Shown in pieces: positions 1 through 36,080 of a stretch of DNA of 36,080 bases. This stretch comes from Lachnospiraceae bacterium. Its GTDB lineage: Bacteria > Bacillota > Clostridia > Lachnospirales > Lachnospiraceae. The first letter of the stretch is position 1. Each line of letters begins with the position of its first letter. The stretch is taken from the NCBI GenBank assembly GCA_024681775.1, contig JAILAF010000075.1, positions 1-36,080 on the forward strand. The letters run 5' to 3'. The notes beneath the pieces are model-generated. The model saw only the letters and a list, made by a program, of their open reading frames with translations, made no database searches and was not told where the DNA came from. The position numbers and the translations under genes were made by a program.

Positions 1-132
1 AGGGTTTGCCTACAGCTTCCTTCAGATTCCACCTCACGATGGACACCCTTGCTGTTCAGCTATGTACTTCGTCGTTGCCTACGCGTACTCGGGACTTTCA
101 CCCGTTAGAGCGCGCCCATGGCGCGCAAACAC
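1..132 (-). mobile_element. Group IIC intron, 5' end of the RNA (partial, runs off the window)
   Basis: Read on the minus strand, the sequence starts GUG at 132 and continues with a G/C-rich stem (GCGCGCC, loop AUG, GGCGCGC), then GGGUGAAAGUCCCGA, a CAAGGGUGUCC segment and GGAAUCUGAAGGAAGCUG, all typical of domain I of bacterial class C group II introns such as the Oceanobacillus intron. It lies immediately after the T-tract of an intrinsic terminator (133-162), which is the preferred target of group IIC introns. The reverse transcriptase and the 3' domains would lie outside the window. The exact first base is uncertain: GUGUU at 132 fits the T6/intron junction best, but it departs from the usual GUGYG start. 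Confidence 0.85.
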
Positions 133-162
133 AAAAAAGGCAGCCATAGGGCTGCCTTTTTT
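133..162 (-). terminator. Intrinsic terminator of the 180-2921 kinase gene
   Basis: GGCAGCC (139-145) pairs with GGCTGCC (150-156) around a 4-nt loop, flanked by A6 and T6, so it can work in both directions. It lies 18 bases beyond the kinase stop codon. It also appears to be the hairpin target used by the adjacent group IIC intron. Confidence 0.9.
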
Positions 163-179
163 CATTTACTTTAACAACA

Positions 180-2921
180 TCATTTTCCGATCAGTCTGCC
201 ACAAAGCTCCAGATACTCTGCGAAGAAGGCTTCGCTGTCCTCCTTCAGGAAGTCCGTATTCCCTTCCCTGGCGGCGAACTCATGCTGCTTTGCATGCTCA
301 CTGGCAGCCGTCAGGCCCACCGTAGCCAGCATGCCCTTCACTGCATGGGCCTGGATCCGATACTGCTCCAGATCCCCTTCGGCAAGGGCCCCTCGCATGA
401 TCTCCACATTCTCTTCGCACCCGTCCACGATGGTTCCCACCACCTCTTCCAACAGGTCTTCGTCCTCTCCCGCATAAGCCAGGGCCGTCTCATAGTCCAG
501 TCCTTCGATGGCGGTGAGCCGCTCCTTAACGGACTGCTTTGGCGGCACCTCCTCTGTCTTTTCTTCCGGTACCGGCAGCACTTTTTTCTCCGGCAGATAT
601 TTTTTCACCGTCTGCTCCAGCAAAACGGAATCCAGGGGTTTCGTCAGATAGTCCGCAAATCCCTCGTCCAGGTACAGCTGCCTGCTTCCCGCCACTGCAT
701 TTGCGGTAAGGACGATGACCGGAACCGCCTTATTGCGGGAGTTGGGATCGGTACGGATGAGATGCAGCACGTCCACGCCGTCCAGCTCCGGCATCATGTG
801 GTCCAGCAGGATCAAGTCATAACGCACGATCGTACATTTTTCCACGGCCTTCCTGCCGGTGTCGCAGATGTCGGGCACGATGCCGGCCCGCTTCAGGAAG
901 AGCTTCACCAGTTTCAGGTTCGCGTAATTGTCATCCACCGCCAGGACCTTCGCATCCGGCGCATAGTAATCGCAACGCTCGATGCCCGGCTCCACATCCG
1001 GTGCCTGCTCCATAAAGTCGCCTCGCAGGGGCTCCTGGTCCATCACGCCCACAGGGATCTTGAAGCGGAACTCGGAGCCGTCCCCTTCCTTACTTACGAC
1101 ATCAATGTCACCTCCCATGGAGTCCAGGATGTTCTTCACGATGGCCAGGCCCAGTCCGGTGCCCTCGATGCTGCGGTTTTTCTTCAGATCCGCCCTGGAG
1201 AATGCCTCGAAGAGGTGCTTCTGTCCCTCGTCGCTGATACCGCGCCCGGTATCCTTAACGCAGATCTTCAGCATAAACCTGTCTCTTGCCACATACTCAC
1301 CGCTGACGATCAGCGCCACATATCCACTGTCGGTGTACTTGATGGCATTGTTCCCCAGGTTGATGAGGATCTGGCGGATCCGGAATTCATCGGAGATCTG
1401 ACCGTCCGGCACATCGCCCTTGATCAGTGTTTTGATGGACAGGCCCTTTTCATCCGCCCGCTCCTTCAGCATGGGCATAATGCTCCGCAATACTGCGGAC
1501 AGCCTGTAAGGTGCCTCGTTGATCTCCAGCTTTCCCGCCTCGATCTTGGAAAAGTCCAGGACGTCGTTCACCAGCATCACCAGCATCTGACCGGAGCTCT
1601 TTACACTCTGCGCATACTCCTCGATAACGGGATCCTTGTTCTCCCGGAGGATCATCTCGTTCATGCCCAGGACCGCGTTGATGGGGGTGCGGATCTCGTG
1701 GGACATACTGGCCAGGAACCGGGTCTTGGCTTCGGAGAGGTCCACCGCTTTCTGACCATCCTCACGCACCTTCTTCAGATCCGAGATCTGCTGCAGCACT
1801 GCCATGATCAGCAAAAAGGCCAGACCGATGAGCATGGGCACATCATCCTGCATGATGGGCAGGAAATTCAGCGTAATGATCTCAAAAATGCACAGTATCA
1901 AAAAACCGGCAAAGCCGATGGCGGTAAACTTATACTCCCGCACATTGCCCAGGATCGCCTCATAGGTCAGCAGGAGCAGGAAGAGCAGAACCTGGATCCC
2001 GAGAACGATGTCGATATAAAGCAGGGCGTGAGGGAAGGAAAAAAGTCCGGTAAAATGCAGGAAGGTCCACAGGACGCAGTTCAGCGTGCTGATGCTCTGC
2101 GCGATGACGACCATCTTCCGGTAACGTCCCTTCATCAGGGCGTCCATGTAGAAGGCAAGATTAAAGGGCATCATCAGACAGAACAGATAATTCATGATCC
2201 CGTCGATGTGGTAGTGCCCATAGATAAAAGGAAACAGGTAGGAATTGGTCGTCAGCCACACGGAAATAACGAGGATCGCCATAGAGCCGTACAGCATCTC
2301 GATCTTGCGCTTGTACATAAAGCTCATGGCCACACTGACGACCACGGTCACCAGAGAAAACAGCAGCAGGATCTCGGACAGCATAAAGGACAGTCCGAAA
2401 TGATCCATCATATAGGAATAGAAACCGTTGGGGGATGCCACAAAGGTCTGCTGATAGACATAGCCGCTGCGGTTCGTGCCGGTCCGGATCACCCGTACCT
2501 CTGCCCCGGCATCTTCCGCTTTCAGCTGGGTGAGAAAATAAAAGCGCTTCACCACGGCGCCGGGGATGGGAAACTCCTCGGAGGAGATGAATTTCTTCCG
2601 CAGCTCTCCCCCCACATAGATCTCCACATCGCCGCCCACGACCATGGCCAGGACGTCACGGTCTCCCAGTTCCCCGGGAAGACGTGTCGTCATGACAAAG
2701 GTACCGTCACTGGCCTCATCATAGCGATAGGAGCTGCCTGCGGTAAACACATTCCCCTCCGGATCCGTCACGGTCCAGTCCTCCAGAAAAGTCTGGCCCT
2801 CCGGCCGGATGGGCGAGCTGTGATCCAATGCGCAGAACACCGCAAAAAGCAGCATGGTTGCTGTCAGAAAACACCAGAAAAAACGCTTGATCCACCGAAT
2901 GTATTTTTCAGATTGTTCCAT
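180..2921 (-). CDS. Membrane hybrid histidine kinase (HisKA-HATPase-REC-Hpt)
   Basis: This is a 913-residue sensor kinase that should pass phosphate from its H-box to its own receiver and on to an Hpt domain. Residues 12-31 are a membrane segment. Residues about 35-165 form a beta-rich extracytoplasmic domain, and about 170-375 hold several membrane spans, resembling 7TMR-DISM receptors. The H-box (SHEIRTPINAV) has His408. The ATPase shows an N-box (NLGNNAIKY) and DTGRGIS and GTGLGLAI motifs. The receiver has Asp707 (LLDHMMPELDG), and the Hpt domain has His859 (AHAVKGM). I start at the ATG at 2921 because GAGGGAAAAGGG precedes it; the frame stays open upstream to 3074, but that stretch overlaps a tRNA terminator. 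It is probably a single-gene transcript. The signal is unknown. Confidence 0.95.
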   Translation of the reverse strand: MEQSEKYIRWIKRFFWCFLTATMLLFAVFCALDHSSPIRPEGQTFLEDWTVTDPEGNVFTAGSSYRYDEASDGTFVMTTRLPGELGDRDVLAMVVGGDVEIYVGGELRKKFISSEEFPIPGAVVKRFYFLTQLKAEDAGAEVRVIRTGTNRSGYVYQQTFVASPNGFYSYMMDHFGLSFMLSEILLLFSLVTVVVSVAMSFMYKRKIEMLYGSMAILVISVWLTTNSYLFPFIYGHYHIDGIMNYLFCLMMPFNLAFYMDALMKGRYRKMVVIAQSISTLNCVLWTFLHFTGLFSFPHALLYIDIVLGIQVLLFLLLLTYEAILGNVREYKFTAIGFAGFLILCIFEIITLNFLPIMQDDVPMLIGLAFLLIMAVLQQISDLKKVREDGQKAVDLSEAKTRFLASMSHEIRTPINAVLGMNEMILRENKDPVIEEYAQSVKSSGQMLVMLVNDVLDFSKIEAGKLEINEAPYRLSAVLRSIMPMLKERADEKGLSIKTLIKGDVPDGQISDEFRIRQILINLGNNAIKYTDSGYVALIVSGEYVARDRFMLKICVKDTGRGISDEGQKHLFEAFSRADLKKNRSIEGTGLGLAIVKNILDSMGGDIDVVSKEGDGSEFRFKIPVGVMDQEPLRGDFMEQAPDVEPGIERCDYYAPDAKVLAVDDNYANLKLVKLFLKRAGIVPDICDTGRKAVEKCTIVRYDLILLDHMMPELDGVDVLHLIRTDPNSRNKAVPVIVLTANAVAGSRQLYLDEGFADYLTKPLDSVLLEQTVKKYLPEKKVLPVPEEKTEEVPPKQSVKERLTAIEGLDYETALAYAGEDEDLLEEVVGTIVDGCEENVEIMRGALAEGDLEQYRIQAHAVKGMLATVGLTAASEHAKQHEFAAREGNTDFLKEDSEAFFAEYLELCGRLIGK

Positions 2922-3011
2922 CCCTTTTCCCTCTTTTTGCGAAAACAGAAAAAGACATTTATAGTATACCAAAAAATCCGTGGAAACAACCGAAAAACGG
3001 GAAAAAGATAC

Positions 3012-3055
3012 AAAAAAAGTACCCGTCTTTGATCGCCCGATCAAAAACGGATACT
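3012..3055 (-). terminator. Terminator of the Arg-His-Gln-Lys tRNA operon
   Basis: A long hairpin with arms at 3018-3034 and 3039-3055 (one bulged or mismatched position) is followed on the minus strand by T7. It lies just past the 3' end of tRNA-Lys and separates the tRNA operon from the kinase gene downstream. Confidence 0.85.
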
Positions 3056-3066
3056 GATTATCTGCG

Positions 3067-3139
3067 TGAGACACGCGGGAATCGAACCCGCGACAACTTG
3101 ATTAAAAGTCAAGTGCTCTACCGACTGAGCTAGTGTCCC
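3067..3139 (-). tRNA. tRNA-Lys (UUU)
   Basis: The cloverleaf begins GGGACAC and ends GUGUCUC plus discriminator A, with anticodon loop CUUUUAA and a T-loop containing GGUUCGAUUC. CCA is not encoded. It is the last gene of a four-tRNA cluster read from the promoter near 3500. Confidence 0.97.
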
Positions 3140-3173
3140 AAAAAAAATGACCGCTGTCATCCCATGAAAGAAG

Positions 3174-3245
3174 CAGGGCTAGCTGGATTCGAACCAGCGT
3201 ATGCAGCAGTCAAAGTGCTGTGCCTTACCGCTTGGCGATAGCCCT
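3174..3245 (-). tRNA. tRNA-Gln (UUG)
   Basis: The acceptor arm AGGGCUA pairs with UAGCCCU, and the anticodon loop is CUUUGAC (UUG). The T-loop is GGUUCGAAUC. CCA is not encoded. Confidence 0.97.
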
Positions 3246-3277
3246 ATAAGGCCAGTCCCGACAAAAAAAGAGAAAAG

Positions 3278-3352
3278 GGTGGGTAGAGGGACTCGAACCC
3301 TCGACCTTCAGAACCACAATCTGACGCGCTAACCAACTGTGCTATACCCACC
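3278..3352 (-). tRNA. tRNA-His (GUG)
   Basis: The acceptor GUGGGUA pairs with UACCCAC. The gene encodes the extra 5' G(-1), opposite C73, that marks tRNA-His. The anticodon is GUG in the loop UUGUGGU. Confidence 0.96.
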
Positions 3353-3370
3353 ATATATATTTGGAACAAA

Positions 3371-3444
<74 letters not shown>

Positions 3445-3471
3445 GCACATACGTCAAAACCGACAACGATT

Positions 3472-3500
3472 ATTTTATCGAAACTTCTGTCCGATGTCAA
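3472..3500 (-). promoter_or_regulatory. Promoter of the Arg-His-Gln-Lys tRNA operon
   Basis: TTGACA (3495-3500), a 17-bp spacer, then TAAAAT (3472-3477). The bases after the -10 (AATCGTTGTCG) match those of the second tRNA operon promoter near 24740. Confidence 0.88.
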
Positions 3501-3550
3501 CCAAAATTTACAGGCCGGATCAGGAAATCCGAATCCGGCCTGTTGAAACG

Positions 3551-5638
3551 CTACAGCATCATCTTTCCCTGGATCTCGTCATAGTCGATCCGAATCTGTC
3601 TGCCGTCCTTCATTTCCAGGATCACCGGGCCACTTCCCCCGGTTCCCATGGGATCCGCATACCGCACCGCTTCTACGGGAAACAACTCTTCTTCCGAAAA
3701 ACCATTGTCTCCCTCCGCCGTGATCACCTGTGACAGCATCACATAAGGCTCCGTGCTGTCGTAGAGTCTGCGGAAAACGCAGCTCGCCACGACCATCAGG
3801 GACCTGGGCGAATCCGGGTTCGTTCCTTCCTTTTGCCGCACCTGCAGATCAAAGTGCCTTCCGTATACCGTCATTGCCATACTGCGGCGCACGCCCTGTG
3901 CGTCTCTTCCTTTCAGGATCACACAGGCAGCCTCTCCGGAAGAAAGACGGGTCACCTCCGTCCCATTGTCCGGGAATCCGTAAGAGCCCAGTGTGAGGGT
4001 CACGGGCTTTTTCAACAGGCGCAGCCGGTCCGCCCGGAAAAGCCCCTTTGCCACCGCAAAATCCGCCAGATCCACCGCCTGGTTCCAATGGGTCTCCGTC
4101 TCGGGGCAATATCCAAAATACTGTCTCCTGTAAAGGACTCCGTCCAGCTCTCCCGTCCAGAAGGTCACATTGGCCCGTTCCTTTTCGCCGCCGGGATACA
4201 GGAGCATGTACTGCTGCGATTCCGCATCGTCCCCCGGTGCAGAAGCCTCCCAGGGAAGGCGGCTGTGATAGGACAGTTTGGAATAGTTCCACATCCCATG
4301 GATGTCATCTTTGTGCTTCCGCACCTTGCCCGTCCGTAGTGTTACGCTGCCGTTCGCCTCATGATCCGTAAAGCACAGCGCCGGGCCGTCCAGCACCGTG
4401 GTTAGCGTCTGACCGGGAGACAGACGCCCCCAGTCTCCGTTCGTCTCCTGTGCCGTCCAAAAAGGGTGATCCTCCGGAATCTCCAGGCATAAGAAAACCT
4501 TCCCCAGCCACAGCGGAGATTCGGTGCAGGAATAGCCCTGTACCAGAGGAGCGAACTGTCCATAGAAGCCCATGGAGGGCACCCCGTCCTTTGCAAAATC
4601 CTCCCGGGAGAAAAACTGCATCAGGGAGCCTGAACAGATTCGCCTCAGATTACCGAAATCGAAGGCGGGGTCGGATGCATCATCCCGGATCCCTCTGCGT
4701 GCGCAGAGCATGGCCCAGGCAGCAAAAGGGCTGACGGAAGCACAGCGGTAGATATTGCTCCTGCCCCACATCTGTGTACGCCCCTCTGCATCAAAGAAGT
4801 CCGGATAGGTCTGCATCAGCTGATGGAGCTGTTCCTCAAAGCGGGCTGCGATCCCGGGCGCCTTTTCATATCCGTACCACAGATTCCACAGAGGCGCATA
4901 TACGTTAAAAGCCCAACAGGAATAATAGTCAAAGCTCTGTCCGTCCCGGTACCAGCCGTCTCCCACGGAATAATTCAAAATCGCCTGGGCGTGATCCATC
5001 ATCACGGCATGATCGATCTCATAGCCGCAATTATCCAGGAAGGCCAGGTCCAGCATATTGAAGAGCCGCCAGTTCTGCGGCACCGTAGGGCTGCAGGCAT
5101 AGGCCTCCAGGAAACGGGCAACGGTATCCTTCTCCTCCCGTGTCATTTTTTCCCACAGTGCCTCCCTGGCCGTCCACAGGCCGATGACCAGGGCACAGGT
5201 CTCCACCGTCTGCTGAAAACACCGAAAAGGATCCTCACACCCGGTTTCCGCATACAGCTCCTGATAGGTTCCCACGTAAAGCGGATCCCCCTGGGTGCAG
5301 CTGTGGAGGATCTGGGAACGGTAATACTCCGCCATCTTCTTCCCGCAGACTGTCAGCTCCGGATCGATGGCAAGGAGCGGGGCAGCGATAAAGAGGGATC
5401 TGGTGAGTCCCTCAAAGATCTCCGCTCTGCGCTCCACCTGCTGCCATACCGGGGAAGATCCCGCATGAGGATAAGTGATCTCCCGCTCCGATCTGGGCAA
5501 AATGACAGGATCGTCAAAATTTTTGATATGGTGAAAAATCCCTTCCAGCATCCAGGTGGCAGCCTCGATCCAGGTCTGTCTGGTAAAGCCCGTATAAGGA
5601 CTTAGTTCTTTGTCCAGCGTTTTGGGAATAAATGCCAT
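3551..5638 (-). CDS. DUF2264 domain-containing protein
   Basis: This 695-residue soluble protein resembles the DUF2264 family through its start (PYTGFTRQTWIEAATWML), the ITYPHAGS segment and Trp/Tyr-rich motifs of an alpha/alpha-barrel type N-terminal half (WYRDGQSFDYYSCWAFN). No signal peptide is seen, so it is probably cytoplasmic. The family's reaction is not established; its members often sit beside polysaccharide-degradation genes. The ATG at 5638 follows AAAGGAGAAGGAAC; an in-frame ATG at 5665 has no such site. The gene lies about 50 bases downstream of the GH88 gene on the same strand, so the two are probably co-transcribed. I infer a role in processing an uronic-acid-containing oligosaccharide. 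Confidence 0.9.
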   Translation of the reverse strand: MAFIPKTLDKELSPYTGFTRQTWIEAATWMLEGIFHHIKNFDDPVILPRSEREITYPHAGSSPVWQQVERRAEIFEGLTRSLFIAAPLLAIDPELTVCGKKMAEYYRSQILHSCTQGDPLYVGTYQELYAETGCEDPFRCFQQTVETCALVIGLWTAREALWEKMTREEKDTVARFLEAYACSPTVPQNWRLFNMLDLAFLDNCGYEIDHAVMMDHAQAILNYSVGDGWYRDGQSFDYYSCWAFNVYAPLWNLWYGYEKAPGIAARFEEQLHQLMQTYPDFFDAEGRTQMWGRSNIYRCASVSPFAAWAMLCARRGIRDDASDPAFDFGNLRRICSGSLMQFFSREDFAKDGVPSMGFYGQFAPLVQGYSCTESPLWLGKVFLCLEIPEDHPFWTAQETNGDWGRLSPGQTLTTVLDGPALCFTDHEANGSVTLRTGKVRKHKDDIHGMWNYSKLSYHSRLPWEASAPGDDAESQQYMLLYPGGEKERANVTFWTGELDGVLYRRQYFGYCPETETHWNQAVDLADFAVAKGLFRADRLRLLKKPVTLTLGSYGFPDNGTEVTRLSSGEAACVILKGRDAQGVRRSMAMTVYGRHFDLQVRQKEGTNPDSPRSLMVVASCVFRRLYDSTEPYVMLSQVITAEGDNGFSEEELFPVEAVRYADPMGTGGSGPVILEMKDGRQIRIDYDEIQGKMML

Positions 5639-5691
5639 GTTCCTTCTCCTTTTTTCGCGCATCATCAGAAAATTTCACATACACCGGAGAA

Positions 5692-6819
5692 TCACCATAA
5701 AAAGGCAGCCTGCCCTGTCAGTCGCAGGATTGCCTCCATGTAGAAATAGTCTCCGTAAACCAGAGGGATGTTATGAGCCTCTCCATGGTAGTCCACGCTG
5801 CAGCTCCGCAGGATCTCATCATGCTCCGGATCGTAATCGGCATCCAGCGTATCCAGCAAGGAAAGCATGGCTTCGGCCGCAGCAAGGTACCTGTCGCTGC
5901 GGACAGAATCTTCTTTCAGGAGCTCCGCGAGCTCGATCAGTCCACAGGATGCGATGGCCGCGGCGGAGGAATCATAAGGGCCGTCGCCTTCCGGCTGATC
6001 AAAATCCACGGGGAGCAGCTTTCCTTCAGGCATCCTGTCGATCCACCTGTCGGCGATGCGCTTCGCTGTCTCCAGGTGGGCAGGGTCTCCGGAATGCCGG
6101 TAGCAAAGCGAAAATCCGTAGAGTGCCCATGCCTGACCCCTGGTCCAGGAAGTGCCTTCGCCCATGCCCTGTCCTCCCAGTTCCCGGAGAAAACCTCCGG
6201 TCACAGGATCAAATGCCACGATGTGCCTGGCAGATCCATCCTCCCGGATAAAATACCTGCCCGCCGTATCCGCATGTGCCATCGCAATCTGCGCAAACCG
6301 TGGATCTGCCAGATATTCCGATGCCCAGAACAGGAGAGGCAGATTCATCATGCAGTCGATAATGGCCCAGCCTGCCGTCCGGTCATTCCCGGGGGGATCG
6401 TTCCAGGCACGGATCCACCGTCCCTTCGGATGAAAACGCCCTGCAAGATTGGTGGCTGCCAGGATGCCCTTTCCTGCGGAATCGGCATTCCCCGTGAGCC
6501 GGTAATCCGCCACGAATGTCAGCAGAAATCGAAATCCGCTGTCGTGATCCATGGATCCAGCATCCAGCAGCACGGATTCCACACGGTGCTGCACACGCAC
6601 CGCTTCATCCCGGAAGGTATCTTCTCCCGTCGCAGCATAGAGCTGCCAGAGGATACCGCCCCAGAAGCCGTTGGTCCACCACCCGATCCGGTCGGGAGCG
6701 GAATAATCATTGAACCGATGGGGGGCCTCCGTAGTATAAGGGATCCTGTCCCTGTTTCTGCGAGCCGTTTCTCTTTCCTTGCGGATGATACGATCTGCGA
6801 TCTCCTGCCAGTTCTTCAT
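5692..6819 (-). CDS. Glycoside hydrolase family 88, unsaturated glucuronyl hydrolase-like
   Basis: The 375-residue protein should hydrate and release the 4,5-unsaturated uronic acid left at the end of oligosaccharides by polysaccharide lyases. The GH88 motifs are clear: WWTNGFWGG near the N-terminus, HDSGF with Asp93, IDCMMNLPLLFW with Asp155 (the two conserved acidic residues of the family), and GTSWTRGQAWALYGF. No signal peptide is visible, which fits intracellular action on imported oligosaccharides. The start is the ATG at 6819, 5 bases after AAGGAG; a GTG at 6825 overlaps that site and is unlikely. No lyase or sugar transporter is in the window, so the substrate cannot be named. Confidence 0.94.
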   Translation of the reverse strand: MKNWQEIADRIIRKERETARRNRDRIPYTTEAPHRFNDYSAPDRIGWWTNGFWGGILWQLYAATGEDTFRDEAVRVQHRVESVLLDAGSMDHDSGFRFLLTFVADYRLTGNADSAGKGILAATNLAGRFHPKGRWIRAWNDPPGNDRTAGWAIIDCMMNLPLLFWASEYLADPRFAQIAMAHADTAGRYFIREDGSARHIVAFDPVTGGFLRELGGQGMGEGTSWTRGQAWALYGFSLCYRHSGDPAHLETAKRIADRWIDRMPEGKLLPVDFDQPEGDGPYDSSAAAIASCGLIELAELLKEDSVRSDRYLAAAEAMLSLLDTLDADYDPEHDEILRSCSVDYHGEAHNIPLVYGDYFYMEAILRLTGQAAFLW

Positions 6820-6904
6820 GCGCACTCCTTTCCGGACAAATGATTCTTGAAATTATTGTAATCAAATACCGAAAAAAAGGAAATGAATAATCCGATGAAA
6901 AAAA

Positions 6905-6933
6905 CTGACATATCCTGTGATTAATAGTAAAAT
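6905..6933 (+). promoter_or_regulatory. Likely promoter of the AraC-family gene
   Basis: CTGACA (6905-6910), a 17-bp spacer, then TAAAAT (6928-6933), giving a leader of roughly 90 bases before the AraC ATG. The 209-bp divergent region also has to hold the minus-strand promoter of the GH88 operon; TACAAT near 6855 on that strand is a weak candidate. Confidence 0.55.
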
Positions 6934-6964
6934 ACATTTGGGATCCGCACGGAGGTCGTGCAGG

Positions 6965-7015
6965 ATGATCAAGATCGTAGAAAAAGATATGAACCATAAA
7001 ACGAACGTAATATGA
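6965..7015 (+). CDS. Possible 16-codon leader peptide upstream of the AraC gene
   Basis: ATG at 6965 lies 9 bases after GGAGG (6951-6955) and is read to TGA at 7013 (MIKIVEKDMNHKTNVI). The stop codon directly abuts the GAGGAGG site of the AraC gene, an arrangement that would couple translation. It is short enough to be chance, and there is no conservation evidence here. Confidence 0.35.
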   Translation: MIKIVEKDMNHKTNVI

Positions 7016-7028
7016 GGAGGTACGCTGT

Positions 7029-7820
7029 ATGTATGTGATCAAGGGAGGTTGCGGGACCAGGCAGTTGCCGGGCTTCCATATGTCCAGACCGGATGGACTG
7101 AACAATCCTGTCCTGCTCATCGTCAGGACCCACGGAGACTATACGGTGGGCGGAGTGGAATTCCCGATGGAGCCGGGAGATGCCATTGTGATCCGGGAAA
7201 ACACGCCCTACCAATACCACAATCCTCAGGGCGAATACATTGACGACTGGATGCACATCGGTCTGGAACCGGGGGAACGGCTTCCGAGGGCCCTTTCCTT
7301 AAACGTGCCGATCCATCTGACAGACCGGGAATCCTGCACCGGTCTGATGCGTATGCTGTTATGGGAAGCATCCTTTACCGACGAAACATACAAAAGTCAA
7401 AACATAAATGCACTCTTTACGGTGCTGCTGAACCATCTCATCGCAGCATCAAACCGGGAGGATCAGTTCGATGAAGGGGCTCCCTACAGGGAATCTCTGA
7501 ACAATATCCGGTTTCAGATGCAGCACTTTCTCTCGGAAGAGCAAAGCATCCGGATCCACGCCGGGGAACTCGGGATCAGCGAATCCCATTTTCAGCATCT
7601 CTATACGGCCCAGTTCGGGATTTCCTTTCAGCAGGATCTCATCCGGATGCGGATTGCCAATGCGGAGTTCGCTTTACAGGCCACAGAGCTGTCCATGGCA
7701 CAGATCGCAGAGATGTGCGGTTACAAGAGCGAGACCCATTTTTTCAGGCAGTTTAAACAGATAACGGGGATCACGCCTGCCAAATACCGCAAGCAGCAAT
7801 ACGCCGTCACAAAGCACTGA
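7029..7820 (+). CDS. AraC-family transcriptional regulator
   Basis: The 263-residue protein has an N-terminal cupin-like ligand-binding half (GGVEFPMEPGDAIVI, then NTPYQYHNP) and a C-terminal AraC double helix-turn-helix from about residue 165 (AGELGISESHFQHLY; then MAQIAEMCGYKSETHFFR with FKQITGITPAKYRK). GAGGAGG lies 8 bases before the ATG. It is divergent from the GH88-DUF2264 pair, so the simplest inference is that it activates those genes in response to a sugar or uronate ligand. It converges on the phosphoesterase gene with only two bases between the stop codons and no obvious terminator. Confidence 0.94.
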   Translation: MYVIKGGCGTRQLPGFHMSRPDGLNNPVLLIVRTHGDYTVGGVEFPMEPGDAIVIRENTPYQYHNPQGEYIDDWMHIGLEPGERLPRALSLNVPIHLTDRESCTGLMRMLLWEASFTDETYKSQNINALFTVLLNHLIAASNREDQFDEGAPYRESLNNIRFQMQHFLSEEQSIRIHAGELGISESHFQHLYTAQFGISFQQDLIRMRIANAEFALQATELSMAQIAEMCGYKSETHFFRQFKQITGITPAKYRKQQYAVTKH

Positions 7821-7822
7821 TC

Positions 7823-8305
7823 TTACCTGCGAAGGTACGCGATGGTATAGTGCCAGTCCCCCTTCCGGTCGTCTTCCATGATAATATAGGAAGGCTCTCT
7901 CCCCTCCTGTCTGGGATAGGACAGGGACCCGGGATTCAGGATGACCAGCCCCCCTCTGTTTTCCACGCAGGGCTTATGGGTATGACCGAACATAGCCACA
8001 TCCACTTCCCGGGCCATGGCCTCCTGGGCGATGTACTCCGAGGACATGGACACATAGTAATGATGGCCGTGGGTGACCCAGATCTTCTGACCGCCGGCGG
8101 TGAACTCCACCTCACCGGGCAGGTCGGAAAAATAATCGTTGTTCCCCGCCACCATACGGACGGGACAGCCGGCGATCTCGATGATCTCCGCTTCCTGCCC
8201 CTCGATGTCTCCGCAATGGATCAGCAGGTCGGGCTTATGCATTTCCATCACCCGCCGGAAATTGTCCAGCCTTCCGTGGGTATCGCTGACGACCAGGATC
8301 TTCAT
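7823..8305 (-). CDS. YfcE/MJ0936-family metallophosphoesterase
   Basis: The 160-residue enzyme has the complete calcineurin-like metal-binding set: SDTHG at residues 8-12, HCGDIEG, GNND, THGHHY and GHTH. Family members cleave phosphodiesters with divalent metals in the cytoplasm; the physiological substrate is usually unknown. It is the last gene of an operon, four bases after the stop of the RdgB-type gene, whose last codons carry a purine-rich GGAAGAAG site. Confidence 0.94.
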   Translation of the reverse strand: MKILVVSDTHGRLDNFRRVMEMHKPDLLIHCGDIEGQEAEIIEIAGCPVRMVAGNNDYFSDLPGEVEFTAGGQKIWVTHGHHYYVSMSSEYIAQEAMAREVDVAMFGHTHKPCVENRGGLVILNPGSLSYPRQEGREPSYIIMEDDRKGDWHYTIAYLRR

Positions 8306-8309
8306 ACTT

Positions 8310-8915
8310 CTATACTTCTTCCTTTTCCAGTTCCGCTTTCATCATCTCCAGCGCTCTGCCCCGATGGCTGATCTTATTTTTCTCGGTCTCGGGGATCTCG
8401 CCGGTGGTGCAGCCCAGCTCCGGTACGTAGAATATGGGATCGTAGCCAAAACCGTAGGTGCCACGCTGCTCGTGGGCAATGACGCCCTCCAGAGTGCCCT
8501 CCGTCAGCAGTTCCTTTCCGCCTGGGAGGATGGCAGCGATGGCGCAGACATAACGGGCCGTCCTCTGATCCTCGGGGAAGGCGTCCACTCTGCGGATCAG
8601 CTCCGCATTTTTCTCACTGTAAGGCGTCTCCCTGCCCATGTACCGGGCAGAATAGATCCCGGGTTCTCCGTTTAACACGTCGATGACGAGACCGGAATCA
8701 TCCGCCATCACGATATCCTCCGGCAGGATCTCCGCCAGTGCCCTTGCCTTGATCAGTGCATTTTCTCCAAAGGTACTGCCGTTCTCCTCGGGATCCACCA
8801 CGGCTCCCGCCTCCTTCATGGACAGGATCTCATACCCGCTTCCCTCCATGATCTCCCGGATCTCTCTCATTTTTCCCTCATTGCCGGTGGCAAAAACAAG
8901 TCTTGCTGCTTTCAT
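8310..8915 (-). CDS. rdgB: RdgB/HAM1-family XTP/dITP pyrophosphatase
   Basis: The 201-residue protein hydrolyses non-canonical purine nucleotides (XTP, dITP, ITP) to monophosphates and so keeps them out of nucleic acids. Family motifs are all present: FATGNEGKMREI at the N-terminus, ADDSGLVIDVL, GTYGFGYDPIF and the C-terminal SHRGRA. Length is normal. Its ribosome site (GGAGG) is embedded in the last codons of the amidase-like gene upstream, showing tight operon organisation. Confidence 0.96.
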   Translation of the reverse strand: MKAARLVFATGNEGKMREIREIMEGSGYEILSMKEAGAVVDPEENGSTFGENALIKARALAEILPEDIVMADDSGLVIDVLNGEPGIYSARYMGRETPYSEKNAELIRRVDAFPEDQRTARYVCAIAAILPGGKELLTEGTLEGVIAHEQRGTYGFGYDPIFYVPELGCTTGEIPETEKNKISHRGRALEMMKAELEKEEV

Positions 8916-8922
8916 CGTAATC

Positions 8923-9966
8923 TTATTCCTCCTTCGCCTCCCGGATGGCTTCTGCGATCCCCTGGGCCAGGCGTTTTTGATATTCTTCCATCAGGAGCAG
9001 CTCATGCTCCTTCTCGTTGGTGACAGCTCCCAGATACAGCCTTGCAGCGGGCAGCTCCAAAGAAGAAAGCAGGCCGCCTTCTGTCTCTTTCTCGATCCCG
9101 CGGCCTCTGTTCACGGTCCGCAGCGCGGTGTGCCGCACCAGTGCATCCGCCAGCTGCGGGTTCCCGAAGCCGGGGGTAAACCAGGTCTCATTGATCCGGG
9201 CGGAAATGCCATAGCTTGACACGTCATCAAAGGAAGACAGATCCAGCGCGATATAGAGATCTGCCTTCGCATCCCTGACAAACTCCCGCATTGCCTCGTC
9301 ACCGATCCGTGCCTCGCCTGTTTCGTTCAGATAGACACGGGTGTCATTTTCCAGAAAAAGAGCCACCTGGGATGCCACCGCGTAGCAGATGCCCTCCGGA
9401 TCCGTTCCGGGATCCAGCACCACCAGGGTGTCATATGCCTCCTTCGGATCCAGCATGGAGATCTCCAGGGTATTGCCATTCATCACGGTGCGGTACTCCC
9501 TGACAGCGCCGAAGGTCAGCGTCAGAGTCAGGTCCCCGCCCATCTCCGTTCCGCCGGAATCCTTCACATCGGAAAGGTCACCGTAAAGGGGATGAACGCC
9601 GTAATACTCCCGGTCCACGCCCCGGATATGGATGTCGAGGCTCCTGCTTAAGTAACGGTTCTCCACATAGATCTGGTCGGCCTTACTTCCCTCGGGAAGA
9701 GGCACATACAGCATGCCTGCATCATCGGACGCCAGCAGTTTTAAGGGGATGGGCATGGCGATCATAGACTCCGTCCCGGAGCTCTCCGCCTGCGTTCCTT
9801 CCGCGATGACCACGGTCTTGTGAGAAGCGGCATTTAAGAGGATCACGGTCCAGACGAGGAGAAAAATCCCCCAGATACCGGCAGTCCATATGGGATTGTA
9901 AGGACGAAGGTCCTGCGTGTCTTCCATAGATTCCATGCAGGCAGGCGCTTCACGGATCCTGCGCAT
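8923..9966 (-). CDS. Membrane-anchored amidase_3-like protein with degenerate active site
   Basis: A roughly 347-residue protein has one N-terminal membrane segment (about residues 29-46, IWGIFLLVWTVILL), an extracytoplasmic region and a C-terminal domain matching the N-acetylmuramoyl-L-alanine amidase fold: LVVLDPGTDPEG, AKADLYIALDLSS, and LYLGAVTNEKEHELL with GIAEAI. In active enzymes these read DPGH, SIH and VELGF..N. Here both zinc histidines (Thr and Asp instead) and the catalytic Glu (Tyr instead) are missing, so it is probably not an active amidase; a peptidoglycan-binding or regulatory role is inferred. I chose the ATG at 9966, preceded by AGGAGACGGGAGAGG; an ATG at 10008 inside the upstream gene is an alternative. 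Confidence 0.75.
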   Translation of the reverse strand: MRRIREAPACMESMEDTQDLRPYNPIWTAGIWGIFLLVWTVILLNAASHKTVVIAEGTQAESSGTESMIAMPIPLKLLASDDAGMLYVPLPEGSKADQIYVENRYLSRSLDIHIRGVDREYYGVHPLYGDLSDVKDSGGTEMGGDLTLTLTFGAVREYRTVMNGNTLEISMLDPKEAYDTLVVLDPGTDPEGICYAVASQVALFLENDTRVYLNETGEARIGDEAMREFVRDAKADLYIALDLSSFDDVSSYGISARINETWFTPGFGNPQLADALVRHTALRTVNRGRGIEKETEGGLLSSLELPAARLYLGAVTNEKEHELLLMEEYQKRLAQGIAEAIREAKEE

Positions 9967-9985
9967 GCCTCTCCCGTCTCCTGAT

Positions 9986-11164
9986 TTAATCGTTGCTGCG
10001 ATCCGCATCCCGGTTCCCGTCTCTCCTGGCAGGAGGCTTGGGCCCCAGGAACTGGTAAAAGTAGGTCTTCATCATGCCATTGTAGATCTTGCGGTTTCTA
10101 TCTGCTTTTCTGCCGATGGCGTTTTCCGCATGCTCGTAAGAGGTGATGAGATAGAGGCTCCAGCTGTCCAGCGCCCGGTAGCGCTCTCCCAGCACCTTAT
10201 ACAGTGCCTCCACGCTCTCCTTGTCGGAAAGCCGCTCGCCGTAGGGCGGGTTGGTGATGAGGAAGCCGTATTTTTTCGCATGGCTTAAGTCTGCCACATC
10301 CCGCTTCTGGAAGTGAATGAGGTTCTCCACGCCGGCTGCTTTTGCATTTTCCCGGGAGATCCGCACCATCTCTTCGTCCAGATCGTATCCCTGAATGTCG
10401 GTTTCCGTGGGGATCCTGATCAGGTCCTCCGCCTCGGTGACGGACTCGTACCAGAGTTTTTTCGGAACGATGCCGGTCCAGTTCTCCGCCAGGAAGGAAC
10501 GGTTCCTTCCGGGGGCCATGTTGGCGGCCATCATGGCAGCCTCAATGGGAATGGTCCCGCTGCCGCAAAACGGATCCACCAGGATCCGGTCCCCATGCCA
10601 GGGGGTCAGCATGATGAGTCCCGCTGCCAGATTCTCCGCAATGGGAGCCTTGGCAGTGAGCTTCCGGTAGCCACGCTTATGGAGGGATTCACCGGTGGTG
10701 TCCATGCCGATGGTGACTTCATCCTTCATGAGAAAGACCCGCAGCGGATAGGATGCCCCGTCCTCGGGGAAAGTGGAGATCCCATAGACCTGACGCATGC
10801 TCTCCACCATGGCTTTTTTCATGATGGACTGGATGTCGGAGGGGCTGAAGAGTTTGGACTTCACACTGGCGGCCTTCGCCACCCAGAATCTGGCATCCTG
10901 CGGCAGGTAATCTGCCCAGGGGATGGCTTTGGTACCCTGGAAGAGCTCCTCAAAGGTCTCGGCGTGAAAGCTTCCCACCTTCATCAGGATCCGCTCTGCG
11001 GAGCGCAGGAAGATGTTGGCCCGGGCGATGGCGTCCGGGTCCCCCAGGAAACTGACTCTGCCGTCATTTACCTCGGTGATGTCATAACCCAGATCGATGA
11101 TCTCTTTTTTTAAGACTGCCTCCATGCCGAAGTGACAGGGAGCGATGAGTTCAAAAGTTTTCAT
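9986..11164 (-). CDS. THUMP-domain class I SAM-dependent RNA methyltransferase (RlmL/YpsC-like)
   Basis: The 392-residue protein has an N-terminal ferredoxin-like and THUMP region (about residues 1-155) and a Rossmann methyltransferase domain with motif I DPFCGSGTIPIEAA and catalytic NPPYGER, the motif of N2-guanine and N6-adenine methyltransferases. Members of this single-domain group methylate guanine N2 in 23S rRNA. It is the first gene of the operon that runs to 7823; the next start lies about 20 bases downstream. The assignment to rRNA rather than tRNA rests on family similarity only. Confidence 0.93.
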   Translation of the reverse strand: MKTFELIAPCHFGMEAVLKKEIIDLGYDITEVNDGRVSFLGDPDAIARANIFLRSAERILMKVGSFHAETFEELFQGTKAIPWADYLPQDARFWVAKAASVKSKLFSPSDIQSIMKKAMVESMRQVYGISTFPEDGASYPLRVFLMKDEVTIGMDTTGESLHKRGYRKLTAKAPIAENLAAGLIMLTPWHGDRILVDPFCGSGTIPIEAAMMAANMAPGRNRSFLAENWTGIVPKKLWYESVTEAEDLIRIPTETDIQGYDLDEEMVRISRENAKAAGVENLIHFQKRDVADLSHAKKYGFLITNPPYGERLSDKESVEALYKVLGERYRALDSWSLYLITSYEHAENAIGRKADRNRKIYNGMMKTYFYQFLGPKPPARRDGNRDADRSND

Positions 11165-11206
11165 AGATACTCGTTTCTAAGCAAAATCGTAAGCCCTAAC
11201 ATTACA

Positions 11207-11235
11207 ATTATAATGGCAGGTGGGGATTATCTCAA
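11207..11235 (-). promoter_or_regulatory. Promoter of the methyltransferase-amidase-rdgB-phosphoesterase operon
   Basis: TTGAGA (11230-11235), a 17-bp spacer, then TATAAT (11207-11212). The predicted start is about 35 bases before the ATG at 11164. Confidence 0.8.
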
Positions 11236-11344
11236 TGCTCCTTTTGCGGATTTTCTCATTGGATGGGGCGGCCCTTCCGCAGGTTCCTTCCACCGATAAA
11301 TTGTATAACTATTTTCGCATTTTGCCGATCGTCTTCAGAAAATA

Positions 11345-11353
11345 TGCTATAAT
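11345..11353 (+). promoter_or_regulatory. Extended -10 promoter of the cytidylate-kinase-like gene
   Basis: TGCTATAAT is an extended -10 (TGn plus a perfect TATAAT) with no good -35 at 17 bp. The leader is about 50 bases. Confidence 0.65.
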
Positions 11354-11407
11354 AAATCATAGAGTTTGATATCGGAGGGGGGCACAGCTGGAGAAGGAGG
11401 TGTTCCT

Positions 11408-11986
11408 ATGTATGAGTATGTGACCTTTGAGAGACAGTACGGCAGCGGCGGTCAGGAGATTGCTACGAAGCTCGCCAAACGCCTGGGGTATCAGCTGTAC
11501 GACCGCGGCGTCCTGGTGGAGACCTGCAAGCGGATGGATGTGGACTATGCCTACATTTCCAAGCTGGATGAGACCGCGCCCTCCAAGCTGTTCTTCCGTT
11601 CTCCCGGGAGCACCCTGTCGCTGGAGGAGCAGATCTTTGAAACGGAAAAGGTGATCATCCGGGAAGCTGCGGAGAAGCCGGGCTGCATCTTCGTCGGCCG
11701 CTGTGCAGGCGAAGTGCTGAAGGATAAAAAGGTGCTCCGGGTCTTTGTGACCGCAGAGGATGAATATCGTCTCGAGCGTGCCGTAAGCGTGGAGAACGTA
11801 TCCCCTGACGATGCGGAAGGCCAGATGCGCAAGATCGACAAGCGCCGTGAGAAATTTTTCAACGCCCACGCCGGCAACAACTGGCGTTCCCCGGAATTTT
11901 TCGATATCATCCTGAACTCCGGGCGGCTGGGGATTGATGCCTGCGTGGACCTTCTGGAGGACATCATCCGCGATAAAGAAGCATAA
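11408..11986 (+). CDS. Cytidylate kinase-like family protein
   Basis: A 192-residue P-loop protein has an early glycine loop (RQYGSGGQEIATKLAKRLG) and YDRGV, followed by IFVGRCAGEVL and the Arg-rich lid segment (MRKIDKRREKFF). This is the cytidylate-kinase-like family that is common in Clostridia and distinct from true Cmk; its substrate is not settled. The start is the ATG at 11408, 6 bases after AAGGAGG; an upstream in-frame ATG at 11366 is less likely. It is a single-gene unit between its own promoter and a strong terminator. Confidence 0.9.
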   Translation: MYEYVTFERQYGSGGQEIATKLAKRLGYQLYDRGVLVETCKRMDVDYAYISKLDETAPSKLFFRSPGSTLSLEEQIFETEKVIIREAAEKPGCIFVGRCAGEVLKDKKVLRVFVTAEDEYRLERAVSVENVSPDDAEGQMRKIDKRREKFFNAHAGNNWRSPEFFDIILNSGRLGIDACVDLLEDIIRDKEA

Positions 11987-12021
11987 TACGATAGACTGAT
12001 CTGGGTAGCGGATCACATAAC

Positions 12022-12052
12022 AAAGGCAGGGCCCTATCGGCTCTGCCTTTTT
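12022..12052 (+). terminator. Terminator of the cytidylate-kinase-like gene
   Basis: AAAGGCAG (12022-12029) pairs with CTGCCTTT (12043-12050), with GGCC/GGCT continuing the stem over a short loop and a T-tract after it. Confidence 0.9.
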
Positions 12053-12129
12053 CGGTTCCCGCCTGATCTCTGACCGGGCGGCGATCCGGTCATGCGTTTA
12101 AAAAGCGCTCCGTGTCATCTCAGCGACTC

Positions 12130-13224
12130 TCAGCATCCGCTGAGGATCGCTTCCACCTGCTCACGCTTCTCGTATAAAACGCATCCGCCGTTGTGGTCGT
12201 CGGACAGCAGATCTCCGGAGCGGAGCACGGTAAACAGCCTGGAATGCATGGCCTCCTTCAGCCCCTTGTCCCGGATGTTGATATCGGAATAGGGGGAGAA
12301 AGGACAGGGCTCTGCACCGCCGTGGGAATTGATATGGAAAAAACCTCTCCCGGCCGCCAGGCATCCGCCGGAGCTCTTCTCATCTCCGGGGAAGGAGATG
12401 AATACCATCTCCGGATAGTCTCTGCGCAACCGATCGATCTCACCTGCGAGGTATTCCCTCTCCGGATCGCCGGGGGCAAGCTCGGTGCTCTCCTCCGTCA
12501 CCGGCACGAACTCCACAAAGATCACCGCTTTGCAGCCTCTGGATGCAAGGCTCTCGATAAAGGAATCGGAGGAAACCTCTTTGAGGTTCTCCGTGGTGAC
12601 CGTCACGGAGGAGCCGAAGATCAGGCCCCTTCTCTGAAACGCATCCATACCGGAGATCAGGCGATCGTACACACCCTTGCCTCTCCTGGCGTCCGTCACC
12701 TCCCGGTTCCCCTCGATACTCATGATGGGGATCAGATTGCGGCAACGGTCAAAGAGTTCTAAGTATCTGTCATCGATGAAGGTGCCGTTGGTAAAGATGG
12801 GAAAGAGGATGTTCTGACGCTGTCCGGCTGCTTCGATGATATCACGCCGCAGCATGGGCTCTCCGCCCGCAAGCAGGATAAAACTGACACCCAGGTCATC
12901 TGCCTCGCTGAAAATCCGCAGCCACTCCTCGCCGGTCAGCTGCGCTACCGGCTCTGCATCCACCGTCGCGTGATTGCAGCGGGAATAGCAGCCTGCACAG
13001 TGAAGGTTGCACTTACTGGTGATGCTGGCGATCAAAAACGGCGGGATATGCTCTCCCATCTTCTCCGCTTCCGCTCTCTTTTTGGAGGCAGACTTGCTGG
13101 CTGCAGCAAAGCGGAGCATGAACGCACTCTCCTTCGGATTCTTCACGGTGGCTTTGAGTGCATCCGTCACAACCTTCTCCACGCCCCGGGTCATATATGC
13201 CTGTATATCAAAATTCTGATCCAT
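12130..13224 (-). CDS. Radical SAM protein with possible SPASM-like C-terminus
   Basis: The 364-residue protein carries the radical SAM cluster motif CNLHCAGC (Cys72, Cys76, Cys79) followed by the SAM-binding AGGEPMLR motif. The C-terminal part has further cysteines (SGGCLAAG, EPCPFSPYS, GGCVLYE and a C-terminal Cys) that could bind an auxiliary Fe-S cluster, as in SPASM or Twitch domains. The N-terminal 60 residues are a helical extension. Such proteins often modify peptides or act in cofactor maturation, but no precursor peptide gene is visible nearby, so the substrate is unknown. GGAGG lies 7 bases before the ATG. Transcribed alone. Confidence 0.9.
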   Translation of the reverse strand: MDQNFDIQAYMTRGVEKVVTDALKATVKNPKESAFMLRFAAASKSASKKRAEAEKMGEHIPPFLIASITSKCNLHCAGCYSRCNHATVDAEPVAQLTGEEWLRIFSEADDLGVSFILLAGGEPMLRRDIIEAAGQRQNILFPIFTNGTFIDDRYLELFDRCRNLIPIMSIEGNREVTDARRGKGVYDRLISGMDAFQRRGLIFGSSVTVTTENLKEVSSDSFIESLASRGCKAVIFVEFVPVTEESTELAPGDPEREYLAGEIDRLRRDYPEMVFISFPGDEKSSGGCLAAGRGFFHINSHGGAEPCPFSPYSDINIRDKGLKEAMHSRLFTVLRSGDLLSDDHNGGCVLYEKREQVEAILSGC

Positions 13225-13340
13225 CTGAAAACCTCCGAAACTCTGATTCTGTTGTTTGATTTTATCAAATATTATTTTGTGAAATGTATAAGAAGATTAT
13301 AATCTTATCCGGTGGAAAATGCAAGGGGAATATAGAAGCG

Positions 13341-13362
13341 ACGCACGCGAAGATTCGAACCG
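13341..13362 (-). repeat. tRNA 3'-end-like fragment (possible att remnant)
   Basis: On the minus strand this reads GGTTCGAATCTTCGCG, close to the T-arm and acceptor end of the intact tRNA-Arg(ACG) at 19165-19238 (GTTCGAATCTTCTCGCG) apart from a 2-base deletion. It has the same orientation as that tRNA. No other tRNA parts are present. It could mark the far end of an element that integrated at the tRNA, or a decayed tRNA gene. Confidence 0.4.
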
Positions 13363-13453
13363 AAAATTTTTAGAAACCCAGTAGAATCAATAGATAATAT
13401 GTTATATCAATCAACCATCCGGTCACGTTCACAATTTCACAACTTCCCTCAGA

Positions 13454-13703
13454 GGACACTCGAAAGCCATACCCTGACCGAAGCGAGTGTCCGTTCGCCA
13501 CTTTAAATCACCACAGGTGACACTCGAATTAAGAGTAATACGGTCTTCGAGTGTCTATTTTATGAAAAATCCAGGTTCCCCTGACAATTATGACACTCGT
13601 CAGGCACTTTCACATATTTACGAGTGTCAGTAAGCATCCCCCTGCCACATTTCTACCCACATCTTGACACTACTACAGTAATCTGCGCTTCAACCTAGTG
13701 TCA
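13454..13703. repeat. Array of four inverted repeats with GACACT...AGTGTC arms
   Basis: Four palindromic units of 37-39 bases lie at 13454-13492, 13519-13555, 13591-13629 and 13665-13703, separated by 26-35 unrelated bases. Outer arms are conserved (GACACT/AGTGTC). The inner arm bases differ between units yet still pair: CG/CG, CGAA/TTCG, CGT/ACG and A/T. The loops (17-23 bases) are unrelated. This non-coding stretch between the radical SAM gene and the terminator at 13781 holds no credible gene. Confidence 0.8.
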
Positions 13704-13780
13704 TTTCATCGAAAAGCAGCCCCAGATCACTATAAAAGTTATCCTGCCTAATAACTCCGATTGGGTCTATAAACCGGAAT

Positions 13781-13810
13781 AAAAAAAGGTGTGGGACACC
13801 CACACCTTTT
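13781..13810 (-). terminator. Terminator of the secreted-protein-like operon
   Basis: AAAAGGTGTGGG and CCCACACCTTTT form a perfect 12-bp stem around a 3-base loop and are followed by T on the minus strand (A7 at 13781-13787 on the plus). It closes the operon that starts near 16680. Confidence 0.92.
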
Positions 13811-13885
13811 CGTAGGACCCGGGGCTTTCGACCAGCCCGCCGGTAGCGCAAGCACTACCTTGTACATGCGTAATATCATGTATGC
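13811..13885 (-). ncRNA. Possible structured 3' RNA: three hairpins before the terminator
   Basis: On the minus strand, three stems follow the last stop codon: TACATG/CATGTA (13863-13882), GGTAGTG-CTTG-CGCTACC (13842-13859, closing a CUUG tetraloop) and GGGCT/AGCCC (13822-13838). The terminator hairpin follows. Four consecutive hairpins in about 105 bases are more than a terminator needs. This may be a 3'-UTR-derived small RNA or a stabilising element. I do not recognise a known RNA family. Confidence 0.4.
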
Positions 13886-13890
13886 CTTTT

Positions 13891-14337
13891 TTATCTATCA
13901 TGTATCATATCCATCAATTCCCAACAGGATAACTGCGGTAAAGCATCTCTCATAGCCCATTTTGAGATAAACCGGGCAATTTCATTTGGATCCTCTTTTC
14001 TGAGGTTTTCATACTCCTTATATGAATCAGGATCGGTTTCTTTCATCTTTGTAAGGATTTCTTCACCCGATTTGGCATTTGGTACGCTTTTAAGCTGCTC
14101 TTTGGTCAAAGGAGTGCGCTGCAGCTTTACAATCGCACCTTCAGGCATATGTCCGTTATGTTCCGACATCTCAAGGCCTACCCCGGAAATATCAACTTTA
14201 ACTGCAGGGCCATCTCCTAAAGCGCCGGAAAACAAACTGCCGTGTTCGTCCTTTGAGCTGATCACATCCTTGAATCTGGTCTGTAAATTGTTCTGATATT
14301 CTGCTGTTTTGTCCGTATTTACCGGATTAATATTCAT
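13891..14337 (-). CDS. Small protein of unknown function, possible flagellar-type export substrate
   Basis: A 148-residue protein has no signal peptide and no membrane segment. Its N-terminus (MNINPVNTDKTAEYQNNL) is rich in Asn and Thr, the kind of disordered start seen in flagellar export substrates. A PAVKVDISGVGLEMS segment near residue 50 resembles the DIS..G...S stretches found in FlgM-like and other small Lachnospiraceae proteins. The C-terminal half is helical. GGAGG precedes the ATG. It is the last gene of the four-gene operon driven from near 16680. I do not recognise a named family; the export idea is inference from the N-terminus and the neighbours. Confidence 0.75.
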   Translation of the reverse strand: MNINPVNTDKTAEYQNNLQTRFKDVISSKDEHGSLFSGALGDGPAVKVDISGVGLEMSEHNGHMPEGAIVKLQRTPLTKEQLKSVPNAKSGEEILTKMKETDPDSYKEYENLRKEDPNEIARFISKWAMRDALPQLSCWELMDMIHDR

Positions 14338-14369
14338 AGGTTTTGTCCTCCATGACTACCTAAACAGGA

Positions 14370-15188
14370 TCATTTCAGTTCATCAATTGCGGCACCCTTA
14401 ATCTCTTCTTCGATGAGTCCCAGCTTATTCAGCATATTTTTGACCTGATCCTGGGCTTCTGTAACAGTCATACCAGATACTTTCTCGGATGTAGTAGACT
14501 CCAGGATTTCCTCAGTAAGTTCCTCGCGTTCTTCCTTCTTCTCCTTGGCCTTCTCAATCCTTTCTTCGAGTTCTTCCTTCTCCTCTTTGAATTTTTCTGC
14601 CTGTTCCTGCTTCTCTTCCAGATCTTCCTGGATATGATCCATGGCATCCGAAGCAGCTTCCCCAAGCACGGCTTCTCCGGCTGCTTCCATGATCTTGTCC
14701 GCCTGGTCAAACGCATCACCGACAGGATCCGACTTCAGCCGCTCGATCCTAGAGCTCCGTAATGCCTGGTCTATCCCCTGCATTTCCGCTTTGGCGTCCT
14801 TCACCTGCTTTCGGTATTCCTTGAGGGAATCGTTGTATGCATCCCGCTCTTCTTCCGTCGCCTCTTCCGGAAGCGGATGTTCTTCCATACTCCTGATCTG
14901 GCTGCTCAGCTCACTGACCTTGTCGGACAGTTCCTTAAAACGGCCCCGCTGATCATCCATCATCTTATCGGCTTCCTTTACCCCGCTAAATGCATCAGAG
15001 ACGAGCTTCATCGCTTTCTTTCGGGCTTCCTGTGTCTTCTCCTCAAGAGGGGTTAATGCCGTTTTTCCGCCGAATCTGCTTCCTCCAAAGCTTATGGCTC
15101 CTTTTCTGTTTCCGAAAAGGATCGAATCTACGGCTCCGGTGTTTCGCGGATGAATACCGCCGGTATTGGTTGTGTTTCCTATCTTCAT
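14370..15188 (-). CDS. Coiled-coil protein of unknown function
   Basis: The 272-residue protein begins with a Gly/Asn/Thr-rich stretch (MKIGNTTNTGGIHPRN) without a signal peptide. Residues about 50-110 and 185-235 are strongly charged heptad-like coiled coil (Glu/Lys runs), with an Ala-rich segment between. The C-terminal 35 residues are predicted helical. A good GGAGG precedes the ATG. It is third in the four-gene operon, 32 bases before the next start. The long coiled coil and the soluble, unprocessed N-terminus would fit a secreted or surface-associated structural protein, but no homologue is recognised. Confidence 0.78.
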   Translation of the reverse strand: MKIGNTTNTGGIHPRNTGAVDSILFGNRKGAISFGGSRFGGKTALTPLEEKTQEARKKAMKLVSDAFSGVKEADKMMDDQRGRFKELSDKVSELSSQIRSMEEHPLPEEATEEERDAYNDSLKEYRKQVKDAKAEMQGIDQALRSSRIERLKSDPVGDAFDQADKIMEAAGEAVLGEAASDAMDHIQEDLEEKQEQAEKFKEEKEELEERIEKAKEKKEEREELTEEILESTTSEKVSGMTVTEAQDQVKNMLNKLGLIEEEIKGAAIDELK

Positions 15189-15225
15189 ATGTCGGCACCT
15201 CCGTGTGCGCTACACTGTTATTCTA

Positions 15226-15858
15226 TCACACATTTTCTTTTGATCTGTAGTAATCCTCGAAAAGATTGTTGGCAGCATTTATGGTATCACTACAGATACT
15301 CGGCAATTCCTTTCCCCACGCCTTCGTTGCCATCTGAAAGCCTTTTTTCATGGCCTTCTGCATTTCTTTCATTTTATCAACATCATCCCCTGCAAGTGCA
15401 CACGCAAAATCGAACAGTCTCTGTGATGTCTGTTTTACACCCCAGTATCCGTCCTCACTGATATCATTCTGTGCCTGCGCCCTGGTTGCCGCATCAACCG
15501 TGAAGTCCCCGCCTGCAAGCGTCTTCCATATATCCTTGCCACCTGCTTTGCCATAGGCACCCGCCTGACCGGAGAGCGTCTTTTGAACAAGACTGATCAG
15601 TTGATTCTGACGCTGCTCAGCCGCCGCTTTGAGCTGGCTGACGATGGAAGCGCGATCCCCTGCGCTCATCTTTGTTACGGAATATGTGGAATTATCGACT
15701 TTTTCGCCGGATCTGTCATAAATCACTCCGTCTTCCGTATTTACTTTTCCAGGCTTTTCGCCTGCAGCTTCCGGTTTTGCTTTGGCCTGAGATGTGTTTG
15801 CCGCCTTGGGGTAACTTGTTGCGAAATTCGAATAATTTGTTCCTACATTCATAGACAT
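15226..15858 (-). CDS. Small helical protein of unknown function, possible export substrate
   Basis: A 210-residue protein starts MSMNVGTNYSNFATSY, followed by an Ala/Lys/Pro linker, then a folded helical domain (about residues 60-200) with SAGDRASIVSQLKAAAEQRQ, WGVKQTSQRLFDFACALAG and a C-terminal LFEDYYRSKE. The general layout recalls DUF6033-type Lachnospiraceae proteins, but I am not certain of that match. No signal peptide is seen. AGGAGG lies about 9 bases before the ATG. It is second in the four-gene operon. Confidence 0.78.
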   Translation of the reverse strand: MSMNVGTNYSNFATSYPKAANTSQAKAKPEAAGEKPGKVNTEDGVIYDRSGEKVDNSTYSVTKMSAGDRASIVSQLKAAAEQRQNQLISLVQKTLSGQAGAYGKAGGKDIWKTLAGGDFTVDAATRAQAQNDISEDGYWGVKQTSQRLFDFACALAGDDVDKMKEMQKAMKKGFQMATKAWGKELPSICSDTINAANNLFEDYYRSKENV

Positions 15859-15908
15859 ATTCTTAATCCTCCTTGATTCTAAAAATGTCCTTTTCTAAGC
15901 TTTCCTTT

Positions 15909-16643
15909 TCAGAACCATCCGTCAAAGCCGGATCCCGTACTGCCGTAATAACCGTAGCCGATGCCATTTCTTCCGTACAATCCCGTGCTGTATGCCTGCT
16001 GACGGTTCTGCTGCTCCGCAGTCGATTCCAGTCTCTGTGCGGAGGAACCGATGATCCTTGCAAAAGAACCATTCGTTCCGAGCACGTTTTTTACCTTGTC
16101 GAAATCGGCGTTTTTGAAAACATCCTCGTTGACGGACAACTTCCCGCTTTTTTCTACCGTCACACCGATACTGCCGAGACTCTTGGTCATGATCCCGGTC
16201 ATTCTGATCATACTGTCTGCAGACCTTCTGACGTTGGCATTTGTGGTTTCGCCGACTGCATCAAGCGTCTCGTTGTAGCCGGAGACAAATGCCTTTACCG
16301 CCTTCAAAGCTGCATCGGGATCATAGGTGTCCTTGCTGTTAAACAGATTTTCTTTCCCTGCATCCGACAACTTCTTTGAAGCCGCGACCAGTTCAGCGCT
16401 TTCCTTGGAAACTTTGGTTAGCTCACTGTTTGCGGTATACAGATAACTGCTCTGCCGGCCTGCGGTGTTCTTCTTAGCGGTATCTTCGGGTTTGTTTTTT
16501 TCATAATAAGCCTTCAGCGCTTTGGCGTATGCACCGGATCTGATACTGGAAAGCTGCGAAAGATTATTGTACAGTGAGTTGTTTAAACCGGAACTTCCGC
16601 CTCCGAAGAAAAGACTGGGATTAAAGTTACTGTACCTGATCAT
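15909..16643 (-). CDS. FliD C-terminus-like small protein
   Basis: The 244-residue first gene of the operon has an aromatic, Asn/Ser-rich start (MIRYSNFNPSLFFGGGSSGL). Residues about 75-215 resemble the C-terminal part of the flagellar cap protein FliD: VKAFVSGYNETLDAV, then SLGSIGVTVEKSGKLSVNED and a closing GSFARIIGSSA. The last 25 residues are Gly/Tyr-rich. It lacks the FliD N-terminal domain and is far shorter than FliD. GGAGG lies 8 bases before the ATG. The similarity suggests that the operon makes substrates of the flagellar export apparatus or a filament-associated structure, although no flagellar gene is in the window. Confidence 0.8.
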   Translation of the reverse strand: MIRYSNFNPSLFFGGGSSGLNNSLYNNLSQLSSIRSGAYAKALKAYYEKNKPEDTAKKNTAGRQSSYLYTANSELTKVSKESAELVAASKKLSDAGKENLFNSKDTYDPDAALKAVKAFVSGYNETLDAVGETTNANVRRSADSMIRMTGIMTKSLGSIGVTVEKSGKLSVNEDVFKNADFDKVKNVLGTNGSFARIIGSSAQRLESTAEQQNRQQAYSTGLYGRNGIGYGYYGSTGSGFDGWF

Positions 16644-16678
16644 AGAATCATCCTCCTTTCATAAAGGTTTCTGACCTG

Positions 16679-16746
16679 ATTATCGGATAAATAACCTTTC
16701 AAACAAGTCTTTACGCGCGAACCGCACTTTTGTTGTTGCAAACGGC
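16679..16746 (-). promoter_or_regulatory. LytTR-type promoter of the secreted-protein-like operon
   Basis: Two 9-bp half sites, GCCGTTTGC (16738-16746) and GCGGTTCGC (16717-16725), are exact direct repeats in spacing (12 bp), the layout bound by AgrA/LytTR regulators. The -10 GATAAT (16679-16684) lies 32 bp past the second half site, and the -35 region (16702-16707) is poor, as expected for an activated promoter. The same arrangement occurs before the LytTR gene itself. Confidence 0.7.
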
Positions 16747-16752
16747 ATTTTC

Positions 16753-18156
16753 TCATCCTACCAGCATGATATTCAGGGTAAAGAACAGTTCCCCGTTTAC
16801 TTCTTCCTGGTGGATTTCTATGTCGCCTTTATACTTTCCGGCAATGCTTCGGATGTTTTTTAAGCCGTATCCGTGTCCACTCTGTTTTTTCGTAGAATCG
16901 ATGAGACCGTCATCATTTTGCTTGCGCCTTTCGGAAATCTTGTTCCTGATACTGATCAGAAATACCCGGTCTTTGATCAGGGATTTTATGGATACTGCCG
17001 CTTCCGGGACGCCCCCGGAGCCATCGATCGCATTCATTAATGCATTGTTCAGAATCACACTCAGGTCAAATGCATTAATATCCAAGCCCTCCGGATATTG
17101 AAAAGAACCGGAAAAAGAAATCTGTTCCTTTTGACACAGATCCGCCATCTCCGAAAGCACCACATCCGTGATGGCATTCCCGGTGATGATGGATGGCTGC
17201 AGTTCGCCAAAACGGGTTTGCAGCTCTCCGACGTAATCCGCCAATTCTTCCGTTTTTCCGTTTTCGGCAAGCCCCCTGATCACAGTAAGATGGTTTCCGA
17301 TGTCATGCCGGAAGGCCCGCATCTTTTCATACATGTCATCGATATGCGATGTGTACCTTTCGGCATCTTCGATCTGCCTGCTGACAGATTCATGAATGAG
17401 CTCCTCTTCCTGTTTCTCTTTCAGATTCTGCATCAATACGATAATGATGATCACGGGGAACAGAGCAAAGATGCAAAATGCGACACGATAAATATTTGCC
17501 GGAATGTTGTCCGTTATGCTCCCGTTTCCGATCCCGTCCATCCAAAGAAGAAAATAGGATGATATGATCGGCTTCACCAAAAGAAGCGTGCATGCGGGGA
17601 TCAGCAGTATGACAAGCTCCAGCCATGTCAGTTCTTCTTTTTTATGCCTGTATATCCTGTGAAGGATCCTGATCACCGCATACAAAAGGAGCAGCGACAA
17701 AACATAAAAGATCAGATTCCATACGATAAATTCTATGATGATTGCTTCCGTGCTGGAGTTGTACCAGTCGAATCCGAAGATGAAATCTCTTTCAAAAAAG
17801 CCTATTTCCGACAACAATTCGATCGAAAGCCAGCTGATCAGTCTGAACAGCACACATAAGAAGATCTTCTGGACAGGATTCCGTTTTTCATCGAGCACCC
17901 ACAGGATCAGTACAGACAGTGCAAGGATGCAGACCGCAATCATACGGTCTGCTTCCTTGCTGGTTCCGGTATGATTGTTGATGGTAGACAAGATCCAGTA
18001 AACGAGAGCCGTCAGGCAGGGCGCTTTCAGGTTTGCCGAAAATGGTCTGAGCCAATAGGCAAATAAGCACACAACGAGCAGCAGGTACACTTCTATCATC
18101 ACCAGACTGTAGGTTTCGGCGAATGACTGAAAATGCAATGTCAGATAGTCCATCAT
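16753..18156 (-). CDS. GHKL-domain sensor histidine kinase (AgrC-like, HPK10 type)
   Basis: A 467-residue kinase has about six membrane segments in residues 15-250. A cytoplasmic half follows with the phospho-acceptor motif RHDIGNHLTVI, an N-box NALMNAIDG and the G-box GHGYGLKNI, which mark the GHKL/AgrC class rather than HisKA. Its start overlaps the stop of the LytTR gene by 4 bases (ATGA), so the two are translationally coupled. No AgrB or AgrD gene is present, so the ligand is unlikely to be a locally encoded peptide. By operon context it phosphorylates the LytTR regulator. Confidence 0.95.
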   Translation of the reverse strand: MMDYLTLHFQSFAETYSLVMIEVYLLLVVCLFAYWLRPFSANLKAPCLTALVYWILSTINNHTGTSKEADRMIAVCILALSVLILWVLDEKRNPVQKIFLCVLFRLISWLSIELLSEIGFFERDFIFGFDWYNSSTEAIIIEFIVWNLIFYVLSLLLLYAVIRILHRIYRHKKEELTWLELVILLIPACTLLLVKPIISSYFLLWMDGIGNGSITDNIPANIYRVAFCIFALFPVIIIIVLMQNLKEKQEEELIHESVSRQIEDAERYTSHIDDMYEKMRAFRHDIGNHLTVIRGLAENGKTEELADYVGELQTRFGELQPSIITGNAITDVVLSEMADLCQKEQISFSGSFQYPEGLDINAFDLSVILNNALMNAIDGSGGVPEAAVSIKSLIKDRVFLISIRNKISERRKQNDDGLIDSTKKQSGHGYGLKNIRSIAGKYKGDIEIHQEEVNGELFFTLNIMLVG

Positions 18157-18884
18157 AGTCCTTCCCTCCTGGTATGATAGGACAGATATGCTTTGATCAG
18201 TTCCGGATACTTCCCTCTGGCTACCGGAATATCCGCATCTGTCATATGAACATATTTGGAATCATAGGATTTCACTGCGCCGAGATTGACCAGATACGCT
18301 CTGTGAATCCGGAAAAAGTCTTTTCCGCAGAGATTCTCAAGGTCCGAAATCCTTCCGTAATACTCAATATCACCACTGCTTTCCATGTGAAGAACAATCC
18401 TTCTGTCATAGATTTCAGCGTATTGCACTTCGGAAAGGAGGACTCTGGTATTTGTTCCGCCGCTTTTTACAGTAATCGTACGACCGGTTTCCTCCTGTTC
18501 GGAAAGTGCAGCCTCCATAAGCCTTTGATCCTCTGCCTGCCCGGCGGCTTTCAGATAGATCTCCTTTATCCTGGCTTTCGTGAATGGCTTTACAATATAG
18601 TGAAACGCACCTACATCAAATGCACGAAAAACCTGGTCTTCCAAAGCCGTCACAAAGACGATCACGGTTCTCTTGCCGGATGATCTCAGCATCCTTGCCG
18701 CATTCATCCCGTCGATCCCGGGCATCTGGATATCCAGAAACAGAATATCGGAATCAAAGTTTGCAGAGAGTATCCCCTTTGCATCCTCATACAATACGAT
18801 TTCAATCTTTTCGGAGACTTCTTTTACCGATTCCGCAATAAGATCCCGTATTCTTTTATCATCATCACATATAGCCAGTTTCAT
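18153..18884 (-). CDS. LytTR-family response regulator
   Basis: A 243-residue protein has an N-terminal receiver with the acidic pocket CDDD (residues 6-9), the phospho-acceptor Asp51 (LFLDIQMPG) and VKPF. A C-terminal LytTR DNA-binding domain runs from about residue 135 (SEVQYAEIYDRRIVLH, FFRIHRAYLVNL, PVARGKYPEL). Its own promoter and the promoter at 16679-16746 carry matching half sites, so it probably activates itself and the four-gene operon downstream. GAGAGG precedes the ATG. Confidence 0.96.
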   Translation of the reverse strand: MKLAICDDDKRIRDLIAESVKEVSEKIEIVLYEDAKGILSANFDSDILFLDIQMPGIDGMNAARMLRSSGKRTVIVFVTALEDQVFRAFDVGAFHYIVKPFTKARIKEIYLKAAGQAEDQRLMEAALSEQEETGRTITVKSGGTNTRVLLSEVQYAEIYDRRIVLHMESSGDIEYYGRISDLENLCGKDFFRIHRAYLVNLGAVKSYDSKYVHMTDADIPVARGKYPELIKAYLSYHTRREGL

Positions 18885-18918
18885 ATGAAATCCTCTCAGA
18901 CAGGCATACTATATTCAT

Positions 18919-18986
18919 TTTATCGGTACCTGGTGAAAGAAAGAAAATAACCTGGCGCGAATCGCACTTTTTTTGTTGTGAAATGC
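18919..18986 (-). promoter_or_regulatory. LytTR-type promoter of the LytTR-GHKL kinase operon
   Basis: Half sites GCATTTCAC (18978-18986) and GCGATTCGC (18957-18965) are 12 bp apart. The -10 GATAAA (18919-18924) lies 32 bp past the second half site. Spacing and much of the sequence (CAACAA..AAAGTGCG.TTCGCGC) match the promoter at 16679-16746, indicating autoregulation. Confidence 0.7.
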
Positions 18987-19071
18987 AGTTGTAAAGGCCT
19001 TGGGAAAACGTGCGCCGACCGGCGGGTGAAAAAGATGAAGGGGAAGATAAAAAACCGGGAAGCAGTGCGCT

Positions 19072-19093
19072 GTCTGAGCGTAAACGCTCAGAC
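19072..19093. repeat. Perfect 10-bp inverted repeat
   Basis: GTCTGAGCGT and ACGCTCAGAC flank two bases (AA). It lies just downstream of the nested hairpin that ends the tRNA-Arg transcript and may be a second hairpin of the same terminator region. Confidence 0.7.
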
Positions 19094-19095
19094 GA

Positions 19096-19164
19096 CGCAC
19101 GTAAAAATAAGAGCCCGTACACACTCGGAGCATCAGCTCCTTCGCGTACGGGCTCTAATGTTTA

Positions 19165-19170
<6 letters not shown>
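19096..19170 (-). terminator. Nested hairpin terminator behind tRNA-Arg(ACG)
   Basis: AGAGCCCGTAC (19110-19120) pairs with GTACGGGCTCT (19146-19156), enclosing GGAGC/GCTCC (19127-19131, 19136-19140) and followed on the minus strand by TTATTTTTA. Outside this, CGCACGTAAA and TTTACGTGCG (19096-19105, 19161-19170) also pair; the outer arm overlaps the tRNA 3' end. Confidence 0.65.
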
Positions 19171-19238
<68 letters not shown>

Positions 19239-19271
19239 TTATCTTTGCTGCAGTGAACCACAGCAAAAGAT

Positions 19272-19301
19272 ATTATATATCCATGTCCTCTGATATGTCA
19301 A
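19272..19301 (-). promoter_or_regulatory. Promoter of tRNA-Arg(ACG)
   Basis: TTGACA (19296-19301), an 18-bp spacer, then TATAAT (19272-19277). Both hexamers are perfect. Confidence 0.88.
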
Positions 19302-19380
19302 GGAAAAAATCCATCAGTTTTTATCCGCGTGGGACTTCAGCAGATAGCACTGCTCCCAGGGTCTGACGGTTCCTTTCCGA

Positions 19381-19755
19381 TCACTTCCCATCCTCGATGG
19401 CATCGATCATGACCTTGATCACCTTCTCCTCATCCAGCGGCTTGGTGATAAAATCATAGGCACCGCGGCGGATGGCCTCCACCATCTTCTCTTTCTGGCC
19501 GGCGGCTGTGATCATGATCACCTTCGCATGGGCATCGTCCCTGTGGATGAGGCTCAGGGCCTCGATGCCGTCCATCTTGGGCATGGTAATATCCATGGTG
19601 ATGATGTCGGGATTCAGCTTTCGGAACTGCAGCCAGCCTTCTTCCCCGTTTTCCGCTTCACCCAGAACTTCGAAGTTATGCTTTTCCAGTATATTACGCA
19701 GGAGTCTGCGCGATGTTTTGGAATCATCCACGATCAATACCGTACCGATGGGCAT
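19381..19755 (-). CDS. CheY-like stand-alone receiver
   Basis: The 124-residue protein is only a receiver domain: acidic pocket VDD (residues 9-11), phospho-acceptor Asp55 (ITMDITMPKMDG), a Thr in MITAAG, and TKPL with the conserved Lys. No output domain is attached, so it signals by protein contact, as CheY does, or passes phosphate on. It is the last gene of the operon that begins at 23617 and follows the CheX-like gene by 37 bases. Confidence 0.94.
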   Translation of the reverse strand: MPIGTVLIVDDSKTSRRLLRNILEKHNFEVLGEAENGEEGWLQFRKLNPDIITMDITMPKMDGIEALSLIHRDDAHAKVIMITAAGQKEKMVEAIRRGAYDFITKPLDEEKVIKVMIDAIEDGK

Positions 19756-19792
19756 ATGATCCCCTCCTTCCGATCACGGCATATGGCCTTTC

Positions 19793-20296
19793 CTATGCCA
19801 GTCCCGCTACCGTAAAAAACAGATTTCTGCCTCTGGCCTTCACCATCATCTTGCAGATGGCATTTTCCACCAGAGGCTCCTCCAGAGGCTCCGCTTCCGG
19901 AGGCAGGAGCTCCAGAAAGGTGCCCTGCTTGCTGAGCTCGGACACAAACATTCCGTTGGAACAGTTCAGAAACTCTCCCACAGCGTCCAGCGCATCCTCG
20001 TTCAGCACCAGCATGTCGGTGCATCCGTATCCGTTGGCGACCTCCAACAGTCCTCCGTCACATTCCGACAGACAGGTCACCAGGCCGTCCTCCCAGACCA
20101 TGACCTGAGTCACCTGATCCCCTTTGGGAAGTGCATCCACCATGTCTACCTTCATCACGGATACATCCGGATCCACATAACGGATCATGGTCTCAAAAAA
20201 TGCATTGTAGACGGGGATGAAACGCGCCACCTCCGGGGGGATCAGCTCTTCGAGCTTCGATTTGATCTTTCCTACCTGAAAAAAGGAATCAGCCAT
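19793..20296 (-). CDS. CheX/CheC-like phosphatase-family protein
   Basis: The 167-residue protein resembles the CheX/CheC fold: a VARFIPVYNAFFETM helix, a middle DAVGEFLNCSNG segment with the ExxN pattern used by CheX/CheC for CheY-P dephosphorylation, then a GTFLELLPP strand and a late FFTVAGLA strand. Its start overlaps the hybrid-kinase stop by 8 bases, and a CheY-like receiver follows, so a CheX-CheY pair that resets the signal is likely. Sequence similarity is modest, so the assignment is moderately certain. Confidence 0.75.
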   Translation of the reverse strand: MADSFFQVGKIKSKLEELIPPEVARFIPVYNAFFETMIRYVDPDVSVMKVDMVDALPKGDQVTQVMVWEDGLVTCLSECDGGLLEVANGYGCTDMLVLNEDALDAVGEFLNCSNGMFVSELSKQGTFLELLPPEAEPLEEPLVENAICKMMVKARGRNLFFTVAGLA

Positions 20297-22712
20297 GCCT
20301 ACTCTCCAACCAGGATTTGATCCTGTTTTCCGTTCCCAGAATCCCTTCGGTATCCAGCTCCGTCACCATGCCGCGCAGGGCCGAAACCTCGGATTTGAGT
20401 TCTCCGGGAAGCTCCATTTGTTCCATTTTTTCCATCCGGTCGTCCATGACATCCACATTCAGCTCGCCGGTAGCCAGCAACAGATCCTCGTACAGCTCAC
20501 CGAAAAGGTCCGCATCGAAGGCTTCCCTGGCTTCATTTTCCGTTCCGGCAAAAGGTGCCAGCTGTGCATGATAGCTGCGCCAGCAGCGCAGGAATGCGGG
20601 AGTCACCTCCCGAACCGTATCCACATCCTTTCCGGCAGCTGCGTTCTCCAGGAGCTTTGCAGTGCCGGCCAAAGGTACGATACCCACCAGGGCTGCAGAG
20701 CTCTTCATGGCGTGAACCGTAACGCGGTAATCATTCAGGGCATTCCCATCAGGCAGCGCCTTGTACAGGGACTCCAGCTTGTCCGCACTGCCGTCAATGG
20801 TATGGGCAAACTCCTCCAGCGCTTCCATCATCATCTCCCGGTTCAGGAAATGAAGTCTCGCAAGATTCCAGTCCAGACCGTCCACCTCCGGCAGGGGCTC
20901 TCCGTCCATGTCGTCCGGCACTGCGGCGGCACTGCGCGCATTTGCCTGGATCGCATTTTCATCCGGCTCCTCCTGCAGATCTTCCGGCAGGTAATCCCGC
21001 ATGGCGAGCTCCAGACGATCGGGCATGATGGGCTTGGAAAGGAAATCCGTAAAGCCCTCCTCCAGGTAGAACTCCCGGGCACCGTTTACGGTATTGGCGG
21101 TGAGCACCAGGACGGGCACATTTTTGCTGGGGCCGTTTCCGTTCCGGATCCGATGGAAGGCTTCCACGCCGTCCATCTCCGGCATCATATGGTCCATGAA
21201 GATGATGTCGTAATGGTTCTCCTCCGCCATCTTCACACCTTCTTTTCCGCCGGATGCCTGATCCACCTCCACGCCGGTGCGCTTTAAGAGGCTGCGGAAC
21301 ACTTTCCGGTTCATGGCATTGTCATCCACCACCAGGACTCTGGCTTTCGGCGCATAGACCAGGGGCACCAGATGGCTCTTTTCCGTCTCCTCCACCCGCT
21401 GGCGATGGAACTCGCCGATAGACGTCTTGTCGATGATCTCCTGCTTGATGGTGAAGTAGAAATTGGAACCGATCCCCTTCTGGCTCTTCACATCCAGATG
21501 GCTTCCCATGAGCTCCAGAAGGTTGCTGGAAATGTTCAGTCCCAGGCCGCTCCCTTCCGTATTGACCGTATCCAGGGAGTAGAGACGATGGAAGGTTTCG
21601 AAGATCCTGGGCAGTTCTTCCTCGCTGATGCCGATACCGGTGTCCTCCACCTCAAAATGCAGGAATGCAAGGTTTTTCACCTTACGGCCGGTGACGCGGA
21701 AGGTGATACTCCCTTCCTTGGTGTATTTGATGGCATTGTTCAGGAGGTTCGTCAGGACCTGACGGATCCGCATCTCATCGCCGCGCAGATAGTTGGGCAG
21801 GGTGGGATCCACCTCCAGGATCAGTTCCAGCCCCTTTTCCTTGGCTCGCTGCTCCAGCAGCACCAGCACATCGTTCAGCATAGAATTCAGGTAGTAATCC
21901 ACCGGGAACAGCTCCATGCGGCCGGACTCGATCTTGGAGAAGTCCAGCACATCCTCGATCAGGGTCAACAGCAGGTTGCCGGATTTTTCAATATTATGGG
22001 CATACTCGGCGATCTCCTTGTCCGGCTGCTCCCGCAGGATCAGCTCATTCATACCGAGAATGGAATTGATGGGGGTGCGGATCTCATGAGACATGTTGGA
22101 CAGGAACAAAGACTTGCTCTGGTTCGCCCGTCTGGCATCCCGGCGCTTAGCCTCCACCACTTTCAGCATATCGGAGAGGCCGCGCTCCTGCTCCTCCGTG
22201 ATGGCAATCTGCCGGACCGCGAATTTGCTTTTGGTACGGCAGATCCACTGACCGAACAAAAGGATCAGAAATCCAAAGAGCATACGGAAATCAAAATGGT
22301 TCACATCCCCGAACATGAACCAGTAAAAGAGCATCGCCGCCCCCGACAGCAGGATTCCCAGGACCTGCACCTTAAAGATGGAAGGATCCACAAAGGAAAA
22401 GAGCACAAAGGTCTCCAGGAACATGAGATACAGGAAATACAGCACATTCTCCATGCAGACCATAAACACGAAGGAATTCATCATCCAGACGATGCTGAGG
22501 AAATTCTGAAAGGCCGTGGGAGAAAGCACCTTGTTGTGGTCAAAGACCAGGATCAGGATATAGGTAACGATCAGATAAAGAGCAAAGGTAAGTCCCACCC
22601 ATTGAGGTCTCACGGAGAAAAAGAGAATGCTCACGGACTCAATGGTCCCGATCAGCACATAAAAGATCAGGAAGATTCTACGCCAGAAGGCTACATTTTT
22701 CTGATTCGTCAT
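20289..22712 (-). CDS. Membrane hybrid histidine kinase (HisKA-HATPase-REC-Hpt)
   Basis: The 807-residue kinase has about six membrane spans in residues 10-165 with no large external domain. They are followed by a short coiled coil, the H-box SHEIRTPINSILGMNEL with His209, and ATPase motifs NLLNNAIKY, DTGIGIS and GSGLGLNI. The receiver has Asp507 (FMDHMMPEMDG) and the Hpt domain has His667 (VHAMKSSAAL). The ATG at 22712 overlaps the stop of the upstream lipid-kinase-like gene (ATGA) and has GGGGGTG before it. By context its receiver or Hpt could feed the CheY-like protein downstream. The signal is unknown. Confidence 0.95.
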   Translation of the reverse strand: MTNQKNVAFWRRIFLIFYVLIGTIESVSILFFSVRPQWVGLTFALYLIVTYILILVFDHNKVLSPTAFQNFLSIVWMMNSFVFMVCMENVLYFLYLMFLETFVLFSFVDPSIFKVQVLGILLSGAAMLFYWFMFGDVNHFDFRMLFGFLILLFGQWICRTKSKFAVRQIAITEEQERGLSDMLKVVEAKRRDARRANQSKSLFLSNMSHEIRTPINSILGMNELILREQPDKEIAEYAHNIEKSGNLLLTLIEDVLDFSKIESGRMELFPVDYYLNSMLNDVLVLLEQRAKEKGLELILEVDPTLPNYLRGDEMRIRQVLTNLLNNAIKYTKEGSITFRVTGRKVKNLAFLHFEVEDTGIGISEEELPRIFETFHRLYSLDTVNTEGSGLGLNISSNLLELMGSHLDVKSQKGIGSNFYFTIKQEIIDKTSIGEFHRQRVEETEKSHLVPLVYAPKARVLVVDDNAMNRKVFRSLLKRTGVEVDQASGGKEGVKMAEENHYDIIFMDHMMPEMDGVEAFHRIRNGNGPSKNVPVLVLTANTVNGAREFYLEEGFTDFLSKPIMPDRLELAMRDYLPEDLQEEPDENAIQANARSAAAVPDDMDGEPLPEVDGLDWNLARLHFLNREMMMEALEEFAHTIDGSADKLESLYKALPDGNALNDYRVTVHAMKSSAALVGIVPLAGTAKLLENAAAGKDVDTVREVTPAFLRCWRSYHAQLAPFAGTENEAREAFDADLFGELYEDLLLATGELNVDVMDDRMEKMEQMELPGELKSEVSALRGMVTELDTEGILGTENRIKSWLESRHG

Positions 22713-23617
22713 AAGATCACCCCCCTGGGAAGTACAAAGCGGAGGCCTTCCCTGACCATCCGGATTTCCCACTGGGAATCCTCGGCGACAGGAATGCCGT
22801 CCAGATACCCCGTGATCTTCTTATTGCGCTTGACTGCCACCTTCATGGAGGTAGCAAGGAAGGAATTGGTGTCCTTCTTCAGCTCCGCAAAATCCTTATT
22901 CCGCAGGTGTATATAGTACCGCAGACTCTTCACAAGGCCCTCAGACTTGCGATAGCCAACGGTGCCGCGCCCGTCGATGATGACAGGCTCTTCTTCGAAA
23001 AACAGGTTCCCGCCCTGGGAACAGCCGTTGCCGAAATAGATGCTGGAAACATTTCCGTCCATGTGATGGGTGTCGGCAATGATCTGTGCGCCGAAACGGG
23101 TAGCTCCCAGCATACGGGAAAGCAGAAATACTGCCCGGCTGAAAAGCAGATCGATGGATTTGTGGCGGGAAAGAAACGAGCCGGAATAGAACCCCAGAGT
23201 ATACCCCAGAGAAACGATGTTCATGGCTCTGCCGTGATTGGTCTCGATATAGTCGATGGGAACCGCATTTCCGTGGATCATGCGGTCAAAATCGGTGAAA
23301 TAGGAATACTTCTCCCCGAAGATCTGGAGGAAGCTGTCGTTGGACGACGCAGGAATATAAGCAATCTCCACCTGGGAAAGGTCGGAAACCGCATTGATGA
23401 AACTGTTCAGAGTGTCGGAACTGCCGCAGACGTAAAAGCGGATCTGATCCTCGTCAAAGATCTCCTGGATCCTGGAAATGTAATCGGAACGGACCCAGTC
23501 GGAGATCAGGGTAAAGACATAATACTCGATATCATCCACGCCGGACAGAACGGAGCGCAGACGCGCTGTATTGAATTCGCTCCCCGTGTAGGGATCCAGC
23601 AGAAAAATATGAACCAT
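22709..23617 (-). CDS. Diacylglycerol/lipid kinase-like protein with degenerate nucleotide motif
   Basis: A 302-residue protein follows the DagK/YegS fold. The usual GGDGTLNE loop is replaced by GSSDTLNS (in YVCGSSDTLNSFINA), and the GTxND loop reads ASSND (IPASSNDSF). Later segments SSIYFGNG, GGNLFF and GYLDGIPV match the C-terminal lobe. The altered ATP loop suggests weak or no kinase activity, perhaps a lipid- or nucleotide-binding sensor; this is inference. The ATG at 23617 follows GGGGG. It is the first gene of the operon with the hybrid kinase, CheX-like and CheY-like genes. Confidence 0.78.
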   Translation of the reverse strand: MVHIFLLDPYTGSEFNTARLRSVLSGVDDIEYYVFTLISDWVRSDYISRIQEIFDEDQIRFYVCGSSDTLNSFINAVSDLSQVEIAYIPASSNDSFLQIFGEKYSYFTDFDRMIHGNAVPIDYIETNHGRAMNIVSLGYTLGFYSGSFLSRHKSIDLLFSRAVFLLSRMLGATRFGAQIIADTHHMDGNVSSIYFGNGCSQGGNLFFEEEPVIIDGRGTVGYRKSEGLVKSLRYYIHLRNKDFAELKKDTNSFLATSMKVAVKRNKKITGYLDGIPVAEDSQWEIRMVREGLRFVLPRGVIL

Positions 23618-23741
23618 ATAGCCCCCGTATATCACTCCGCACACAATGAGCCGCAAGGGCACTCCCCGGGTATGCAGAAGAAAGTCGTAAATCGGTTTCC
23701 CTCAAGGAAAATGAGAACTTCCAAAAAGGGAGTGTATTAAG

Positions 23742-23750
23742 ATTATAGCA
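23742..23750 (-). promoter_or_regulatory. Extended -10 promoter of the lipid-kinase-like/hybrid-kinase/CheX/CheY operon
   Basis: TGCTATAAT on the minus strand, the same extended -10 as the cytidylate-kinase-like gene, with no clear -35. The leader is about 115 bases. Confidence 0.6.
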
Positions 23751-23793
23751 TAAAATCAGAACAAAAAGGAAACCGTTTGCCGGGTTGATGTAA

Positions 23794-23825
23794 CAAAAAA
23801 ACAGACCGGAAAAATCCGATCTGTT
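23794..23825 (-). terminator. Terminator of the Asn-Glu-CAU-Asp tRNA operon
   Basis: AACAGA and TCTGTT arms with CGG/CCG inside them enclose a T-rich loop and are followed by T7 on the minus strand, right behind tRNA-Asp. Confidence 0.9.
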
Positions 23826-23828
23826 CCG

Positions 23829-23902
23829 CGACCCGAAAGGGACTTGAACCCTTGACCTCCGCCGTGACAGGGCGGCGCTCTAACCAACTGAGCCACCGGG
23901 CC
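23829..23902 (-). tRNA. tRNA-Asp (GUC)
   Basis: The acceptor GGCCCGG pairs with UCGGGUC (two G-U pairs), with discriminator G and anticodon GUC in the loop CUGUCAC. It is the last gene of the second tRNA operon. Confidence 0.96.
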
Positions 23903-23907
23903 TTGTT

Positions 23908-23997
23908 TTTGACATTTTGTAATCGCTCGCAGCAGAGGCTGCTTCGCGAACAAAATCTGCAAAAACGGCGATTCGCCTTCGGCGAAGTCGCCAAGAA
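23908..23997. repeat. tRNA-spacer hairpin repeat, copy 1
   Basis: The first 40 bases are identical to copy 2 (23999-24038). It holds two hairpins: GCAGC-AGAG-GCTGC flanked by TCGC/GCGA, and GGCGATTCGCC/GGCGAAGTCGCC closing a UUC-type loop. Confidence 0.8.
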
Positions 23998-23998
23998 C

Positions 23999-24081
23999 TT
24001 TGACATTTTGTAATCGCTCGCAGCAGAGGCTGCTTCGCAAGGATTTTCTAAGTGAACGCATGTTGCCTTCGGCAAGCATGC
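23999..24081. repeat. tRNA-spacer hairpin repeat, copy 2
   Basis: It begins with the same 40 bases as copy 1, then has a different second hairpin (GCATGTTGCC/GGCAAGCATGC around TTC). Confidence 0.78.
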
Positions 24082-24139
24082 ATTATTGATACTAAGATTA
24101 CATCTACATAAACCGATTGGAATTCTCTTTTCGGTTTCG

Positions 24140-24213
24140 TGGATCTTCGGGGACTCGAACCCAGGACCCGCCGGTTATGAGCCGGCTGCTCTAACCAACT
24201 GAGCTAAAGATCC
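24140..24213 (-). tRNA. CAU-anticodon tRNA (tRNA-Ile2 or elongator tRNA-Met)
   Basis: The acceptor GGAUCUU pairs with AAGAUCC, and the anticodon loop is CUCAUAA. The body is closer to Firmicute tRNA-Ile2, whose C34 becomes lysidine through TilS, than to elongator Met as I recall them, but sequence alone does not settle it. It is not initiator type, since there is no run of three G-C pairs next to the anticodon loop. Confidence 0.85.
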
Positions 24214-24244
24214 AAATTCCCAATAAGAATGGTAATGCCCTTTG

Positions 24245-24317
24245 CGAAGCGTCAGCTTCGATCGTTTTTGTGCGTTTTGTTCGCGAAGCATCCATTGATG
24301 CGAGCGATTACAAAACT
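24245..24317. repeat. tRNA-spacer hairpin repeat, copy 3 (inverted)
   Basis: Positions 24280-24317 are the reverse complement of the conserved core (TTTTGTAATCGCTCGC), but the hairpin is GCATC-AATG-GATGC instead of GCAGC-AGAG-GCTGC, so both arms changed together. A second stem, CGAAGC/GCTTCG, is at 24245-24260. Confidence 0.75.
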
Positions 24318-24326
24318 CCAAAAACA

Positions 24327-24398
24327 TGACTCCGACGGGAATTGAACCCGTGTTACCGCCGTGAAAGGGCGATGTCTTAACCTCTTGACCACGGAGCC
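24327..24398 (-). tRNA. tRNA-Glu (UUC)
   Basis: The acceptor GGCUCCG pairs with CGGAGUC, discriminator A, anticodon UUC in the loop CUUUCAC. Confidence 0.97.
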
Positions 24399-24420
24399 TT
24401 ATCCCATTGGGGACAAACTT

Positions 24421-24523
24421 GTCGATATCGCCCAACGGGCGATCCGTGTCGACATCGCACGGAGTGCGATTCGACTTTCGACTAGAGTCCGTTCGCGAAG
24501 CATCCATTGATGCGAGCGATTAC
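24421..24523. repeat. tRNA-spacer hairpins, copy 4 and two extra hairpins
   Basis: ATCGCCC/GGGCGAT (24427-24443) and ATCGCAC/GTGCGAT inside GTCGA/TCGAC (24448-24475) are two related hairpins whose arms differ by paired changes. 24492-24523 is an exact 32-base copy of the core of copy 3. Confidence 0.75.
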
Positions 24524-24540
24524 GGAGTCTTATCGAAAAC

Positions 24541-24612
24541 CTCCCCGAGTAGGGCTCGAACCTACAACAACTCGGTTAACAGCCGAGTGCTCTACCATTG
24601 AGCTATCGAGGA
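24541..24612 (-). tRNA. tRNA-Asn (GUU)
   Basis: The acceptor UCCUCGA pairs with UCGGGGA, discriminator G, anticodon GUU in the loop CUGUUAA. It is the first gene of the second tRNA operon. Confidence 0.97.
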
Positions 24613-24632
24613 AAGTTTTTTAGATTTTCTAT

Positions 24633-24703
24633 TTGCCCGCAGCAGAGGCTGCTTCGCAAAGAAAATCTACAAAAACAGCGATTCGCCTTCGGCGAAGTCG
24701 CAA
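24633..24703. repeat. tRNA-spacer hairpin repeat, copy 5
   Basis: It repeats both hairpins of copy 1 (GCAGC-AGAG-GCTGC, then GCGATTCGCC/GGCGAAGTCGC) with a few substitutions outside the stems. It lies in the leader of the second tRNA operon. Confidence 0.78.
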
Positions 24704-24738
24704 GCCATTGCTACTTCGTTCTCGCAACGACAACGATT

Positions 24739-24767
24739 ATATTATCAAAATGAGTACTCGATGTCAA
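24739..24767 (-). promoter_or_regulatory. Promoter of the Asn-Glu-CAU-Asp tRNA operon
   Basis: TTGACA (24762-24767), a 17-bp spacer, then TAATAT (24739-24744). TTGACATCG at the -35 and AATCGTTGTCG after the -10 are shared with the promoter at 3472-3500. It starts within 40 bases of the hydrogenase-kinase stop, which has no hairpin terminator of its own. Confidence 0.85.
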
Positions 24768-24803
24768 ATACTTTTTTCAGACGAGGGCGAAGCCCCACAT
24801 TCC

Positions 24804-27800
24804 TTACTTTCCCTGCAGGGCTTCGACGATGGCCATGTAATCGAAATTGCGATAGGCGGTGAGGACTGTATTCCACAGGTCCTGCTCCTCCGATGGAACG
24901 GCGTACTCCTCCATGTCTTCGAAGAGGGTATCCATCTGGTCGATGTCCATGCCCTCTGCGGCGCGGCGGATCTCGTGGTACACCTCCAGGAGCATCTCCG
25001 CATCGATGGGTGTTTTATCCTCAGCATCCTGCGATGTTGCAAACACGGGAGCAAGGACCTCCAGGAGGTCGAAATACTCCTGCAGGAAGGCATCATTCTG
25101 AGAACGAATGTAGTCGATATCTCCGCTCTTTCCCGCATTTTCCAACTGCTGCGCCTCTTCGCCCAGGGCGGCGGCGCCAACGATCCGGGCAGCACTTTTC
25201 AAAGCATGCACCTTGATGGTGTATGCGCCGAAATCTTCCTCTTCATAGCAACGGTTCAGTTCCTCACTCTGTGCCTCGATGGAATCATAGAAGGTTCGGA
25301 GCACCGTCAGATAGGTTCCCACATCTCCGTTGTTTTTCACACCTGCTGCCACATCGACGGCGGTGCCCTTCAGAAGCTCCAGCTCCGGCGGAAGCTCTTC
25401 GCTATTGGGAGTCGCGTTTTCTTCCTCTTCCGGTGCGTCCACGATCAGTTCTACGGGCAGATAGTGCAGGAGCATGGCTTCCAACTGATCCGAATCGATG
25501 GGCTTAGTCAGGTAATCATCAAATCCCGCTTCCAGATAGGTTTCCCTTGCTCCCAGGATGGCATTGGCGGTAAGGCACACAAAGATCCCGTCCCGGTTGG
25601 GATTTTTCTCATCGGCGTGGATCTCCTGCAGGGTCTCGATGCCGTCCTTTACGGGCATCATATGGTCCAGGAAGATCATGTCGTATTTCTGATTCCGGGT
25701 AAGAGCGATGCCCGCATCTCCACTCTCCGCGCAGTCCGTCCGGATCTGCGTACGACTCAGAAGATTTTGGAAGACGGTGAGGTTCAGGGGATAGTCATCC
25801 ACCACCAGCACACGTGCTTCGGGAGCGATAAATCGTCTGACGGATCCGCTGTTCATCCCGGCGGCATGCCTGCCGGCCTCCTCGTAATTCCCCATGGGTT
25901 CAGGGGATACGATCTGTTGCCCAACCAGGAAGGAGAATTCCGATCCTTCTCCGTATACGCTGGAAACCTCCAGCCGGGATCCCATCAGCTCCAGCAGACT
26001 CTTGGTGATGTTCAGTCCCAGACCCGTTCCTTCGATATTGCGGTTGCGTTTTTCCTCGATGCGCTCGAACTCCGAGAAGAGCCGTTCCATATCCTCGGGC
26101 TTGATGCCGATGCCGGTATCCTTGACGGTGATCCGCAGGAACACCGTATCCTTCACGTTTTCGTCAGGCTCACTGTGCACGGAGAAGGTGACGCTTCCGC
26201 GGTTCGTATATTTGACGGCATTTGTCAGGATGTTGACCATCACCTGACGGATCCTGACCTCATCGCCCCTGAGACGGCCGGGCACAGACTCGTCGAAATC
26301 CAGATGCAGCTCCAGTGCCTTCTCCTCCGCAACGGGGCGGATCACATTGACCACATCAAACAGAAGGGAACCGAGCTCGTACTCGCTCTCCTCCAGCTGG
26401 ATCTTTCCCGCTTCGATCTTGGAAAAATCGAGGATGTTGTTGATCAGCCCAAGCAGGGACTTTCCTGCGCTCTTGATGTTCTTGGAGTACTCGGTGATCT
26501 TCTCGTCACTGCACTCCCGCAGGATCATTTCGTTCATGCCCAGAACCGCATTGATGGGAGTGCGGATCTCGTGGGACATGTTGGCAAGGAAGGAACTCTT
26601 GGCCTTGGAAGCCTCCTCCGCCACGGCCTTTTCGAAGCCCAGCTCCTGGACCATTGCCTTCTCGTAGTAGATACAGTTCTCTTTACGGTTGAAGCCGTTG
26701 TAAATAGCCATGGCCATCTGCCGGCAGCTCTCGTAGCCACAGCAGGTACAGTCGATATGCCTGGAGGCTTCGTCCTTCTTGTTCATGCTCAGGAAGATTT
26801 CTTCCAGCGCTTTTTCATCGGCCTCTTTATATCTGCAGCTCTCGGATCTGTCGGTATAGCCTCTGAGGTAGTCCTCCAGATGCAGATGAGTAAACTGCGC
26901 GTTGTAATTTTTCAGGCGCTCCTCCGGCGTATCCGGTCTGGACCAGGCGTCCCCCGCAGTAGCCTTCTTCGATTTTTCCCGAATATCCAGCAGGGCATAG
27001 AGGGCATCATCCGTCTCCGCCTTGTCGGGATTGACGGCGGTTCCGCAGATACAGCCGTTCTTACAGTTCAGGGCATCGATCACCAGGAAGGGCGTCTTTC
27101 GGTCACGGATCCGCTCCTCATTTTTATGGAGCCATTCGTACAGATGCTTTTCCCCTTCCATCTGGCGGATGTAGACTTCGTCCCCCAGGAACCATTTGAT
27201 GTTCTCTGCCAGGCCGCCGGGGGTGGGATAGAAGGAACCCAGACCGTACTCGATCTCACTGTGGACGGAAGGGCCGGAGATCCCGTGCTCCCGCACATAG
27301 CGCATGAGATGGTCAAAAGTCACATTGTACTGCACCAGTCCCGCATTGTGAGGATCCTCGATCTCGATCTTTTTGGCGATACAGGGGCTGATGAAGGCAA
27401 ATTTATCCTTGATCCCCATTTCCTTCCGGGCATAGATCGCAGCGCACATAAGAGGACTCTGCACGGGGAAAAGCCGGTCCAGCAACGAGGGTAGATACCG
27501 CTCGATGTAGGAGACCAGGGCAGGGCAGGGCTGGGAGATCCCGCCCACAAAATCGTGCTCACGGATGTAGTTCAGATATCCCCAGGTGGTGATATCCGCG
27601 CCGAAAGAAACGCTGATGATATGGCGAACGCCCATCTGCTTTAATCCGCCCAGCACGCTTTCATACTCCTCGGGATAGTTCGCACGGAATGCGGGCGCCA
27701 GAAGCAGGGAGATCTCCTCTCCCTTTGCCAGATCTGCAAAAAAGCGCTCCGTGTCATCGTGGAATTCCCGGGCACCGTGCTGGCAGGCATCGATACAGCT

Positions 27801-27950
27801 GCCGCAGGCAACACAGCGGTTACCGTCCACATCGATCCTGGGCTTTCCGTCTTTTTCCACGGAAACACAGGCACCGATGGCACTGCAGACCTTGATGCAC
27901 TTATTACAGCCTATACATTTGTCATTCGTGTAAATGACACTGTCACTCAT
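24804..27950 (-). CDS. Sensory [FeFe]-hydrogenase fused to a hybrid histidine kinase (Fd-HydA-like-FeS-HisKA-HATPase-REC-Hpt)
   Basis: This 1048-residue cytoplasmic protein has no membrane span. Residues 12-22 and 46-56 are two ferredoxin 4Fe-4S motifs. Residues about 80-340 follow the [FeFe]-hydrogenase catalytic fold with H-cluster cysteines Cys142 (SQPCPAL), Cys190 (ISPCIAKK), Cys296 and Cys300 (NCKNGCICG). The proton-transfer Cys next to Cys142 is Pro, which argues for sensing rather than turnover. A further Fe-S motif lies at Cys401-Cys409 (CTCCGYESC). Then come the H-box with His460, the ATPase (GTGLGLNI), a receiver with Asp762 (FLDHMMPVKDG) and an Hpt domain with His915. GAGG precedes the ATG. 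It is the last gene of the 11-kb operon. A role in sensing H2 or redox state is inferred from family knowledge. Confidence 0.93.
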   Translation of the reverse strand: MSDSVIYTNDKCIGCNKCIKVCSAIGACVSVEKDGKPRIDVDGNRCVACGSCIDACQHGAREFHDDTERFFADLAKGEEISLLLAPAFRANYPEEYESVLGGLKQMGVRHIISVSFGADITTWGYLNYIREHDFVGGISQPCPALVSYIERYLPSLLDRLFPVQSPLMCAAIYARKEMGIKDKFAFISPCIAKKIEIEDPHNAGLVQYNVTFDHLMRYVREHGISGPSVHSEIEYGLGSFYPTPGGLAENIKWFLGDEVYIRQMEGEKHLYEWLHKNEERIRDRKTPFLVIDALNCKNGCICGTAVNPDKAETDDALYALLDIREKSKKATAGDAWSRPDTPEERLKNYNAQFTHLHLEDYLRGYTDRSESCRYKEADEKALEEIFLSMNKKDEASRHIDCTCCGYESCRQMAMAIYNGFNRKENCIYYEKAMVQELGFEKAVAEEASKAKSSFLANMSHEIRTPINAVLGMNEMILRECSDEKITEYSKNIKSAGKSLLGLINNILDFSKIEAGKIQLEESEYELGSLLFDVVNVIRPVAEEKALELHLDFDESVPGRLRGDEVRIRQVMVNILTNAVKYTNRGSVTFSVHSEPDENVKDTVFLRITVKDTGIGIKPEDMERLFSEFERIEEKRNRNIEGTGLGLNITKSLLELMGSRLEVSSVYGEGSEFSFLVGQQIVSPEPMGNYEEAGRHAAGMNSGSVRRFIAPEARVLVVDDYPLNLTVFQNLLSRTQIRTDCAESGDAGIALTRNQKYDMIFLDHMMPVKDGIETLQEIHADEKNPNRDGIFVCLTANAILGARETYLEAGFDDYLTKPIDSDQLEAMLLHYLPVELIVDAPEEEENATPNSEELPPELELLKGTAVDVAAGVKNNGDVGTYLTVLRTFYDSIEAQSEELNRCYEEEDFGAYTIKVHALKSAARIVGAAALGEEAQQLENAGKSGDIDYIRSQNDAFLQEYFDLLEVLAPVFATSQDAEDKTPIDAEMLLEVYHEIRRAAEGMDIDQMDTLFEDMEEYAVPSEEQDLWNTVLTAYRNFDYMAIVEALQGK

Positions 27951-27977
27951 ATCAGGATCGCCTCTTTTTCAGCAAAT

Positions 27978-29501
27978 TTATTCCAGTCCTTTTTTCAAAG
28001 CATTTGCGGCCTCCTTCTGAAGGCCGGAATCATAGGAAAGCATCGGTTTTACATCTTTCCCCCGGATCCTGCGGTCCGCATAATTGCGGGTCAGCTTCAG
28101 GACCAGAGGCATCAGCGCCAAAACGCCGATGAGATTCGGAATCATCATGAGACCATTGAAGGTATCCGACACATCCCAGACCAGGGTGGAATCCATCAGG
28201 GCACCGCCCATGATCAGCAGCACAAAAACGCTGCGATAGACCTTTGACCAGTAGATTCCTCCCAGGTACTCCACCGCCTTTCCGCCGTAATAGGACCAGC
28301 CCATAACGGTGGAAAAAGCAAACAGGGCGATGATCAGTACCACAAAGACTTCGCCGGGTCTCCCCAGACATTTTCCGAAGGCGGTTGCCACCAGGGTCAC
28401 ATCATCCACTCCCTCAGCCACCAGTCCCGTGGTCAGGTCGATGGCACCGGAACCCAGCACCACCAGAGCGGTCATGGTACAGATCACGATGGTGTCCACA
28501 AATACCTCGGCGATGCCCCACATTCCCTGTTTTACGGGCTCTCTGGCACAGGTATTGACATGGGCCATGACGGAGGATCCCAGACCTGCTTCATTGGAGA
28601 ACACGCCGCGCTTACAGCCGCTTCGAATGGTATTTAGCGCCACCTGCACCGCCGTTCCGGCAATGCCGCCCTTCAGCGCATCCTGCCCCAAAGCGAACCG
28701 GAAAATGGAAGCAAAAATAGCCGGCAGCGTGGTGATATGGATCAGGACCACAATGAGACATCCCAGCACATACAGGATCGTCATGAAGGGGATCAGCCAC
28801 TCCGCGACGTAAGCCAGTCTGCGGAATCCGCCGGTGAGAATGATGGCCCCGGCCAGGGTAAGGGCTCCGCCGATCCACCAGTTGACCGCAGGTAATCCCA
28901 GAAAGGTACCGAAATCCATATCCTTCAGGAAGGTGGCACGGGTGTTCAGGGTGATCTTGTTGATCTGTCCCATGTTGCCGATGCCGAAGGATGCAAGAAC
29001 GGTAAAAATACAGAATGCCACTGCCAGCGCTCTTCCGAGCCCTTTGCAGTTCCTAAAGGATCCCACACCGTCCCGCAGATAGTACATGGGACCGCCGGAC
29101 CAGGCGCCGTCCGAATTTCTGCGCCGGAAATATACACCCAGCACATTCTCGGAAAACTTGGTGGCCATTCCCAGCACGGCAGCGATCCACATCCAGAACA
29201 CGGCACCCGGGCCTCCGACGCAGATAGCGGTGGAGACTCCGGCGATATTGCCCGTTCCCACGGTGGACATGAGTGCCATGCAGAAGGTCCTGAACTGGGA
29301 CAGGGCGCCCGCGTCGTTGACGATACGTCCTTCCTTCCGGATAGAGCCGAAGGTTCCCTTACACCAGGATTTCAGATGAGAAAACTGAAAAGCCCCCGTC
29401 ACAAGGGTACAGATCAGTCCGGCCCCCAACAGAAGCGGCATTCCGAAGGTTCCCCACACAAGGGAATTCACCGCGTCATTGATACGTACAACTGTTTCCA
29501 T
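27978..29501 (-). CDS. AGCS-family sodium:alanine/glycine symporter
   Basis: The 507-residue protein has about eleven hydrophobic segments and the family signature GTGNIAGVSTAICVGGPGA near residue 82, plus GVFSNEAGLGSS and FAFSTVMGWSYYGG. It takes up alanine or glycine with Na+ (or H+). It starts 9 bases after the stop of the DegV-containing kinase and ends 27 bases before the hydrogenase-kinase. A nutrient transporter placed between two sensor kinases may supply a substrate linked to the signal, or act as part of the sensory unit; that is inference. Confidence 0.95.
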   Translation of the reverse strand: METVVRINDAVNSLVWGTFGMPLLLGAGLICTLVTGAFQFSHLKSWCKGTFGSIRKEGRIVNDAGALSQFRTFCMALMSTVGTGNIAGVSTAICVGGPGAVFWMWIAAVLGMATKFSENVLGVYFRRRNSDGAWSGGPMYYLRDGVGSFRNCKGLGRALAVAFCIFTVLASFGIGNMGQINKITLNTRATFLKDMDFGTFLGLPAVNWWIGGALTLAGAIILTGGFRRLAYVAEWLIPFMTILYVLGCLIVVLIHITTLPAIFASIFRFALGQDALKGGIAGTAVQVALNTIRSGCKRGVFSNEAGLGSSVMAHVNTCAREPVKQGMWGIAEVFVDTIVICTMTALVVLGSGAIDLTTGLVAEGVDDVTLVATAFGKCLGRPGEVFVVLIIALFAFSTVMGWSYYGGKAVEYLGGIYWSKVYRSVFVLLIMGGALMDSTLVWDVSDTFNGLMMIPNLIGVLALMPLVLKLTRNYADRRIRGKDVKPMLSYDSGLQKEAANALKKGLE

Positions 29502-29510
29502 ACCGCAGCG

Positions 29511-32500
29511 TTACCCCTTCCCCAAAAGCTGCAGGATTCCGTCGTATTCGAAATTCGCAGCCATTTTTCTGATCTTCGCGATCTTCTCACGATCCGCTTC
29601 CGGGATACTGTAACCGGACAGCTCTCCGATGGCTTCCTCGATCATATCGCAGTCCATCATGCCTGCCGCATCCGCGATGGCATCATACGCACTCTCCAGC
29701 AGATAGGAATCGATGGGAGGGCCGCTTTCCGTCTCCGACTCCTGCACTTCTTCCTCTCCGCACAGCGGTGCCAGCACCTCACGGAACCGTGCATACTGCT
29801 CCATAAATGCGGTGTGATGCTCCTGGAGAAAGGCTTCGTCTCCGCTTTTTCCCGCCAGCTCCAGTGCCTGTGCCGCTTCGGAAAGTTCCATGGCACCGAT
29901 GAGTTTTGCGGAAGATTTCAGGGCGTGGATCTTGATGGTATAGTTTGCCCAGTCTCCCGCACCGAAGAAGCCTTCCAATTCTCCGGTCTTGGCCGGTGCG
30001 GAATCGTAGAAGATTTTGATGACCGTACGGAGGGAGTCCTCGGATCCGCTGTTTTTCAGCGCCAGCGCTCCGTCGATCCCTTCGATATTCTCGTACCATT
30101 TTGCCTCAGCTTTTGCAGGCTCTTCCTTTGCAGGATGTTCCTCCGCATGCCCTGCTTCGGCAGGGAGCTCCTCCTCTTTCCTGTTCTGAGCAGGCGCAAG
30201 GCCCGGGATCAGGGACGAGATATTGTAGGTCTGATTGCCTCTGACAAAATACAAAACGCCGAAGCAGCCCGGTCCACAGTTGGAGGTGATGGCAGCGGAG
30301 GCTTTCTGGAAGATCACATTCTCAAAGTACGCATATCTGGAAATCTCATCCCGGATCCACAACAGGGTTTCCTCCGGAACGTCAGCATAGGTAATAAAAC
30401 AGATCTCAGGGTCAGGAACGATCTCCACGGGGAATGCCTTACGGATATATCGCCTGTAGGCATGTCTCCGTCCTCCGGCCCAGACGCCGATGAGCCCGGA
30501 TTTTTCCTTCCGGAAGGAAAATGCGGGACGCAGATCCAGTGCTCTTGCGAAATCGCTGACCTTTCTGCCGATGAGGCCGCCCGCCTGCAGATAGTCCGTT
30601 CTGTCCACAACGAAACTGCATCTGAGCCGGTCGGCAGCGGCATTCAGTTCGACAATCATGTCCTCCACGGAAACATCCTGCTGTGCCAGCTTGCAGGCGA
30701 TAAGGGTCAGGATACCCGTGGTACTGGAGACACTTCCGGAATTGATGATCGTGACATTGTCAAAGGACTTGGCCGCCTCCACAGCTCTCGCATAATCTTC
30801 ACTGAGCTTCGAAGAAATGGCGATGTAGAACAGATGATGTCCGTACTTGAGACACTCCAGGAAAAATGCCACATAGGCTGCAGGATCCGGCGGGGCACTT
30901 TCCGCCTTTTTCCCGCTCTTGAAGTAGCGCATCAGCTCCTCCGGATCCATATCGTAGCAATCCCGGAAGGTCCCCGCTTCCGTATGCACGTTGAAGGGAA
31001 GGATCGGCAGGTAAGGATTGTCCATCATTTCATCCGGCAGATCGCACATACTGCTGGTGGTGACCACCACGGGAACTTTCCGCTTGTAGCCGGAGGTGCT
31101 GCTCATCTCTCCGCCCTTCTGATGATGATAAGCAGACAATACCACCTTATCCGAAGGGATGTGTTTGATCAGGGCAGTTTCCAGGTCATCGCCGGAGACG
31201 GGCTTTAAGAGATATCCGTCAAATCCGGCTCTGTTGTATATCTGCTTGTTGTCGGAACCGGCATTGGCCGTCAGCACCAGAACCGCCGTGGTGGTATTCA
31301 GACCGCCGCTTTGGGTCCGGATGGCCTCCAGGCACTCAATACCATCCATTTCCGGCATCAGATGATCCATCAGGATGACATCGTATTTGTATTTCACCGT
31401 AAGTCCCAGCGCATCTCTGCCGCTGATGGCAGTATCCACACGGATCCTGGTTGCGGCAAGGAGCTTGGTCTCCACCGTGAGGTTCATCTCATTGTCATCC
31501 ACGATGAGGATCCTTGCACGAGGCGCCACAAAGCTGCTCTCATAGGCACTTCTTCTGGCAACGCCGTAGTTGCGGATGTTCAGTTCACCCACAGGGGTGG
31601 GATCCGCTACTCCCTGCCGGATCATCACATGGAAGGAGGAGCCTTCGCCGTACACACTGTCCACGGAAATGGTTCCGTCCATCAGATCCACCAGCTGCTT
31701 TACGATGGAAAGACCCAGTCCGGTGCCCTCAATGTGACGGTTCTGTGCTTCATCCACACGCTTGAAGGCATCAAAAAGATAGGGAATGGAGTCCTTCTTG
31801 ATTCCCATTCCGGTATCCGTTACCGACATCCGCAGCTGGATCTCGCCGTTTTCCGCCTCCTCGCACTCCACGTGGAGTCCGACGCTGCCCTCCTTCGTAT
31901 ATTTCACCGCATTGTTCAGCAGATTGATCAGGATCTGCTTGACCCTGACCTCATCTCCGAAGAGGGCAGTAGGCACGGTGGGATCCACGCTGACGTCCAG
32001 CGTAAGGCCCTTATCCTGTGCCTTTTGCCAGATCATGTTCACAATCTCACTCAGAAGATCTCCCACATTGTAGTTCACGGGCACGATATCCATGCTCCCC
32101 GCTTCGATCTTGGAAAAGTCCAGGATATCATTGATCAGCGCCAGAAGCATCCGCCCGGATCCCTGGATACCGTTGGCATCCTTGACGATCTCATCCGAAG
32201 CATTTTCCTCACGGAGGATCAGCTCATTCAGTCCCAGAATGGAATTGATGGGCGTACGGATCTCGTGGCTCATACTGGAGAAGAAGCGGTTCTGGGAGCG
32301 GTTCAGTTCCTCCGCTCTCTCAGCTTCCTTCCGGGCCCTGTCATTTTCATCCATATACAGGCGGTTCAGGAACAGCACAGAGATGAAGCAGATGATCCCC
32401 ACCATCACCAGTGCGATAAAGGTATCCACATAAAACATGCCCTTGGTATGCTGGGGAACCCATTCGGGATGGGTATACTCCGTCAGGAATAATCCGCCAT

Positions 32501-32912
32501 ACAGCACCACCAGGAAAATAAAGATCACATTCCGCTCTCTGCCGGAAAGCACCAGCGCCGCAAAGAGAAAACCGAAAATGACCCAGGTTACACCACCGCC
32601 TTCCACGCCGCCGCCGAAGAAGAAAATGCCGGGCAGCGCAAAAAGGACCAGCCCGTAGGTGATCAGCCGGCTCGCAACCCCAAGTTTGTTTTTGTACAGG
32701 CAGATAATGGTGATAAAGGGCACCAGGATCAGGATCACTGCCAGCAGGACGATCTCCGCAAGATACTCTCCCGTCAGGATGTCCCCCACCAGCGAGATCA
32801 GTACTGCCAGCTCGCCGATAATGGTAAACAGCAGAAAAATACGCTCCGAAAGCACTCTCTCGGGGTTGCGGATTTCCTTTATGGCCTTGCCGATCGCACG
32901 GAACAAACTCAT
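29511..32912 (-). CDS. Hybrid histidine kinase with an internal DegV domain (HisKA-HATPase-REC-DegV-Hpt)
   Basis: The 1133-residue kinase has about six membrane spans (residues 22-185), the H-box SHEIRTPINSILGLNEL with His216, ATPase motifs NLLNNAVKY, DTGMGIK and GTGLGLSI, and a receiver with Asp516 (LMDHLMPEMDG). Residues about 609-890 are a full DegV domain: VVVTTSSMCDLP, SAPPDPAAY, IAISSKLSEDYARAV, DYLQAGGLIG and NCGPGCFGVLYF match the fatty-acid-binding DegV/FakB fold. An Ala/Glu/Lys linker leads to an Hpt domain with His996 (IKIHALKSSAKL). DegV proteins bind fatty acids, so the kinase may link lipid status to phosphotransfer. It is third in the operon, 24 bases after the previous stop. 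Confidence 0.94.
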   Translation of the reverse strand: MSLFRAIGKAIKEIRNPERVLSERIFLLFTIIGELAVLISLVGDILTGEYLAEIVLLAVILILVPFITIICLYKNKLGVASRLITYGLVLFALPGIFFFGGGVEGGGVTWVIFGFLFAALVLSGRERNVIFIFLVVLYGGLFLTEYTHPEWVPQHTKGMFYVDTFIALVMVGIICFISVLFLNRLYMDENDRARKEAERAEELNRSQNRFFSSMSHEIRTPINSILGLNELILREENASDEIVKDANGIQGSGRMLLALINDILDFSKIEAGSMDIVPVNYNVGDLLSEIVNMIWQKAQDKGLTLDVSVDPTVPTALFGDEVRVKQILINLLNNAVKYTKEGSVGLHVECEEAENGEIQLRMSVTDTGMGIKKDSIPYLFDAFKRVDEAQNRHIEGTGLGLSIVKQLVDLMDGTISVDSVYGEGSSFHVMIRQGVADPTPVGELNIRNYGVARRSAYESSFVAPRARILIVDDNEMNLTVETKLLAATRIRVDTAISGRDALGLTVKYKYDVILMDHLMPEMDGIECLEAIRTQSGGLNTTTAVLVLTANAGSDNKQIYNRAGFDGYLLKPVSGDDLETALIKHIPSDKVVLSAYHHQKGGEMSSTSGYKRKVPVVVTTSSMCDLPDEMMDNPYLPILPFNVHTEAGTFRDCYDMDPEELMRYFKSGKKAESAPPDPAAYVAFFLECLKYGHHLFYIAISSKLSEDYARAVEAAKSFDNVTIINSGSVSSTTGILTLIACKLAQQDVSVEDMIVELNAAADRLRCSFVVDRTDYLQAGGLIGRKVSDFARALDLRPAFSFRKEKSGLIGVWAGGRRHAYRRYIRKAFPVEIVPDPEICFITYADVPEETLLWIRDEISRYAYFENVIFQKASAAITSNCGPGCFGVLYFVRGNQTYNISSLIPGLAPAQNRKEEELPAEAGHAEEHPAKEEPAKAEAKWYENIEGIDGALALKNSGSEDSLRTVIKIFYDSAPAKTGELEGFFGAGDWANYTIKIHALKSSAKLIGAMELSEAAQALELAGKSGDEAFLQEHHTAFMEQYARFREVLAPLCGEEEVQESETESGPPIDSYLLESAYDAIADAAGMMDCDMIEEAIGELSGYSIPEADREKIAKIRKMAANFEYDGILQLLGKG

Positions 32913-32936
32913 TGACTGTACTCCTTCACGCGTTGC

Positions 32937-34958
32937 CTAACGGAACAGGTGCACCATTACTTTTTCAAATTCATGCAGATTCACGGGTTTTCCCAGGAAT
33001 CCGTCGAAGCCCTCCTTCATAAAGAGCTCCCTTGCGCCGGATACCACATTGGCCGTCAGCGCCACAATGGGGATCCTCTTTCCGCCGATATCCTCCGATT
33101 GTCTGCGCAGGCGTTTCATCGCCTCCACACCGTCCATTTCCGGCATCATATGATCCATGAAGACGATGTCATATTCCTTCATTGCGCATTTGGACAATGC
33201 GGCGGCGCCGCTTTCCGCGGTATCGACGATCATTCCGTAATCGGCGAAAAGCCCCTGGGCCACCACCAGATTCATGGGTTCATCATCCACAATCAGTGCC
33301 CGGATGCCGGTCAGATCCGGCTTTTCTTTACGGGTATCAAAATCCAGATCCGTAACGTCGCGGCCTTCATTCAGCACCTTGATGACGGAATAAGAATAGA
33401 GGGGCTTCGGGATCACCAGAATGCCGCTTCCCGCGGGAGCGGTAAATCCTCCGGATGCCACCACCGTCACCATGATATTTTTTCTGCACAGCTCCTCGTA
33501 GAAGGAAGGATTTGCCTCGTATTCTTCCTGTCCGGTAAAGAACCATTTCACACCGGGATCTAAGGCCCGGCGTTTCATTTCATCCTCGTTTTCCACCTGA
33601 TACAGGGAAACCTGAGTTCCCAGCGCCAGATTCATGTTCATCTGCCGGTAGAAATCCCTGATCTTCGGTACAGCAAATTTACTGCTGTTCACATAGACCA
33701 GTACATCCCCCTTCACATCGGCGTTCAGTGACAAGGACGGTGCGGGATTCACCACCTTTTGGGGAATAGTCACGCGTACGCAGGTTCCGTCTCCGGGATT
33801 GCTTAAAACCTTAACAAAACCACCCATTCTGTGGGCAAATCCATAGACGATGGACAGTCCGAGGCCGATGCCGCCGGTGCTTCGATCCCTTCGTTTATCT
33901 GCCTGATACAATCCCTTCGTGAGAGAGGAAAGTTCCTTACGGTTCATTCCGACACCCGTGTCGGAAATATCAATGTGCAGGTTCACGCCGTAATTCGTTC
34001 GCTCCGCGTAGATTTTCAGCAAAATGCCGCCCTGCTTGGTAAAGGCGATGGCATTGGCGAGAAGCTGCCGCAGGATCTTATGGAGTTTTTTAATATCGCC
34101 ATTCAAAACTGCGGGAATATCCGGCGAGAGATCCACCACCAGTTCCAGTTCCTTTTTATCCTTCATGGCATGGAAAGACGTCACCATATCGTGAAGGAGG
34201 GAAGCCACCATGTAGTTCTCCTCCTCCAGAAGGGCATTTCCGCGTCTCGCCTCGGTATAGTCCAGGATATCATCGATCTGGCCGGTGAGACGGACACCCG
34301 CTTCTTTAATGGCCAGCGCCTCCTCCCGTACCCCTTTCCGGATCAGCAGATCGGCCATGCCGCTGATCACATTCATAGGCGTGCGGAGCTCATGGGAAAT
34401 ATTGGAAAAAAAGTCCTCCACATCCTGCTCGATGGTTGCGATCTCCTGCTCCTTCTGCTTCTCCTTCTCCGCATTTGCCAGTCTGCCCTGGATGGAACGA
34501 ACACAACCGTAGTACACGGCTACAGCCACGGCAAAATGCAGCATTTCCGTGGATACAAATAAAAAGTCAGGGGTTACGAGCCCCTTCCGGACAGCAATGA
34601 TGATATGCACCATCATAAGGAAAAAGCATTCTCCCAGAAACAGATTCATCATGTAGATTTTGTCCAGGAAGGAAAATGCAATGATCACCATGCAGTAGAC
34701 GACCACCACGTCATACATGCTGGTCAGATGAATTCCATGAAAATAGATGGCAAGAAGGGCATAGATCAAGTAGCAGTTCTCTCTGAAATTGGCTGTACCC
34801 CGCTCCGTGATATGAAGCACCCAGACCAGAACCGTACCGATAAAGATCAGGGGGATGACCCACATCTCCCATTTCAGCGCAATACTCTCGATTGTGAGTG
34901 CAAAGCAGGACAATGATACCAGCGTAATGATAAACTGGTCATTCCGCATCCGATCCAT
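32937..34958 (-). CDS. Membrane hybrid histidine kinase with a degenerate and an intact receiver
   Basis: The 673-residue kinase has about five or six membrane spans (residues 8-155), an H-box SHELRTPMNVISGMAD with His189 (a variant of the set in the neighbouring kinases), ATPase motifs LANAIAFTK, DTGVGMN and GIGLGLSIV, and a region (about 410-525) folded like a receiver but lacking the phospho-acceptor Asp. An intact receiver with Asp602 (FMDHMMPEMDG) follows. There is no Hpt domain, unlike the other kinases here, so phosphate must leave through another protein's Hpt. It starts 32 bases after the two-receiver gene. Confidence 0.93.
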   Translation of the reverse strand: MDRMRNDQFIITLVSLSCFALTIESIALKWEMWVIPLIFIGTVLVWVLHITERGTANFRENCYLIYALLAIYFHGIHLTSMYDVVVVYCMVIIAFSFLDKIYMMNLFLGECFFLMMVHIIIAVRKGLVTPDFLFVSTEMLHFAVAVAVYYGCVRSIQGRLANAEKEKQKEQEIATIEQDVEDFFSNISHELRTPMNVISGMADLLIRKGVREEALAIKEAGVRLTGQIDDILDYTEARRGNALLEEENYMVASLLHDMVTSFHAMKDKKELELVVDLSPDIPAVLNGDIKKLHKILRQLLANAIAFTKQGGILLKIYAERTNYGVNLHIDISDTGVGMNRKELSSLTKGLYQADKRRDRSTGGIGLGLSIVYGFAHRMGGFVKVLSNPGDGTCVRVTIPQKVVNPAPSLSLNADVKGDVLVYVNSSKFAVPKIRDFYRQMNMNLALGTQVSLYQVENEDEMKRRALDPGVKWFFTGQEEYEANPSFYEELCRKNIMVTVVASGGFTAPAGSGILVIPKPLYSYSVIKVLNEGRDVTDLDFDTRKEKPDLTGIRALIVDDEPMNLVVAQGLFADYGMIVDTAESGAAALSKCAMKEYDIVFMDHMMPEMDGVEAMKRLRRQSEDIGGKRIPIVALTANVVSGARELFMKEGFDGFLGKPVNLHEFEKVMVHLFR

Positions 34959-34990
34959 AACAGACCCTCTCTTACCTTAACAATTCTCGA

Positions 34991-35800
34991 TCAAACCCAG
35001 TCTTTCAGGTAATCCAGCAACTTCTCTTTCGGCGTCGCTTTCAGGATATATCCGTCAGGGTTCAGCTCCTTCAACTGCCGGATCTCTTCTTCCGTAGCAA
35101 CACCTGTCAGAAAAATAATGGGAATCTCCGCAGTCGCAGGATCCTCCCGAAGCATCTGCAGCACCTGCGGTCCGTTCACCACAGGCATATCGTAGTCCAG
35201 AAGCACCAGATCCACGGGATTCTTCCGAAGGAAATTGACGGCCTGCATCCCGTCGGTCCCCACATAGGTCTTGTAGGTATCCTTGAGCCAGGTACGAACC
35301 ATGGCTGCAAAAGCGGGATCGTCATCCACAAGAAAAATCTTCTTCTCCGCCGTATTTGAGGCGGCTGTGGTTGCTCCGGAAGAAGCACCCGCGGGTGCTT
35401 CTGAAGCCGAAGCATCTCCTCCACACAGTTCAGTTACCTCTGTGCAGAACAGGTCGGGATTCACGGGCTTCACAAACCATCTACTTGTATCAAGAATGGG
35501 AAATATCCCGGAAAGTTCGCTTTTATGTCTGGCTTCACCGATCACCAGAACACTGCTTTGAATGCCGGAAAGCAGGGAACAGACCTGTTCCAGAAAACTG
35601 TATTCCGCAGATCCTTCCATAACATTTTCAGGAAGATAAAGAACATAGACACCGGTCTCGGAAGCAAGGGACGGAAGGGAATCATACCCATCCGTTACAG
35701 CGGTCACCCGGATCCCTCGATCCGTCAGTTTCCTCTCCAGGCCCCTGGCAATGATGCTCATTTTATGAAGAATAAAAACAGCGTTTTGGGAACTGCTCAC
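34991..35800 (-). CDS. Two-receiver response regulator without output domain
   Basis: A 269-residue protein has an N-terminal receiver-like domain (residues about 5-125) without an obvious phospho-acceptor Asp, an Ala/Ser linker, and a C-terminal receiver with VDDDP, Asp202 (LLDYDMPVVNG), LTG and KATP. It has no DNA-binding or enzymatic output. The start is the GTG at 35800, 9 bases after GGAGG; an ATG upstream at 35818 overlaps that site. It is the first gene of the 11-kb operon, so it may be the common phosphate acceptor of the kinases that follow. Confidence 0.88.
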   Translation of the reverse strand: MSSSQNAVFILHKMSIIARGLERKLTDRGIRVTAVTDGYDSLPSLASETGVYVLYLPENVMEGSAEYSFLEQVCSLLSGIQSSVLVIGEARHKSELSGIFPILDTSRWFVKPVNPDLFCTEVTELCGGDASASEAPAGASSGATTAASNTAEKKIFLVDDDPAFAAMVRTWLKDTYKTYVGTDGMQAVNFLRKNPVDLVLLDYDMPVVNGPQVLQMLREDPATAEIPIIFLTGVATEEEIRQLKELNPDGYILKATPKEKLLDYLKDWV

Positions 35801-35842
35801 TTGATACTCCCTCCTCATGTGCAGATTGCAATAGATAGGTTC

Positions 35843-35871
35843 ATTGTAGCAAAGCAGTAAAGCGCATTCAA
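35843..35871 (-). promoter_or_regulatory. Promoter of the 11-kb sensor-kinase operon
   Basis: TTGAAT (35866-35871), a 17-bp spacer, then TACAAT (35843-35848). It follows a terminator and lies about 40 bases before the GTG start, so the operon has its own transcription start. Confidence 0.82.
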
Positions 35872-35884
35872 GTAAATGAAAATT

Positions 35885-35912
35885 AAAAAAAGAGCAGATC
35901 ACTCTGCTCTTT
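35885..35912 (-). terminator. Terminator of the upstream transcription unit
   Basis: AAAGAGCAG and CTGCTCTTT (35889-35897, 35904-35912) pair around six bases and are followed on the minus strand by a T-tract. It ends a unit that begins beyond the window, probably another RNA gene cluster given the repeat at 35996. Confidence 0.88.
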
Positions 35913-35995
35913 AAAAGATTTCTTCAGTTTTGTTCCCTGAAAACCGATAACGAATCATGTTCATTAACAAAATCCATCGAATTTCATTCGATATT

Positions 35996-36064
35996 TGCTC
36001 GCATCATTGGATGCTTCGCAAAGATTTTCTAAATGAACGCACATTGCCTTCGGCAATCGTGCCA
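35996..36064. repeat. tRNA-spacer hairpin repeat, copy 6
   Basis: GCATC-ATTG-GATGC with TTCGC after it, then AAGATTTTCTAA.TGAACGCA and a hairpin closing TTGCC/GGCAA, match copies 2 and 3. The window ends 16 bases later; the remaining stretch 35913-36080 shows no gene. Confidence 0.72.
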
Positions 36065-36080
36065 TCAACCAATGTCCCTT

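Follow-up and report, generated by a model that had tools for sequence, protein, structure and literature searches.

A hydrogenase-module operon in Lachnospiraceae as a candidate two-kinase, one-Hpt phosphorelay

Results

The window analyzed here, a 36,080 nucleotide stretch of Lachnospiraceae DNA, contains five ORFs that ORF calling together with Pfam and NCBIfam searches place in the order P1-P2-P3-P4-P5 on the minus strand between 24804 and 35800 (Table 1). The initial annotation had described five genes on one strand with gaps of 9–32 bases, and this agrees with the ORF coordinates, which give gaps of 32, 24, 9 and 27 bases in order. The domain make-up that it had assigned to the five genes was likewise recovered by Pfam/NCBIfam, the first half of P1 being recognized by AlphaFold. 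The GTG start codon of P1 is preceded by AGGAGGGAG. The one promoter proposed for the operon is well placed, with a strong terminator-like hairpin directly upstream, but is not statistically supported, as promoter-like sites in our scan were no more numerous than chance (8 seen versus 11.3 expected). The accompanying claim of no internal terminator holds for the four intergenic gaps, in which the scan found no terminator-like sites, but not for the ORFs, within which several such sites occur.

Table 1. Coordinates of the operon genes and associated features in the window.
Feature	Position	Strand	Description
P1	34991..35800	-	269 aa, GTG start; pseudo-receiver and active receiver
P2	32937..34958	-	Hybrid kinase, HisKA-HATPase-pseudoREC-REC, without Hpt
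P3	29511..32912	-	Membrane hybrid kinase, HisKA-HATPase-REC-DegV-Hpt (Pfam/NCBIfam)
DegV domain of P3	30228..31082	-	Pfam and TIGR00762
P4	27978..29501	-	AGCS amino-acid/Na+ symporter, intact; Na_Ala_symp/agcS (Pfam/NCBIfam)
P5	24804..27950	-	4Fe4S-Fe_hyd_lg_C-FeS-HisKA-HATPase-REC-Hpt (Pfam/NCBIfam)
Promoter-like site	35843..35871	-	TTGAAT-17-TACAAT, TG before -10
Terminator-like hairpin with T-run	35889..35912	-	Just upstream of P1
Terminator-like hairpin	24682..24696	-	About 110 bases past P5 stop

A neighborhood search in relatives found all five genes together in 7 of the 8 hydrogenase-type loci, the window included (a count in which the P1-like gene of G022 sits on L057 and that of G012 is a 143-aa form). 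Conservation of gene order is only partial. Specifically, the P2-P3-P4 order is constant across the seven five-gene loci, but P5 and P1 vary in position and the six loci other than the window differ from it in order, the AGCS gene can be lost, and in G021 (L036) the P5 orthologue is not next to a kinase pair. More broadly, a DegV-bearing ORF of at least 700 aa occurs in 46 of 299 genomes of the family, and all 57 fetched loci with such an ORF also carry kinase or receiver domains (57 of 60 rows with a frame of at least 700 aa were taken, the other three being in genomes already represented). The paired-kinase family is widespread across Lachnospiraceae and apparently undescribed; literature searches on DegV-kinase fusions, Butyrivibrio c-di-GMP, missing maturases and a shared Hpt gave nothing on the system among the matches listed.

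The core of the operon is the gene pair P2, a membrane kinase with a receiver, and P3, a kinase-receiver-DegV protein. P2 begins with six helices that are probably transmembrane, and its kinase and receiver residues, including D558, D559, D602, T635 and K657, are invariant across 49 rows, while its middle domain has no acceptor Asp in the window. The kinase H, N and G motifs are intact in P2, P3 and P5, as are the acid pocket, acceptor Asp and Lys of their receivers. Pfam finds no Hpt in P2, whereas P3 has an Hpt in which neither H996 nor K999 varies among 38 rows; P5 also contains an Hpt domain. From 150 DegV-kinase ORFs, 20 were left out of the pair counts (22 in the tree set) because of a contig edge, a split ORF or the lack of a complete HK-REC neighbor, such that neighbor counts cover 130 pairs and the trees and the cheA-cheW-mcp count cover 128. 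Among the 20 are L109, L250 and L251, which encode HK-DegV without REC or partner kinase, and the rearranged L170. A single Hpt is present in 127 of the 130 complete pairs, being in P3 in 78 and in P2 in 49, with none in 3 and both in 0; the DegV-Hpt class is over-represented in these numbers since one of the searches behind them kept the best 80 of 525 matches. Pfam agrees with this division. In one class it detects the domain in 48/49 of the upstream kinases and in 0/49 of the DegV kinases; in the other it does so in all 38 DegV kinases of a sample drawn from 76, and in 0/49 of the upstream kinases (also a sample, with one row from L128). The Hpt His and Lys are invariant in the rows that bear an Hpt. 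The genes of the pair overlap by 4 bases in 74/128 cases, and those of the window do not overlap.

This reciprocal occurrence of one Hpt per pair favors a two-kinase, one-Hpt relay. Counted against a shared Hpt are the three pairs in which none was detected and the tree of pairs, where a single change of Hpt location is enough to account for the two classes, so that the 127 pairs are not independent. The single switch would also fit kinases that act independently and are held together by duplication or co-regulation, with P2 and P3 forming a heterodimer or P2 binding P3 and no phosphate being shared, and so would the relatedness of the membrane kinases P2 and P3, which lie side by side in all 130 complete pairs. 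However, absence of the Hpt in one partner goes with its presence in the other, and the P2 receiver, intact in 49 rows, would need an Hpt or have a phosphatase role, so we regard independent kinases as unlikely.

The position of the Hpt does not appear to have changed by relocation from P2 to P3. In an Hpt tree (37 P3 Hpts of 76 sampled) the P3 Hpt groups with those of Cache- and hydrogenase-kinases, which makes replacement likelier, with support that is moderate (SH-aLRT 92, few columns). The P3 Hpt thus looks borrowed from another kinase family, and by the same tree the P3 and P5 Hpts seem to be of one subfamily. L228 branches beside the DegV-Hpt class with a support of 90; the Hpt of its P2 is decayed and lacks the His, and a separate Hpt gene lies directly after its DegV kinase.

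P1 carries the remaining receivers. Pfam detects a single Response_reg in P1 and has no match for its first half, and a profile comparison between the two halves gave no significant match. AlphaFold nevertheless predicts a receiver fold for the first half (pLDDT about 95), in which a 31-row alignment reveals no conserved acceptor Asp; the second-half receiver has the acid pocket, acceptor Asp and Lys all present. By predicted fold and residues P1 is a two-receiver protein, as had been proposed, with one apparently working receiver in its second half. Phosphate may be pooled in P1, and such pooling is part of the multi-input hub put forward in the initial annotation, where membrane, fatty acid, H2 and amino acid inputs would pass through freely exchangeable receivers and Hpts. 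Such a hub would fit with the residues of the second P1 receiver, which predict full activity, with the small REC-only, P1-like gene found within the operon in 60/130 pairs and with the P3 and P5 Hpts falling in one group. It is nonetheless improbable. The receivers of P2, P3, P5 and P6 are 38–47% identical among themselves, as compared to 65–67% between the P2 and P3 receivers and their counterparts in a paralogous cluster, which indicates that each keeps its own identity. The Hpts of the window are 22–36% identical. These values do not support the description of the receivers and Hpts as nearly interchangeable. Two of the proposed hub inputs also fare poorly, as the AGCS gene is deleted in a sister genome and maturases for an H2 sensor were not found in the 31 genomes of the genus (both below).

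P4 matches TIGR00835 over its full length (400.4 bits, cut-off 272.65). At its position the sister genome G003 retains only a 29-codon remnant, and an AGCS gene lies within the operon in 29/130 pairs and in 0/49 of the class with the Hpt on the upstream kinase. This occurrence, together with the loss in G003, rules out the symporter as a fixed part of the system.

The DegV domain of P3 is full length and over cut-off in both Pfam and TIGR00762, but its ligand site has the conserved His replaced by Asn and the Arg of the GGR motif replaced by Leu (FakB1 numbering mapped by motif). The carboxylate-site residue is Asn in 121/125 fused DegV copies, and His in four, Asn in two and Tyr in one of the seven free DegVs in the fetched loci. 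With these two residues altered, the straightforward view of the domain as a fatty-acid binder is weakened, and the fatty-acid input that had been assigned to P3 is uncertain on this evidence.

P5 combines two [4Fe-4S] sites, an FeFe-hydrogenase-like H-domain and a C-terminal FeS motif with a HisKA-HATPase-REC-Hpt kinase half. The four H-cluster cysteines and those of the C-terminal cluster are kept in 10/10 P5 orthologues and the N-terminal cluster cysteines in 9/10, the exception, L040, being truncated. In alignment the proton-transfer Cys is missing, M353 is replaced by S and M497 by L, and the C-terminal motif is Cx2Cx4Cx16C; the active-site swaps agree with those of TamHydS in the available text on that protein (PMC8163306). 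Both the kept cysteines and these swaps would suit a group C/D hydrogenase kinase that genuinely senses H2 and whose H-cluster matures along an unknown or diverged pathway, as would the group-B-like hydrogenase that is over cut-off in 28/31 genomes of the genus. In contrast, none of the 31 congeneric genomes, two of them 98–99% complete, has a HydE, HydF or HydG above cut-off, versus 75/193 for HydG and 83/193 for HydF across all genomes searched, the 31 included (HydF was scored for the best nine candidates per genome, and for all 29 in the own genome). We therefore give genuine H2 sensing a low probability. The H2 input claimed for P5 is doubtful as judged from these gene searches, and the hydrogenase-like sensor may not sense H2 at all. 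An apparent swap of the P5 kinase half proved to be a labelling artefact, as among its nine best matches it is 53–54% identical to other P5s (the sister G003 apart) and 53–55% to Cache/other kinases.

The earlier statement that no output is encoded holds for the window, and relatives add a likely one. Among the 112 pairs with an upstream operon gene, the gene immediately upstream is a REC-linked c-di-GMP enzyme in 44, as compared to 2/756 genes outside operons. For DegV-Hpt pairs this is 19/63, and the operons of the hydrogenase-type loci contain such an enzyme in 0/8. A paralogous cluster in the own genome, C122, encodes REC-GGDEF, Cache-HK, P2, P3 and P1, and cheA-cheW-mcp adjoin 8/128 pairs. 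A link through overall gene density was discarded, since c-di-GMP gene density near the pairs equals that of controls (0.41 versus 0.44 per 10 kb in 14 control loci), so that it is operon position that carries the c-di-GMP claim. From these neighbors the output in relatives is likely c-di-GMP or chemotaxis, and the family probably steers motility or surface attachment.

Discussion

Overall, the multi-kinase phosphorelay that had been suggested for this operon is its likeliest reading, given the invariant kinase and receiver residues of P2, the reciprocal Hpt and the recurrence of the gene set. Specifically, we see roughly an even chance that the operon is a hydrogenase-module variant of a Lachnospiraceae two-kinase, one-Hpt phosphorelay with c-di-GMP output. 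The basis of this model is observed gene content, conservation, catalytic residues, Hpt reciprocity and neighbors, from which we infer phosphotransfer, its direction of flow, the signals and the output. P2 and P3, membrane kinases with their own receivers that are encoded as a pair, would share one Hpt, located here on P3, with phosphate passing from both the P2 and the P3 receiver to it. P5 would be a third kinase, of an HK-REC-Hpt subfamily whose members in sister clusters carry a Cache sensor; its own sensor would be an iron-sulfur, hydrogenase-derived module for which a redox or FeS-reactive signal is more likely than H2. P4 would be a dispensable accessory symporter involved in amino-acid transport or acting as co-sensor. 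Phosphate would reach the second half of P1, the sole free receiver in the operon, and also receiver-linked c-di-GMP enzymes in trans, such as the REC-GGDEF of C122, and the c-di-GMP level set by the relay would in turn affect motility or attachment. Counted against this model are the 44 of 63 DegV-Hpt pairs without an upstream c-di-GMP enzyme, the 0/8 hydrogenase-type loci with such an enzyme in the operon, the limited occurrence of the REC-only and AGCS genes, and the isolated P5 of G021. More tentatively, and at somewhat less than even likelihood, the two membrane kinases may be obliged to share one Hpt, with one per pair maintained although one partner lost its original Hpt and the other acquired one of a different kinase family, and in this variant the hydrogenase-derived H-domain may have been reused as a sensor by bacteria unable to build the H-cluster.

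Multi-kinase relays in which several kinases feed into one phosphotransfer step include LuxQ/LuxU and Kin/Spo0F. Unlike these, the operon has two adjacent membrane kinases with the single Hpt being part of one of them. Caulobacter HmrABCX, as far as the available text describes it, involves a hybrid kinase and putative separate histidine phosphotransferases, and affects c-di-GMP and the motile/sessile choice (PMC11481889). The proposed relay would resemble it in its hybrid kinase, Hpt step, c-di-GMP and motile/sessile choice, but differs in carrying its Hpt as a fused domain of one or the other of two neighboring kinases and in having both a DegV and a hydrogenase module, neither of which is mentioned in that text. 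In regards to P5, the HydDB account, in its available portion, putatively links [FeFe] hydrogenases to histidine kinases (group C1) or MCPs (group C2) (PMC5037454). P5 is like these groups and the group D TamHydS (PMC8163306), as described there, in its H-domain, two N-terminal 4Fe4S sites, C-terminal Cx2Cx4Cx16C and absence of the proton-transfer Cys, and is unlike them in carrying HK-REC-Hpt in the same chain and in a genus where HydEFG were not found. Similarly, the P3 DegV has the full-length domain of the DegV/FakB fatty-acid-binding proteins as these appear in the accessible text (PMC8892158), but is inserted in a hybrid kinase and has the two altered ligand-site residues.

The operon points to a large Lachnospiraceae signaling module that we did not meet in our literature search, and offers a natural experiment in the swapping of phosphorelay parts between partners. 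It also raises the question of what signal a hydrogenase-like sensor detects in cells that lack recognizable maturases. With c-di-GMP or chemotaxis as its output, the module would couple the state of the membrane and the redox state to attachment within gut communities.

Layout of the operon

The operon is a real, conserved multi-kinase system. Its five minus-strand ORFs, coding for a two-receiver protein (P1), a membrane hybrid kinase without Hpt (P2), a kinase-REC-DegV-Hpt protein (P3), an AGCS symporter (P4) and a hydrogenase-like kinase with Hpt (P5), follow in series with gaps of 32, 24, 9 and 27 bases, as the initial annotation described. The single promoter that it placed upstream is plausible, although promoter-like sites occur at chance level (8 seen versus 11.3 expected). 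P1 starts with a GTG codon at 35800 behind a strong ribosome-binding site. Pfam detects one receiver in P1 and AlphaFold a receiver fold in both halves (pLDDT about 95), with no conserved acceptor Asp in the first half across an alignment of 31 rows. The P2 model (mean pLDDT 81.8) predicts six N-terminal helices, a kinase, a receiver-like domain lacking the Asp (residues 418-534) and an active receiver, and the domain make-up of P3 and P5 is as originally assigned. The sister contig likewise terminates about 250 bases beyond the P1 ORF.

Position of the Hpt domain in the kinase pair

Scanning genome contigs for the DegV domain left 80 loci (the best 80 of 525); these are mostly Lachnospiraceae by title, many from the ruminant gut and including Butyrivibrio isolates. 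A DegV-bearing ORF of at least 700 aa is present in 46 of 299 family genomes (counted from the table). Loci were annotated with profiles built in this analysis, with Pfam as an independent check. Complete pairs of a P2-type upstream kinase and a P3-type DegV kinase include 130 of 150 distinct DegV-kinase ORFs, with the Hpt in the DegV kinase in 78, in the upstream kinase in 49, in neither in 3 and in both in none (76, 49, 3 and 0 among 128 pairs before complete copies were preferred). Pfam finds an Hpt in 48 of 49 upstream kinases and 0 of 49 DegV kinases of the upstream-kinase-Hpt class, and in 38 of 38 DegV kinases (38 of 76 sampled) and 0 of 49 sampled upstream kinases of the DegV-Hpt class. 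The exceptions are L128, where the DegV kinase ends about 300 bases short of the contig end, L228, where the P2 Hpt has no His and a stand-alone Hpt gene adjoins the DegV kinase, and L241, where the P2 tail lacks the Hpt His. Outside the pair count, L249 has a split DegV kinase with a separate REC-Hpt gene upstream, and L170 has no Hpt in either partner. L109, L250 and L251 show a third arrangement, in which DegV is joined to a P2-like kinase that has no receiver, no Hpt and no neighbouring kinase.

The kinase tree separates the two classes by a single change of Hpt position, indicating one event kept over a long history rather than many. Since the P3 Hpt clusters with those of Cache and hydrogenase kinases (SH-aLRT 92) and shares their C-terminal extension (medians of 134-137 residues from His to end, versus 98, range 55-165, in P2-type Hpts), it was probably borrowed from other kinases and not moved from P2.

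The receivers, which had been regarded as nearly interchangeable, are instead distinct parts: those of P2, P3, P5 and P6 share 38-47% pairwise identity, whereas the P2 and P3 receivers share 65-67% with their counterparts in the paralogous cluster on contig C122 of the same genome. The Hpts of P3 and P5 apparently form one subfamily in the Hpt tree, leaving room for partial convergence. The best reading, with about even confidence, would be a relay of two kinases and one Hpt to which a hydrogenase-derived kinase has been added.

Conservation of the five-gene set

The full gene set was found in seven of the eight hydrogenase-type loci (the window, G022, G018, G012, L116, L118 and L160). The order P2-P3-P4 is constant in all seven, but the places of P1 and P5 vary, with P5 lying 5' of P2 in the six others and last in the window. 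Evidence against close linkage comes from G021, whose P5 orthologue (L036) has no adjoining kinase pair; the G005 orthologue (L040) is on a contig too short to judge.

In the nearest genome, G003, P1, P2, P3 and P5 are 97-100% identical, and at the position of P4 only 29 codons of AGCS are left. The window's own assembly (2.9 Mb, 143 contigs, 92% complete; the window is contig C39) has on C122 a REC-GGDEF, a Cache-HK-REC-Hpt, P2, P3 and P1 without AGCS, which is present in the G003 equivalent. Each genome thus seems to have lost the AGCS copy that the other retains (loci G003 C79:71911-71997 and L090). More widely, 52 of 77 named loci have AGCS within three same-strand genes 3' of the DegV kinase. 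Of the 130 pairs, 29 have it in the strict operon (0 of 49 in the upstream-kinase-Hpt class), and 60 have a small REC-only gene in the operon. As no account of this gene set is among the matches listed in the literature searched, we treat it as undescribed within that literature only.

Coordinates of features in the window and related loci
Feature	Location	Remark
Five-gene operon	24804-35800 (-)	
Repeat	36013-36039; 24032-24058	Common to contig end and tRNA region
Further hybrid kinase with Hpt	20289-23662	Just past tRNA cluster; neighbour has weak, below-cut-off YegS-type lipid kinase matches
Stand-alone receiver	19381-19755	
GHKL kinase and LytTR regulator	16753-18884	
AGCS remnant, G003	C79:71911-71997	
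DegV kinase without Hpt	L170:8168-11488	C-terminus weakly P1-like; beside P2 without receiver
DUF6976 gene, 321 aa	L134:11907-12869	Between DegV kinase and AGCS; Pfam on L134 only; genes matching in length and place in many clusters
Group-B-like hydrogenase, own genome	L001, C73:24548-25942	TSCCP and other active-site motifs present
Hydrogenase-like chemoreceptor	L003:463-2460 (C54)	69% identity to P5 H-domain
Hydrogenase-like chemoreceptor	L002:1216-3204 (C116)	57% identity to P5 H-domain
cheA-cheW-mcp directly 5' of pair	L246, L253, L254, L256, L258, L260, L261, L262	Pfam on L246, part of L254

Inputs

A fatty-acid input through DegV, as first suggested, is not assured because in the window domain Asn replaces the conserved His and Leu replaces the GGR Arg. 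The His to Asn change occurs in 121 of 125 fused copies; seven free copies have His in four and Asn in two.

All 10 P5 orthologues retain the cysteines of the H-cluster and of the C-terminal cluster, and 9 of the 10 retain the N-terminal ones (the exception, L040, is truncated); the P5 H-domain shares the active-site swaps of group D TamHydS described in PMC8163306. The proposed H2 input is nonetheless in doubt, with no HydE, HydF or HydG over cut-off in any of the 31 genus genomes, 26 of which have a P5-like module (E 1e-70 or better). Counting against this doubt, 28 of the 31 have a group-B-like FeFe hydrogenase over cut-off, and the H-cluster could conceivably be matured by an unrecognised route in the genus. 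In a wider set of 193 genomes that includes these 31, 75 score over cut-off for HydG and 83 for HydF; outside the genus, 39 genomes with a P5-like module at the same threshold have HydF and/or HydG in 18 cases and neither in 21 (tables cross-read by hand). Other H-domain signalling proteins found in the window's genome are two MCP chemoreceptors, each an H-domain fused to MCPsignal.

Output

As noted initially, the window's five genes have no output domain. In relatives, a receiver-linked c-di-GMP enzyme is encoded directly 5' of the pair, within its operon, in 44 of the 112 pairs having an upstream gene there (upstream-kinase-Hpt 25/47, DegV-Hpt 19/63, no Hpt 0/2), against a background of 2 in 756 genes outside the operons. 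Overall c-di-GMP gene density is not higher than in 14 control loci. Of the 8 hydrogenase-type loci, none has a receiver-linked c-di-GMP enzyme in the operon, against 29 of the remaining 70 pairs of the DegV-Hpt class (Fisher p 0.023). In 8 of 128 pairs, forming one deep branch, cheA-cheW-mcp precedes the pair. We infer that the best output candidate in the window's genome is the REC-GGDEF of C122, and that the output of the system is c-di-GMP and motility.
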